Assembly: GCF_910592395.1 (NCBI RefSeq)
Contig: NC_088318.1
Coordinates: 7,686,349 to 7,750,348 of the forward strand
DNA from: Lineus longissimus
Lineage: Eukaryota; Nemertea; Pilidiophora; Heteronemertea; Lineidae
Direction: 5' to 3'
Length of the DNA stretch: 64,000 bases
The notes below the pieces were generated by a model. That model worked only from the letters and a program-made list of their open reading frames with translations, was not told where the DNA came from and ran no database searches. This document shows, one piece after another, positions 1-64,000 of this stretch. A program made the translations under genes and the position numbers. Within the stretch, counting starts at the first letter, position 1. Every line of letters starts with the position of its first letter.

Positions 1-1053
1 ATTGGCTGAACATCATATTATCACCTCAAGCGCTGTATAGTTAAATTGTTTTCCCCTATACTGCGCTGCTAGTCGCCTCGAAGACAAAGCGGGAAATTTA
101 AAAACGCGACGTAATACGTCGGATGGCTCAACCATGTGAACTTGCAAGACGTAAAATTACGTCGGATGGCGCTCAAAGTGTTAACCGATAAAACTATGAA
201 CTTGAAATTTAGTACACATGACTCCCTACATCATGTTACCTCGGACACCGAATTTTGATTTGATCTGATTCTCGCCTTGCCATCAGGAGGCCAAAACTAA
301 AAAAGGTAAAAAGTGCAATATCTCACTTTCGTGACTTGTTTTCGATGATATTTTTTTGGTAGGTACTCCAAGCAACGATACATCACATGTCATACCGACT
401 TTGGTTTGACCTATATACTATACATGTAGCATGTTTCTTAACCAGGATGAATTCCTAACCAACAAATATCTATGCGGTGAGCACAATGGCCATTGGCCGT
501 TTCATTTTTAATCTGGATGGGACCTCATTGATCATATTGCATTTAGACGAGAAAAATTTAAACCACATGTATCAGATTCAATTGGATCGCATTTAGCTTT
601 TTTTATGTCGTGTAAACAGTCCTAATGTCACCTCAAATGAAAGGGTCAGCAAGCTTTTGCTGGAGACACTCTTTACTTCGGAACACCTATCTCTAATGCT
701 CGGCGCCTGGCTAGAAGGTAGTTTGTACCCTATATTTAAGTAGCTGGCGGCTAACCAACTGACCATATCAGAAAGAGGTTACCAGTACACCTCAAACCTT
801 CGACCTCACATGGTGGACGCCTTGACCACTAACCGATCGTATATGGAGAAAGGGATGAGGCATATGATTGTATTTGATTAAATATTATCTTTGTGATATG
901 TTACTAAAGGACTACAATATGTGTATTTAAAAGGCCAAGTCAAAATTTGCTGTGTGTCTGAGTAGAATATTATGTTTTCTGCAATTGGTAAGCATTGTGG
1001 ATCCCCTCAAACACTAACAGGTGTTTGGTATCATATATTTTCTTTTGTTTCAG
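1..1053. other. OXA1L upstream intron sequence
   Basis: Non-coding sequence before the first visible OXA1L exon. It ends in a pyrimidine-rich tract and TTTCAG at 1048-1053, a good 3' splice acceptor. Apart from the repeat copy at 172-506 I recognise nothing; 507-1040 has no reading frame with a known domain. Confidence 0.6.
172..506 (+). repeat. Helentron-like family 2 repeat, 3' part
   Basis: Matches the family seen best at 7026-8749: the 'GCTATGAACTTGAAA' box, 'GACACCGAATTTTG', 'TGGTAGGTACTCC', and the 3' end GCGGTGAGCACAATGGCC followed by the hairpin GGCCATTGGCC and TTTCATT. The 5' end (GGCTCACCG) is not seen, so this copy is 5' truncated or starts before the window. No protein is encoded. 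Confidence 0.7.
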
Positions 1054-1197
1054 GTACTGTGATAGTGAGAATGTGTATGTTCCCTCTTGTTGTAAAATCT
1101 CAGAAAAATGCCGCTAAATTAAACAACAACATGCCGACAATGACACGACTTCAAGAGCGCTTCACAGAGGCTAGACAGTCAGGAAATCCGATGGAAG
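1054..1197 (+). CDS. OXA1L: OXA1L exon (first visible)
   Basis: Begins after TTTCAG with two bases of a split codon and ends at GAAG before GTGCGT, leaving phase 1. Encodes about 47 residues from [13 protein letters not shown] through the Arg/Glu-rich loop ending in GNPME, corresponding to the region after the first transmembrane helix of OXA1L. The frame runs open past the donor for only six codons. Confidence 0.9.
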
Positions 1198-4100
1198 GTG
1201 CGTATAAAGGACAGTGAGATAACTGTGAAGTATGGTTTTTATGCCCCTGACAAAAATTAGGCACACTCTGACATAGCCTGTGCGTCTGTTACTTATCAGA
1301 CAAACATCTTAGTTAGCCAGTTCCATTTTTGGGGGAGGGTTGGGGATGACATGGAGATAGTTCCTTTTGAAAACCAGCACGATATGATATTGAGTATTGT
1401 CATCACAGCAGCCATCTTGAATTTAGTTTCAGTCTATTTCAGTGATGATATCACTTAATGGTTGCTGATAAGAAAACTGCAATCCTCTTGAGGCCACTAT
1501 AAAAAGTAGAAAAATGTGGAGCCTCATAGGAGCCTTACAGCCTAGTGGTTAAACTACTAGCTTCCAGACTATAAGGCCTGGGACTGGGAGATCCTGGATT
1601 GTAGTATATCTGCCTGAACCGGCGTTGGTTCCATGACAGCTAAAATCCATGGCTTTCTATCTAGCAAGTTTGTTTGAGGCTCAAGAGAGGAGATCAGTGG
1701 CATAGTGGTTAGAGTGCCGGACTCATAATCAGGAGGTCGCAGGATTATTCTCTGAATTATCATCGCTGTTTTGTCTTTTTGCTCTTGAGCAAGGCACTTT
1801 ACCCTACTTGCTTCTCAACACCCAGCAGTAAATGGGTACTTAACTGGCAAACGGATATGGCGAACTATGAATATTAGTCTTCAGCGCTGTTACAGGGCTT
1901 GCCCTTTATAATATAAGGCACGCATGCGCCATCACACACCTAAAATGACAAGAAGGCGCGCAATAACACTTGCACCTTGCAAAAAAACTATTTAAAATTT
2001 CTCTCGCGTCCAACTTTTGTCACGTGACTACTCGAGTACAATTGCGGAGAGCAAAGCCAAAATAAACCCACCAAAATAGATTGGTGTTTTGTTGTCTTTT
2101 GACATATAACCGCCCGATTCCATGTTTCATTCTTCATATGGGCTGTAATCATCCCTGACTGATTCATTCTAAGACCTTTATGACCCATTGTAGTCACAGG
2201 CTGGCATATTTTTTGCATTTATATCCTGATGAAAAGATTACAAATACACATGCCACTACATGCATTGGTCGATGATTTGTGTTCAGGTCATGTAGGTTCG
2301 CGCTTTCTGAATGGCTCAGATCGGTGTGACAGCACAGACTTTTGCCATATTTTGGGTTGTTGATAAACATCAACATGTGGGTAAGTGATACATAGCCAAG
2401 TTACAATATTTATTTATTATTTTTTGTGGAATAAATTGTGCACCAAAAGAAGAGCTTGGATCATGAATATACTGGCGAATCACTACGGGTAATAATTTGA
2501 GGGGCTTTGAACTACAGAAAACAGTTTGATTTAGGGCTATATAAGTCGCACAATTTTTATTGCCAATATGACATAGATAAATGAGGACTGTCAGATGAGA
2601 CAAAAAGCTGTGGTGCCTTGTACCAGAGTGTATGCCTGGGCAAGTGAAAGATCCCATATTGGTGCACTGTTTTCTATACTGGACGCCATACCTCCAGCAA
2701 AAATCCTATAGGCTTATCACGCCATAATACTGATACCATGGGCTGTGATCTCTTGTAAATAGCAATTGTGATCCAGCAGTCGAACCTGTTGTAGGTTTCA
2801 TATGTATAGTTTGGCATGATCATGACATGTAAGAGCTCCATAGCCTAGTGGTTAACATGCAATAGGGCCCAGGTTGAATCCCGGGGAGAAACATCCTGAG
2901 ATACAAGTTTTTTCGATTCTCATACCTCTTATACAAAACCCTGAGAAAAACCAGTACAATCCGCTGGGAAGGGTGGCTGTTCCGATTACCTTACACACCT
3001 TGAATACTTTATTTTCCGCTTTGCGGTATGATACAATAAACACGTTCCTAACGTTTTGATTCTTCAGCCTACATTGATTTTATGCTGTTGAAGTGTTTTT
3101 GTGTATCTATTTGAAATGAAACAAACTTGCAGCGGGGGACGTGCAATTCAACAAAGAGCCTTCGATTAGTCGAACTTAAAAGCGGAGTTCGCTTGGCTAG
3201 TGGAACAGCCTACTGTCGGTAAAAATGTACCTACATTGTACTTAAAGGGAACTGACACCGCCCAGCGGTTTAGCCAACTTTTCGACTTTCGCCGCCCGAG
3301 AAAGTCAAACTTCCAACTTCCTATTCGAGTTCAGATTTGTAGCTCCCCCCCCCCCCCCAGTGACGAGCATGCGCAGTTCAATTTGTTATTATTGAGAATC
3401 ATGTCGAAAGTTTGCGTAATGGGGCGACCAAAAAAGGTCTCAAAAGCCAATCAGCGGCTATGGATTTCGCGTGAGACGCTCGCGATATGGAAAGTAATAC
3501 GGAAGGAGTTGAATTTGAAGACAAATGATGAAGTTGCCCAACATTTGGCTGACTTGTACTCCGAGAAATTGATATTGATTTTGGCGCGGGAAGAGCATTG
3601 TGCATGTTGCTCGTGCCAAGTCGCCTTTTAATACAGAGCGACGCTCTCATTAGGCGCTTTTTTTGTGAGGGAATGGATTTCATCTGGAGTTTGAAATATC
3701 GTGAGGTTGAGTATATTGAAAATCACTGATTATGTCAGGATGGGGTTGAACCTGGGATTGTAGTTCTGGATGAACTGATGCCGCTTTCAAGGAACTAAAA
3801 TTCCTGGGTCTTCAGAATCCTTTAGATGAGACTTAACACTGACATTCTCTGAACCTGAGTGCCTATGCCAGGGCAGGCAAAGATCCCACACAGGTGGTTA
3901 ATGTATAACCTGATGTAGACTGATTCGTATCGACAAAGGTCCATAAATGAACCATGAAGCCTAAAATGATGATCATCATGATAACGATGTTATTAACTTG
4001 TTACGCTATTACCGTTGCGATGCGGCCGACTTCAGAGAAACAAGAGAGAAATAACGCATATTGTTCTGATATCAGTTTATATATACTAGCCGTCTATGTT

Positions 4101-7068
4101 AAATATTTACATGCAATACAGCGTCGGAATCCAAGCGTTGACTCCCAGCTATGGTCTGGGACCGGTGCATTGGATCCGGGTAATATATTTACAAAATACG
4201 ATTAAAACATGCATTAAAGGTAAAACTGGTAATTTCTTATATCCTACAATTCCGGCTTACCTTGCCGCTCGATGGAGATACGTTTACTTGCGTTTTCGGA
4301 TTAAAATGGCGAAGATAAATGAAAGAAATAGAATTCAGTAGATTTTCTTGCTTCGGATTATTCTTGAGAGTCGCCCCGAAGCATTGTGTGTTTCAGGTTT
4401 TATATTTCGCACCACACAAGATATCGCTATGCCAAACCCAATCCAGGGTCGCAATTTGTCGAGCCCACAAAATCCATGTGCTCAACAAAGAAGAAATGCC
4501 CCCTAGCAACTACGGTTGCAGACGGACAGGCTTACGAGGTCCCAAAAACTAATAAGGACAACTTATTGCATGGAAACCAGATTAAATATCAGTCACATAG
4601 AATAAATAAAAGTGACTGGAATCGCGGTTAAACGCACAACTAGGGTTATTAACAGAATTATTATAAATTGACGATCTCAGTCAACGCGGATGGATATTCT
4701 TAGCAACCGCGTAAATGGGACACAACACGATCACATGATAATGGCTGACTTGCCGTGCCATGTCAACAAGACTCTATCAGAAGCGCTTCAAGAAGGGAAT
4801 ATGAAGTAAACACGCGATAACATGCGATGAAACCGATGCACACTGACAATGAAAAGATGGCGAAGCTAAATTAGAACGTGGTAAGCAGTGACAACAGCTG
4901 TCATGCCGGAAATCGAGAGTCAAATGTGCTGACGCAAACAACGAAAGTTATGTACAGAGAATGCTGTACATTATATACACAATAATACATTGGCCAAAAT
5001 GCCAAATCACCATAAACTGATATGAATAGGCAATGGTCAAATTCAATAGCCAAATTCAACAGCTGTTATGTTGAACACATCATTCGGCCAAATATACTCA
5101 AAAAGCGGAAAATCCTTTCAACATGGCCAAGTTAATCAGTTTTTGCATGATTTCACCAAAGTCAATAAATGATCAGGTAGACTTTGCAATTAATAATATA
5201 TGATAAATATATTATCTGTTAGCAAGGCAAATGGCAAGAAAAAAATTGCTTCTCTCAATGTCTTTCTGACCAATTGTTTGCATTTTGCAAAAGGTATTTG
5301 TTTTACTGATAATTACCAGTAATTAAAAAAAAAAATTATGTTCTATTTAATTACTTGATGCGTTATCATGTAGTAGACTGTTATAGGTACATATTGGGTT
5401 ATTCAGAAAAAACTGCCTGTCTTTTAAAGTTGTACATCTGAGAGTTAGATGCAGAGAAGGTATCTAAAATTGCTGCACATCTAGGATTAACTACATTTGT
5501 TGTACTATAGATATTTCTTGTATTCAGCTCTTTAGCTATTCTATGTTTTACATGGATGGCCATTAATCTTGTAAGACATGTCATCATCAGAATGTACGTT
5601 GTTGTCCAAAATGTTGTCATCATGAGAAAGCATGCAATATCAACGGCTTGATCACCACACAATGTGTTAAACCCAATAAAAGAGCCATTGCCGCCCTTTA
5701 CCACCATGACGACAGTAGTCGTAGTTTCACCTATCATAAAACCCCGTGTTTTTTCAAGACCCGCGTCTTCGCCGTGTGTCAAAAAACCCGGGGCGCACTT
5801 ACACCTATCACAATGGTGTTGGATAATGGTTAATAGCCCCGGCGACAGGTGCGCTGTAGGTAGGGAGCTCTCCTGTGTTTCTTTCCCGTTCGAGGGGAAT
5901 TTCGCATGTGCAATACCGAGGCAACTACACCACGCCATCTGTCGCCGGATCTCAGAACTTGCAATTGCCGTGTCTATTCAGATTCCACCTATCCAAAAAC
6001 CTGTGTTGAACACTGGTCTAAATTAGCCCCCGATTAGCCCCATCGAGCTCGATGGGGCTAATAGACACGGGGATTTGACACACGGGTCTATTTAGACCCG
6101 GCAATTCATAGGTGTTTGTGCAAAAGACACGGGGATTTGATAGGTGGAAGTACGACTAGTGTCCTTTAAAACGGCTGGAATATCCAACTGTGGAATCCCT
6201 GGCTACGTCATCGTATTTATATCATTAAGCGAATGCACTGGGCTATCCAAATATGGAATAAAATATGCGTGTCTCTATTCTTGATGTCGGGGAATCACAG
6301 CGGGAAGTCACAATGGGGAATCCCAGGATTGCGGGCCTTGCGTTTCTGTGCAGCAAGATCACCACTAGCATCTTTCTATAGCAATCAAGTGAGTTTGGCA
6401 AGAAACTTATGATGATTGGATCAAATTATTCACAAATTCGATGACTTTGATGATGATTTAGGACCTCTTGATAATGGGGAATCTGATATCAATGTCCAGG
6501 TCACAATGTCACATGTCAAGGTCAAAGTTGACCCCCCAGCAAAATGTTGGCATATCTGAATTATTTAGATTATTAGCTTGTAATACATGGTTTTGAATTC
6601 CAACAATGCATAAGGATCATTGAAAAATAATGTCTGAATTTGTGAAATCCTCAAAAAAATAGGCGGTTACAGATGGAAAGTGCAAAGAGAATAGGTGGCT
6701 CTGTTGGGTTAATTTGACTCATTTTGGATGGCAATTGTTAAATGAGACATTATTGGTGATATTCTCTGTGTTTATGACCCGATATTGTTGCTAAAATCTT
6801 AGTTGCTCATCATCATTCCATCATTGACATCATCATTCCTAAATATTTGTAAATAATGGTGTTCAGTTTTCAAAAAAGGTTCCAGTAAATGCGGAATGTC
6901 ATTTTACGAAATGTATGGATATCATTCTGGACTCGACATGTACGGTCTACGTTATATGAATCACAAATAGGCAATAGATACTAATTATGAATACGGAAAA
7001 TAAAGATCTTTTCCAAGTTCTTTTTGGCTCACCGTAAGGGGAGTCTATATGATAGCGCTGTGTCCGTT

Positions 7069-7121
<53 letters not shown>

Positions 7122-10100
7122 ATCCTAACAGTGGCACGTTTCTTAACTGCTAGGGCTATGAACTTGAAACTTTGTACACAGAATGCCCTAGGTCAGCTGA
7201 CCTTTGACACTGATTTTCGGTCCGATCTGATTCTCTGTTTGGCCACCAGGGGGCCAAATGTGGATATCTAAAAAGTGTGATATCTCGCTTATTAGTGACT
7301 TGTTTTCGATAAAACTTTTGTTGTAGGTACTCATAGCAAATATACATTTTATAATGTACGGGTTTTTAATTTGACCTTGTTTTCAAGGTCACAGAGGTCA
7401 TATGGCGTAAATTGGCCATTAGAGTGTAAACTATGGCACGTTTCTTAACCACTAAAGCTATGAACTTGAAACTTGGTACATATAACCCCCTATATCACAT
7501 AGCCTCTGGTGCTGAATTTTGGTTCGATCTGATTCCTAACTTTGCCACCAGGGGGCCAAAAGTGGAAATCTAAAAAGTGTGATATCTCGCTTATAAGTGA
7601 CTTGTTTTCGATAAAACTTTTGTTGTAGGTACTCATAGCAAATATACATTTTATATTTTACGGGTTTTCAATTTGACCTACTTTTCAAGGTCACAGAGGT
7701 CATATGGCGTAAATTGGCCATTAGAGTGTAAACTATGGCACGTTTCTTAACCACTAAAGCTATGAACTTGAAACTTGGTACATATAACCCCCTATATCAC
7801 ATAGCCTCTGGTGCTGAATTTTGGTTCGATCTGATTCCTAACTTTGCCACCAGGGGGCCAAAAGTGGAAATCTAAAAAGTGTGATATCTCGCTTATAAGT
7901 GACTTGTTTTCGATAAAATTTTTATGGTAGGTACTGTTAGGAAGAATACATCACATGTTATACGGGTTTTCAATTTGACCTACTTTTCAAGGTCACAGAA
8001 GTCATATGGCGTAAATTGGCTGTTAGAGTGTAAACTATGGCACGTTTCTTAACCAGTAAAGCTATGAACTTGAAACTTGGTGCATATAACCCCCTACATC
8101 AGATAACGTCTGATGTCGAATTTTGGCCTGATCTGATTCTTTATTCGGCCACCAGGGGGCCATAACGGAAAAAGGAAGAAGTGCAATATCTTGCTTATTT
8201 GAGTGAATTGTTTTCGATAAAATTTTATGGCAGGGACTCCTAGCAAGGATACATCACATTTCCTATGATTTTTGGATTTGACCTCCTTTTCTATGTCACA
8301 GAGGTCAAATGGCGTAAATTGACCGTTTGAGTGTAACTATGGCACGTTTCTTAACTGCTAAAGCTATGAACTTAAAAGTTGGTATATGTAACCCCCTACA
8401 TCAGATAATCTCTGACACCGAATTTTGGCCTGATCTGATTCTTGATTTGGCCACCAGGGGGTCAAAACTGAAAAAGTAGGACGTGCAATATCTCGCTTAT
8501 TAATGACTTTTTTTCGATGAATTTTTTATTGCAGGGACTCTTAGCAATCACACGATATTGATCATGTTGATGTCATAGACAATTATTGGTTGGATCATAA
8601 ACTGCCCTGTCTTATTACTTGACATCAATACACATCTAAAAAAAGTCTTCATGCCTGATTGTGTTCACCATATTCACCTCTAAACTAAGCATGATCCTGC
8701 CTACTAAAAGATGTATACGGTGAGCATAATGGCCCCTGGCCGTTTCATTTCAAGGTATTAACACATGACTCATCTCTCAAGTTCCTAAGTGCTCAAACAT
8801 ATCGATGATAATAATAATAGTAATGATAATAATAAATACCGGATATTATAGTGCCTTGTACAAGCTAAGCATGCTCCAAGGCACTTTACAATGGAGTTAG
8901 AAGCAAATATTTGGATTTAAAACAGTTTGACAGTGGTAAAACAGATTGATTAAAAAATTGAGTCTCTAAAACATAGATGGCACATTCAGAATATAAGTCT
9001 ATGTAGCTACCAACTAAAGGCTTCGCGGAACAAATGGGTTTTAAGTGATTGTCTGAAAGTTGACACACGCTCTAAGTCCTTCATGGCATCTGGAATCGCA
9101 TTAAAAAGTCTTGGTCCACTGACTCGAAATGATCGGTCTCCATTGTTCGTTTTGGTCCTTGGGACCATAAGTCTTGTTTTAGCTGACGATCTTAGTGACC
9201 GAGCTGGTGTACAGGACCTTATCATATCACGCAAGTAAAAGCTTGAAAAACCATTAGGATAATTTTGTATTTGATACGAAACCTCACCGGCAACCAGTGC
9301 AGCTGCTCCAAGACCGGAGTAATATGTTCTCTGCGTTTGGTACGCGTGATTATTCTGGCAGCCATATTCTGAACACGTTGGAGTCTGCCAATTGTTGCAT
9401 CTGGGAGACCATAAAAGAGCGAATTACAGTAGTCCAACCTGGATGTAACCAAACCATGCACAAGAAAGCGACATGCATCTTCTATCAAGCAGCGACGGAT
9501 TCTACCCACGTTGCGCAATTGCATATAGCAACATCTTGTAACACTGTTAATGTGAGCTTACATAGACAATGTCATGTCACTGCCAGCCAATCATGTTTCT
9601 TGTCACGTTATTTGCCTGATCTGCTATAAAACAAACAAACACATGTGGGCTTATATTCTTGAGGTTAAGAGTTCAATGTGTTTTTGTTGCGTTTTTAATG
9701 TATGGGTCATAGTGTTAAGATTTATGTGTTCTTGCTTGTGTTCATGATCACCCCTCGGATTATTTCAGCTGCAAAGTGTGGTCAGGAATTAATGGACTTC
9801 ATGAAGAGAAATGAAATCAACCCTCTCAAGAACTTTTTAGTGCCACTGGCACAGGTTAGTTAATTATCAATATCAAATCAAAATAACTTTATTGTTTCTT
9901 CTTTATTGTGCCAAGACCTTGTGCTCGAGAGCATTCAAGCCGGAGAAAATTATCGAGTGCAATCTGGATGACGAGGATTAGCCATGAGTGCAGTTTTTTT
10001 ATTTATCATACACCACAGATCCTCAGAAAAATCCAGAAAATGACGATTATTAGGTGACTTTTGCCATTTTTTTACCAAAAATCTCTCGTGATGCAATACG

Positions 10101-13100
10101 TCTAGTCGGAGGGTAACTTTTGAGCTGACGATGGTCTAACGACGTCATGCCTCACAAAATCATGGACTGGGCGAATTTCAACGTTATTTCAAGGTTACAA
10201 GGAAAAAGTTGCAAGTCTGCATCACACGAGAATGCATGGGCAGATCACCCTTCTGGGTCATGCGATATTTGTTTCAGGCGTTTTCGTACATTTTGCTTCG
10301 AAATATACGGTTGAATGTTAAGAAGAGTTCCGATCACTTTCTTATATCGTAAAAGACTGTCCCTGGTTCACCTTCCGTGATCTTGGAAGAATTTGAATGG
10401 ACCTTCCTGGGAGAATTTTGGTTTCCTTTGATTTGTCTATCAGATCAATGCACTTAGGGTATATGAATAATAATATGATAAAGTTGTTTACCACTCTGGT
10501 GGACAGCGTTAGCAAAAGGGTTAAATGAATATGTCCTGCAGGTAGATGCACAAACCGGTACAACTCTTTAGTTTGATCTAGTGATAGACAGATTAGTAGA
10601 AGTTTTAACAGCAGTTTTTAAACTTCGTAGTCATGAGAGTTTCTTTTAACTTCAGATGCCTGTCTTTATATCTGTGTTTGTGGGAATGAGACAGATGGCC
10701 AACCTGCCTGTACCCAGTCTCAAAGAGGGAGGTCTATTTTGGTTCACAGATCTGACTTGTACTGATCCTTACTTTGCCCTGCCTGCTTTAACTGCATTGA
10801 CCTTCTACCTGACCATTGAGGTGAGTGTTTCGTTCTGCTAGCTCTAAAGGAGCCACAGATTTCAGTTGGAAAAAAATTCTAATCTCTTATGGACACACAT
10901 CCTCAAAAAGTAACTTGGCCTATATGACATTGTCCTGGAAACTGCAATGGGGGAAGGATTCCAGAGTTGGCCTTTTTAATTGTTAGCTCAGCTGACAAAG
11001 TTAGCGGAGCTATAGCTATTCAAGTGGTGTCCGTCCTTCCATCCATCCATCCAATGATCCATGGACAAATTTGGGCATTTTGTAATTGTCACCATAAGAC
11101 CTTGGCACTTGTAATCTGGTCATCAGGTAGAACAGCCCATGATATGCTGCTGATAGAAAATTTAGCACGTTTCGACTAAAATTCTTCCACCAGGGGGCAA
11201 AAGGCATAAATTACGAAGACATTTTTTGTTGCTTTTGAGGATGTCTGTATGCAAGTAGGTTTTGATATAAAATTGAAATAGTTTTGATTGATATTACCAG
11301 TTGCGTTACTGAGCAAAAATCTGCGTTGACCTAGTTTTAACTTGATTTTAATTTCCCACTCTTTTAACTCCGAAGGTTATGGGGTTATGGTATATCACAT
11401 TTCCTTTTTTTGATTTGTCTGGCAGCCATCTTGGAAATCATATTTTGCCATTTTAAAGCCTTTGGCTGTACCTAGAGTGACTCAGCGGTTGGGGTATCTA
11501 ATAAGTCTCAATTATATATCACCCAGGTTTTCGATTTGACCTACTCTTCAGGATCATTGGGCTCAAGCTCTTAAATTTCGCTAATAAGAAGCATGTTTTG
11601 TCATTTGTCCAAGAGTCTTTTTTATATGGTATACATAATATGCGTGTTATAGGCAGATCAACATGTTAAGAAAATTTAAGTTGAAAGAGAACTACATGTA
11701 CCAAGTGCTTTCCATGTTATTACATTGTATCCATGTATTTCAGCTGAGTGCCTGGCCCTTGGACCTCTTGTTATTCATTGTTTTTGCTAAGGATTTTCAT
11801 TTGCACAAAATACAGTAGAACCTCCCTTAGCAGACACCTCTGCCAGGCGGACACCTCTACATTAACGGACACGTCCGGCCAGTCCTGATTTTTTTCTAAG
11901 TCATTTCCAATAACAAAAACCTCTGTACGGCGGACACCTCTCTATTCCAAATTGCGGACAGGGCGATAGCCAATTTTTGGTCCAATTCCCTCCCAAATAC
12001 GGACAGTAGGCAAAAACAATGGTTTCCCACGTGCACTTGGAGAGTCAAGTAGGCCCGACAGGTGTGATATTTGCGTAATTAATCAACGTAATTACCCCAT
12101 GGCATTGTGTTTTTGTATCCTAATTAAGCCCCGGCATTTGTTTACTCATCTTTTCAACTAATCACATAGGCCTATTGTGTCAACGGACACTCATAAATCC
12201 ACGCGGTTTTGTCAGTGTTGCGGAGAATATGCGTTAGTAGAGAAATTAGAAAAAAATAATTATTAATCAAAGGTGGCTGATGGATGGAAATTATGGTATT
12301 TTTTCACACATTATGACATGTCGAGGAGATTTTGCAATCAAAGGGGCACCTTTTATTAGAGAGATTATTCACGCTCTGAGTTCCAAAGTAGCTCACGTCA
12401 TTCAACGCAACATCACAAGCAAATACCGATCAGCCAACAGGTTTAAAGTTTCTACGCTAGATGTCGACACAGAGAAAACCAAGACCTGCAAGGCGGGAAC
12501 TTCAAATCCACCTATCGGACGATTTGGCATAACCTCTCTATTGCGGACACCTCTCTATTGCGGACACCTGGGCCCAGTCCCATGGGTGTCCACAATAGAG
12601 AGGTTGTACTGTAGATGAAACTATTTCATATTATGAAACAGCAGACGTTTTTAGTATTTTGGTTAATGATTCCAAAATGATACAGCAATCCTGATAATAA
12701 CTCTATGGTTTGCATCTTATGGTCAGATATGACCATAAGTTGCAATTTGAGTTCAGTAGTTTTCTGATTACAAATGCTATTTGTTGTCTTTTAATTTTCA
12801 GTTGGGTGTTGATGGTGTGCGTGCTGGCAGTGCGGGTAATACAATGAAATACGTCATGCGAGCAATGCCCTTACTTATGTTCCCATTCATCATGAAGTTT
12901 CCTGCTGTAAGTCACATTACACTTGTCTTCTGGTCATGGTAAACTAAACACTAGTGTTATGTCTTTTGAAGTCACAGTAGAACCTCTCTATTAAGCCACT
13001 CTTGGAACTCATAAGTATTGTCCTTACTAGAGAGATCAAAGTGAATGGAAACGTCAAAGTGGGTTGACTTCTGTACTGTTAAATTGTATATTGCTGATTT

Positions 13101-16100
13101 TTGCCTGCAGTCTCTGGGATAACCAATATAAACTAGTCTATCTTCTTTTTTGCAGGCCATGCTTGTCTATTGGTTCACATCCAATGCATTCTCCTTATGC
13201 CAAGTAGCGCTGCTAAAGATACCAGCTGTCCGTGCAAAGTTTGGAATTGAGCAATTGGTGAAACATCCTGCTCATTTGATGCCAAAGAAAAAAGGGTTTG
13301 TGCAGGGAGTCAAAGAGAGTAAGTACCCCCAGGCACAGCAACATTGATTAAGTTAGTCAAGTAAGAAAAAAACTAATTTCTTCACTCATTGCATTTTGTG
13401 GTGAATTGTTTACAGTACAGCAGTTATATAGTTACATAGTGGTTACATAATTCTTGTATAGATTGGTAATTCTTTGATGCATAAGCAAATGGCCTCCTCG
13501 GTTAACACATTATGAACAGTTCATGTATATTAGGCTGCCTCTGTCCCTTCCTCTCCATATGCAGGGGCCCTAGCCAAAAGTATTTCTTGCTACTCCTATA
13601 AGACATCGATTGCAAAAAACTTCCTTCTTGAATTTTCTGGCAACTGGAATTTGAACACTTACTAGCTCACCGTAGCGGAGTCTATACATCACCACAGTGT
13701 CCGTCATCGTCGTCATCCGCTGTATCCTGTTTCAAAAACAGTGGCACATTTCTTAACCACTAGAGCTTTGAACTTGAATCTTTGTACAAATGACCCCCAG
13801 GTCAGGTGACCTCTGACAATGAATTTCGGTCCGATCTGATTCTTGAGTGGGCCAGAGGTGGAAACCTAAAAAGTGTGATAAGCGCGCAGCAGAAAAGCCG
13901 AAGGCTTTTCTGCGAAGCGCTACTATGGTTAACGTGCATACGACGTATCCAATGTAAACAATGTTTCTCAAGTCCATGGATTTGTTTCAAATGGCTTAAA
14001 TTTGACTTAAAATGGCCGCCAGAAGAGATAAACGCGCGAATGAAGCAACTCGACTATTCTGAGCTCCGAGAGAGAACCACATGAATATTCACACTGTTTT
14101 TTAATCACACTTCAATTTCAGGGGGTTTACCCCCCGACAGGCCAGAGTCCTCTATTAAAACTTGTGTACATTACATGTACATTGTTGTGCATATGTTTTG
14201 GTTAAAAAAAGTACACCTTGGACCAATCAATCTGCACAAAATTGTATACATGTCAAGAAGAACCCTTTGCCAATAGCATAATAAAGTTTTAAAAAATTCC
14301 AATACCGATTGCCTGAGAAAAAAAGATTTCCGTACACCATATCCATCAAAACGTCACTGGTGCATTGATATGGCCCTGTCAAAGTACAAGTTCTAAACTG
14401 ACCAGTGAGAAAACATTTTCTTAAATATATTATCAAAAAGCATATTTCTGTGATGGCCTGACTCTGTAGATTAAGAATCAACCACAGATTGAGAATTAAT
14501 TCCACTTTGGTCCATCCCAGCCATGTATTTACCACAACTTCACATTTTGATAAGCTCTGTGACTGTGCCACACTTCCGGTCGCGGATGAATACAGGTCTC
14601 TGCCCGACATATGTGTTTTGATTTTTTATACTTTAGTAATAATATCCAAAAGATGCTTAAAATGGATATAATCCCGAAATAATGAAGCAAAAGACGGGCA
14701 GGCGTTTCGGAAAAATTTATTTTGAGATTTCAATAAACCTTTTGAACGAATTCCACATGGGCCGTGGTGGGATCCGAAGACACCTTTAGGAGGAATGTAT
14801 GTTTTTATGGGGTACCATTGGTTTTGCAGATCTTCTGGTTTTTTCTAAAGAATAATCAATATTCGCTAGCAGGCTTTTTATGCTCCCAGGTATGAAGAGG
14901 GTTCTATGTTCCTCAGGTTCTTTGTTCATCAGTCTGGTGTTCCTCAAGAGTCAAGTGTCTTCCAGTCTCTTGGCCTGCAAAAACCCTTTCCAACCAATTT
15001 TTTATGCATCAACCATTCGGCAACATGTTGGTGCGGGAAAAACCTGATCCCTGACCCCTTGAATTGGTTGCCCAGGTATAACCACAAGCAATTGTCTCAA
15101 GGAAGCCACCAGTACGACCTCTTGGTAGTCTTGCCAATATCATGCCAGTGAAAAGGAAGGGTAATGATGGTTGAGGGTTGCAGTAAGGGTACCATCAAAG
15201 GAGTACCTCTTCCTCGCTCTGCTCTGGGTTAAACGTGTCAAAGGACTGCACCATCATGAAGGTTTGGAGGTTCCACTCAAGCGCCCCGGGGTAAGCAGCT
15301 CAGAAGGACTTATTGAGAGGCCAATAGGGGGGTTGAGGGGCCTTTCCCCCAATGCACTAGCTAAAACATGTCAGAAGGATGGGGGTGGGGGGGGGCTTTC
15401 TTTGCCGGATATTAATGATGATGGAGTTGAGTTACTGCTAAAGCGATACACGGAGAAAACTGTCTATCAAAACAAAAAATTGGCGGAAGGAACTATAGCA
15501 GGTTCCCAACCAGGGGGTTTGGGGGGTTTCCCCCCCCCCCCCCCCAACTAAAGGCGCTGCGCGCTTACTAGGGCACTGCACTGATAATATTATCTCTCTT
15601 ATGACTATGAGTGACTCATTTTCGTTGAAATTTTTATGGTAGGTTCTCCTAGCAAGGATACATTATATCATACAGGTTTTTGATTTGACCTAATTTTCAT
15701 TGTCACATAGGTCAAATGGCCCAAATTGGCTGTCTGAGTGTAACTAGTGTCTTAACCGCTAAAGCTATGAACTTGAAATATGGTGCACATGACTCCCTAC
15801 GTCATGTTACCTTGGACACCGAATTTCGACATGATCTGATTCTCGATTTGGCCACCGGGAGGCTAAAACTGAAAAAGGTAAAAGGGTAAATATCTCGCTT
15901 ATTGGCTCACCGTAGGGGAGTCTATACAACAACGCAGTGTCCGTCATCCGTCGTCGTCTTCATCTGTATCCTGTTTCAAAAACAGTGGCACGTTTCCTAA
16001 CTGCCAAAGCTATGAACTTGAAACTGTGTACACAGATCAGGTGACCTTTTACAATGAATTTCAGTCCGATCTGATTCTTGGCTTTGCCACCAGGGGGCTA

Positions 16101-19100
16101 GAAGCAGAAACCTAAAAATGGTGATATTCACGTTTTAGGCCAATCTTCGTAATGAACATGAAATCTAATAAGCGCAGTACTTAAATCAGATGTTTCTCTC
16201 ACCTTGAAAACATTCCTGGGTAAAATCCATTGAGATTAGCCGAGTTAATCTACTTTTTCCGTGCTTAAAATCTCTGCCGCTGAATTCTATAAATAGAAAC
16301 TATTAACATCGCGGCAGTGTGGTTCCCATTGTGCGCCCTCCCACTTCGCACCATGTCAGGAAGTTTTACGGAGATGGAGGGCGTGCGGTAAGAAGAATGG
16401 CCAAAATGACGTCACGTTTTCCTGGCAACTAGCATAATACCCGAGGCGCGGGTTGTTTTAGGGTGTGGGCTTACTGTGGGGTTGGGGCAATTTTGGTGAA
16501 ATGAAATGATATGTCTTGGGGTTGTGATGTTGTCCTGATTTTGATGATTGGGACAATCTGGGTGATATGGGTTGATTGGTCTGAGGGGTTGTGACTTTGT
16601 CTTCTTCTGATGATTGAGCCAATCACGGTATATGTATTGATAGGTGGGGGGGGGGGGGTTTGTCTTCATTGGAGGTGGGGTCGAGTATGGTATGGAGCAA
16701 AACGACCGGAAAGATCAAACTCCACAACTCTTCAAAGTGGTCCCGACTTATTTTGACGAACTATTTCGCGAATGGTGAAGAGGCAATGGCGTGTTACGAA
16801 CTTAGCACAACAAATGCCGCGAGCATAGTGAGTGGCAGCACCAGACGGCGGAAGTAGTTCGCCTAGGGTTTTTTCGACACCCTCCGCACGGACTCCACTC
16901 GTTCTGGAACACTCACTTACTTGTTAATCTGCAGTGGTTAGCCTGTTTTTATTGCAGTTAAGAAATGTTAATCGGGATTTTATATTTTATTTTATATTCG
17001 CCCCGGGTATTCATATAGGGAGCTGTGCGCTACTTTGCACCCAGTGCTTGGGTCGGGTGAGGCGGTTTTGTTATTATGTGACGTGTATCACGTGATGAAT
17101 TCCCATACGGTACTTAGAAAAAATTAAGAGCAATTAACAACGTAAGGTGAAAGAGTACGACCAAAATAAAGGGGGAAAATTGCGGAAATGGATGAATGCT
17201 TTAAACATATAGTGACCCAATACTTTCCCGGCTTATTTTTGTATAATCCCACACTTTTGATTTAATAGATGGCCCCCATATGCAAATCAGACCTGCTGAA
17301 AAGGCACCTTATGTTAATGAGCATGCCCATATATAGAAAGAACAAAAAATGTTATTTCTCCGAGATCGCTGCAAAGTTTACCCATTTAATCAGGCGAGGA
17401 CCATCTTCATATCAACCACGACTTTCAGGAAAAGTTTCGAGGTCATCCGATCTGAACTGACGGAGGAGATGTGTGACAAACTAATTCAGCTCTACGTCCA
17501 TTACAGTAGTGATTACCTACCACATGCTCAGGAGAGAGAGGCCAAAACGGTCAAACAGAGTGTATTTTTAGACTGATTCACATGCTATTTTGCTATGAGA
17601 CGAAGCTTCATTGTATGGCAATAGTGTTGTGGGCCTGTTTTGCGAATTATAGGCAGAATCTTACCATAAAATTTCCACTGTTTTTCTGTGTAAAATGTCT
17701 CCAGTGTTGTTGTTGTTGCTAACAGTAAACTATGATGCGGCCTTACTGGAATCCCCTACTTACTTATACTTCTAACAACAACAACAAAGAACTACTGCAA
17801 CTACCAACTACTGTACATGATGTGATCATGAAAACTGGACTACAAAATGCATGATATTGTCGCAATGACTTTATTCAAAGTACTCAAACATACCTATTAA
17901 CCTCCCTTGTGTAAAACTACATCATGTCAGTTGATAATGGATGACAGTAGAGGTAAAACCAGGCTTATTAAGGTGTTCAACGCTAAGTGCAACTCGTCAA
18001 TTATAATAGTGATGATGCCTCTTGCCAGACCAGTCAAGCATTGGGAAAGCATCTTTAATTCAGACAACGTTAGAACTTGAAAAACGAATATGTTAATTTG
18101 TGAAATTAAAAGCAGATTTCACCACCAACCAGTCAAATCGGAATACGACGGCGCAAAATGTTCTCGCTTTCCTCCTGCTAAAAAAACCTTGTTCCCGCAC
18201 TCCTATTTTAATTTATGCCAAGGAATATGATATGATCTGTTTTCACTTGTTTGTAATTAAATGGTATTCATATAATGAGATCAATAATAGTGTCCGTGTC
18301 AGATCCCATCGTTCAACTAGTCTTCTCTCCCCAGGTGCCTCACACGGACCTTCAGGTCCCCATACTCAAGACCAACTCTTACGATATCGCCCTCAAAACA
18401 ACCCTGGAGTCATGAATTCACAGGTGCTCCTGTGAAATCTCAGTTCTCGTTACCATTATAATTGAAAGAACCAATACTGGAGCCCAATGCTCATAGAGAC
18501 ACAGAGTTACCTATATTACATAACAATTGGCCCAATGCCAACAACTGTACTCACACTAACACAACCGGTTCCCCAAAGATTGCATAATCACGTGACCCAC
18601 ATGATTTAAACGGACTAGAACAGGTGTAAAACAAAGGTCTTGTTACATAAATAGGAAGAACTACTTCAATACACCCCCACACACATGACACAGTACATCA
18701 ATGCATGTAAAGCACATGAGAAAATACAGGGTAAACAAAAGGGCCTAAAATACATAGAAAACAATATTACTTACAGAATGTTTAACGACCTAGAGCCTGA
18801 CCATGACTCCACAGAACACAAAACTAACGAACTGGGCCACTTTGGCCAAAGATGTTTGAGATATCAGTAGATTACAAAGAGATAGGGAAAACCACTTTGG
18901 CCCTATCCACCATCTTGGAAATAACCACCCTTTTTAGATGTAGGGAAGACCACACATACCTAACATAACTTAAAAGTTTAAGGCGGCAAATTTGAAACAT
19001 GTGAACATTGAAAAATGGCCTTCACACAGAGGTCAAATGGCGTAAATTGTTCGTTTGAGTGTAACTATGGCACATTTCTTAATCGATAAAGCTATGAACT

Positions 19101-22100
19101 TGAAAATCGTTACACATTACGTCGACACCTGGGCAGATGATTGGGGACAAGAAACAAGCAAGATGAAAACCTGTGCCACCCTTTTCAGCCTATCTATAAA
19201 AAAAGGAGAACATCACACTCAAGATAGGAGACCAGGTCATTCCCCACCTTCATTGGCATCAAACATGACTCCAGGATGACATGGAAGACACAAGTCGAGT
19301 CAGTCAGAGACAGAGCAATCAAACGATTAGCCCTGATGAAGAAGCTTGCGGGAACCGGCTGGGGCGCTAATGCCAGGATACTCAAGCAGGTCTACACAGG
19401 ATCTGTAAGACCAGTTATGGAGTATGCTTCTCAAAGCTGGGCAACAACCGCCAAAACAAACCAAGCAAAACTCGACAAAGTACAGAACTTCTTCCTGAGG
19501 TCATTTCAAGATGGCCGCTGAGTAGTAACAGGTTGGGGTAGCTCCCCAACTAACCACAGTTTTTGCATGTTTAGAGTTTGGGAAGGAGGATAAGAGTGGG
19601 CAAGTGGGTTGATTAAGGTTGGCTGTTCGTGAGGAACTGTTCAGAATTCTTATTCTCTTGCGATTGTCTGATTGTGAGACTTTTCAGAAATCTTTCAAGA
19701 TCCAGCCCAAAAGGCCCATGGAGTATACATGTACATTATAGCCACAAGCCATACACACAGATTCATACAGTAGGCCTGTGTTCTGTTTCGGACATGGTGT
19801 GGTCAGACAACATGACATGGATGTGATGTAATACGATTGTGCACTCTACTTTTTATAAAGGATTATAATATAAACAATTGGAGAACAAGCTGTGGGCTGA
19901 CTATACCTCTGACAGCTGTAGCGATTTTCCTACTGGTTGACTCGGTGCCGTACCGGATGCTTCTGAGATATAGCACCATCCATAGAGTGTCACACTTGAT
20001 CATTGTCACAACCTGGTTAAAGACTTGTCTTGACAAGTCTAATATATGAATAGGATAACCCAAGTACTCTATAGATGATCCCAACGTACGTTATCCGAAG
20101 GGCGCCGCTACAAAGTCTGTGGGTAGGTATAAATGGCCAACAAAGTCATCAATTTAACGAAAACGTAGATTTCTTTTCATCTTTCTGTCTCATAAGGTAT
20201 TTTACATCGATAATGCTCATAACCTTGCTCAGCAATAAATTTCTGTAACATAATCTAACTGTTGTTTCATATATTTGCTTTCATATATAGTATAAGCCAT
20301 GGGTGGCCCGATGCCATTTAACAGTCGAACTCTATATTATAAGTATATTCACGACCCTTGTCAACTACACCAGCGGTGTCCCGACGGGGCGGAGCCCGCC
20401 GGGAGCCTGAGTACCAACCTTTCGGTTTGAGACACAAGTCAAGAGTGATTACGTAACAAAATGTTACGTCATTTATAGCTTCACGACGTCACGCCACATC
20501 CAATCACAAGGCTAGAATCACGTCACGTGACCCGAAATTTAGTCAATTTTTGAGAGGGAATGCCGAATATAATTCGAAACGGCAAGCATGCGGTTCTAAT
20601 AACCAGAAAACTGAAACATGGAATTGATCCCATATTGTTAGAAGAAAAGATAGGAAAGACTTCCATGGCTTTTTAATGGAAGAGTTTTGAGCACTTTTGA
20701 ACTAAACACAGAGCATCTAGGAAATGACGCCGCCGTGCGTAATGGTTAAGCCTTTATAAACGTAAATGGATGTGACGCCGCATTCTCAATTTATACCGAT
20801 ACGATCGCCTCGATAACTCTATAACGAAACATATAACCTTCAATCGAACCCATCCAAATCTTTCTAATGATTCTCCAGATCATATATACAAATTTTGATA
20901 ATGGTTATATGTCTAAATCTTACATATTTTAACTTCTAAAACAGGTGTCAGACACTGGAAGCTCGAGCGTCTAAGGTATTACGTCAGTAGAATAAGACGG
21001 CGGAATCGCACTTCATCTAGCTTTGTCATTAAATGTCTTAAACTCAAAGCACATAACCCTAAAATGGTTACATACTACTGGTAGTTGACATAAATAAGAA
21101 TTCGTATTCAGGATTTAGTGAGATTTTGATGTACGGTTTAGGAAATATTAAAGAATGACTGTTCAGACCGAAAGTGTACGTCGTTGTCAACGTAAAGTGA
21201 TTTGACGCGGATCACAGGCCGTAGAAGGCGTGACCCGTAAAACTTGATAAAAATAGTATCATAGATGAGTCATAACCCGAAAAAGACGTACACCATTGTC
21301 TCAACAATATCTCTGACTACAAAGTCGTAAAACATGAAAGAGTTCGTATGCGTAGGCTTGACGTTAATTTAATCGATATACGGTGGATTGTCCGAAAGAA
21401 CTGTCATCCAGGCGCGCGGAGAAGAGTCCGACGGCGCGTCAAAAGTGTCCTATCAAATCTCTGATTTCTTCATCAAACTTTCGATCATATCATGATTTGC
21501 ATAGCAAGAATATGAGGTGAGTGACCGCAAGTACATCATCTGGGCGTAATAAAGGATTTGGTGAGGAAGAAAATATGTTTTAGATGGAGTTTTGAAACGT
21601 AAACAAGTATAAAACCGTAGCGGTGTAATGTACATGAAATGTACACAAAGCATAACAATGGACCACACAATGTGATACACACAGAGACAAATACTGTTAC
21701 GTTATGTAAAGAAACGACCAGTTTGATGATTTATGGCACTCAACTCGGATTCAAAAGCTTATTTCTTATCTCAAATTAGAGTATCTGTATTTTCACATAC
21801 AACAAACCCAAACTAAGGCTCGAGTGATGGAGGTAGTAATCAAGGAGCAAAATTTAAAGGGGGAAAAGGGAATGACAGTCTTACTTGCTGTACTGGACAA
21901 ACAAAGGGGTGTTTCAGTGGCAGATGGAGACTATGGAAAGGAGGGTGGGAATAATTTTGAATTACACGTAAGAATTTACCAAGAATTCTACACAACCCCC
22001 AACTAAAATTCAAGCCGAGTTTGAATTTGATTATGGAAAAATTATTCAGAAGTGAGGTCGTTCGTTATCACTAACGGGAACGTGTTATTGCGCAGCGCGC

Positions 22101-25100
22101 CATGAGAACTCTAACGTAAGGGACAGGTTCCTACTGCATGGTGGTGCAGACTTCGTATTCCCATGTCTCCTCTGTTATCTTCTTGATACCGCCGGGTTTC
22201 TCTTCGGTGATCTTGCGCGTGTATCGCTTAGGGAGGACATTATCAAAGATGTTCGGGCGTAGTCCCGCGAACGGTGGTTTTGGCCCGTTCTTGGCGCTTA
22301 CTTTTGGCAGCGGCACCGATGGTCCTTTGACCGTTCTGGTCTTCCTGGTCTTTGGTGTAGACGGCTTGGCGTTCGGCTTGGCGTCTCCCTCGGTGGTGGT
22401 TTTACTGACGGTTTCCGCAGCCCTCTCGCTTATGTGTCCCAAAATCTCTAGAATATTGACATCATCGTCGGAGTCGGACTCTACAAAGTGTGTAGGCGAA
22501 GATACCGTTACTCGGATGGGGGAATCGAAGAGCGGAACCTCCGGTACGTCGTTGTGTACCATTCAGGGTGCTTTCACGGGCGGCTCCTTGGCGGGCAAGG
22601 TCTTCGGGGGATTTTCTCTCTATTCCGTCGTCGTGCCGGTCAACCTGTTGTGGCGACGCTCTTGTTCTTTCATTCTTTCGTCATGGTGCTTGGAGCTACG
22701 TTGTTTTTCCTTGATGGTTGCTGTGCGATGGTCTTCTGTTGCGCGCTGATCTTTCCCTTCATGGCGCACGCGTTCCTTTTCTTTGGAATAAGCTGAGGCG
22801 CGCTGATCTTCGGTGGCGTGATGATCTCTTTCCGACGGAACAGTACGTTCTAAACTTTCGCGTGGGGTAGATCGTCCCTCTGTACTGTTACTACGGTCCC
22901 GGCTCACCGACCTCGCTATCTGTTCCTTCCTCTTTTTGGCTTTGGGACATACTGTACGGTGGTCAACCAGCTTGATCGAGCTCCCGAAATGTCGTCCGCA
23001 GTCACGACACTCATACATCGAGCCGACGCTGCTCCATAATTTCTTCTTTATCATTGCGATACCGTCCTCCCTCTTCATCGCGGACCCGGCTCGACAACTC
23101 AACTCGTGCACCGCTCTGGACTTCTCCGTCCCAAAGACGCGATGGCACAGATGACATTCGTGTTTTCGTGGTCTGTTGAATACCATACTGAAAAGAAGGA
23201 AAATCATGGCTGAGTGATGTAACGTGAGGAAAAACGTGGCTTTTAGTAAATTAGGAGATGTTTATCGTGTCAGTTAGAATTCCCAGGTTTCTTCGAGGGT
23301 TACTTTCACTCCTTTCTCGGTAACCGTTTCGTAAATAAATGTCTGTATAGTGTCTTTAGATTCTGCCGATTCTTCTTCTTGATCTCTCCTGACAACGATT
23401 CGAATGTCCTCAGGGGGAGGCTGGAGGTGGTCCTTCATGGCGTGTTCCATGGCCTTTGGTCGTGTCGAAAATTCCTGTCCGCACTGATACGGGCATGGTG
23501 TTGCCGGCAACTTGTGTTCTTCTCTGGCGTGCATTTCAGCGCGCTCGGTTGTCGTAAACTTGATCTCCAAAAGGTATACGGGCAAGGAACGTGCGGCTTC
23601 TTCTGACATACTGTGATGTGCGTCTGCAACGATTTCTGCGTGGTGTAGACTTTCTTGCACAGATTGCATGGAAAATATTCGGTTGGCTTCTTGAACGGCA
23701 TGCTAAAGGAAGAGAAGAGATCGTTTTGAGAGATGTAGCAAATTTATTGTTCATATCTTTTAGGCGCGCGCGCAAATCTGTTCTTGGTCTCAGTCGGTCG
23801 GTCGGCGGTGTTTCTTCCGCAAAAGTTTGGTCATCATTCGGTTCCTCGGGGTCAATTTCTCTCGCTTCGATTTCTTTGACGGGCCAAGGTTTCGCATTTA
23901 TCCCTCGATACAGTTTCAACCTGTCGTAATGTAGTACTTTTGGAGTAGCGTTCCTGGTCTTTTGTACTCTGTATATGGTGTCCGAGAGTCTCTTGACGAC
24001 AAGGTATGGTCCAACCCAGTTACAACAGAGCTTGGTGGCTAGGCCTTTCTTGTATCTAGGATTATAGATCCAGACGAAGTCTCCCACTTTAAATGGCTTT
24101 CCGTGATGCCGCTGGTCATACGTTCTTTTCTGTCTCTGATGTTTAATCTCGATTTGTTCCCGGACATTCTCAAATGCGCTCTCTAGTCTAAGCTTGAGTT
24201 CTGTGGTATACTGCGAGATTTCGACTTCGTCCGTGTTGGGGTCTCCATATAATGTGTCTAGAGGTAAGGTCATCTGGCGACCGAACATCATAAAATACGG
24301 TGTCTCTTGAGTCGTACTGTGTACAGAAGATCGATAGGCCATCATAGCGAAGGGTAGTTGCTCATCCCAATCCTTCTGGTTTTTCTTTACCATCATTGCC
24401 AGGGAGTTCAAGAGAGTCCTATTGTGTCGTTCTATCATCCCGTCGGATTGTGGATGGACGGGCGTAGTCCTCGTCTTCTGGATATCTAAAATTCGACAGA
24501 CTTCCTTAACCAGATTCGACTCATAGTTGGTCCCTTGATCCGAATGGAGCTGCCTGAACGCTCCATACCTGCATATAAACTCCTTGACTATCTTTCTTGC
24601 TACGGTTATCGCTTCTTGATTAGGTAGGGCATATCCTTCGATCCATTTCGTGAAGTAGTCGCCAATTAAAATTATATACTTGTTCCGTCTGGCAGTGATT
24701 GGTAATGGGCCGAGGATGTCAGTGCTGATTCTTTCCATTGGCACACCAGTCAAATACGTCTGTAACTTGCCCCTATTACGATGCGGAGGAGTTTTCCTTG
24801 ACTCGCACTTATCGCATTTTTGACAGAATTCTGTGATAGTGTCTTTCATGTTCTTCCAATAGAACCTCGCCTTAACCTTTTCGTATGTCTTTTGTATACC
24901 AAGATGAGCCGCAGTTCTGGCCGAATGTAACTGACCAATTGCTTCTTCGCGGAACCTTTGTGGTAGCAGTGGCTTGAGTACCATGGTCCTACCGTCATCT
25001 GATTCGTACTGTTGACACAGAACACCATTCTTAAACTCCAATTGATCCCATAAGGACCAGTAGTGTTTATCAGCTTCTCCTTTCAACGAGATGGATTGCC

Positions 25101-28100
25101 AGGCCGGACGTACAGAGTGAGTTTCTTTCAACTGGAAGATCCATCGAAACTCCGAATCATTTCCTTGTGCTTCTCTAAGCTTTTCGTCAGTCCAGTCAAA
25201 GGCCTTTTCCATATGAATTTGTCCGATAAACCTAATTCCCTTCTTCTTAGGTTTCCTTCTCCCCTTTGCCGCTCTGGGACGTTGATACCAATGTTTGGGG
25301 ATCCACTTTATTTGTGTTGGTGCGGCGTCTTCCAATGGACCTGAGTGTTCTGTCTGTGATGACACCTCATTCGAAGAGTTCGATGGTGATACCTCGCACC
25401 CTACTGTTGATGATATCTGCCTTACACAAGGTGAATCATAGTTCTTCTTAATGCAGTAGTTGCATGGAATTCTTGACATGGCGTCGGCGTTTCCATGATG
25501 AAGACCTTTCCGGTGGACTATTTCAAAATCAAAGGTTCCTAAATACTCTATCATGCGTGCCAACTGTCCCTCAGGTTCTTTGAAGTTCATTAACCACTGC
25601 AAACAGCTGTGATCAGTTCTGACTGTGAATCTTTTCCCATATAGATAGTGACGATATTTCCTGACAAAAACCACCACAACCAACAATTCCCGCCTGGTGA
25701 CACAATAGTTCTTTTCGGATGGTGATAAAGTTTTGCTGGCGTATGAAATCACCTTTTCTTGTCCACCTTGCAGCTGATTGAGGACCGCCCCAATCGCATA
25801 TCCAGAGGCGTCTGTATCCAATATGAATTTCCCTTGGTTGTTTGGATATCCCAGTATGGGTGCTGTAATCAGCAATTCCTTTAGTCTGTTGAATGAGTCG
25901 GAGCATTCCTCGTCCCAAACGAATTCTTGGTCTGTCTTTGATAACTTGTATAAGGGTCTGGCTACATCTCCAAACGAGGGAATATACGCCTTGTAATACG
26001 TCACTAATCCTAGGAAAGATTTGACCTCTGTCAGACTCTCGGGGACCGGCCAGTTCTTGACGACTTCAATCTTTTCTGGGGATGTCCCCACGCCGTACTC
26101 AGTTATCAAATGTCCAAGGAACTCGACCTCTTTCTGCATCAGGTTGCACTTTTTGGGTTTTAACTTGATGCCGGCCTTTTCGAGCCGACTAAACACCTCG
26201 GACAAATTGGAGAGAGCATCTTCAAAATCGTTTCCCATGGTAATTACGTCGTCTAAATAGACTAAACACGCATGCCATTCCAGACCACTCAACAGCTGTT
26301 GCATAAGTCGGGAGAAGGTCGAACCGGCGTTTACCAATCCGAACGGCATCCTGCGAAACTGGAAATGTCCCAGTCTTGTGGTGAAAGCAGTTTTTTCCTT
26401 TGACGATTCTTCCATCTCCACGTTCCAATACGCGCTGGTAATGTCAAGGGCGCTAAACCACTTTGAACCTTGTAAACTGTCGAGTTGTGCATCGATCCGT
26501 TGTAAGCCACTGTTCGATCGTACCGTTACGCTATTCAGTCTTCTAAAATCAATACAAAAGCGCTGTGTCCGGTCTTTCTTTTCCACCAAAACGACACCAC
26601 TACTCCAAGGGCTGGTTGAATTTTCTATGATCCCCGATTCCAGCATTTCTTTCACTTGCTTATCTGCTTCATCTTGTTGGTGGATCGGTAATCTTCGTAA
26701 TGGCTGGCATAGTGGGGACGCATTCCCGGTGTCAATTTCATGTTTTATTCCAGTGGTTTTTCCAATATCCGTCTTCGTCTTAGAAAACAATGCACTATGT
26801 TTCTCAATCACTTCTTTCAACATCTTGGGTTGATCTCCCTTTAAGAATGTTGATCCACGTATAAACATATCCCTCAGTGACTCTGGTAAATCGTTCTTTA
26901 GTTCCTCTACATCAACTTTGTCCTGAGCATCACAATGATTTGGTGAATACTCGTCTTGTCCAACTTTTAACATATTTACATCACCGGTGTTCCCTTCGGT
27001 ACTGTTAGACAAACGGCCGGAGGTCCGAGGGGTGTAAGGCACAGCACCTACTAAACTTCGGAATTTCTGTCCTCCCGTTCTTCTCTCCTCAGCGGCATGC
27101 TTTACAGTTCTGAAGGTCGAATTTCCTGGCTCTTGCCGAGCCAGTGTAAGCTTGACTTCTTCTCCTCCTACCTCACTGGTAGTTTCTATTCTTTCCGCCT
27201 GCCTTGCGTCTGTTAGCCTTTCCAAACGGCCGGAGGTCCGAGGGGTGTAAGGCACAGCACCTACTAAACTTCGGAATTTCTGTCCTCCCGTTCTTCTCTC
27301 CTCAGCGGAATGAAAGGTGACCTTCTCTTTACGCGTATTCTCTGCGACGCTGTTATCTTGCGCTAATATATCTTCATTTTCTGGTTCCTTAAAGCTCACT
27401 CTTTTCCTCTTATTACTGGTAGGGGAGACTCGATCCCTGTTGTCGAGGTTCAGAAATTGCGCATGTCTGATGGGGTTAAGTATTCCTATTGTTGTGTCGA
27501 CTTCTAAAAGTATGGTATCATCTGTTACATTGACAATAGGGATCGGAATTAGTGAATTTTCAGAGTCCACGATTGCTTTTCCCACCATGCATCCCGCTTT
27601 TATGGATTTTGCATTTTTCACCGCGCCAGTTGGTTCAGCAATTGCCCATTTCCCTCGTATATGCGGTCTTGATTTCTTTGTTAGGACAACGATCTGTGAA
27701 CGTGGTGGTATGGTGGTTCTTTCTGAAATCACTAACCGACAGCACCTCCCTTTGCCTATCTTAGCAGATCCTAAATCACCGCATGTGACTTGTTCTCCAC
27801 GGCAAACAAGAGATCTGGCGGAAGGATATAATTCGCAACCAAAATACCTTATGAAATCCATCCCTAATAGTCCCTCAGCTTGTACATCTGCTACTATGAC
27901 GGTAAATTGGGTCTTTTCTTTCTGTAGAATCCCAATATCAACGTCACATTGTCCGTAAACTCGTAAAGGACTGTCATCGGCAGTGGTGAGTCGTATATCA
28001 GCCTTTTCTAAGTTAGGTCTTTCCGTGGGTCGAATTTGGAGGTATTTTTCGTGACTAAGGATTGTTACACACGATCCTGTATCAATTATAAATCTTACTC

Positions 28101-31100
28101 TTGTGTCATGGATTCTTCCAATAATGAACAAACCATCATCCGACACGGGCCCTATGCGCCGGATGGGGGTTGGTTCAGAGATCTTTGCTTTCTTTTTCAT
28201 CGAACTCGGGGGATGCTGTCGGGGATTGTTGCTTAAGACAGGCGCTCTCCCCTCTGCGTCGGCCTGAAATCGTTTTCCTGTCTTGGTTGCGGGCATTCCG
28301 AGCTGAAGTGGCCAAATTGGCCACAGTTCCAGCATTCAATTTCATTTCTTGGTTTCTTTCTCTTTTTGACAGCCAGTTGTGCCATTGTCTCTTGTAGTTT
28401 TTGCATACACTCTGTGTTGGTTTTCAAAATATCAGCGAGTGGGTTTTCGTCAACTCGTGGAGTTACGTTACGGCCCGGTTTCTTGGCTTGTCTCTCATCA
28501 GCGACACCTGCCCACTTTCGATAACCCGAATATTCTTCCGCCAATTGAATGGCCTCGTCTAGACAGCTGGGGCGGCCTTGCAAGATCATGACTCTTAGTT
28601 CGGCGTCCGGTATGGCCGCAATAAAATCCGCTTTGGCCAGTCTTTCCCTTGCTTCATAGCTGCTGGTGTCATATGCCAAAGCGCTTAATTTCTTGATTGC
28701 GCGTCCGTATTCTCTGAAACTCTCTTCGGGTTTCTTTTTTCTGTTCCTTAATTCCGCCAGATGAAGCTCTGACTGTTTGGATGGACCAAACTGACGCTCA
28801 AGGACCTGGACAAGGTTATCGTAATGCTCTAACTCATGATCGGGCAGATTGCATGCGACCTCTAGTGCGGCTCCTTTAAGGTGAGCGAAAAGTCTGTTAG
28901 CCATCTCGTTTTCCCATTTATTAATAGGGACGATCCTCTCAAACATCCTGTGCCAGACCCGCCAAGATTGGTCCACGCCATTATAACAGTCGATCTTTAC
29001 AGGCTTGTTCCATGACTTTGAATTGCCTGCACTTTGGCCGTCTCCGGCGTCATGACGTAAAGGGGAGTGGGATCCCGCCTATACTGGAATGTGACCTCCT
29101 CATCTTCGCTTTCTATTCCATGTTGTGCGTCAGCCTCAGCCATTGTTCCGTTTCGGCTTTGTCTTTGTCGGAAGTCGGTCTGTACGGGAAATTAGTGATG
29201 AGAGAACCGATAGTCCCGAGGGTAAAAGGACTCTTGCACGAGATCAGGACGTCGTCCGCAAACTGTAAGAAAACCTTCTTCTCTTTTGGCTTGGAAGGAG
29301 TCTTGTTACTGTAAAATTCAGCGTTCTTGCGGTATTTTACAATAGCCGTATTGATTTCGCACTTGTCTGTAACGTCGGTCGTGAGTAGGTAATCCTCCGC
29401 CAATATCTGTGTCATCACCTGGTCGAACTTGCGATGGCGCGTATGCTTGTATGCTAACTGGTGAAGCTTGTTACTGGTGGCTAAGAAGTTATAACTTGTA
29501 CCTTTCGGCTTTCCATGAAATCAAAATCAGAAAGATGGGTTAATTTCTAGTTTCAGGAGTCTCTACGTTTTCGTCTTGCGGTTGTTCCTCGGCGTCGTCT
29601 GTGGGTCGAACCATATTGTTACCTTATAGAAGAATAATAGTGATGATGACCATCCCACAGCTGTCACCAAATTGTAGCGATTTTCCTACTGGTTGACTCG
29701 GTGTCGTACCGGATGCTTCTGAGATATAGCACCATCCATAGAGTGTCACACTTGATCATTGTCACAACCTGGTTAAAGACTTGTCTTGACAAGTCTAATA
29801 TATGAATAGGATAACCCAAGTACTCTATAGATGATCCCAACGTACGTTATCCGAAGGGCGCCGCTACAAAGTCTGTGGGTAGGTATAAATGGCCAACAAA
29901 GTCATCAATTTAACGAAAACGTAGATTTCTTTTCATCTTTCTGTCTCATAAGGTATTTTACATCGATAATGCTCATAACCTTGCTCAGCAATAAATTCCT
30001 GTAACATAATCTAACTGTCGTTTCAAATATTTGCTTTCATATATAGTATAAGCCATGGGTGGCCCGATGCCATTTAACAGTCAAACTCTATATTATTAGT
30101 ATCACGACCCTTGTCAACTACACCAGCGGTGTCCCGACGGGGCGGAGCCCGCCGGGAGCCTGAGTACCAACCTTTCGGTTTGAGACACAAGTCAAGAGTG
30201 ATTACATAACAAAATGTTACGTCATTTATAGCTTCACGACGTCACGCCACATCCAATCACGAGGCTAGAATCACGTCACGTGACCCGAAATTTAGTCAAT
30301 TTTTGAGAGGGAATGCCGAATATAATTCGAAACGGCAGGCATGCGGTTCTAATAACCAGAAAACTGAAACATGGAATTGATCCCATATTGTTAGAAGAAA
30401 AGATAGGAAAGACTTCCATGGCTTTTTAATGGAAGAGTTTTGAGCACTTTTGAACTAAACACAGAGCATCTAGGAAATGACGCCGCCGTGCGTAATGGTT
30501 AAGCCTTTATAAACGTAAATGGATGTGACGCCGCATTCTCAATTTATACCGATACGATCGCCTCGATAACTCTATAACGAAACATATAACCTTCAATCGA
30601 ACCCATCCAAATCTTTCTAATGATTCTCCAGATCATATATACAAATTTTGATAATGGTTATATGTCTAAATCTTACATATTTTAACTTCTAAAACAGGTG
30701 TCAGACACTGGAAGCTCGAGCGTCTAAGGTATTACGTCAGTAGAATAAGACGGCGGAATCGCACTTCATCTAGCTTTGTCATTAAATGTCTTAAACTCAA
30801 AGCACATAACCCTAAAATGGTTACATACTACTGGTAGTTGACATAAATAAGAATTCGTATTCAGGATTTAGTGAGATTTTGATGTACGGTTTAGGAAATA
30901 TTAAAGAATGACTGTTCAGACCGAAAGTGTACGTCGTTGTCAACGTAAAGTGATTTGACGCGGATCACAGGCCGTAGAAGGTGTGACCCGTAAAACTTGA
31001 TAAAAATAGTATCATAGATGAGTCATAACCCGAAAAAGACGTACACCATTGTCTCAACAATATCTCTGACTACAAAGTCGTAAAACATGAAAGAGTTCGT

Positions 31101-34100
31101 ATGCGTAGGCTTGACGTTATTTCAATCGATATACGGTGGATTGTCCGAAAGAACTGTCATCCAGGCGCGCGGAGAAGAGTCCGACGGCGCGTCAAAAGTG
31201 TCCTATCAAATCTCTGATTTCTTCATCAAACTTTCGATCATATCATGATTTGCATAGCAAGAATATGAGGTGAGTGACCGCAAGTACATCATCTGGGCGT
31301 AATAAAGGATTTGGTGAGGAAGAAAATATGTTTTAGATGGAGTTTTGAAACGTAAACAAGTATAAAACCGTAGCGGTGTAATGTACACGAAATGTACACA
31401 AAGCATAACAATGGACCACACAATGTGATACACACAGAGACAAATACTGTTACGTTATGTAAAGAAACGACCAGTTTGATGATTTATGGCACTCAACTCG
31501 GATTCAAAAGCTTATTTCTTATCTCAAACTAGAGTATCTGTATTTTCACATACAACAAACCCAAACTAAGGCTCGAGTGATGGAGGTAGTAATCAAGGAG
31601 CAAAATTTAAAGGGGGAAAAGGGAATGACAGTCTTACTTGCTGTACCCTAATGGGGAAAACGCTTATTATCAAAACTTTTATTATATCACAGTTTCTTTA
31701 TACTACAAGCGCCATTCCAATGCCAGAAAAATACATCAAAGACTTGGAAACGTTAATTTATGACTTCTTATGGTCTGGCGGTAAACCAAAATTGAAAAGA
31801 ACCATAATAACAAAGAACCTCGATGAAGGCGGCATTAATATGCCTGATGTTAGATCGATGATCAAAACAAACCGAATAATTTGGATGAAAAGATTTCTGT
31901 TTTCAGAAGATCATGTGTGGAAAAAACTGTTTAGAAACTTTCTCAGTGACAGCAGTATTAACATCGACCTATTGATATGGGCTGATTATGATATTGCATC
32001 ACTCTTAAAAACTAAAAATTCAACGGATAAGAGCCCTGTATTTTACGTTGAAATTTAAAAAAATTTGTCAGACTGTCAATGTTCAAAAGCAAACTTCATT
32101 TGGTACAACAAAAGGTTAATCAAGAACAAAGGACTGTGTCTATACAAATATTTTCATAACTTGGGAATCGATTATATCCAAGTTCTCTATAATCCTGATG
32201 GAACAAAAATCTCGTTTGACCAAATTGAACTAAAAGGGCTCCCAAGAACAGAGTGGTTTAAGTGGCACACACTCACCAGCATAATTAAGAAGTCGTATCA
32301 AAATATACCTAAAATAACTGAAAAAGTTCTTAAAATCAACAACACCACTCTCGAAAAAGTAAGATCCAACCAAATCTACAAATATATAATGAAAAAGAAC
32401 TCACAACAAACAGATTATAATTTAAGAACAGCTAAGTATGTGGATCCAAAGGAACTTACAAAAACTAAAATTTTTGGAATATGTCATTAATCAATCACAG
32501 ATGTAAAGACAAGAAATTTCCAGTTTAGATTCCTACATGATATTTTAGTAAACAATTATTGGTTAAATAAATGGAAAATAAAAGATCTGGATTTGTGTAC
32601 TTTCTGTACTATTCATCAGGAAACAATCTATCATCTATTTTGGTCCTGTAGGTGTGTGCAAGTATTTTGGAACGACTTAATAGCTATGATGGAAAGACAC
32701 TTAACTGAAAAGATATGTCAAACAAATGTGTTCTATGGATCAAAAAATGCTTTATTCTCCACAGTGGTCTTCTGTGCGAAGCAGTTTATTTACAATTCCA
32801 AAAAAACAAATAAACAACCAACCTTCAGGAAGTTCTTGTATAACTTAAAATACCTTAAACTTAAAGAATTTCTGCTAGCTCGTAAAAATAACAAAATCGA
32901 AAAATATGAAGAAAAATGGGAACCATTAGCTCTGCTGGACGAATGTTAAAACGATTTCCCGATTTATGCGCCGCTTGGTGCCACCCAGGAACTACACTCA
33001 GGGTGGTTCCAAGTGGTCCATATTCGATACAAAATCTAGAAAAACATGATTAAAGGCGACTTTCCCTCCCGCTGGGTTATGCACCGCTTGGTACCACCCA
33101 GGAACTGCACTCAGGGTGGTTCCAAGTGGTCCATATTCGATACAAAATCTAGAAAAACATGATTAAAAACGACTTTCCCTCCCGCTGGTTTATGCACCGC
33201 TTGGTACCACCCGGGAACTACACTTAGGGTGGTTCCAGGTGGTCAATATTCGACAAACAAAATCTAGAACAACATGATTAAAGGCGACTTTCCCTCCCGC
33301 TGGGTTATGCACCGCTTGGTACCACCCAGGAACTGCACTCAGGGTGGTTCCAGGTGGTCCAGGCTTGATGGACAGGGGAAAAGCCCAACAAACCTAAAAT
33401 CTAAATACCTTGAACGAAAGGATTATGTTGGCTCTTTAAAGAAAAAAAAATGGAATCACTAGCTCTGCGGGATGAACAGACACAAACAGCTTTTTATGTA
33501 GTACTATCCAGGGGAAAGGGTAAGGGTGTGTGTGCGTGGGGGGGGGGGGGGGAGGGGGGAACGGTGTCCATGTTTAAAAAAAAAAAAAATTCAAATGTAC
33601 ACGTACCTGTTTTGTATGATATTCTGTATTGTGTGATACTTTTGAAAATAAAAATTATATAAAAAAAAAGAACTTCGGCCTGAGGATAATCCTAGGAGCT
33701 ATGAAGTCGACCCCGATTGCTGACATGGAAAGGACGGCTGGCATCGAACCCCTGGAACACAGGAGGAACCAGAAAATCCTCATCCATGGGGAGAAAATCA
33801 GACGCCTTCCAAGTCACCCTCTTCACCCCAAGCTTGAGGAAACTCCCAAGAACCGTCTAAAACACAAAAGTCAAAACCATCTGACTAAGAGTCTACAAGA
33901 TTCGGCTTCTGAATTGCTTCAGCCAGGAAATCCAGTTGAAAACCTGGTGCCAACAGCGTGGTCCCAGCAAGAGCTCCGAGTGGAAATCCAGCCTTCACTA
34001 ACTGACCTGAGAAGCAAGGGGATCCAACTACCGGATATCCAAAAAGCTCTCACCATGGAACATATTGACCGGCTATACCCACATGACAGATGGACACTAG

Positions 34101-37100
34101 CCTACACGGATGGATCAGCTGAAAGCGCAGTGAAAAACGGAGGAAGTGGAATCTACATAAGATACCCTTGTGGAAAAAGCTCAACCCTCTCCGTCCCTGG
34201 AGGAAAATACTGTAGCAACTTCAAAGCAGAGGTGCTAGCTATAACAACTGCCGCCAAACATCTAGCACAGTCCCAAATGACATCACCACTGTCCACACTC
34301 CAAGCCCTAACATCAGAAAACATCGAGTCAGACATCAAAGATCTAAAAGAACACCTCCAAGTTCTCACCAGTAACCACCACATGGTCTTGCAATGGATTC
34401 CCGCCCACTGTGGAATACCTGGAAATGAAAGGGCTGACCAACTAGCAAAAGAAGGAAGCCTACAGATTCAGCCAAATGGGAAGCAGTCATACAGAGAAAT
34501 AACAACACTCCTGAAGCAGAAATGCAGAAATGACTGAAAGAAAATCCAGGGAAACCACCACCCCCAATCAGATCAGCTGTGGCTACTTGACCGAAAAGAC
34601 GCTACTACCATCTACCGTCTAAGAACAGGCCACTGTGGCCTGCGTGGGCATCTTAAACGTATAGGAGTAAGAGACACAGCAGAATGCCAATGCCAGACAG
34701 CAGTGCAAACACCAACGCACATCCTACAGGACTGTCCCCTGTACCAGGATTTACGAGATAAATTCTGGCCTAAGGACACGAGGTCGAAGAAAAGCTGTGG
34801 GGAACACAGCCAGACCTTCGGGCGACAAGCCGCTTCATCTCCGCCACAGGACTGAGGTTATAGTTTTACTTAGGCAGGTTGAACGCTGAAGAAGAAGAAG
34901 AAGAAGAAGGTACACATTACTCCTAACATCATGTAACCTCGGACACCTGGTAAAAAGTGCAATATCTCGCTTATTAGTGAATTGTTTTCGATGATATTTT
35001 ATGGTAGGTACTCCAAGCAACGATACATCACATGTCATACCAACTTTGGTTTGACCTATATACTATACATGTAGCATACTTCTTAACCAGGATGAATTCC
35101 TAATCACCAAATCTATGCGGTGAGCACAGTGGCCCCTTGCCGTTTCATTGGTGACTTGTTTTCGATGATGTTTTTGTGGTAGGCATTCAAAGCAACGATA
35201 CAGCACATGTCCTACCGAGTTAGGTTTGACCTATATACTATACATGTAGCATGTTTCTTAACCAGGATGAATTCCTAACCACCAAATATCTATATGGTGA
35301 GCACAATGGCCCTTGGCCATTTCATTTATAATTATTACTTACATTACTCAGGAAAACAATTGGAATAGATACAATTTGCCCCCTTTAGGAGATATGTTAA
35401 AAGATGCTTCATGCAAAATTGCAAGGTCAGAATTGGGAGGGATTTCAAAATTAGGGAACTTCTGGAAATAACTGATCAGGGTAGTAACTTTTTGGATCAC
35501 CATTGGGGAGGCTATACAACAGCGCAGTGTCTGTCGTCGTTTTCTGTATCCCGTTTCAAAAACAGTGTCACGTTTCTTAACCGCTTAAACTATGAGCTTG
35601 AAACTTTAAACACAGGACCTCCCCGCAGGTCAGATGACCTCTGACGATGAAGTTCGGTCCGATCTGATTCTTAACTTGGCCACCAGGGGGTGAGAAGTGG
35701 AAACCTAAAAAGTGTGACATCTCTCTTATGAGTGACTTGTTTTCGATAACTTTTTAATGGTAGGTTCTCCTAGCAAGGATACATCACTTATCATAAGTGT
35801 TTTTGATTTGACGTAATTTTCAAGGTCACAGAGGTCAAATGGCGTAAATTTGCCGTTTGAGTGTAACAATGGCACGTTTCTTAACCGCTTAAGCTATAAA
35901 CTTGAAACTTTGTACACAGGACCCCCCAAGGTCAGGTGACCTCTGACAATGAATTTCGGTCCGATCTGATTCTTGACTTGCCCACCAGGGGCCAGATGGG
36001 GAAACCCAAAAAGTGTGATATCTCTCTTATGAGTGACTCGTTTTCGATAACATTTTTTATTGTAGTTTCTTCTTAGAAGGATACATCACATGAGGGGTTC
36101 AGGCGCAAAACCCCGTAAACGCCATTCCTATGAAAAATGAGATAGCTGTACCAATGTACAGCTTTTGGCATGTAGATGACGTTAGTCAAATCATATTGTT
36201 GCAAAATCCCGTAAGTCCCATCGTAAATGCCTACCTTAAACCCAGTTTGTTTGCAAAACCCAGTAAACGCCACCACCATATTGGTGCAGAAACACGTAAG
36301 TCCCTGAAAGCCAATCACTGATGAACTGCATGTCACATGACGCACAAAATGGTGGCGCCCACGTTTGCAAGGCTTTCGCTGTAGAATAGCGGTTTTTTGT
36401 CAATTTCTGCTGAATTTACGCAAAATTAAGATGAATAAATTGGATTTTAAAAGTTTGGCTTTATGGGAGGCATTGAATTAAATTGTGGTACCCAGTACTG
36501 ATTTCATTCACTTATCACAGCAGGATGGCTTGGCCTCCCAAGTGACGGACAGTCGGTAGTTTCTGGTCTATGGACTCCTGGCAAAAAACACTAACATTCA
36601 TAACTATTCACAGACAGGAATTTGCTCTTTTATTAATCCAATTTGAGTACATTGCTAACTGTGTTGTGTTCTGTTACATTTTCATGCATATTTTTCCAGT
36701 GATAGGTTTTGCAAACACAGATTTTTTGGACTTACTGAATTTTGCAAAAATAACGCATTTGGACTTACAGAGTTTTGCCGCCAATATCAATCAAAATTGC
36801 TTGATAACTAGTTTTCATAATAAAGGTTAATTTTTGAAATTCTGGCCTTTTGTTTACCAACCAAAAAACTATTTTGATTACAATGAGAGTAAACCAGTAA
36901 CCAATGAACCTACTCCCAAACAAAAATTATTGTTTTAAAACAATAGGGGTATTGTGGACTTACTGGGTTTTGCGCCTGAACCCCTCACATATCTACAGGT
37001 TTTTGTTTTGACCCAATTTTCAAGGTCACATAGGTCAAATCGCGTAAATTGGCAGTTTGAGTGGGTAACCGGAAAAACGCCGACCGACCGACCGACTGAC

Positions 37101-40100
37101 ATGCCGAAAAACGCTGACCGACCGACCTTCCGACCTACCAACCCAAGGAGTTTCGTAGTTGAGTCACAGGTCTCATAAGTCAATGTGATAGATCTATATC
37201 CAATCCACGATAGCAGGTCGTGTGAAATGAAATTGTAAACAAGCGCAGGTGCGCTGGTCGAATGAAAACAAATGCATGTTGCGCGTTGCAGATGCATTGC
37301 ATCGGTCGAGACACTCGAGTAGAAAAACTACATTGCATAGATTAGGCCCAAATCATGTTTTTATATCCACCGACCATGCAGACAAAGCATATCTTTAGAG
37401 TATCGTTATCAGTTCCTTACGGCGTGGGCTCGTTTTCCCGGTATAATTGACTGGAGATGCTGCTGTCAGACACGTCGGACTCCATCACGTCCATTGCGCT
37501 GGGCACTACACAGATACGTGCGCTATAGAGAAGCGAAAGGGATACTGCATATGACGGTAGGTTGGCAGGTCAGTCAGTCGGTCGGTCGGTCGGTCGGTCG
37601 GTCGGTCGGCGTTTTTCCGGTTACCGTTTGAGTGTAACTAAGGCACGTATCTTAACCGCAAAAGCTATGAACTTGACTCCCTACGTCATGTTACTTGGAT
37701 ACAAAAAGTGCAATTATTGTTTCTTTTGACCTTTTTAATTCAGCTGACAAAGTCAGCTGAGCTAGTAGAATAGCTGTTCAAATGGTGTCCGTCCTGCAAT
37801 CCATCCATCCATCCATCCATCCATCCATCCATCCATCCATCCATCCATCCATCCATCTAGGGACCCATCTGTGGACAAAATTGGACATTTCATGACCGAG
37901 AAGCCTAACCACTTCGTTGACGGTGCTAAATTAGGAGTTGCCCAAGGTGAACTCAGAAACGAAAAATCAGCGTGATCCGACCTGTATTAAGAGAATGAGG
38001 TCATTTCGCGTTTAGATTTCTTCCCCTTTTTACCTCGGTCCACAGAGCAAATATTGTTTTCAAATGTGGCTGAATATTTTTTTATATTTTTTCATTTTTA
38101 CTTTTAATGGAATTAATATAGTTTTCACCGCCATTTGGCGCTGCAGGCACATTGACTGAATTTTGGCGATTTCAAATTTGGCGGTGGTGTGCTAGTAGTC
38201 TGTTGTACGTCTCTTGTACGACTTTACAGTTTTACATCAGTGCTGACCTCTACACTTAGTCATGCAAACTATTGTTATTGCAACATAATTATGTACCCAT
38301 GCTAATTCGTGTTCCGTTGGAGCATGCGCTCTGGTCTTCTTCCGATGAATAAAAATGTGTTATCTTTTGTAACTTATGGTTACGTAAATCCTTGATCATC
38401 TCTGGACAAGGTACGCACTGGTTGGTAATCCAGCAACGTATGTAAAGACTGGAACATGGTGGCAGCGCCAAACTAGTGTGTGGAAGAAGTATGAAGTGTA
38501 GAAAGGTAAAAACAGGAAAGAAAGTGAGAACCCCCTCGCCCCTGTGTAAAACGAAGTTTTGTGTACATCGAGTAGTACATTCCATCTTGCATAATGGAGC
38601 ACTTGCCAGCCCCTGCGACACTAGAAGTCGATGTCTCTTTTGAAGGGATCAACAAAATGGTAGAAACGTGGCGTATCTTCGGAGAAAGTTTTGAAGTGTA
38701 CATGGTTGCAACTGGTGGGTCAACCAAAGCCGTAGCAGTACAGCGAGCCGTACTCAAGCACCTACTTGGAGTAGATGGTTGGAAGATTTTCGACACATTT
38801 CCGGGAATCGAAGAAGGAACGACGAATGAAGCTATACTTGAAAAGTTCACGAGACACTTCGATGACCTAGCCGCGCCAAATAAAACATTCCAACGCCATG
38901 TTTTCCGAAATATAACACAGGGACAGCGACAGTTCAATGACTTTTTGAAAGAAGTCAAAGATACAGCAAAGAAATGTGACTTTGGTGACCGCATAAACCA
39001 AAATATCTGTAACCAGTTAATTTTCGGTATCGAAGATCAGACCTTGAAGAAAAAGATTCTGGCAACTAAGGATCTTGACGCAGATAGGGTAACAGCGATG
39101 TGTCGAACGCTTGAGATGGTAACTAAGCAGATTGACGAGATGGACAAGACAACGACTGATAAAGAAAAAGAAAAAGACGTGGATTCCGTGGCGACAGGAA
39201 ACAAGAAACGTGGAGCGTCATCATCACGTGGAGCATCGTCATCACGCGGACGAGCACAAAATCGCCAACCTCGAAGTGGAAATTCTGCGCAATAGGATGA
39301 CAAAAACTGTGATCGTTGTGGTCTTGTGCATCGTGTACCAAACAGGTGCCCCGCGTTTAAGAAAACCTGTGGTAAATGTGGCAAATTAAATCATTTTCGC
39401 GTGAAATTTAAAGTTGACACAGGGTCACAGGTGAACTTGATTCCTGCGCATGTGAATAAATCCTTGAAACTGAGTGCTAAATTAATGCGAGCTGATACTA
39501 AGTTATTCTCTTACACTGGAGAAAAGATTGCCCTCGTTGGAAAATGTTGAGTGAAAGTATGTGATAAAGAACTTGATTTCTTTGTTACTGAGGGTAACCG
39601 CACACCCATCCTGGGATTTCCTGCATTGTGCGATTTGAACGTTGTCACCATAAATACTGTTGACATTGAAAAGGAGGACAAACCTGATGAACATGAGTTG
39701 TACCGTGAATACCGTGATGTTTTCAGTACTAAGCTAGATGGACTGAATGCGCCAAAAGTTGAAATCAAGTTAAAGGACCCAAAGCCAAAACAAAATCCGC
39801 CGCGAAGAATTCCGTTTGCGCTGATAAAACGTATAAAACGTGAGTTGAACAAAATGCTGAAAGAAGGCATCATTTCTAAAGTTGAGAAAGCCACAGACTG
39901 GATAAATTCGATGGTCATGGTGGAAAAGCCAAATAAAGAGCTGAGAATTTGTTTAGATTCGAGAAACTTGAACAAATATATTGTGACTGATCATTTCAGA
40001 ATCCCGACACAAGAAGAACTTGCTTCAAAGTTATCTGGCTCAAAGTACTTTGCGAAACTAGACGCAAAAGCTTCTTTCTGGCAAATTTTGCTTGAGGAGG

Positions 40101-43100
40101 AAAGCTCGATCCTGACAACTTTTTCAACTCCATTCGGGAATTTCAAATTCAACAGGCTCCCATATGGACTTAAACTTAGCAGTCAGGTGTATCAGAAATA
40201 TATGACCGATATGTTCAGTCATTTAGTCGGTGTAGAAGTGTACATAGACGATATTTTGATTCATGCCGCAGACAAGGAAACGCTGAAGAAACGCGTGAGA
40301 GAAGTTCTGGAAGTATGCCGAGAAAAGAACTTGAAACTAAACTGGCAGAAATGTGTACTTGAAGAAACCGAAGTAAAGTACATAGGTCTTCTGTTTGATC
40401 AGCAGGGGATGAGGATTGATGAAGATAGGCTCAATGCCATCACACAGTTGAAAAATCCGAAATGCAAGCAAGAGTTGCAGAGATTCTTGGGAATGATAGC
40501 GTATGTGAGCAAATTCATACCCAACATGGCTGAGGAGACTCGACTTCTCAGGGACTTACTGAAAAAAGACGTGGCATTTGTGTTTGATGAGAATCATAAG
40601 AAAGCATTCCAGAGACTCAAAGAATTCTTAGTGATGTCACCGGTATTGACATATTTCGATCCGAAAAAGGATGTGACGTTTCATGTGATGCGTCGCGAGA
40701 TGGCGTAGGTTTTGTACTATTGCAAGGGGACCACCCAGTCGCGTATGGATCTCAATCCTTGACCCTGAGCCAAAAGAACTGGTCCCAAATAGAACTTGAA
40801 TTGCTCAGTTGTACAATTGTGACTCGCTCTACCAAAACTAGACGCTTGTCGCATCTGAACTCGACAGGTTGATATGGACTTGTTGTTCATTTCCCTATTG
40901 TAGACCTTTTGTGAAATCTATTACAAACTGATTTGGTCACATTTCACAAAATGTCTACAATAGGGAAATGAACAACAAGTCCGTATCAACCTGTCAAGTT
41001 CAGATGCGACAAACGCCTAGTTTTGGTAGAGCGGGTCACAAGTGCTTGTGAAAAGCTACATCAGTACGTGTACGGTCGTGATTTTCGTCTCGTCAATGAT
41101 CACAAACCGCTGCAGTATCTGTTTAAGAAACCACTTGCATCTTGCCCGCCGGGGGTACAACAGTTGATGTTGCGTCTTCAGAAATACAGTTTCGAGTATC
41201 AATGGGCTCCTGGAAAATCACTAAACATTGCAGATACTCTGTCAAGGGCCCCTCAGCCAAGCAAACCTGAGGACACTGAACTTGATCGCGAGTTGAACTA
41301 CCAAGTTCACATGATATGTGCAACCCTACCGTTTTCAGCAAAGAAACTTGCTTCATTTAGACATGAGGTACAATCTGATGCTGAGCTACAGCAGCTCAAA
41401 ACTACGATTGTGGCAGGATGGCCTCGCCACAAGAAGGATGTGCCATTCTGTGTGCGCCAGTATTGGCAATTCCGTGATGAACTCTCAGTCTGTGACAATC
41501 TATTATTACGTGGAGAACGTGTCATCATTCCGCAGAAATTCCGCAAAGAAATGCTTGATAGAATACATGAGGGACATCTTGGCCGGGACAAATGCCTATC
41601 CAGAGCCAAAGCTGCAATGTTCTGGGTTGGTATGGCGACAGAGATAAAAAATTGTGTTGAAAAATGTGCGATCTGTCTCAAATTTCAATCACGTCAACAG
41701 AAAGAACCGCTAATATCACATGCTAGGCCGAATCTTCCATGGAATAAACTGGGGACAGATGTGTTCACTTTCCTCAGTAAGAACTATCTTCTTGTTGTTG
41801 ACTATCATTCGAACTATTTTGAAACCGTGAAACTTGACGATATGACCGCTGAGAACCTTATAGATAAGCTGAAAGCTATGTTCGCCAGACTAGGAATTCC
41901 AGAAACTCTTGTCTCTGATAATGGAAGCAACTATGCCTGTGAAAAATTCTGCGATTTCACTGAAAACTGGGGAATAAACCATGTGACTGTCAGTCCTAGG
42001 TATCCAAAAGCCAATGGACTAGCTGAAAAGTATTGTGGCATTGCTAAGAAACTCATGAAAAAGGCGAAAGAAACCAAGATCGAGCCGCATATCGCGTTCA
42101 TGAACTATAGAGACACTCCTGTGATTGATGGTAAGTCACCAGCTGAACTCTTAATGGGTCGAAAGTTACGAACGCGTTTGCCGGTAAATGAGAAATGTCT
42201 GAAAACCACTCTACAGACAAAGACTGTTCAAAACGCGCGCGAGAAGAATGCCAAGACTCAAGCCCGCCATCACAATAAAACAGCGACAAGACCGCCTCTG
42301 GGTGATCTGAAGCCTGGAGACAAGGTTGTCTTTAGACACAATGGAGAATGGATCAAAGGGACAATTGTCAATTCGTGTGGTCCAAGATCATACCAAATCC
42401 AGTCTAAGGACAAGTCTTTCCGTCGAAATCGGGCAATGATCAAGCCTGACAAGACTGTAGTTGTCCGAAATCCGCCCAGAAATGAGGATTTGCTTACTAG
42501 AGCATTATTGGATGCTCACCCGACTCAGCCTGACACGCCTGGTACTGCAATCAATAACGCATCGTCGGCAGTACACCTAGATCCACCTGCATCACCAGAA
42601 TCTGCTAGTGAAACGTCGATCCAGAGGACGCCTGCAGAACGAACACCGATATCGCCAGGAAAACAGACGCCGTTGAAAGCAGCACCCAAGACACCAGTTG
42701 TTCAAGTTCAGCATGGATCGAACACAAGTGCGGAGCAAGTTACAACGAGATCGGGATGTGTTGTGAAAGCGCCCAGACATTTTGACGATTTTGTGCACGC
42801 AGTCACTAGTGTTCAGGATTCGATTGTGAGCAAAATCTGACTCAAATCATTCGTAGTGCACATATAGCCTGAAGAATGGGTGTAGGCGGATCGCTGCTCA
42901 TTTTTCATGTTTTGTGTCACACTGTATTTAGTGACTAAGACTTGATTTTGTGTCATGCTGTATATTGACATATTTGTGTTCTGTGCTACAATGTTGTGAA
43001 ATTGACAGACTCTCATTATTGTTCATGTTCTAAGTAATTTTCTGTTTAGACTAAAGTTGACCAAGTTTGGTACAACATTCACGTTTAGAATCTTAGGTAA

Positions 43101-46100
43101 AGTTGTGCCTTTAAAATTTCTGTTTTAAAAAAGTATACTAGCATTCACTGGTATGTGTATTCTGTGAGATTGCTAAATTCCAGAGGATTCAATCTGGATA
43201 GTGTTTTGTGTTAGATGAGTTTGAATCGAAATATTCATAATTCAAGGAACACCTAAAGTTGTGTTTGGAATCTTGAGTCAAAGTTTTGACTAGAATTGTT
43301 TTTCAGTTATGTGTGTTCCATGTTGTGAGTTTTAATTGGTTTAGAGTAATTGTGAGCTAAGATTATAAGCTACTCCCATAAAAGACACTTGGACTATCAG
43401 GACTTCAGTCTCAAAAAGGGAGATGTGCTAGTCTGTTGTACGTCTCTTGTACGACTTTACAGTTTTACATCAGTGCTGACATCTACACTTAGTCATGCGA
43501 ACTATTGTTATTGCATATGCTATATCATTGTCACCATTTGTAACTAATGAATTATGGCCTATTTGTTAGCTCAGCTGACAAGCTGAGCTATTCATATCAG
43601 TAAATGGTAGAATGAATGTCCGTCTGTCTGTCTGTCTGTCTGTCCGTTAAACAGGCACGTTTCAAAACTATGGCGGATAGGCGATAAATTACATCAGTGA
43701 ATGTACATTGGCCCCTAATCGGAGGAAATAACATATCCTGATCTGTTTTACAGTATGACTTGTCTCAGTGAAACTGACTAGTATAGCTCCTGACTGGTTT
43801 ACAGTAACCTTTCAACAGGGCTTCAGTGGTGCCGCCATCTTGGATCAACGAAAGTTGGTCTGAGAGAGGGCCAACTATTTTTGCCTACAACTGAATGATA
43901 TTGTCATTGTCATTCAAATAAAAGTAGTTTTTGTGAAAGAATATTATTTGGACTAGTTAGAAATATCACAGTTTCAACAAATTCTTTGATAATTAGTCCA
44001 CATTGGCCACTTCGAAAACCTTCAAAAAAGGGGCAAAAAAGCCCGTCCACTCATTGATCAAAATCACCCATCAAAATAATTTTTTTTCTTTTTCTCTTTC
44101 GCTGATCCTTTAAAAAGATTATAATGCATAATATACTGCAATTTCTTTTAAATATATTGAAAGACAAAGAAATGCCAGCCCACCAAACTGAGAGGGCCCC
44201 TGTCCACACTTTCGTCCACACTTTCGTCCACACTTTCGTCCACACTTTTGTCCACAGTTTACACCTACCCCCTGAGTTGTTGTGGTTGGCTATTTTGCAA
44301 CAAATCTCGCCATTTACGTTTCTTTTCTCCCTGTCTGGTCATTGGCCGTGAGAACAATTATTTTGAAAGCAACATTATGACATCGTAGTTTGAATTCCAC
44401 TGCAGTTTCGTTACGCAGCAATGCTCATGTTTTTGGTTTGCAATCCTGTACTGTCTGTACACTGCGCTGTGCATGGCTGTGCTGTAGGCTGTAAAAAAGA
44501 CAAAAACGATAGCCTAGCCCTATAATAGGCTTAGAGTATAACTCAACCGGCCCTCATGATTCATTTGATGGACACCTTATTTGATAGTACCTCATCATTA
44601 AGTCCACGAGATCCTGTTCTGTCACATGTCGTAGACGATAGACAATTTTCAAAATGTAGTACACCACTCGCTCATCTTTAAGCCCAGCTCTCGGCTCGCA
44701 TCATGTGGGCACGGTTGGCTGTTGAGTGTTATGGTTCAGTCTGTGAGACTAATTTAAAGAGGTTACACTTTTATTTTGAATTGGCAAACAGCCCACAGGA
44801 CTGACTTTTCACTGAGTAATAAGTGTGCCCTTCGAAGGTTAAGTCTCTTTCTGGATTTGCTTCCATAGATGCCTTGTTCAGGATATCATCTGACAGATCA
44901 AGCACAGACTGTATCCGGTGGTGTACATTTCCCCGTCTATGTCACCCTTTTTTATTCAGTCATTGTTAATTTCTCTTCTCTTTTTTTACAGATTAACTGC
45001 TGTTGGTTATTGCAAGAGTAGTCGTTGGCACATTTCATGTCCAGGAAAGCACCTGCTGTTCCCACATTCAGAGTAAGGTGTGCTTACTCGTTTTACTGCT
45101 TTCCATTCCCGGAGAGCGTTATCAAATATCTGCCGCAAGGCATCAAATATCTGCCGCAAGGTGCTTCAAATATCTGCCGAAAGGCATCAAATATCTGCCG
45201 CGCCAATAAAGTTCATTTTGTTAACCAACTCTTTATCTTCTTTTCTTCACATACAAAAAAGACCATCCCAAACATTTGGCTGCATCCACTTCATCAATGT
45301 CCAGGCAACAGTCGGTTCATTTGACCATTGTAAAGCACCAGGCCCCACCTCACAAAATACACTGTAATAATTATTCCCCCGCTCAACGAAGTTGAGATGG
45401 GGGCATTATGTGCTTGGCCGCACTCTATTCCGCTCTATAACTCAGGAACCGCTTGTCCGGTAGACTTGAAATTTTTATGGTGTGAAGGCCTAGGGTCTCG
45501 AAGGTTCCCTATTGATTTTGGGCCAAAGCCCAAATCCAAGATGGCCGCCAGGCCACCATATTGGTTTTTTGCATTCCGCCTAACTATAGAACTGAGTGAT
45601 AAACCTGAAACTTCTGTGGTGTGATGCTCTATTGTTGGGGAGGTGCCCTATCGATTCTGGGCCCGAACTAAAATCCATCATGGCCGCTAGGCGGCCATCT
45701 TTGTTTTTCGCATTCTGCCCCATAACTATAGAACCGAGAGAGTGATAAACCTGAAATTTCTGTAGTGTGATGAACTAGTGTAGGGGAGGTGCCCTATCCA
45801 TTTTGGGCCCGACCTAAAATCCATCATGGCCGCCAGGCAGCCATCTTTGTTTTTTTCGCATTCCGCCCGATAACTTGTGAACTGAGTGTGTGACAGACCT
45901 GAAACTTCTCTGGTGTGATGATCTAGTGTAGTGACTTTGGGGTACACCCAAAATCCATCATGGCTGCCTGCCCAACTACTCAAGAACTGTTTGAGTCACA
46001 GGCATGAAACTAATGTGGTCTGATGGCCTAAATGAGGGGAGCTACCCTATCAATATATGACCTGGCACAATATCCAATATGGCTGCTCTTTCCCTTACAC

Positions 46101-49100
46101 TCCAGAACTTCAAAACCAGTTCAGCGACAGGCATGCGGATGCGGGTGCTCACGGAGTTGGGGCATACATTGCGATTCGTCTCGATCGCGTTATGTCTAGT
46201 TATGTACCTTGTGTCCATGTGCATGTTATTAGTTCCACCTACGCTGTATGAAGACAAGGACTCCACTCTTAGACGTCACCACACAACTCCTTGACGTCAT
46301 CACACATCCCACTACTGCAACAGTAATAGAAATGACTTTACGTCATAATAGCAGGGTAACGTCAACTCAGTACTTCAGCATGCACTGATATAGCAAGAAG
46401 GTCTTTCGCACCAGCACTTCTGCGTGCTAGACGTTACAGCTTCACGTTGCCTCATAATAACGGGGTACCAACACACACTTGGCCCTTGCCTTCACCCATC
46501 CATTTCAGCTGAGCGCCAGGCCCTTGGGCCTCTTGTTCCGATTATGTTTTAATGGTAGGTATTCCAAGCAACGATACATCACATGTCATACCAACTTTGG
46601 TTTGACCTAAATCCTATACATGTAGCATGTTTCTTAACCAGGATGCATTCCTAACATCCAAATATATATACGGTGAGCACAATGGCCCTTGACCGTTTCA
46701 TTAACAAATGCAGAAATGAAAACACTTTTAGATTTCTTGTGCACTGCGTGACTTAGTCACTATGTATATATAAGATATATATGTAAGGATGTGTAAGGAA
46801 ATCAATTAGAAAACGGCTGGTTCATTTGTCTGCACCCGCACAAATTGTTTCATGCACTTGCACAGATTTCTGTACTTGTAGTACTAATAAACATACAGTA
46901 AATGCTCAGTTACCTCGGGATCAGCCAATTTTTGCGAACACATAATATGAGGCCTTTATGGGGGAGAGAAAGTTGACCACTTATTTATGGTGACAGCTGT
47001 TTCAATAGGTGTTTAAATTAACATGAAGTCAGAACATCATGCTCATTTCGTTTATTCAAGTCAGACCCCTTGGGAGTTCATTGAGTAATGGAATAAAAGT
47101 GAATAGGTCGCTCTTGTCTGCATTGGAGTGTATCCTAACACTGAATGAAAAGTCAAAATCAGTCAGCATTAGACAACTCATTACAACACTAAAAAAGACC
47201 AAATTTCAACATTGATTGGTGGAATGAGTCTCATGAGCCGAAAAGTCAACACTTTATGACAAATTCAGACTTCTGTTACAAGTCAGTCACTGTCTTCATT
47301 GTAATCATGAAACACAATATCCTCTTCCACATCAGACAGTTCATCTTCATCAAGGAGAAGACCTCCTTCCGCCTAAGCATCGGCGTATTGTCCATTTTCA
47401 CGTGGAATGAGTCCAGCTACTTGGAATCCCCGAATTGCTGCATTGGGACTTACATCAGCCCATGCATGACTTAGAATTCCTAGAACTGATAGGAGAGGGA
47501 TTTTGTCACACTGTCCATCTGCATTAGTATGCTGGGTTTTCCATTCCTTCCAGTACTTACGGACCAAGGTTTTAAACCCCCTCATGACGGTTAGGTCTAG
47601 AGGCTGGGCGAGAGATGTACATCTGGCAGGGATGTCATCAAGTAAAATACCAGCTTCAACCAGAGGCTGGCAGAATTGTTCGGCCTGATGTGGGCGAAAT
47701 CTGTCTACCAAAAGCAAAATTTCATTTGGATTAAAGTCTCCAACAAAGGGAAAAAAGATTTCTTCCTGCCAGTGCTGCAGTGTTCCTGCATTCTCCCACC
47801 CAGACCTTGAAGACGTTACCCTTACATTTTCTGGTATGTCATGCAGGGCTCTGATTTCCCTAACAAAACCGGGTTCCCTGAAAACGACATGAGCTGGAGC
47901 TTTCTCTCCATTTGACCCAATTGTAAGTCCAACCGTACAACCCAGTTTTGGGTTCCCCCTCGATGTCCGCACATCAATGTTCTTTGACCCCTTTGTTGCA
48001 GCAGTATACATTGGCGGAAAATCAAGTTGGGTAAAAGTTTCATTAAAGTTAAAAATAGTGTGGACGTTATTTTCCTGAACAGTAGTCCGTACCTCCTCTT
48101 GAAATCTAGCCACCCTCTCCTCAGCATCACGTGGTAATGTGGCAGTATCCTTGGTTTTTCGACGAAACGTGATGCACCTTCTGGCCATGAACCTTGACAA
48201 CCACCCATCACTAGCAACAAAGTTCACTCTTTCAGGGCGCTGGTGCCTCATTTCATCCTGTCTTTCGACAGGAAGCTCACCCCACCAATTTTCAAAGGCT
48301 ACAACAGCATCCTGGCGAAGATCAGACCTGGATACAGGCAGAGCTCTCTGCCTCCTCTCAAGAAATGACTGGTGCACGGCATCTTCAACCTCAGGCCATA
48401 ATCCATCATGATCAATGCGCACCCTTCGACTGTGAGCATTGTGTTCTGCCTGGTCCATGAGGTGGTCAATGTCCTGAATCCATCCGCGCAAAGTTGAATT
48501 GGACAATCTATGCCTCCTTGCATACTCTGCGACATTCAAAACCTGACCATGTTCAATAGCATGCTGACAGTCTAATGCATGCCGTAGACGTGCCTCCACA
48601 GGGTAGCCATGGAGTCGCCTAGACGTACCAGGACGATGACCTTCCATATCACCCTCACCATCATTAGGCATATCCATGCAGACAACCAAACGTACAAACA
48701 ACACGAAAAGGTGGATAAAAGTTGTAATCATTGTCACTGGTCAGAGGTCTGCGTATTGAATGACTGAAACCAATTTCACTAAAAAACAAGAAAGGGTTAA
48801 TTCTTTTTCTCCTACAATAGTATGAAATAGACCCAGGCCTTGGCAAAGGACACGTCTCATTCAAGTCCTCTTTCAGAAAACCAATCAACCATAGGCCTGT
48901 ACACTTCTATTCACTAAAAAATCAGTGTCACATTTTACATGAATACCCTCTCTGGGCCCCATTTTATACAAAAAACTAAGTTGATCTGAAGTAGGCCTAT
49001 CCCGAGGTAACTGAGCATTTACTGTATATATAAACATACACATATACATTAACTGTTAGTTGATCATAATCATCACTATTTTTTTTAGCCTGGAACAACT

Positions 49101-49231: not shown

Positions 49232-49375
49232 TAACAGACCTATTTAGGAAAGATTATTTGATTAGTGACTGAGTGTGATTGTTGGACTTGTGATCGTGAA
49301 GGGTTTTATGACATTTCGATAGATTTAGAAAAGGCTTTGAACTTCCAAAAATAAATGCTACACTCATCCTTGGAA
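49232..49375 (+). other. OXA1L 3' untranslated region with poly(A) signal
   Basis: AATAAA at 49350-49355, about 120 bases after the stop. The cleavage site would be near 49370; the exact end is not visible. Confidence 0.6.
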
Positions 49376-49675
49376 TATGAACTGTTCTTATCATTAAATT
49401 GGTGGTTTCTAACTGGACCAGATGATCAAGTTTGTTGGAGTCAAGGCTATCAAAGCCAAGTCATAAGAGTACAGAATGTTGGTTGTTCGTGCATTGTCAG
49501 TATGTTCCTGTGCTTATTCCATGTACATGTGTATGTCAGGAATTGTGAAAATATCTTAACCTAGGAGTGAATAACTTGTGATTCAAACAGTGATGTCAAC
49601 ACAGATTTGTCTGTGAACTTCTATTGCCTTTGCTGCTTGAAATAGAAGTTCAGGATGCGTCAGCAGAGTGTGTTG

Positions 49676-49861
49676 TGTCGTGGCACATGTTCTCAGCCTG
49701 TGTCACTGCACATGTTCTTAGCCTGTGTTGCTGCATGTCTAGCAGCACATGTTCTAAGCCTGTGTTGCTGCACATGTTCTAAGCCTGTGTCGCCGCACAT
49801 GTTCTCAACATGTGTCGCTGCACACGTTCTCGACCTGTGTCGCTGCACATGTTTTCAACTT
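49676..49861 (+). repeat. Minisatellite, about 24-bp unit
   Basis: GTGTCGCTGCACATGTTCT plus a variable AGCCT/CAACC tail in about seven or eight imperfect copies, just downstream of OXA1L. Confidence 0.9.
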
Positions 49862-49963
49862 GTTACCATCGTATGTTCAAGGATGTTATTTATGAGTGAG
49901 TAATAGCCGATCAACTATCGGGTATCTGATGAAGGCACAGTTATTATTAGTTAGTACTCGTTT

Positions 49964-52409
49964 TTAGCTCAGCTGACAAAGTCAGCGAAGCTGGTCATAT
50001 TACTAAGGGAATGGTGTCCGTCCTTCCTGCCATCCTTCCATGTCAATTTTGGGCATTTTGTAACCGTAAGACCTAGGCACTTTGTTGACACTGCTAAATT
50101 AGGAGTAGCCCAAGGGGAACTCAGAAACCAAAAATCAGCGCGATCCGACCTACATTCGGCGAATGAGGTCATCGGGAAGTTTAAACTTCTTTCCTTTATA
50201 CCTCGGTCCACAGAGAAAATATTGTTTTCAAATCTGGCCGAATATTTTTTAATAAATTTTTCATTTTGACTTGTAATGGAATTAGTTTAGTTTTCACCGC
50301 CAGTTGGCGCTACAGGCACATTTGACAGTTTTTTGACGATTCAAAAGCCCGGGTTATGACGTATAGTTGCGCAGTTGTATTCTGCGCATTGAATTGGCCA
50401 GGGAACCAGGCTATATTTCAGCATACCCACTGTGACCAGTCTAAAGATGGTAGATTGATTTTGCAACAAGTAACCAATTTTCTGCTAAAAAGTAGTCAAG
50501 TAGGCGATATTATCACTAGTTCCTTTCAGTGGGTAGTCATAAGGTCTTAAGGGAATACTTTCAGAAATTAGTTCTTGAAAATTTGGCCACAATTCTGTGA
50601 AAACGATATCGGAAGTGCACGCTCTGTTCGCGATGTATTTTGAAGTGGAGAATTCCCACAGTATGTGCAGTGAATCGGCATGATTCTGTTTGCATATTAG
50701 TTTTTAGTAGTCGATTCTTACATGAGTAAAAAGTAGACGTTTTAAGCAACACAATAATGTTACTCCCATAAAAATTGATTCAAAATTGACGGAGCTACGG
50801 CATTCTGTTCGGCAATTGGCAGCGCTGATAAAATACATTGCATGCTAATGCATGCCAAATGGCACACTTTAAAAAGCGCTCATTGGACAACGTAGGGAAT
50901 CACCAGAAATGACGTCATCGCTGGTCTAAATCTTTCTATAATAATATTAGAAGGGGGACGAATAACTTCACACTTAGAGGCATTGGATCGCCTTGAAATT
51001 TTGCATGAATGGTGGTGACACCTTACCCTGATGCAACGTCTTGGTTTTATTCAAAAATTTACTTCAGCAGAGCAGTAATGAGGGATTTTTAATCGGACAC
51101 TGTCAATTCTCCTTACCACTCACAGAAACCAAGCCATTGCGAAATGAAATTGTAAACAAACGTGTGCAGTTCAAATGTAAACAAAAATGTATTTTTGGTA
51201 CTTTTGGTTGCTGGACGTGGGTTTTCCGCAGTTAGGACCTGGGGTCAAATTGGTGGTCTATTGTTTATGGGTGCTGTTTCAGTCAGAGGTAGCCCTTGAT
51301 TATGAAGGGATTTTCAAATTAAGGTGACCATGGTCTTTTTATGTGCTCACCACAGCTTTCAATACTTGATGTATCTGAAGAGGCGCGTGAACCTGACATG
51401 GCCTTACCAAGGAGCTGCTCACGGTGCTGAACTTCTAGCTTGCCTGTCGACTAAGTGCCTTTTTGGCCGAGACATTGCTACATGTAGGAGGAGCACGCAT
51501 TTTAAAGTTATAGTAGTGATAGTACAGTTGGTTCGAGCCATTTGGAAGCCGACATGTGAAGGCCTATCTGGGTTCTCCTTCTTCTCCGTATAAAAAGGGG
51601 CATATTGCTGACTAAGGAACGAGGCATATTGACATTGCCTGATCATCCCTATCGGACCAATTGATATACTGTTATATGCACGCATACATCACGCCATTGC
51701 AGGGTCCGAGTCTGTGGACAATTGGTTTGATTAATTTGTCTCTTCGATATTGCTCCTTTATTGCATTAGATTTTCATCGCGATTCAATCTATTCAAGATA
51801 TAGCCAATTTGAACCTGTCTGCGCCAATGATAGATTGGTTCCCGATTGACTCACTAGGGATATGCAGTAGAGCACAATGTCATGAAAAACGACCCTTTGT
51901 ATTGTAAATTCCAATCACCTGCAGGACAGGTCAATTTCTCAATAAAATTAATTTTGTTGACTCCTGTAATCTCTTCCTTATTAAAAAAAAAAGACAGTGG
52001 TGTTAGTCCCAAACTGGTCATTTCTATTTATTTTGACCTCTGTTAAATCAGGATACCTCTCAATTACAGACAGCATTTTGTATCCTTGTGCTGTACAACC
52101 CAGCCTGGACATACTACAGTTGTCCACGGAGAAGTCTCATCCTCTCTGACACTTCTTTTCTGTAAAGCTACCGATACAACATACTGAACTAGGGATATCT
52201 TCCGTTGCCTCCTGTAATATTTACATACCATGGCTGATTAGTTCAATCATATTACATCCAGCTGGCAGCTCTGCATTGGAAATTTTAGTGGTATAACGTG
52301 TTCTCTTGACCTTCAAACAGTAGTATAAAGCCGATATTTACTACTTTACACCCTTAGTCCTATGTTATTAGGTCATCCAGCTGAGCGCCAGGCCCTTGGG
52401 CCTCTTGTT
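49964..52409 (+). mobile_element. Helentron-like family 1 element, 2.45 kb
   Basis: Starts TTAGCTCAGCTGACAAAGTC, with GTCCGTCCTTCC following, and ends CAGCTGAGCGCCAGGCCC-TTGGGCCTCTTGTT (52378-52409). About 900 bp of its interior (50040-50940) recurs at 54230-55110, and about 480 bp again at 60130-60600. A stretch around 51850-52070 recurs at 55600-55800. No recognisable protein in either strand. Confidence 0.75.
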
Positions 52410-53510
52410 ATACTTTCACAGGCGTCTTTGGTATTTTGAATGCTAAATCATTGTACCCAAGGGCTATTAATGCATTGCTTCAGCCCTGGGAAGTCAACTA
52501 TTTTGTATCTACAAGATACAAAATATTTGAAAAATAAAGTATCATATTAGATAAAAATAAGGCACAGTTAGTGAAAACTTGTGTCAGTTCTTCGGACCAA
52601 AACAAAGTTGATCTTAACTCTTTCAGCCCTATGACCGTGTATACACGGATTTCAAATCCTTTCCAAACCCTGCAACCGCATAAACACAGTGACGCTGAAA
52701 CCAGTTTCTTGTTCATCATTGACGATCTCAAATGCGATTTGGGAGCCATCTACAGTTTGCCAATCGAACTATTAGACTTTTGGGCTTCAAGTAAAAATTC
52801 ACAGACGATATTTGGTTCGTTTTGCGTCTACTGGGGGGGGGAGGAATATTTCAAGGAAATTTTTTTTTTCGATAAAAGTGGCTTCTGCTAATTTTTTCGG
52901 AAAATTTCCAGACCTACCAACCCGTATTTAGTGCAGATTTTGGCCGAAAAACGCATTTTAGTACGGCGTTACGGAATTGCTATCAAAAATACGATTTTCA
53001 AAAAAAAAATTCAATTTTTTTTCGTTTCGTCGATTTCGTTTTGTTGATTTCTGTACACTGCCAAGTCTCGCGCAAATCACATTAACTTTTTCAAATACAT
53101 TGGCATTATGATACTGCCAGCGTTTCTCCTGCGTTGCGCACGACTCACTCTCAGATTACAATATGGCGGATTTCGATTTTGACGGCTTGAATTTGATGTT
53201 CGCACGGAGATTGGACTTTATTAGTGCTTCTCAAGGAACAAAAAACCTACTGAAAGTTTGTGATAATGAGTCATTTATTTGTTACTGAAAGACCCCCCAA
53301 AATACTGAAAAAGTGTCAAATTCAGGGGGAAAATACTGAAAGGGGTATTTAGGGGTTGGCAGCTCTGAATTTCAGGACACAAAAATTAGCAAAATTGAAG
53401 AGACTCAGAAAAATATACAATTAATTCGTGAATATCTATAATCTGCATATCACTGTAACGCGGGATCAATACCTTTCTAATGGTACCACGCAGGTAGTGA
53501 TGGGGGAGTA
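52410..53510. other. Intergenic, nothing recognised
   Basis: AT-rich with poly-A and poly-T runs. The frame at 52571-52891 has no motif. Confidence 0.45.
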
Positions 53511-54165
53511 GTTTTTACCCAACAGCCCAAATGGGCTAGAGGGGTATTGTCGTCACGTGCGCCGTCCGTCCAGGCGGGCGTCTGCTAATTGGTTTCCGTC
53601 GATTTCTAGGAGAACGGCTTTGACAATCAATTAAATTGTTGGTATGTACATTGGGGGTGACTAGTGAAAGGTTCCTTTCGAAAACGGGCTTGTTCCGATT
53701 ATCAATATGGCCACCAGGGCGGCGTGTTTGAAATTGGTTTCCGTCAATTTCGAGGAGAACCGTTCGTCCGATCAAATTCATTTTTGGTATGAACGTTGGG
53801 GGTAAATAAAGGAAGGTTCCTTTCGAAAACCGGCTCTTTCTGATTCTAAATATGGTCACCAGGGCGGCGTGCTTGAAATCGGTTTCCGTTAATTTCGAGG
53901 AGAACCGTTCCTCCGATCATATTCATTTTTTGTATGTACATTGAGGGTGACTAGAGGAAGGTTCCTTTCGAAAACCAGCTCGTTCTGATTCTCAATATAG
54001 TCACCAGGGCGGCGTGCTTGAAATTGGTTTCCATCGATTACGAGGAGAACCGTTCGTACGATTAAATTCATTCTTGGTATGTACGTTGAGGGTGACTAGA
54101 GCGAGGTTCCTTTCGAAAACGGGCTCGTTCCTTCCGAAAACGGGCTCGTTCCGATTATCAATATG
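53511..54165 (+). repeat. Tandem array, about 145-bp unit, four copies, with hairpin head
   Basis: Head TTTACCCAACAGCCCAAATG with GCCCAAATGGGC hairpin and CGCCGTCCGTCC. Units carry GGTTTCCGTCGATTTC, GAGGAGAACCGTTC, GAAAGGTTCCTTTCGAAAAC; marker GGCGGCGTG at about 53719, 53864 and 54008. The same unit lies inverted at 56100-56530. Confidence 0.85.
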
Positions 54166-55860
54166 ACCACTATGTCAGCAAAGCTGGGAATATTACTAAG
54201 GGAATGGTGTCTGTCCTTCCTTCCGTGTCACTTTTGGGCATTTTGTAAACACAAGGCTTAGGCACTTCGTTGACGCTGCTAAATTAGGCGTAACCCAAGA
54301 TGAACTCAGATACCAAAAATCAGCGCGATCCGACCTACATTAAGCGAATGAGGTCATCGGGAAGTTTAAACTTCATTCCTTTTCTGCCCTTCATTTCCTC
54401 GGTCCACAGAGGAAATATTGTTTTCACATCTGGCCGAATATTTTTTGATAATTTTTCATTTTTACTTGTAATGGAATTAGTTTAGTTTTCACCGCCAGTT
54501 GGCGCTACAGGCACATTTAACTGAATTTTTGACGATTCAAAAGCCCGGGCTATGACGTATAGTTGCACAGTTGTATTCTGCGCATGGAATTGGCCAAGGA
54601 ACCAGGCTATATTTCAGCATACCCACTGTGAGAGTGACCAGTCTAAAGATGGAAGATTGATTTTGCAACACGGTAACCAATTTTCTGCTAAAAAGAAGTC
54701 AAGTAGGCGATATTATCACTAGTTCCTTTCAGTGGGTAGTCATAAGGTCTTTAGGGACTACTTTCTTGAAAATTTGGCCACAATTCTGTGAAAACGATAT
54801 TAAAAGTGCACGCTCTATTCGCGAATTATTTTGAAGTGGAGAATTCCCACAGTATGTGCAGTGAATCGGCATGATTCTGTTTGCATTTTTTTTTTTAGTA
54901 CTTCGATTCTTACATGAGTAAAAAGTAGACATTCCAAGCAACACAATAATGTTACTCCCATAAAAATTGATTCAAAATTGACGGAGCTACGGCATTCTGT
55001 TTGGCAATTGGCAGCGCTGATAATATACATTGCATGCTAATGTATGCCAAATGGCACACTTTAAAAAGCGCTCATTGGACAACGTAGGGAATCACCAGAA
55101 ATGACGTCATCGCTGGTACTGAATAAAAAATAGATGGGTTCCGAGACAAGACCACTAATGAATATTCATAGGTTGGAGGGTCGAGGCCTATCAATTAGAC
55201 GCGTGCATGTTTTTAACTCTTAAGTACATATTTGGAGAGGTATTGAAAAAATATTTGTTGTGGCAAGTCTACAGATATAAAGAAATTATTTGATGAAAAA
55301 ATTAATCTTGAATTTTGCTAATTTGGTAATAGGGGGCGTGTTTTGAGATTGTTCTGCCAGTTGGCTGAAAAGAGTGGAAATATCAATGTCTGTCTAATTT
55401 GTCGATTATCAAAAACTTTCCGTGGTCAACTACCAGTTTATTTTTCACCATTTACTTGCCCGACTGTCCGGAATATCATAAGAAAATTTCAGATTCACAA
55501 CCCCACGCAGTATTTGATGCGTCGCGGTCGAACATTGACAACTTAACTGCTAAAAGGCTTAAAAAATCAATTGTGGTCTTGTCTCCATTTCTGATCGACT
55601 CTATAGGGATACGCAGTAGAGCACAATGTCATGAAAAACGACCCTTTGTAAATTCCAATCACCTGCAGGACTGGTCAATTTCTCTCAATAAAACTAATTT
55701 TGTTGACTCCTGTAATCTCTACCTTATTAAAAAAAAAGACGGTGGTGTTAGACCCAAACTGGTCATTTCTATTTATTTTGACCTCTGTTAAATCAGGATA
55801 CCTCTCAATTACAGACATAATTTTGTAATCCTTCACCCTTGTGCTGTATATGGGCGGTTA
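54166..55860 (+). mobile_element. Helentron-like family 1 copy lacking its 5' tip
   Basis: Begins inside the family (GTCAGCAAAGCTGGGAATAT, then GGAATGGTGTCTGTCCTTCC) and follows the 49964 element through 55110, then a different middle, then the 51850-type stretch near 55600-55800. I do not find the 3' hairpin. It lies between inverted copies of the 145-bp array, as if inserted into them. Confidence 0.65.
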
Positions 55861-56099
55861 TATCCGCAATAAATGGAGGTTGCAATTTCAGCCCTAGCCA
55901 ATGTTGACACGACAGTTCCCAGGTCCTAACCGATTTTCAGGAAAATGCAAGATTTCAGGATTTCATTTTACAAAAATAGCATTGCAAAGCGAGCATAACC
56001 CCTCAGCCTATTAAGGTTGAAGATGAGATAATGGTGAAGTTGGCTTAGTGGAGTGGCTAGTTTGCATATGGAAATTAAAATTGTGAAACCTATTTTGAG

Positions 56100-56530
56100 G
56101 ATGTGAGCGTGGCCGCCATATTGAATTTCGAATCGTGCTGATTTTTGAAAGGAACCTTCCCCTTACAAAACTGCATTAGGCCTACATCCACTAAAAATTG
56201 ATTCCATCCTCCAAGCCGTTCTCCTCGAAATTGACGGAAACCAATTTCAAGCACGTTGCCCTGGTGACCACATTGAGAATCAGAACGAGCCGGTTTTCGA
56301 AAGGAACCTTCCTCTAGTCACCCCCAACGTACATACCAAAAATTAATTTGATCGGACGAACGGTTCTCCTCGAAATTGACGGAAACCAATTTCAAACACG
56401 CCGCCCTGGTGGCCATATTTAGAATCAGAACAAGCCGGTTTTCGAAAGGAACCTTCCTCTAGTCACCCCCAATGTACATACCAAAAATGAATTTGATCGG
56501 ATGAACAGTTCTCCTCGAAATCGACGGAAA
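56100..56530 (-). repeat. 145-bp array units, inverted orientation, about three copies
   Basis: Reverse complement of the 53511-54165 unit: GAGGAGAACGGCTT/CGTTC, GGTTTCCGTCAATTTC and GAAAGGAACCTTCC marks. Forms a long imperfect inverted repeat with the first array, 2 kb apart. Confidence 0.85.
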
Positions 56531-57558
56531 TGAGTTAAAGAAATGGTCCAGGGACCATGTGCTCACCTCATGTAATGTAATGCATGTCATTTGCAGTGGA
56601 TATGGGGAGAACAGTTTCTGGCTAGTTTTTAGCAGTTTTGATTCCATTAAATAATAATATTCTTCTCGGCTCAATGGCACAAAAGAAAATTACCGGTACC
56701 ATCTAAGTATAGCATTTTGGTTATAACGTTGACTGAATTTCAGGGTTATTGAAGAGTGTACATGTCACATGGAAATTGGTTGACATCTGTTCAACAGTTC
56801 AACAGTTTAGGAGTAATTTTCAATATTTAGTCTCCGCCATCTTCAAGAAATTATTCCAGCAAACTCTCGTCCCCAGGTGAAAGCTTCATATGTACATGAA
56901 CACGGCAATGCATTGCGAAACATCGATAAAACGAGGGTGTCCATGAACTAAGAAGTCAATCTGGGTCACAGCCGCGAAAGTGCTATGGGCATACATAGCG
57001 CAATACATGTAAATTTTTAACCAATAAACCTCGCCATACCGGCACGATGACTGGTGCCCCGCGTTATGTGTATTACATATTGGCTGCACATATGGAGGAA
57101 CATAATGGATAAAGACCAGGGACTTGTCTACACCATCAAAGCATTTTTCTATAATACCGGTAAATATAATATAATATTTGGAGTTTATGGGCTATGAAAT
57201 AAGAAAAAGCGGCAGTGAATTAAAGCGGCTGAGTTTCAAGAATGTGTTCTTCCCTTCTGGACACTTTATGTTGCCTTGATCAGTCGTATTTCGCACATAA
57301 ACCATCGCTCCGCTGAAGTGAAAGTGCGATGTTTTTGTTTTGTTTGTCAACATGCATGGCTGTGTGCATTCACGGCTGATCATCCATGCACTGGATTTTG
57401 GTCTGAGAGCATTTTTAGTTCCTGGATGTATAGTTAGTCCACGTTATTCGGTGAAAATGTGCTGTACCGACGTGGATCTATAGCACTTTCCACACACAGT
57501 ATGTGGCGAATTTAAGTCGGCCTGTGGCTCATATCTTTATTTACCTCTTGCAGTAAGT
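56531..57558. other. Intergenic, nothing recognised
   Basis: No frame with a known domain and no match to the listed repeat families. Confidence 0.45.
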
Positions 57559-57571
57559 ATGTCATCGCCGC

Positions 57572-57603
<32 letters not shown>

Positions 57604-57852
57604 GCTTCACCCTTGAAGATAACGTACTCCACAACCACAAATTACACCACCCCTTCAAAGAAAACTTCATCACCAACTTCAATGACATCATCCCCATCAC
57701 CCTTGAAGAGATCGTCCACAAGCTCAAATCACACTACCTCTTCGAAGAAAACGTCGTCGTCGTCATCGTCACCAGCCACGCCAAGCAAACAGGAAGTTGT
57801 CTTTGGAATGCAGCATAACAACAAACGGGCCATTTCAACCAAATGGCAATAA
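57559..57852 (+). CDS. Low-complexity Ser/Thr/Lys frame, doubtful
   Basis: 97 codons beginning in a TCA run (poly-Ser), with two copies of a 28-residue-scale unit (SPLKITYSTTTNYTTPSKKT and SPLKRSSTSSNHTTSSKKTS). An AG (CTCTTGCAG) precedes the ATG by five bases. The DNA is a degenerate 84-bp tandem repeat, so the frame may be a by-product. No known domain. Confidence 0.2.
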
Positions 57853-58374
57853 AAACAATAAAAGCCACCCAAACATTTTCGGGATTACAGTATACTGCAA
57901 ACCTAATCGCAATCATAACTATTGTCAATGATATATATTGCTTCAAATACACCAGCAATCAATAATATTATCTGTTTATGTATTCATTCATTCCTTCCAT
58001 TCATACGAAGCGCACATTCAACTGCGGCTTCACATCCCTTCCTCAAGGGCTCATCTCAAAATTTCCTGATGAAAAAGACGACATAATTCGGTCTCCCCCT
58101 TCACCCCTCCCCGCTCTTGCAACAAAACCAAACAAATGTCCCATAATTCTTCAGAACATAAATTTATATCACTCTCAACCCCCTCCCTACCACTAACACT
58201 ACATTATTTCGTCTTTTTCCCCTCCAATCAACCGAATCGATTGTCTTATCCCAACATCCACTCTCACCCAGACAATTTCTCAATCCCCTTCCATTCACAA
58301 TGCGAACAATACCCCTACAATGAGGCGGAGACTCCAGAGTCTGCTAAGACTCAACTGACAATTCTAGTTGTCTT

Positions 58375-58640
58375 TGGATTTGACTGAAAATAAGGGATAT
58401 TGATAAGAGTACATAGATACATAATCACATGAAGTTTGGTTGCAATCCGATCATTAGTATCGGAGTAATAGGACTATGTTTAATTTTCAAGATGGCCACC
58501 TGGCGGCCATACTGGTCGATGGATTTCGCTGAAAATGGGATGTTGTAGAGAGTACATAGATATAGAATCACATGAAATTTGGTTGCAATCCGACTTTGTT
58601 TAATTTTCAAGATGGCCACCTGGCGGCAAATTTTGGAGTC
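58375..58640 (+). repeat. Tandem repeat, about 125-bp unit, two copies
   Basis: GAGTACATAGATA, AATCACATGAA, TTTGGTTGCAATCCGA and CAAGATGGCCACCTGGCGGC occur twice in the same order. Confidence 0.85.
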
Positions 58641-58749
58641 CGAGCGAGACAGATTTTTGGGGTAGAATAGAGGGTCCCTTGAAATATGTCCTCACAAGTT
58701 TAGAACCTCCAAGCTCAAATAGAAACAAAACGAGCCACCTATCGGTGAT

Positions 58750-59193
58750 TTAGTGAACTTTGAACTGAATGTCTGATTCTGGAGGTCTGCACTTGGGTCC
58801 AGCTGTTTGCTGTGAAGAGCTTGGTACAGACTCATTTTCATCAAAAGGTGTTGCTCTGGTGTGAAATTTGTCTATGAATTCCATGAGGTCTCCAGATTGT
58901 TCTTCATTCAGTGAATCTACCCAGAAATCATTTATTTCAATATCTGCATCTTTATAGACACTGCCATGTTCTTTTAACCACTTCAGTGCTTTTAACACTT
59001 TGGTTGGCCGGATGTTTTCAACAAATTCATTTCGTTTGTACAGTAATTTACGACGCAATTTAACAGGCACAGTTTCCATATCAGAGAGATTTCTTGGAAG
59101 TGATTGGACGGTTTTGCAGACATCAATGGGAACATTTACAACATTACCTCGTACCATCTTTTGTCCTCGAACTGGAAGTTCTCTCATCTGCAT
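58750..59193 (-). CDS. Helitron-like protein fragment (DUF6570-type)
   Basis: 147 open codons with LPVRGQKMVRGNVVNVPIDV, SLPRNLSDMETVPVKLRRK and IRPTKVLKALKWLKEHG. Ends in a divergent Ser/Gln/Pro-rich tail and a stop. A remnant, not a complete protein. Confidence 0.75.
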   Translation of the reverse strand: MQMRELPVRGQKMVRGNVVNVPIDVCKTVQSLPRNLSDMETVPVKLRRKLLYKRNEFVENIRPTKVLKALKWLKEHGSVYKDADIEINDFWVDSLNEEQSGDLMEFIDKFHTRATPFDENESVPSSSQQTAGPKCRPPESDIQFKVH

Positions 59194-59382
59194 GAATGGT
59201 ATCCTTTATGATATCAATCTCTCTTCAAGTTGGTACAAGTCAAGCTCAGGTGGCTTTGGAACAAACCCCATGTTATTGGCATCACGGCATGTTCTACAAA
59301 TCCATTCACAGTCGTTCACAGATTTATAGTCTGTGAGACATTCCTTTAGGAGTTCTGACTGTTTAAACTCTGTTTGCATTTT

Positions 59383-61098
59383 TTAGCTGAGCTTGTCAAA
59401 TAAGCTGCTCAGTGGCGTCCGTCTGTCCGTCCATCCGTCCGTCGGTCCGCCCGTCCGTTAAACCCATGGTGCACATTTTGTAACCGTAAGACCTAGAGAC
59501 TTCAATTTTGCATTTCTGGATACACCTGGTCAAACTCTACTTTCAAAACAAAATTTGTCGCCATTCGACCTACTTCCTGCGAGTGAGAGCGCATGAAGGA
59601 AACTGGCCTATATCGGCCTAGGAGCAGCAGAATTAATGGAAATATGCTTTAATATTAAGATAAAATTCTTGAAAAACTATTTTATTGAGAAAAAGTTCAA
59701 AATTTTAACAGGAGAGGGCGCTACCTGCCTTTTAATTATTTCTGCCGATTCAAATTCCCGCCCGATGATGTCAGCCATCAATGAAGTCTCCTATTTGCCA
59801 GTTCTTAAAACATGGCAGCTACACAACAATACAAAGCAGCAGTAGCTCCAGGAATAAATCACTGTTCACTTCAGCTTCGTAATCGATTGTACCCCCACTT
59901 TATTGTGTTTTGTGTGGTGTTCCTATTCAATCAACGATGTGAGGCCTTATTATGTTGGTTTTAATTGAGAAGGTGCATTATAAGCGGCCTGCGAAATACC
60001 GAAGCGGAGACAAAATGGCGGCATGTTGTTTACGCCATGTGCAATAATCTTGGAGCTCAATGAGTACTCAGCTCGATGACGATGGCCCGCTACGCCTACG
60101 GGCTGGTACTACGGTCGTACCGTGGGAAGGAACCCAATTTTCTGCTTAAAAAGTAGTCTGGTAGGCGATATCATCACTAGTTCATTTCAGTGGTAGTCTT
60201 AAGGTCTTTAGGGACAGAAATTAGTTCTTGAAAATTTGGCCACATTTCTGTGAAAATGATATCGGAAGTGCATGCTCTGTTCGCGATGACATCGCCGATG
60301 TATTTTGAAGTGGAGAATTCCCACAGTATGTGCAGTGAATCGGCATGATTCTGTTCGCCTATTAAGTTTTAGTTCTACGATTCTTTCATGAGTAAAAAGT
60401 AGACATTCTAAGCAATACAATAATGTCACTCCCATAAAAATTGATTGGAAATTGAGGGAGTACGGCATTCTGTTCGGCAATTGGCAGCGCTGAAAAAATA
60501 CATTGCATACTGTACAATACCAAATGGCACATTTTAAAAAGCTCTCATTGGACAACGTAGGGAATCACCAGAAATGACGGCATCGCTGGTCTAAATAGAA
60601 AACTACGGTGGCGCAGTAGAGCACAAGAAAAGTTTTAGCATTAACTTCGTCATGCAAGCTTCAGCAACAAAACAATTTCTCATGAATGATTTACTTGATC
60701 ATCATCAGCTTGTTTTCCCCTGATAGATAAAAAAATGATTTACAATTTCCATCAAAGTTTTCTATTTTGTGTATAGTCACATGTTATTTAACTGGCAAGG
60801 AGCCAAGCAGTTTTGAATATTCGCGGGAAAATACTCTATGACAATGAGTATGCTCATTCATGGCATAAACTTCATGTTACGGTAAATATTTTCATACGAT
60901 GATTTCACCCGAATTATGATCAGGATTGAGGAATGAACAGTGGCATAATTATGTCAACCAAAATCATTGGTACCGTAGTGAACGCAAAAGGATATCAAAT
61001 ACCATGGAGCATGCCATTTTCATGCATAATGAACTAAACACCGGGAAGATATTAATGATATTAACTCAGCTGAGCGCCAGGCCCTTGGGCCTCTTGTT
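59383..61098 (+). mobile_element. Helentron-like family 1 element inserted in the Helitron gene
   Basis: 5' end TTAGCTGAGCTTGTCAAATA with CCGTCCATCCGTCCGTCGG, 3' end CAGCTGAGCGCCAGGCCC-TTGGGCCTCTTGTT (61067-61098). It lies in a T run, consistent with insertion between two Ts. Its middle holds one arm of the 299-bp inverted duplication (59784) and a segment (60130-60600) shared with the 49964 and 54166 copies. Confidence 0.78.
59784..60082 (+). repeat. 299-bp inverted duplication, left arm
   Basis: Nearly identical, in reverse complement, to 61877-62175. Starts AAGTCTCCTATTTGCCAG and ends CAGCTCGATGACGA. Contains GTGGGGGTACAATCGATTAC (in reverse) and an ATGGCGGCATGTTGTTTACG stretch. Confidence 0.93.
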
Positions 61099-61606
61099 GT
61101 ACATTTATTACAGATTCTTTGAACCATGTCTGGTGGCAACAAGAACAAACAAATATATGTCCTGTAGCTATCGTTTTTTGGAATTCTTCAATATTTGAAT
61201 CCAGGTTATCACCATATTTGGCTATAGGACGAGTTTTCTCCTCATGAGCTTGATATTTCAGATTACTCCTTCTTCTTTGTTTCGAAGCCACACCTTGTTC
61301 TTTTTCTTTGTTTTTGAAACCTGGGTCATTTCTTTTTGTCAGCATTCTATTGAGTTCTTTTGCACCATATTCTGGATTGCTCCTTACAGATTGTTTTTTT
61401 CCTAGCTCTTTTGCACTATATTTGGGAACAGTCCTCCTGTTTTGCTTAGATAACTTACCTTGTGATATTTCTTTTTTTCTATTCTTTGGGTTGTCTCTCA
61501 CCGACTGTTTTTTTCCTAGCTTTTTTGCACTATATTTGGGATCTTTCCTTACAGTCTACTTTTTTTCTAGTACTTTTGCGCTATATTCTGGAACAGTTCT
61601 CCTTTT

Positions 61607-61876
61607 TGGCTCACCTGTGAGCCTTTACCATCACGCAGCGTCCGTCGTCGTCCGTCGTCGTTAGACATGGGTGGCACGTTTTGTTACCGCTAAAGCCACT
61701 GAACTGAAACTTAGTACACATGTACCCCTTGGTGACCACTACTCAGAGACCAAAACGCGGTCTCATATGTTTCACGGTTTGGCCACCAGGGGGCCAAAGG
61801 TAAAAAATGAAGAAATGCGTTTTCTCCCTTATTACTGGTATGAAAAATTTGAAAAAAATATGGTAGGTACTTCTAC
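61607..61876 (+). repeat. Helentron-like family 2, 5' end copy
   Basis: TTGGCTCACCTGTGAGCC, then GTCCGTCGTCGTCC, TGGCACGTTTTGTTACCGC, CCACCAGGGGGCCAAA and TATGGTAGGTACTTCTAC. It stops where the right arm of the inverted duplication begins. Confidence 0.7.
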
Positions 61877-62175
61877 TCGTCATCGAGCTGAGTACTCATT
61901 GAGCTCCAAGATTATTGCACATGGCGTAAACAACATGCCGCCATTTTGTCTCCGCTTCGGTATTTCACAGGCCGCTTATAATGCACCTTCTCAATTAAAA
62001 CCAACATAATAAGGCCTCACATCGTTGATTGAATAGGAACACCACACAAAACACAATAAAGTGGGGGTACAATCGATTACGAAGCTGAAGTGAACAGTGA
62101 TTTATTCCTGGAGCTACTGCTGCTTTGTATTGTTGTGTAGCTGCCATGTTTTAAGAACTGGCAAATAGGAGACTT
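61877..62175 (-). repeat. 299-bp inverted duplication, right arm
   Basis: Reverse complement of 59784-60082 with few or no differences by eye. The right arm sits in a family 2 context, the left arm in a family 1 context, so an element carrying this unit was probably copied between two hosts. Confidence 0.93.
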
Positions 62176-62315
62176 TCAAACAAGCCTAGCAAACAGTTGC
62201 TGTTTATATCGATCTACAATTTGGCAATGTATATCAAACTTGCAATACAGACGTTCGCAAAAGTTAGTCACGTGAGTCCTAAACATATACAGTTTGCAGT
62301 GAAGGGACTTTGAAC

Positions 62316-62408
62316 AGATGTGACAGAATCACTTAAAGGGTGACGTCCGTGATTCCGTCACTACAGAATCACGGCCGCAACCTTTTATTAAGTGATTCTG
62401 TCACATCT
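62316..62408. repeat. Hairpin with perfect 20-bp arms
   Basis: AGATGTGACAGAATCACTTA (62316-62335) is the exact reverse complement of 62389-62408. The loop holds GTGATTCCGTCAC. The motif GTGACGGAATCAC or its inverse recurs at about 62508, 62520 and 62680. Confidence 0.9.
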
Positions 62409-64000
62409 ATTCATTCAGCGTTATTAAGTAATTTCCTTACTTTACCATATGGCCGAACCAAAGTATGAAAAATACTTAAGCCAACAGCGTGGTAAAGATT
62501 TTCCAGCGTGACGGAATCACGTGACGGAATCACAACCAACTATTTCACGAGTTTCCATGCTTAGTTTTAGAAAACGTATGTCACGCCATATATTCAGGAC
62601 AGTTCAGTACTAATTGTTAGGCAAAGATCTATTAAGCAAGAATGATATCGACGAGAGTTGATGCAGAATAAGACACGATTGTGACGGAATCACAGGGCAC
62701 GCATGTCTCCGTTTGCGTGGCATTGTTGATCTGCTGATTAACTTGGAATCCTGAGTAATCACATCAATACTGATACAGTGTCCGTAAGCACCTATTGTAT
62801 GGGGTGAAAGTTCATGTTCACCACAAAAGTCAGTCCATGTCATATAACATAATAATAGTTCCATATCATCACTGGACTATAAGAGAAAGTTTGACCAGCA
62901 GAATTAACCTGGTCAATATACTACATGTATATTATCATAGTAACATCATAGACAACAGGCAGCAATCCAGTCAGTCTAGATAGTTCATAGCGTTCAGTCA
63001 CATAGAACGAGTGTAAAGGCACGCAGGTTGGCAATAAGTGTCACAGAATCGACATCCAAAATGAAAGTAGGTGGCGACAGGTTATATAATAATAAAACAC
63101 ACACACATCATGTACACTAAGCGTCCTATTAGTATACAGAAAAATGCAAGCAAAATGCAGAGTGACTAAACATGACAACCGTAGAGAACTCACATGTATC
63201 AAGCACCATCCAGCTGCAAAATTTCAGATTGCACAAAATAGCAATACCAAGTAGTCCCTACGTTTTAAGGAGAGATCTCCCAACAGAAAACAGTGGCAAA
63301 AATACCAATACCCCCACTGGGTATGATTTATGCGCCAGCCAAATGCTGGTGGTAGCCAGGAATTCATCCAGACGGCAGAATGACATGCAAAACAGAAGAA
63401 CATGCAACACAAACAAATCATGCATAGGCCTACAGGGTGAATTCAGGCCCATCAATCATACACGCAAGCACACTACACAAGCACACCATGTCAGCTCCAT
63501 CCAGACTGCAATTATCAATCGGGGAGATATTACTCCTGGTCAAAACATCGGAAATACGTCACTCTCACACATTACAGTGATAACCCTGTCACACACACAA
63601 TAATGCAGAATTAAGGATGCGCGAATACTCGAGCACACGCACAACTAACCATTGTGTGGCGAATGGGATTTGATGGACGAAACAAAGTTGTCATTCTTCT
63701 AATGCGTGTTTATTAACAGTGCATTGCATTCTGAAATGTGCAGAACAGTCAGTCAATAAAATGATATAAATCTTACATAATATATAAAAGGCAATGAATA
63801 GAAATTAATTTACATACAATCTGATCTATTCATATTATGATATTTAAGATAAACGTACCTGAAGGTTTACGACTTATATTGTTTCGGAACTTTGAAAATG
63901 GAAAATACAAATGTGCGGTGTTCTCTGATGACGGATGAATTGAAATTAAAACATGCCGCTGCTGCGGATGACGCGCACTGTTGAGGAAAGCGTCATCGAT
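62409..64000. other. Intergenic, nothing certain
   Basis: A + frame of 143 codons (63172-63603) has no recognisable motif and ends in ACAC-rich sequence. On the minus strand a TTCAG|GTACG donor-like site lies at about 63860, so an exon of a neighbouring minus-strand gene may lie at the window edge. Neither is supported well enough to annotate. Confidence 0.35.

What the first reader, a model, noticed from the sequence alone, without database searches (positions are those of the whole stretch)
22131..23702. Gypsy retrotransposon with two paralogous zinc-finger genes in the env position, each behind its own splice acceptor
Between integrase and the 3' LTR, where retroviruses and errantiviruses carry env, this element has two genes. 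Both begin with a short M-x-F-(K/N)-(K/R)-P leader and a C-x2-C-x12-H-x3-C finger, and both end with a (I/L)(T/E)EETWE(F/Y) motif, so they look like a duplicated pair. Each ATG lies exactly one base after a strong pyrimidine tract plus AG. This predicts two spliced subgenomic RNAs encoding nucleic-acid-binding proteins rather than an envelope. I know of no described family with this pair, but I cannot search.
Basis: partly seen in the sequence, partly recalled or inferred. Interest (0 to 1): 0.9.

Follow-up and report, generated by a model that had tools for sequence, protein, structure and literature searches.

The report
Zinc-finger genes replacing retrotransposon envelope gene
A group of virus-like jumping genes in an animal genome carries two or three small related zinc-finger genes where retroviruses keep their envelope gene, often behind a strong RNA-splicing signal, which suggests that the elements make their own nuclear control proteins.

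Summary
In the window copy the two best acceptor-like sites among 610 AGs of the internal region lie one base before the ATGs of zinc-finger genes A and B. Both genes are broken here. Gene A is open in the C5 sister copy, and A and B are both open in three diverged relatives of the same genome, L023, L030 and L032 (pol 66-75% identical). The top two acceptor sites are also those of A and B in three other elements. Seven of ten codon comparisons show synonymous excess. Gene A models as three beta-beta-alpha fingers. A and B share a C-terminal tail, and a third gene of the same plan exists in one subfamily. No transmembrane stretch was found. Eight paper searches listed no family with this pair. 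Best reading: a Metaviridae clade with tandem spliced nuclear regulators, comparable in role to CERV of Cer1. Splicing, binding and function are untested; the donor is not conserved, and one family without finger genes also has a strong acceptor-like site before an ATG.

The parts
29673..31646 (-). 5' LTR, lacking about the first 100 bases of the full 2.08-kb LTR
   Evidence: 99.14% identical to the 3' LTR over 1977 columns (14 mismatches)
29652..29669 (-). probable primer-binding site (TGGTGACAGC..GTGGGAT), conserved in the L034 element; tRNA not identified
29617..29625 (-). candidate splice donor AAG|GTAACA (last exon base 29623)
   Evidence: best donor-like site of the leader (rank 5 of 356 GTs in the internal region); present in the C5 copy; no comparable site in the L034 leader
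29113..29520 (-). open frame upstream of gag, function unknown
   Evidence: about the last 110 residues kept open in C5; no Pfam match
28233..29143 (-). gag (Retrotrans_gag, CCHC knuckle); split over two frames in this copy, one frame in C5
23536..28335 (-). pol frame, 1599 aa: protease, RT, RNase H, integrase; its last part runs into gene A in the window copy, not in C5 or C10
23703..23722 (-). pyrimidine tract + AG, acceptor-like site of gene A (rank 1 of 610 AGs)
23274..23701 (-). gene A: C2HC/C2H2 fingers (three in the C5 protein) and C-terminal ..LEETWEF tail; one frame break in this copy, open in C5 (142 aa)
   Evidence: fold by the relative
23188..23207 (-). pyrimidine tract + AG, acceptor-like site of gene B (rank 2 of 610 AGs)
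22131..23186 (-). gene B: two C2HC fingers, basic cluster KAKKRK, linker, C-terminal YTRKITE..EETWEY tail; two in-frame stops in this copy
21993..22006 (-). probable G-rich priming tract just before the 3' LTR (TTAGTTGGGGGTTG)
   Evidence: like motif in L023
19917..21992 (-). 3' LTR (TGTAG...CTACA)

Best explanation
The element belongs to a clade of Gypsy (Metaviridae) LTR retrotransposons that carry tandem paralogous zinc-finger genes in place of env. Each of the two main genes is most likely expressed from its own spliced subgenomic RNA: a donor near the 5' end is joined to a strong acceptor just before the gene, and the gene's own ATG is used. The products are soluble, probably nuclear proteins with 2-3 C2H2/C2HC fingers at the N terminus, a flexible linker and a short shared C-terminal tail. 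They most likely act on the element's own nucleic acid, either by helping unspliced genomic RNA out of the nucleus, as CERV does for Cer1, or by controlling transcription from the long LTRs. Shown: the gene pair, its recurrence, acceptor-like sites, a predicted fold class, and synonymous excess in most codon comparisons. Inferred: splicing, nuclear location, target and role.
For: Ranks 1 and 2 of 610 AGs are the acceptors of A and B. The top two sites are also those of A and B in L023 (551 AGs), L029 (330) and L028 (202), and in L032 (260; close relative of L023). Five gene A proteins share 17 invariant columns, among them 8 Cys/His finger positions and the final E-x-W; five B proteins keep NxFDxVxP..YTRxITE..PxG....EE..E. 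Synonymous excess at an assumed neutral fraction of 0.224: B window/C6 27 syn, 43 nonsyn, P 0.0017; B L023/L024 14/15, P 0.0019; B L023/L028 first part 25/26, P 3e-5; A L023/L025 14/26, P 0.048. Pol, A and B frames are all open in L032. AlphaFold model of A of L032: three beta-beta-alpha fingers, pLDDT 74-87; best PDB matches CTCF fingers, E 9e-5. No 19-residue stretch above Kyte-Doolittle 1.0 in 11 proteins. CERV of Cer1 sits in the same place, comes from a spliced mRNA and is needed for genomic RNA export (PMC10309623, abstract and passages).
Against: No RNA evidence. B is broken in 4 of 4 copies of the window's own subfamily, the window included. The donor is not conserved. In L030 gene 0's site ranks 31 of 190 and gene A's nearest AGs (within 60 nt) rank 20 and 29. 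L025 has no such tract before its A frame, and none of the seven listed top sites of L031 lies before B's start. The family of L038 has no finger gene in the 3.2 kb read, yet its best site (13.5, rank 1 of 96) lies directly before an ATG whose frame stops after six codons, so such a site alone does not prove a gene. Three of ten codon comparisons show no significant excess (B window/C5 0.13, A window/C5 0.13, gene 0 0.17); with a neutral fraction of 0.25 five of ten do not. What the fingers bind is unknown. Only one animal genome could be searched.
Confidence: 0.58

Rival explanations
1. The zinc-finger proteins steer integration or protect the element from silencing (chromatin tether, or decoy for a host repressor) rather than controlling its own RNA or LTR.
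For: Gene A has a finger array of the kind found in DNA-binding proteins; the tail could bind integrase or a host factor (inference).
Against: Nothing measured. Site bias was not tested beyond two target-site duplications, which differ (CGCC, probable ACTC).
Confidence: 0.2
2. The genes are real but translated without splicing (reinitiation, read-through of pol, or an internal promoter); the pyrimidine tracts are incidental or serve another purpose.
For: No RNA data; donor not conserved; L030 lacks strong acceptors for two of three genes; L038 has a strong site before an ATG without a gene; in the window copy pol runs into A.
Against: The acceptors of A and B are the two top-ranked AGs in four elements: window, L023, L029 and L028; pol stops before the acceptor in C5 and C10 and in L032.
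Confidence: 0.13
3. Captured host zinc-finger fragments that hitch-hike without function.
For: Many weaker matches to gene A (E 1.7e-4 and above) cover mainly the finger region; the one I read, on C8, lies in a long frame with 8 fingers, like a host zinc-finger gene.
Against: Gene A matches at E<=1.3e-7 in 9 places. All 9 lie in stretches that also hold B sequence, and 7 of the 9 stretches hold gag or pol of this clade (not L024 and L025). Genes persist across pol divergence with synonymous excess in most comparisons.
Confidence: 0.06
4. An envelope or fusogen of an unusual kind.
For: Position only.
Against: No stretch of transmembrane hydropathy in 11 proteins (signal peptides were not tested); predicted zinc-finger fold for A.
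Confidence: 0.02

Closest known systems
Cer1 CERV (C. elegans Gypsy/Ty3 element; PMC10309623)
   Same: Gypsy element; extra protein in env position, not an envelope; from a spliced mRNA, one verified acceptor being TTTCAG; nuclear; needed for export of unspliced genomic RNA (abstract and passages).
   Different: CERV is one five-exon protein, partly in the frame of the polyprotein; here two or three separate zinc-finger genes. No sequence comparison with CERV was made.
Non-envelope ORF3 genes of bdelloid rotifer LTR elements (Vesta, Juno; PMC5408684)
   Same: Extra genes in the ORF3/env place of LTR elements, stated there to be typically expressed from spliced messages (abstract and passages).
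   Different: Those named are GDSL esterase/lipase, DEDDy exonuclease, TM proteins and a paramyxovirus-like env; 'zinc finger' does not occur in that paper by the search listing.
Errantiviruses / insect ERVs (PMC12992720)
   Same: Metaviridae with a third ORF after pol.
   Different: Third ORF there is an envelope gene, env-F (passages).
MDG1-group sORF1/sORF2 (PMC11952523)
   Same: Small accessory ORFs in Metaviridae; sORF1 is subnuclear.
   Different: Upstream of gag (sORF2 after pol in some Lepidoptera), no evidence of splicing there, sORF2 is FAST-like (passages).
Regulatory genes of complex retroviruses (Tat/Rev, Tax/Rex, foamy Tas; recalled, no call)
   Same: Small nuclear regulators made from spliced or internally started RNAs.
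   Different: No homology was tested; those viruses also have env.

Membership tests
Metaviridae / Ty3-Gypsy LTR retrotransposon | pol order PR-RT-RH-IN with Gypsy-type domains | tested here: met
   Pfam; 2962 related proteins at E<=0.001
Metaviridae / Ty3-Gypsy LTR retrotransposon | LTRs TG..CA and 4-6 bp target-site duplication | tested here: met
   C5 copy TGTAG..CTACA with CGCC; C11:7193 element with probable ACTC. The window copy itself shows no duplication
Errantivirus / enveloped retrovirus | env with a transmembrane anchor | tested here: not met
   highest 19-residue hydropathy 0.96 in 11 proteins
Errantivirus / enveloped retrovirus | signal peptide on the env-position protein | not tested
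   no signal-peptide program was run
Troyka (PMC12440569) | 3-bp TSD and CG..CG ends | tested here: not met
C2H2 / C2HC zinc-finger protein | C-x2-4-C-x12-H-x3-4-H/C and beta-beta-alpha fold | tested here: met
   (fold predicted for A only); Pfam finger matches below the gathering score except PF12171 for B (22.8 against 22.6)
CERV-like spliced env-position regulator (by analogy only) | Spliced mRNA from the element | not testable with these tools
   acceptor-like sites only
CERV-like spliced env-position regulator (by analogy only) | Promotes nuclear export of genomic RNA | not testable with these tools
   none

The most novel reading that the evidence does not exclude
An independently evolved complex-retrovirus strategy inside Metaviridae: a tandem array of two to three paralogous zinc-finger regulators, made from their own spliced subgenomic RNAs, one freeing unspliced genomic RNA for export and another driving the 2-4 kb LTRs, arisen by duplication from a single env-position zinc-finger gene of the kind still seen in two more distant Gypsy families of the same genome.
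Probability: 0.3. Interest if true: 0.85.

Novelty: new variant of a known kind. Interest (0 to 1): 0.64.

Why it matters
Env-position genes of Gypsy elements are often taken for envelopes or left as unknown ORFs. A conserved, duplicated zinc-finger cassette with strong acceptors would show that LTR retrotransposons without env can evolve multi-gene, spliced regulatory programmes like those of complex retroviruses. It makes testable how such elements export unspliced RNA and why their LTRs are so long. The shared tail and the finger signature give a marker for finding the clade in other animals.

Tried and rejected
Repair of gene B by an alternative middle frame was considered and dropped after the C5 copy showed one frame through that part. 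Host capture: disfavoured. Envelope/fusogen: disfavoured. Troyka membership: not met. OVEX1 as precedent: its ORF3 is described as possibly env-related with a membrane segment (passages). Protein database searches with A (142-aa frame; 7 candidates) and B (213-aa frame; 75 candidates) found nothing at E<=10, while pol found 2962 relatives at E<=0.001; so the database holds related elements but no recognised A or B, within the limits of word-based sensitivity and of protein length. The frame used for A begins out of frame with A's start in the window copy. Scans of viral contigs with B, the A alignment and the B alignment: no relative. Homology of the single zinc-finger genes of two distant families to A, B or 0 by their tails: 0 of 20 comparisons below P 0.05. 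Single-sequence model of A was poor (mean pLDDT 56). Host species was not identified.

Full report
WHAT IS THERE. The window lies in a 391-Mb, 30-contig genome (G000:C11:7686349-7750348). The host species was not identified; that it is an animal is my inference. The element lies on the minus strand between LTRs at 29673-31646 and 19917-21992. The LTRs are 99.14% identical over 1977 columns. The sister copy on C5 (13721604-13732642) shows the full LTR as 2082 bp, TGTAG...CTACA, with a CGCC target duplication and 98.5% LTR identity. The window's 5' LTR lacks the first ~100 bases and shows no duplication, so its 5' end has probably been lost. Gag and pol carry the standard domains. The pol frame of 1599 aa is unbroken, but its last part reads into gene A in this copy. 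In C5 and C10 pol stops just upstream of the A acceptor.

THE TWO GENES. Both are broken in the window copy: A by one frame break, B by two in-frame stops. One search found three further copies of the same subfamily. C5 has A open and B broken. C6 keeps only the end of A and has B broken. C10 has the start of A fused to B, with B broken. So B is broken in 4 of 4 copies.

ACCEPTORS. The score (pyrimidine content of 17 nt, base -3, AG exclusion) has weights of my own choosing after the recalled general consensus. By it the AGs one base before the A and B start codons rank 1 and 2 of 610 in the internal region (12.6, 11.7; next 7.0). Of 129 ATGs in the region, 2 have an AG scoring at least 7.5 within 5 nt: A and B. 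In relatives the stretches searched differ in length. The two top sites are those of B and A in L023 (551 AGs; B's lies 31 nt before its ATG), L029 (330; A's lead is small, 7.6 against 7.1) and L028 (202; its B site is the same sequence as in L023), and in L032 (260; near copy of L023). In L030, B is rank 1 of 190, but gene 0 is rank 31 and gene A has no good site. L025 has no such tract before its A frame, and in L031 none of the seven listed top sites of 493 stands before B's start. As an unplanned control, the L038 family, with no finger gene in 3.2 kb, has a site scoring 13.5 (rank 1 of 96) directly before an ATG whose frame stops after six codons; so a strong site before an ATG can occur without a gene. 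The best leader donor, AAG|GTAACA at 29623, is also in C5. The L034 leader has no good donor, and its best donors lie inside its 4.2-kb LTR. The donor is unresolved.

RELATIVES IN THE SAME GENOME. Searching B's C-terminal part gave 17 matches. Gene A of L032 gave 65 matches at E<=1, of which 9 at E<=1.3e-7. Pol gave 47 matches, with 29 of 2637 first-look candidates scored; counts are lower bounds. Among the 9 distinct elements with pol identity of 57% or more, A and B stand after pol in 6: window, C11:7193407, C5:13726295, C1:11879915, C13:8176843 and C11:5739558. C14:10762495 keeps tail remnants only. C12:5331927 and C3:10837028 showed none in the 3.4 and 4.0 kb fetched, but their pol matches stop before the integrase end, so they are undecided. 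C11:5739558 (L030) carries a third gene of the same plan before A, and so does C17:1793493 (L027), where no pol of this clade was seen in the 9.9 kb fetched. In L032 pol (1602 aa), A (175 aa) and B (437 aa) are all open; A and B are also both open in L023 and L030.

SELECTION. Nei-Gojobori counts in script: B window/C6 dS 0.126, dN 0.056; window/C10 0.147, 0.068; window/C5 0.041, 0.023; A window/C5 0.023, 0.003 on three differences. A L023/L025 0.147, 0.069; B L023/L024 0.047, 0.015; B L023/L028 0.293, 0.081 and 0.141, 0.072; B L030/L027 0.06, 0.029; gene 0 L030/L027 0.041, 0.019. More distant pairs were saturated. Ten comparisons were tested for synonymous excess: with an assumed neutral fraction of 0.224 seven have P<0.05 and three do not (gene 0; B window/C5; A window/C5); with 0.25, five of ten do. 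The comparisons share sequences and are not independent, and no multiple-test correction was made. A window/C6 and sub-regions of B, and B C6/C10, were also computed but not tested; A against C6 is misaligned outside its short shared end. Within B, window/C5 over the last part gave dN 0.024 and dS 0.022, that is, no constraint.

PROTEINS. Gene A of L032, modelled on six sequences, gives three beta-beta-alpha fingers (residues 12-33, 40-64, 69-94; pLDDT 74-87), a disordered linker and C-terminal strands at 142-173 (pLDDT about 63); pTM is 0.31. Foldseek ranks CTCF fingers first (E 9e-5), and sequence search lists C2H2 proteins (best E 3e-7). Pfam finger matches are below the gathering score except one; B of L023 has no Pfam match at E<=0.1. 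The tails of A and B align by profile over 16 columns (probability 90%, E 1.7e-6 for a single target). In shuffle tests 13 of 16 A-B tail pairs and 7 of 8 pairs of gene 0 with A or B have P<0.05, uncorrected (the P of 0_L030 with each partner is printed there). So A, B and 0 are best read as duplicates. None of 11 proteins has a membrane stretch; the first part of B is basic (+16) with KAKKRK. An ATG at 23207 would add a short hydrophobic leader to B, but it is encoded by the pyrimidine tract itself.

WIDER SPREAD. Two more distant Gypsy families in this genome (pol match 44%, RT 47-50% identical) have one zinc-finger gene after pol. C20/C4 (160 aa) has its acceptor-like site at rank 1 of 137 AGs in the first 1.7 kb, four bases before the ATG. 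C9/C5:19588 (177 aa) has its site at rank 2 of 150, two bases before the ATG, with a modest score of 6.7. A C1 copy of the first family lacks the gene. Two other families (C3:20068811, C10:10967789) showed none in about 3 kb. The tails of the single genes do not match A, B or 0 (0 of 20), so common descent is open. In an RT tree the A/B clade, with metagenome proteins P0001 and P0004, is supported 97/100; the single-gene families are unresolved. What follows pol in P0001 and P0004 could not be seen.

DATABASES AND PRINT. A and B found no protein at E<=10, although pol found 2962. Eight answered paper searches listed no paper that names this pair in title or abstract start; several lists were cut at 12 to 25 rows. 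I saw passages of PMC10309623, PMC11952523, PMC12992720, PMC5408684, PMC6431247 and PMC2717909, and the outline, abstract and passages of PMC12440569. Most subscription papers and Repbase were not searchable.

MECHANISM. Strong acceptors in an RNA that must also leave the nucleus unspliced create the export problem that CERV solves for Cer1. Element-encoded nuclear finger proteins made from those same spliced RNAs would be a natural solution. The long LTRs (2.1 and 4.2 kb) leave room for the alternative of LTR control. I put the broad nuclear-regulator reading at 0.58 and cannot separate export from transcription.

Noticed in passing
window 27010-27099 and 27223-27312: A 90-bp direct repeat (99%) in the pol frame between protease and RT; the C5 copy aligns as if it had a single unit, so it may be a recent duplication that keeps the frame.
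   Followed up: partly
window 29113-29520 and L034 about 8460-8540: An open frame upstream of gag carries FADDVLI; the leader of the diverged L034 element has YADDILI in a short frame (shuffle P 0.02). No Pfam match.
   Followed up: partly
L004 (C10:11773755-11777447): A copy in which the start of gene A, with its acceptor, is fused to the first finger of gene B, as expected from recombination between the paralogues.
   Followed up: partly
L034/L023/L035 (C11:7188076-7204224): LTRs of about 4.18 kb (99% identical) with probable target duplication ACTC, very long for a Gypsy element.
   Followed up: partly
L031 (C11:10121500-10131400): Gene B sequence follows an unrelated upstream frame (MATPQQLTQPARR...) near B's usual acceptor, and no pol of this clade was matched in the stretch: a possible chimera with another element.
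   Followed up: no
window 38576-42840 (+): A second, very different Gypsy-like element (RNase H and integrase domains; RT about 30% identical to the first).
   Followed up: no
window 47373-48740 (-): 455-aa open frame with DDE_1 and HTH_Tnp_Tc5 domains, a DNA transposase.
   Followed up: no
window 58750-59205 (-): Fragment with DUF6570, a domain I recall from Helitron-type elements.
   Followed up: no
window 7132-8547 and 32964-33361: Tandem arrays of 302-bp (4.7 copies) and 113-bp (3.5 copies) units.
   Followed up: no
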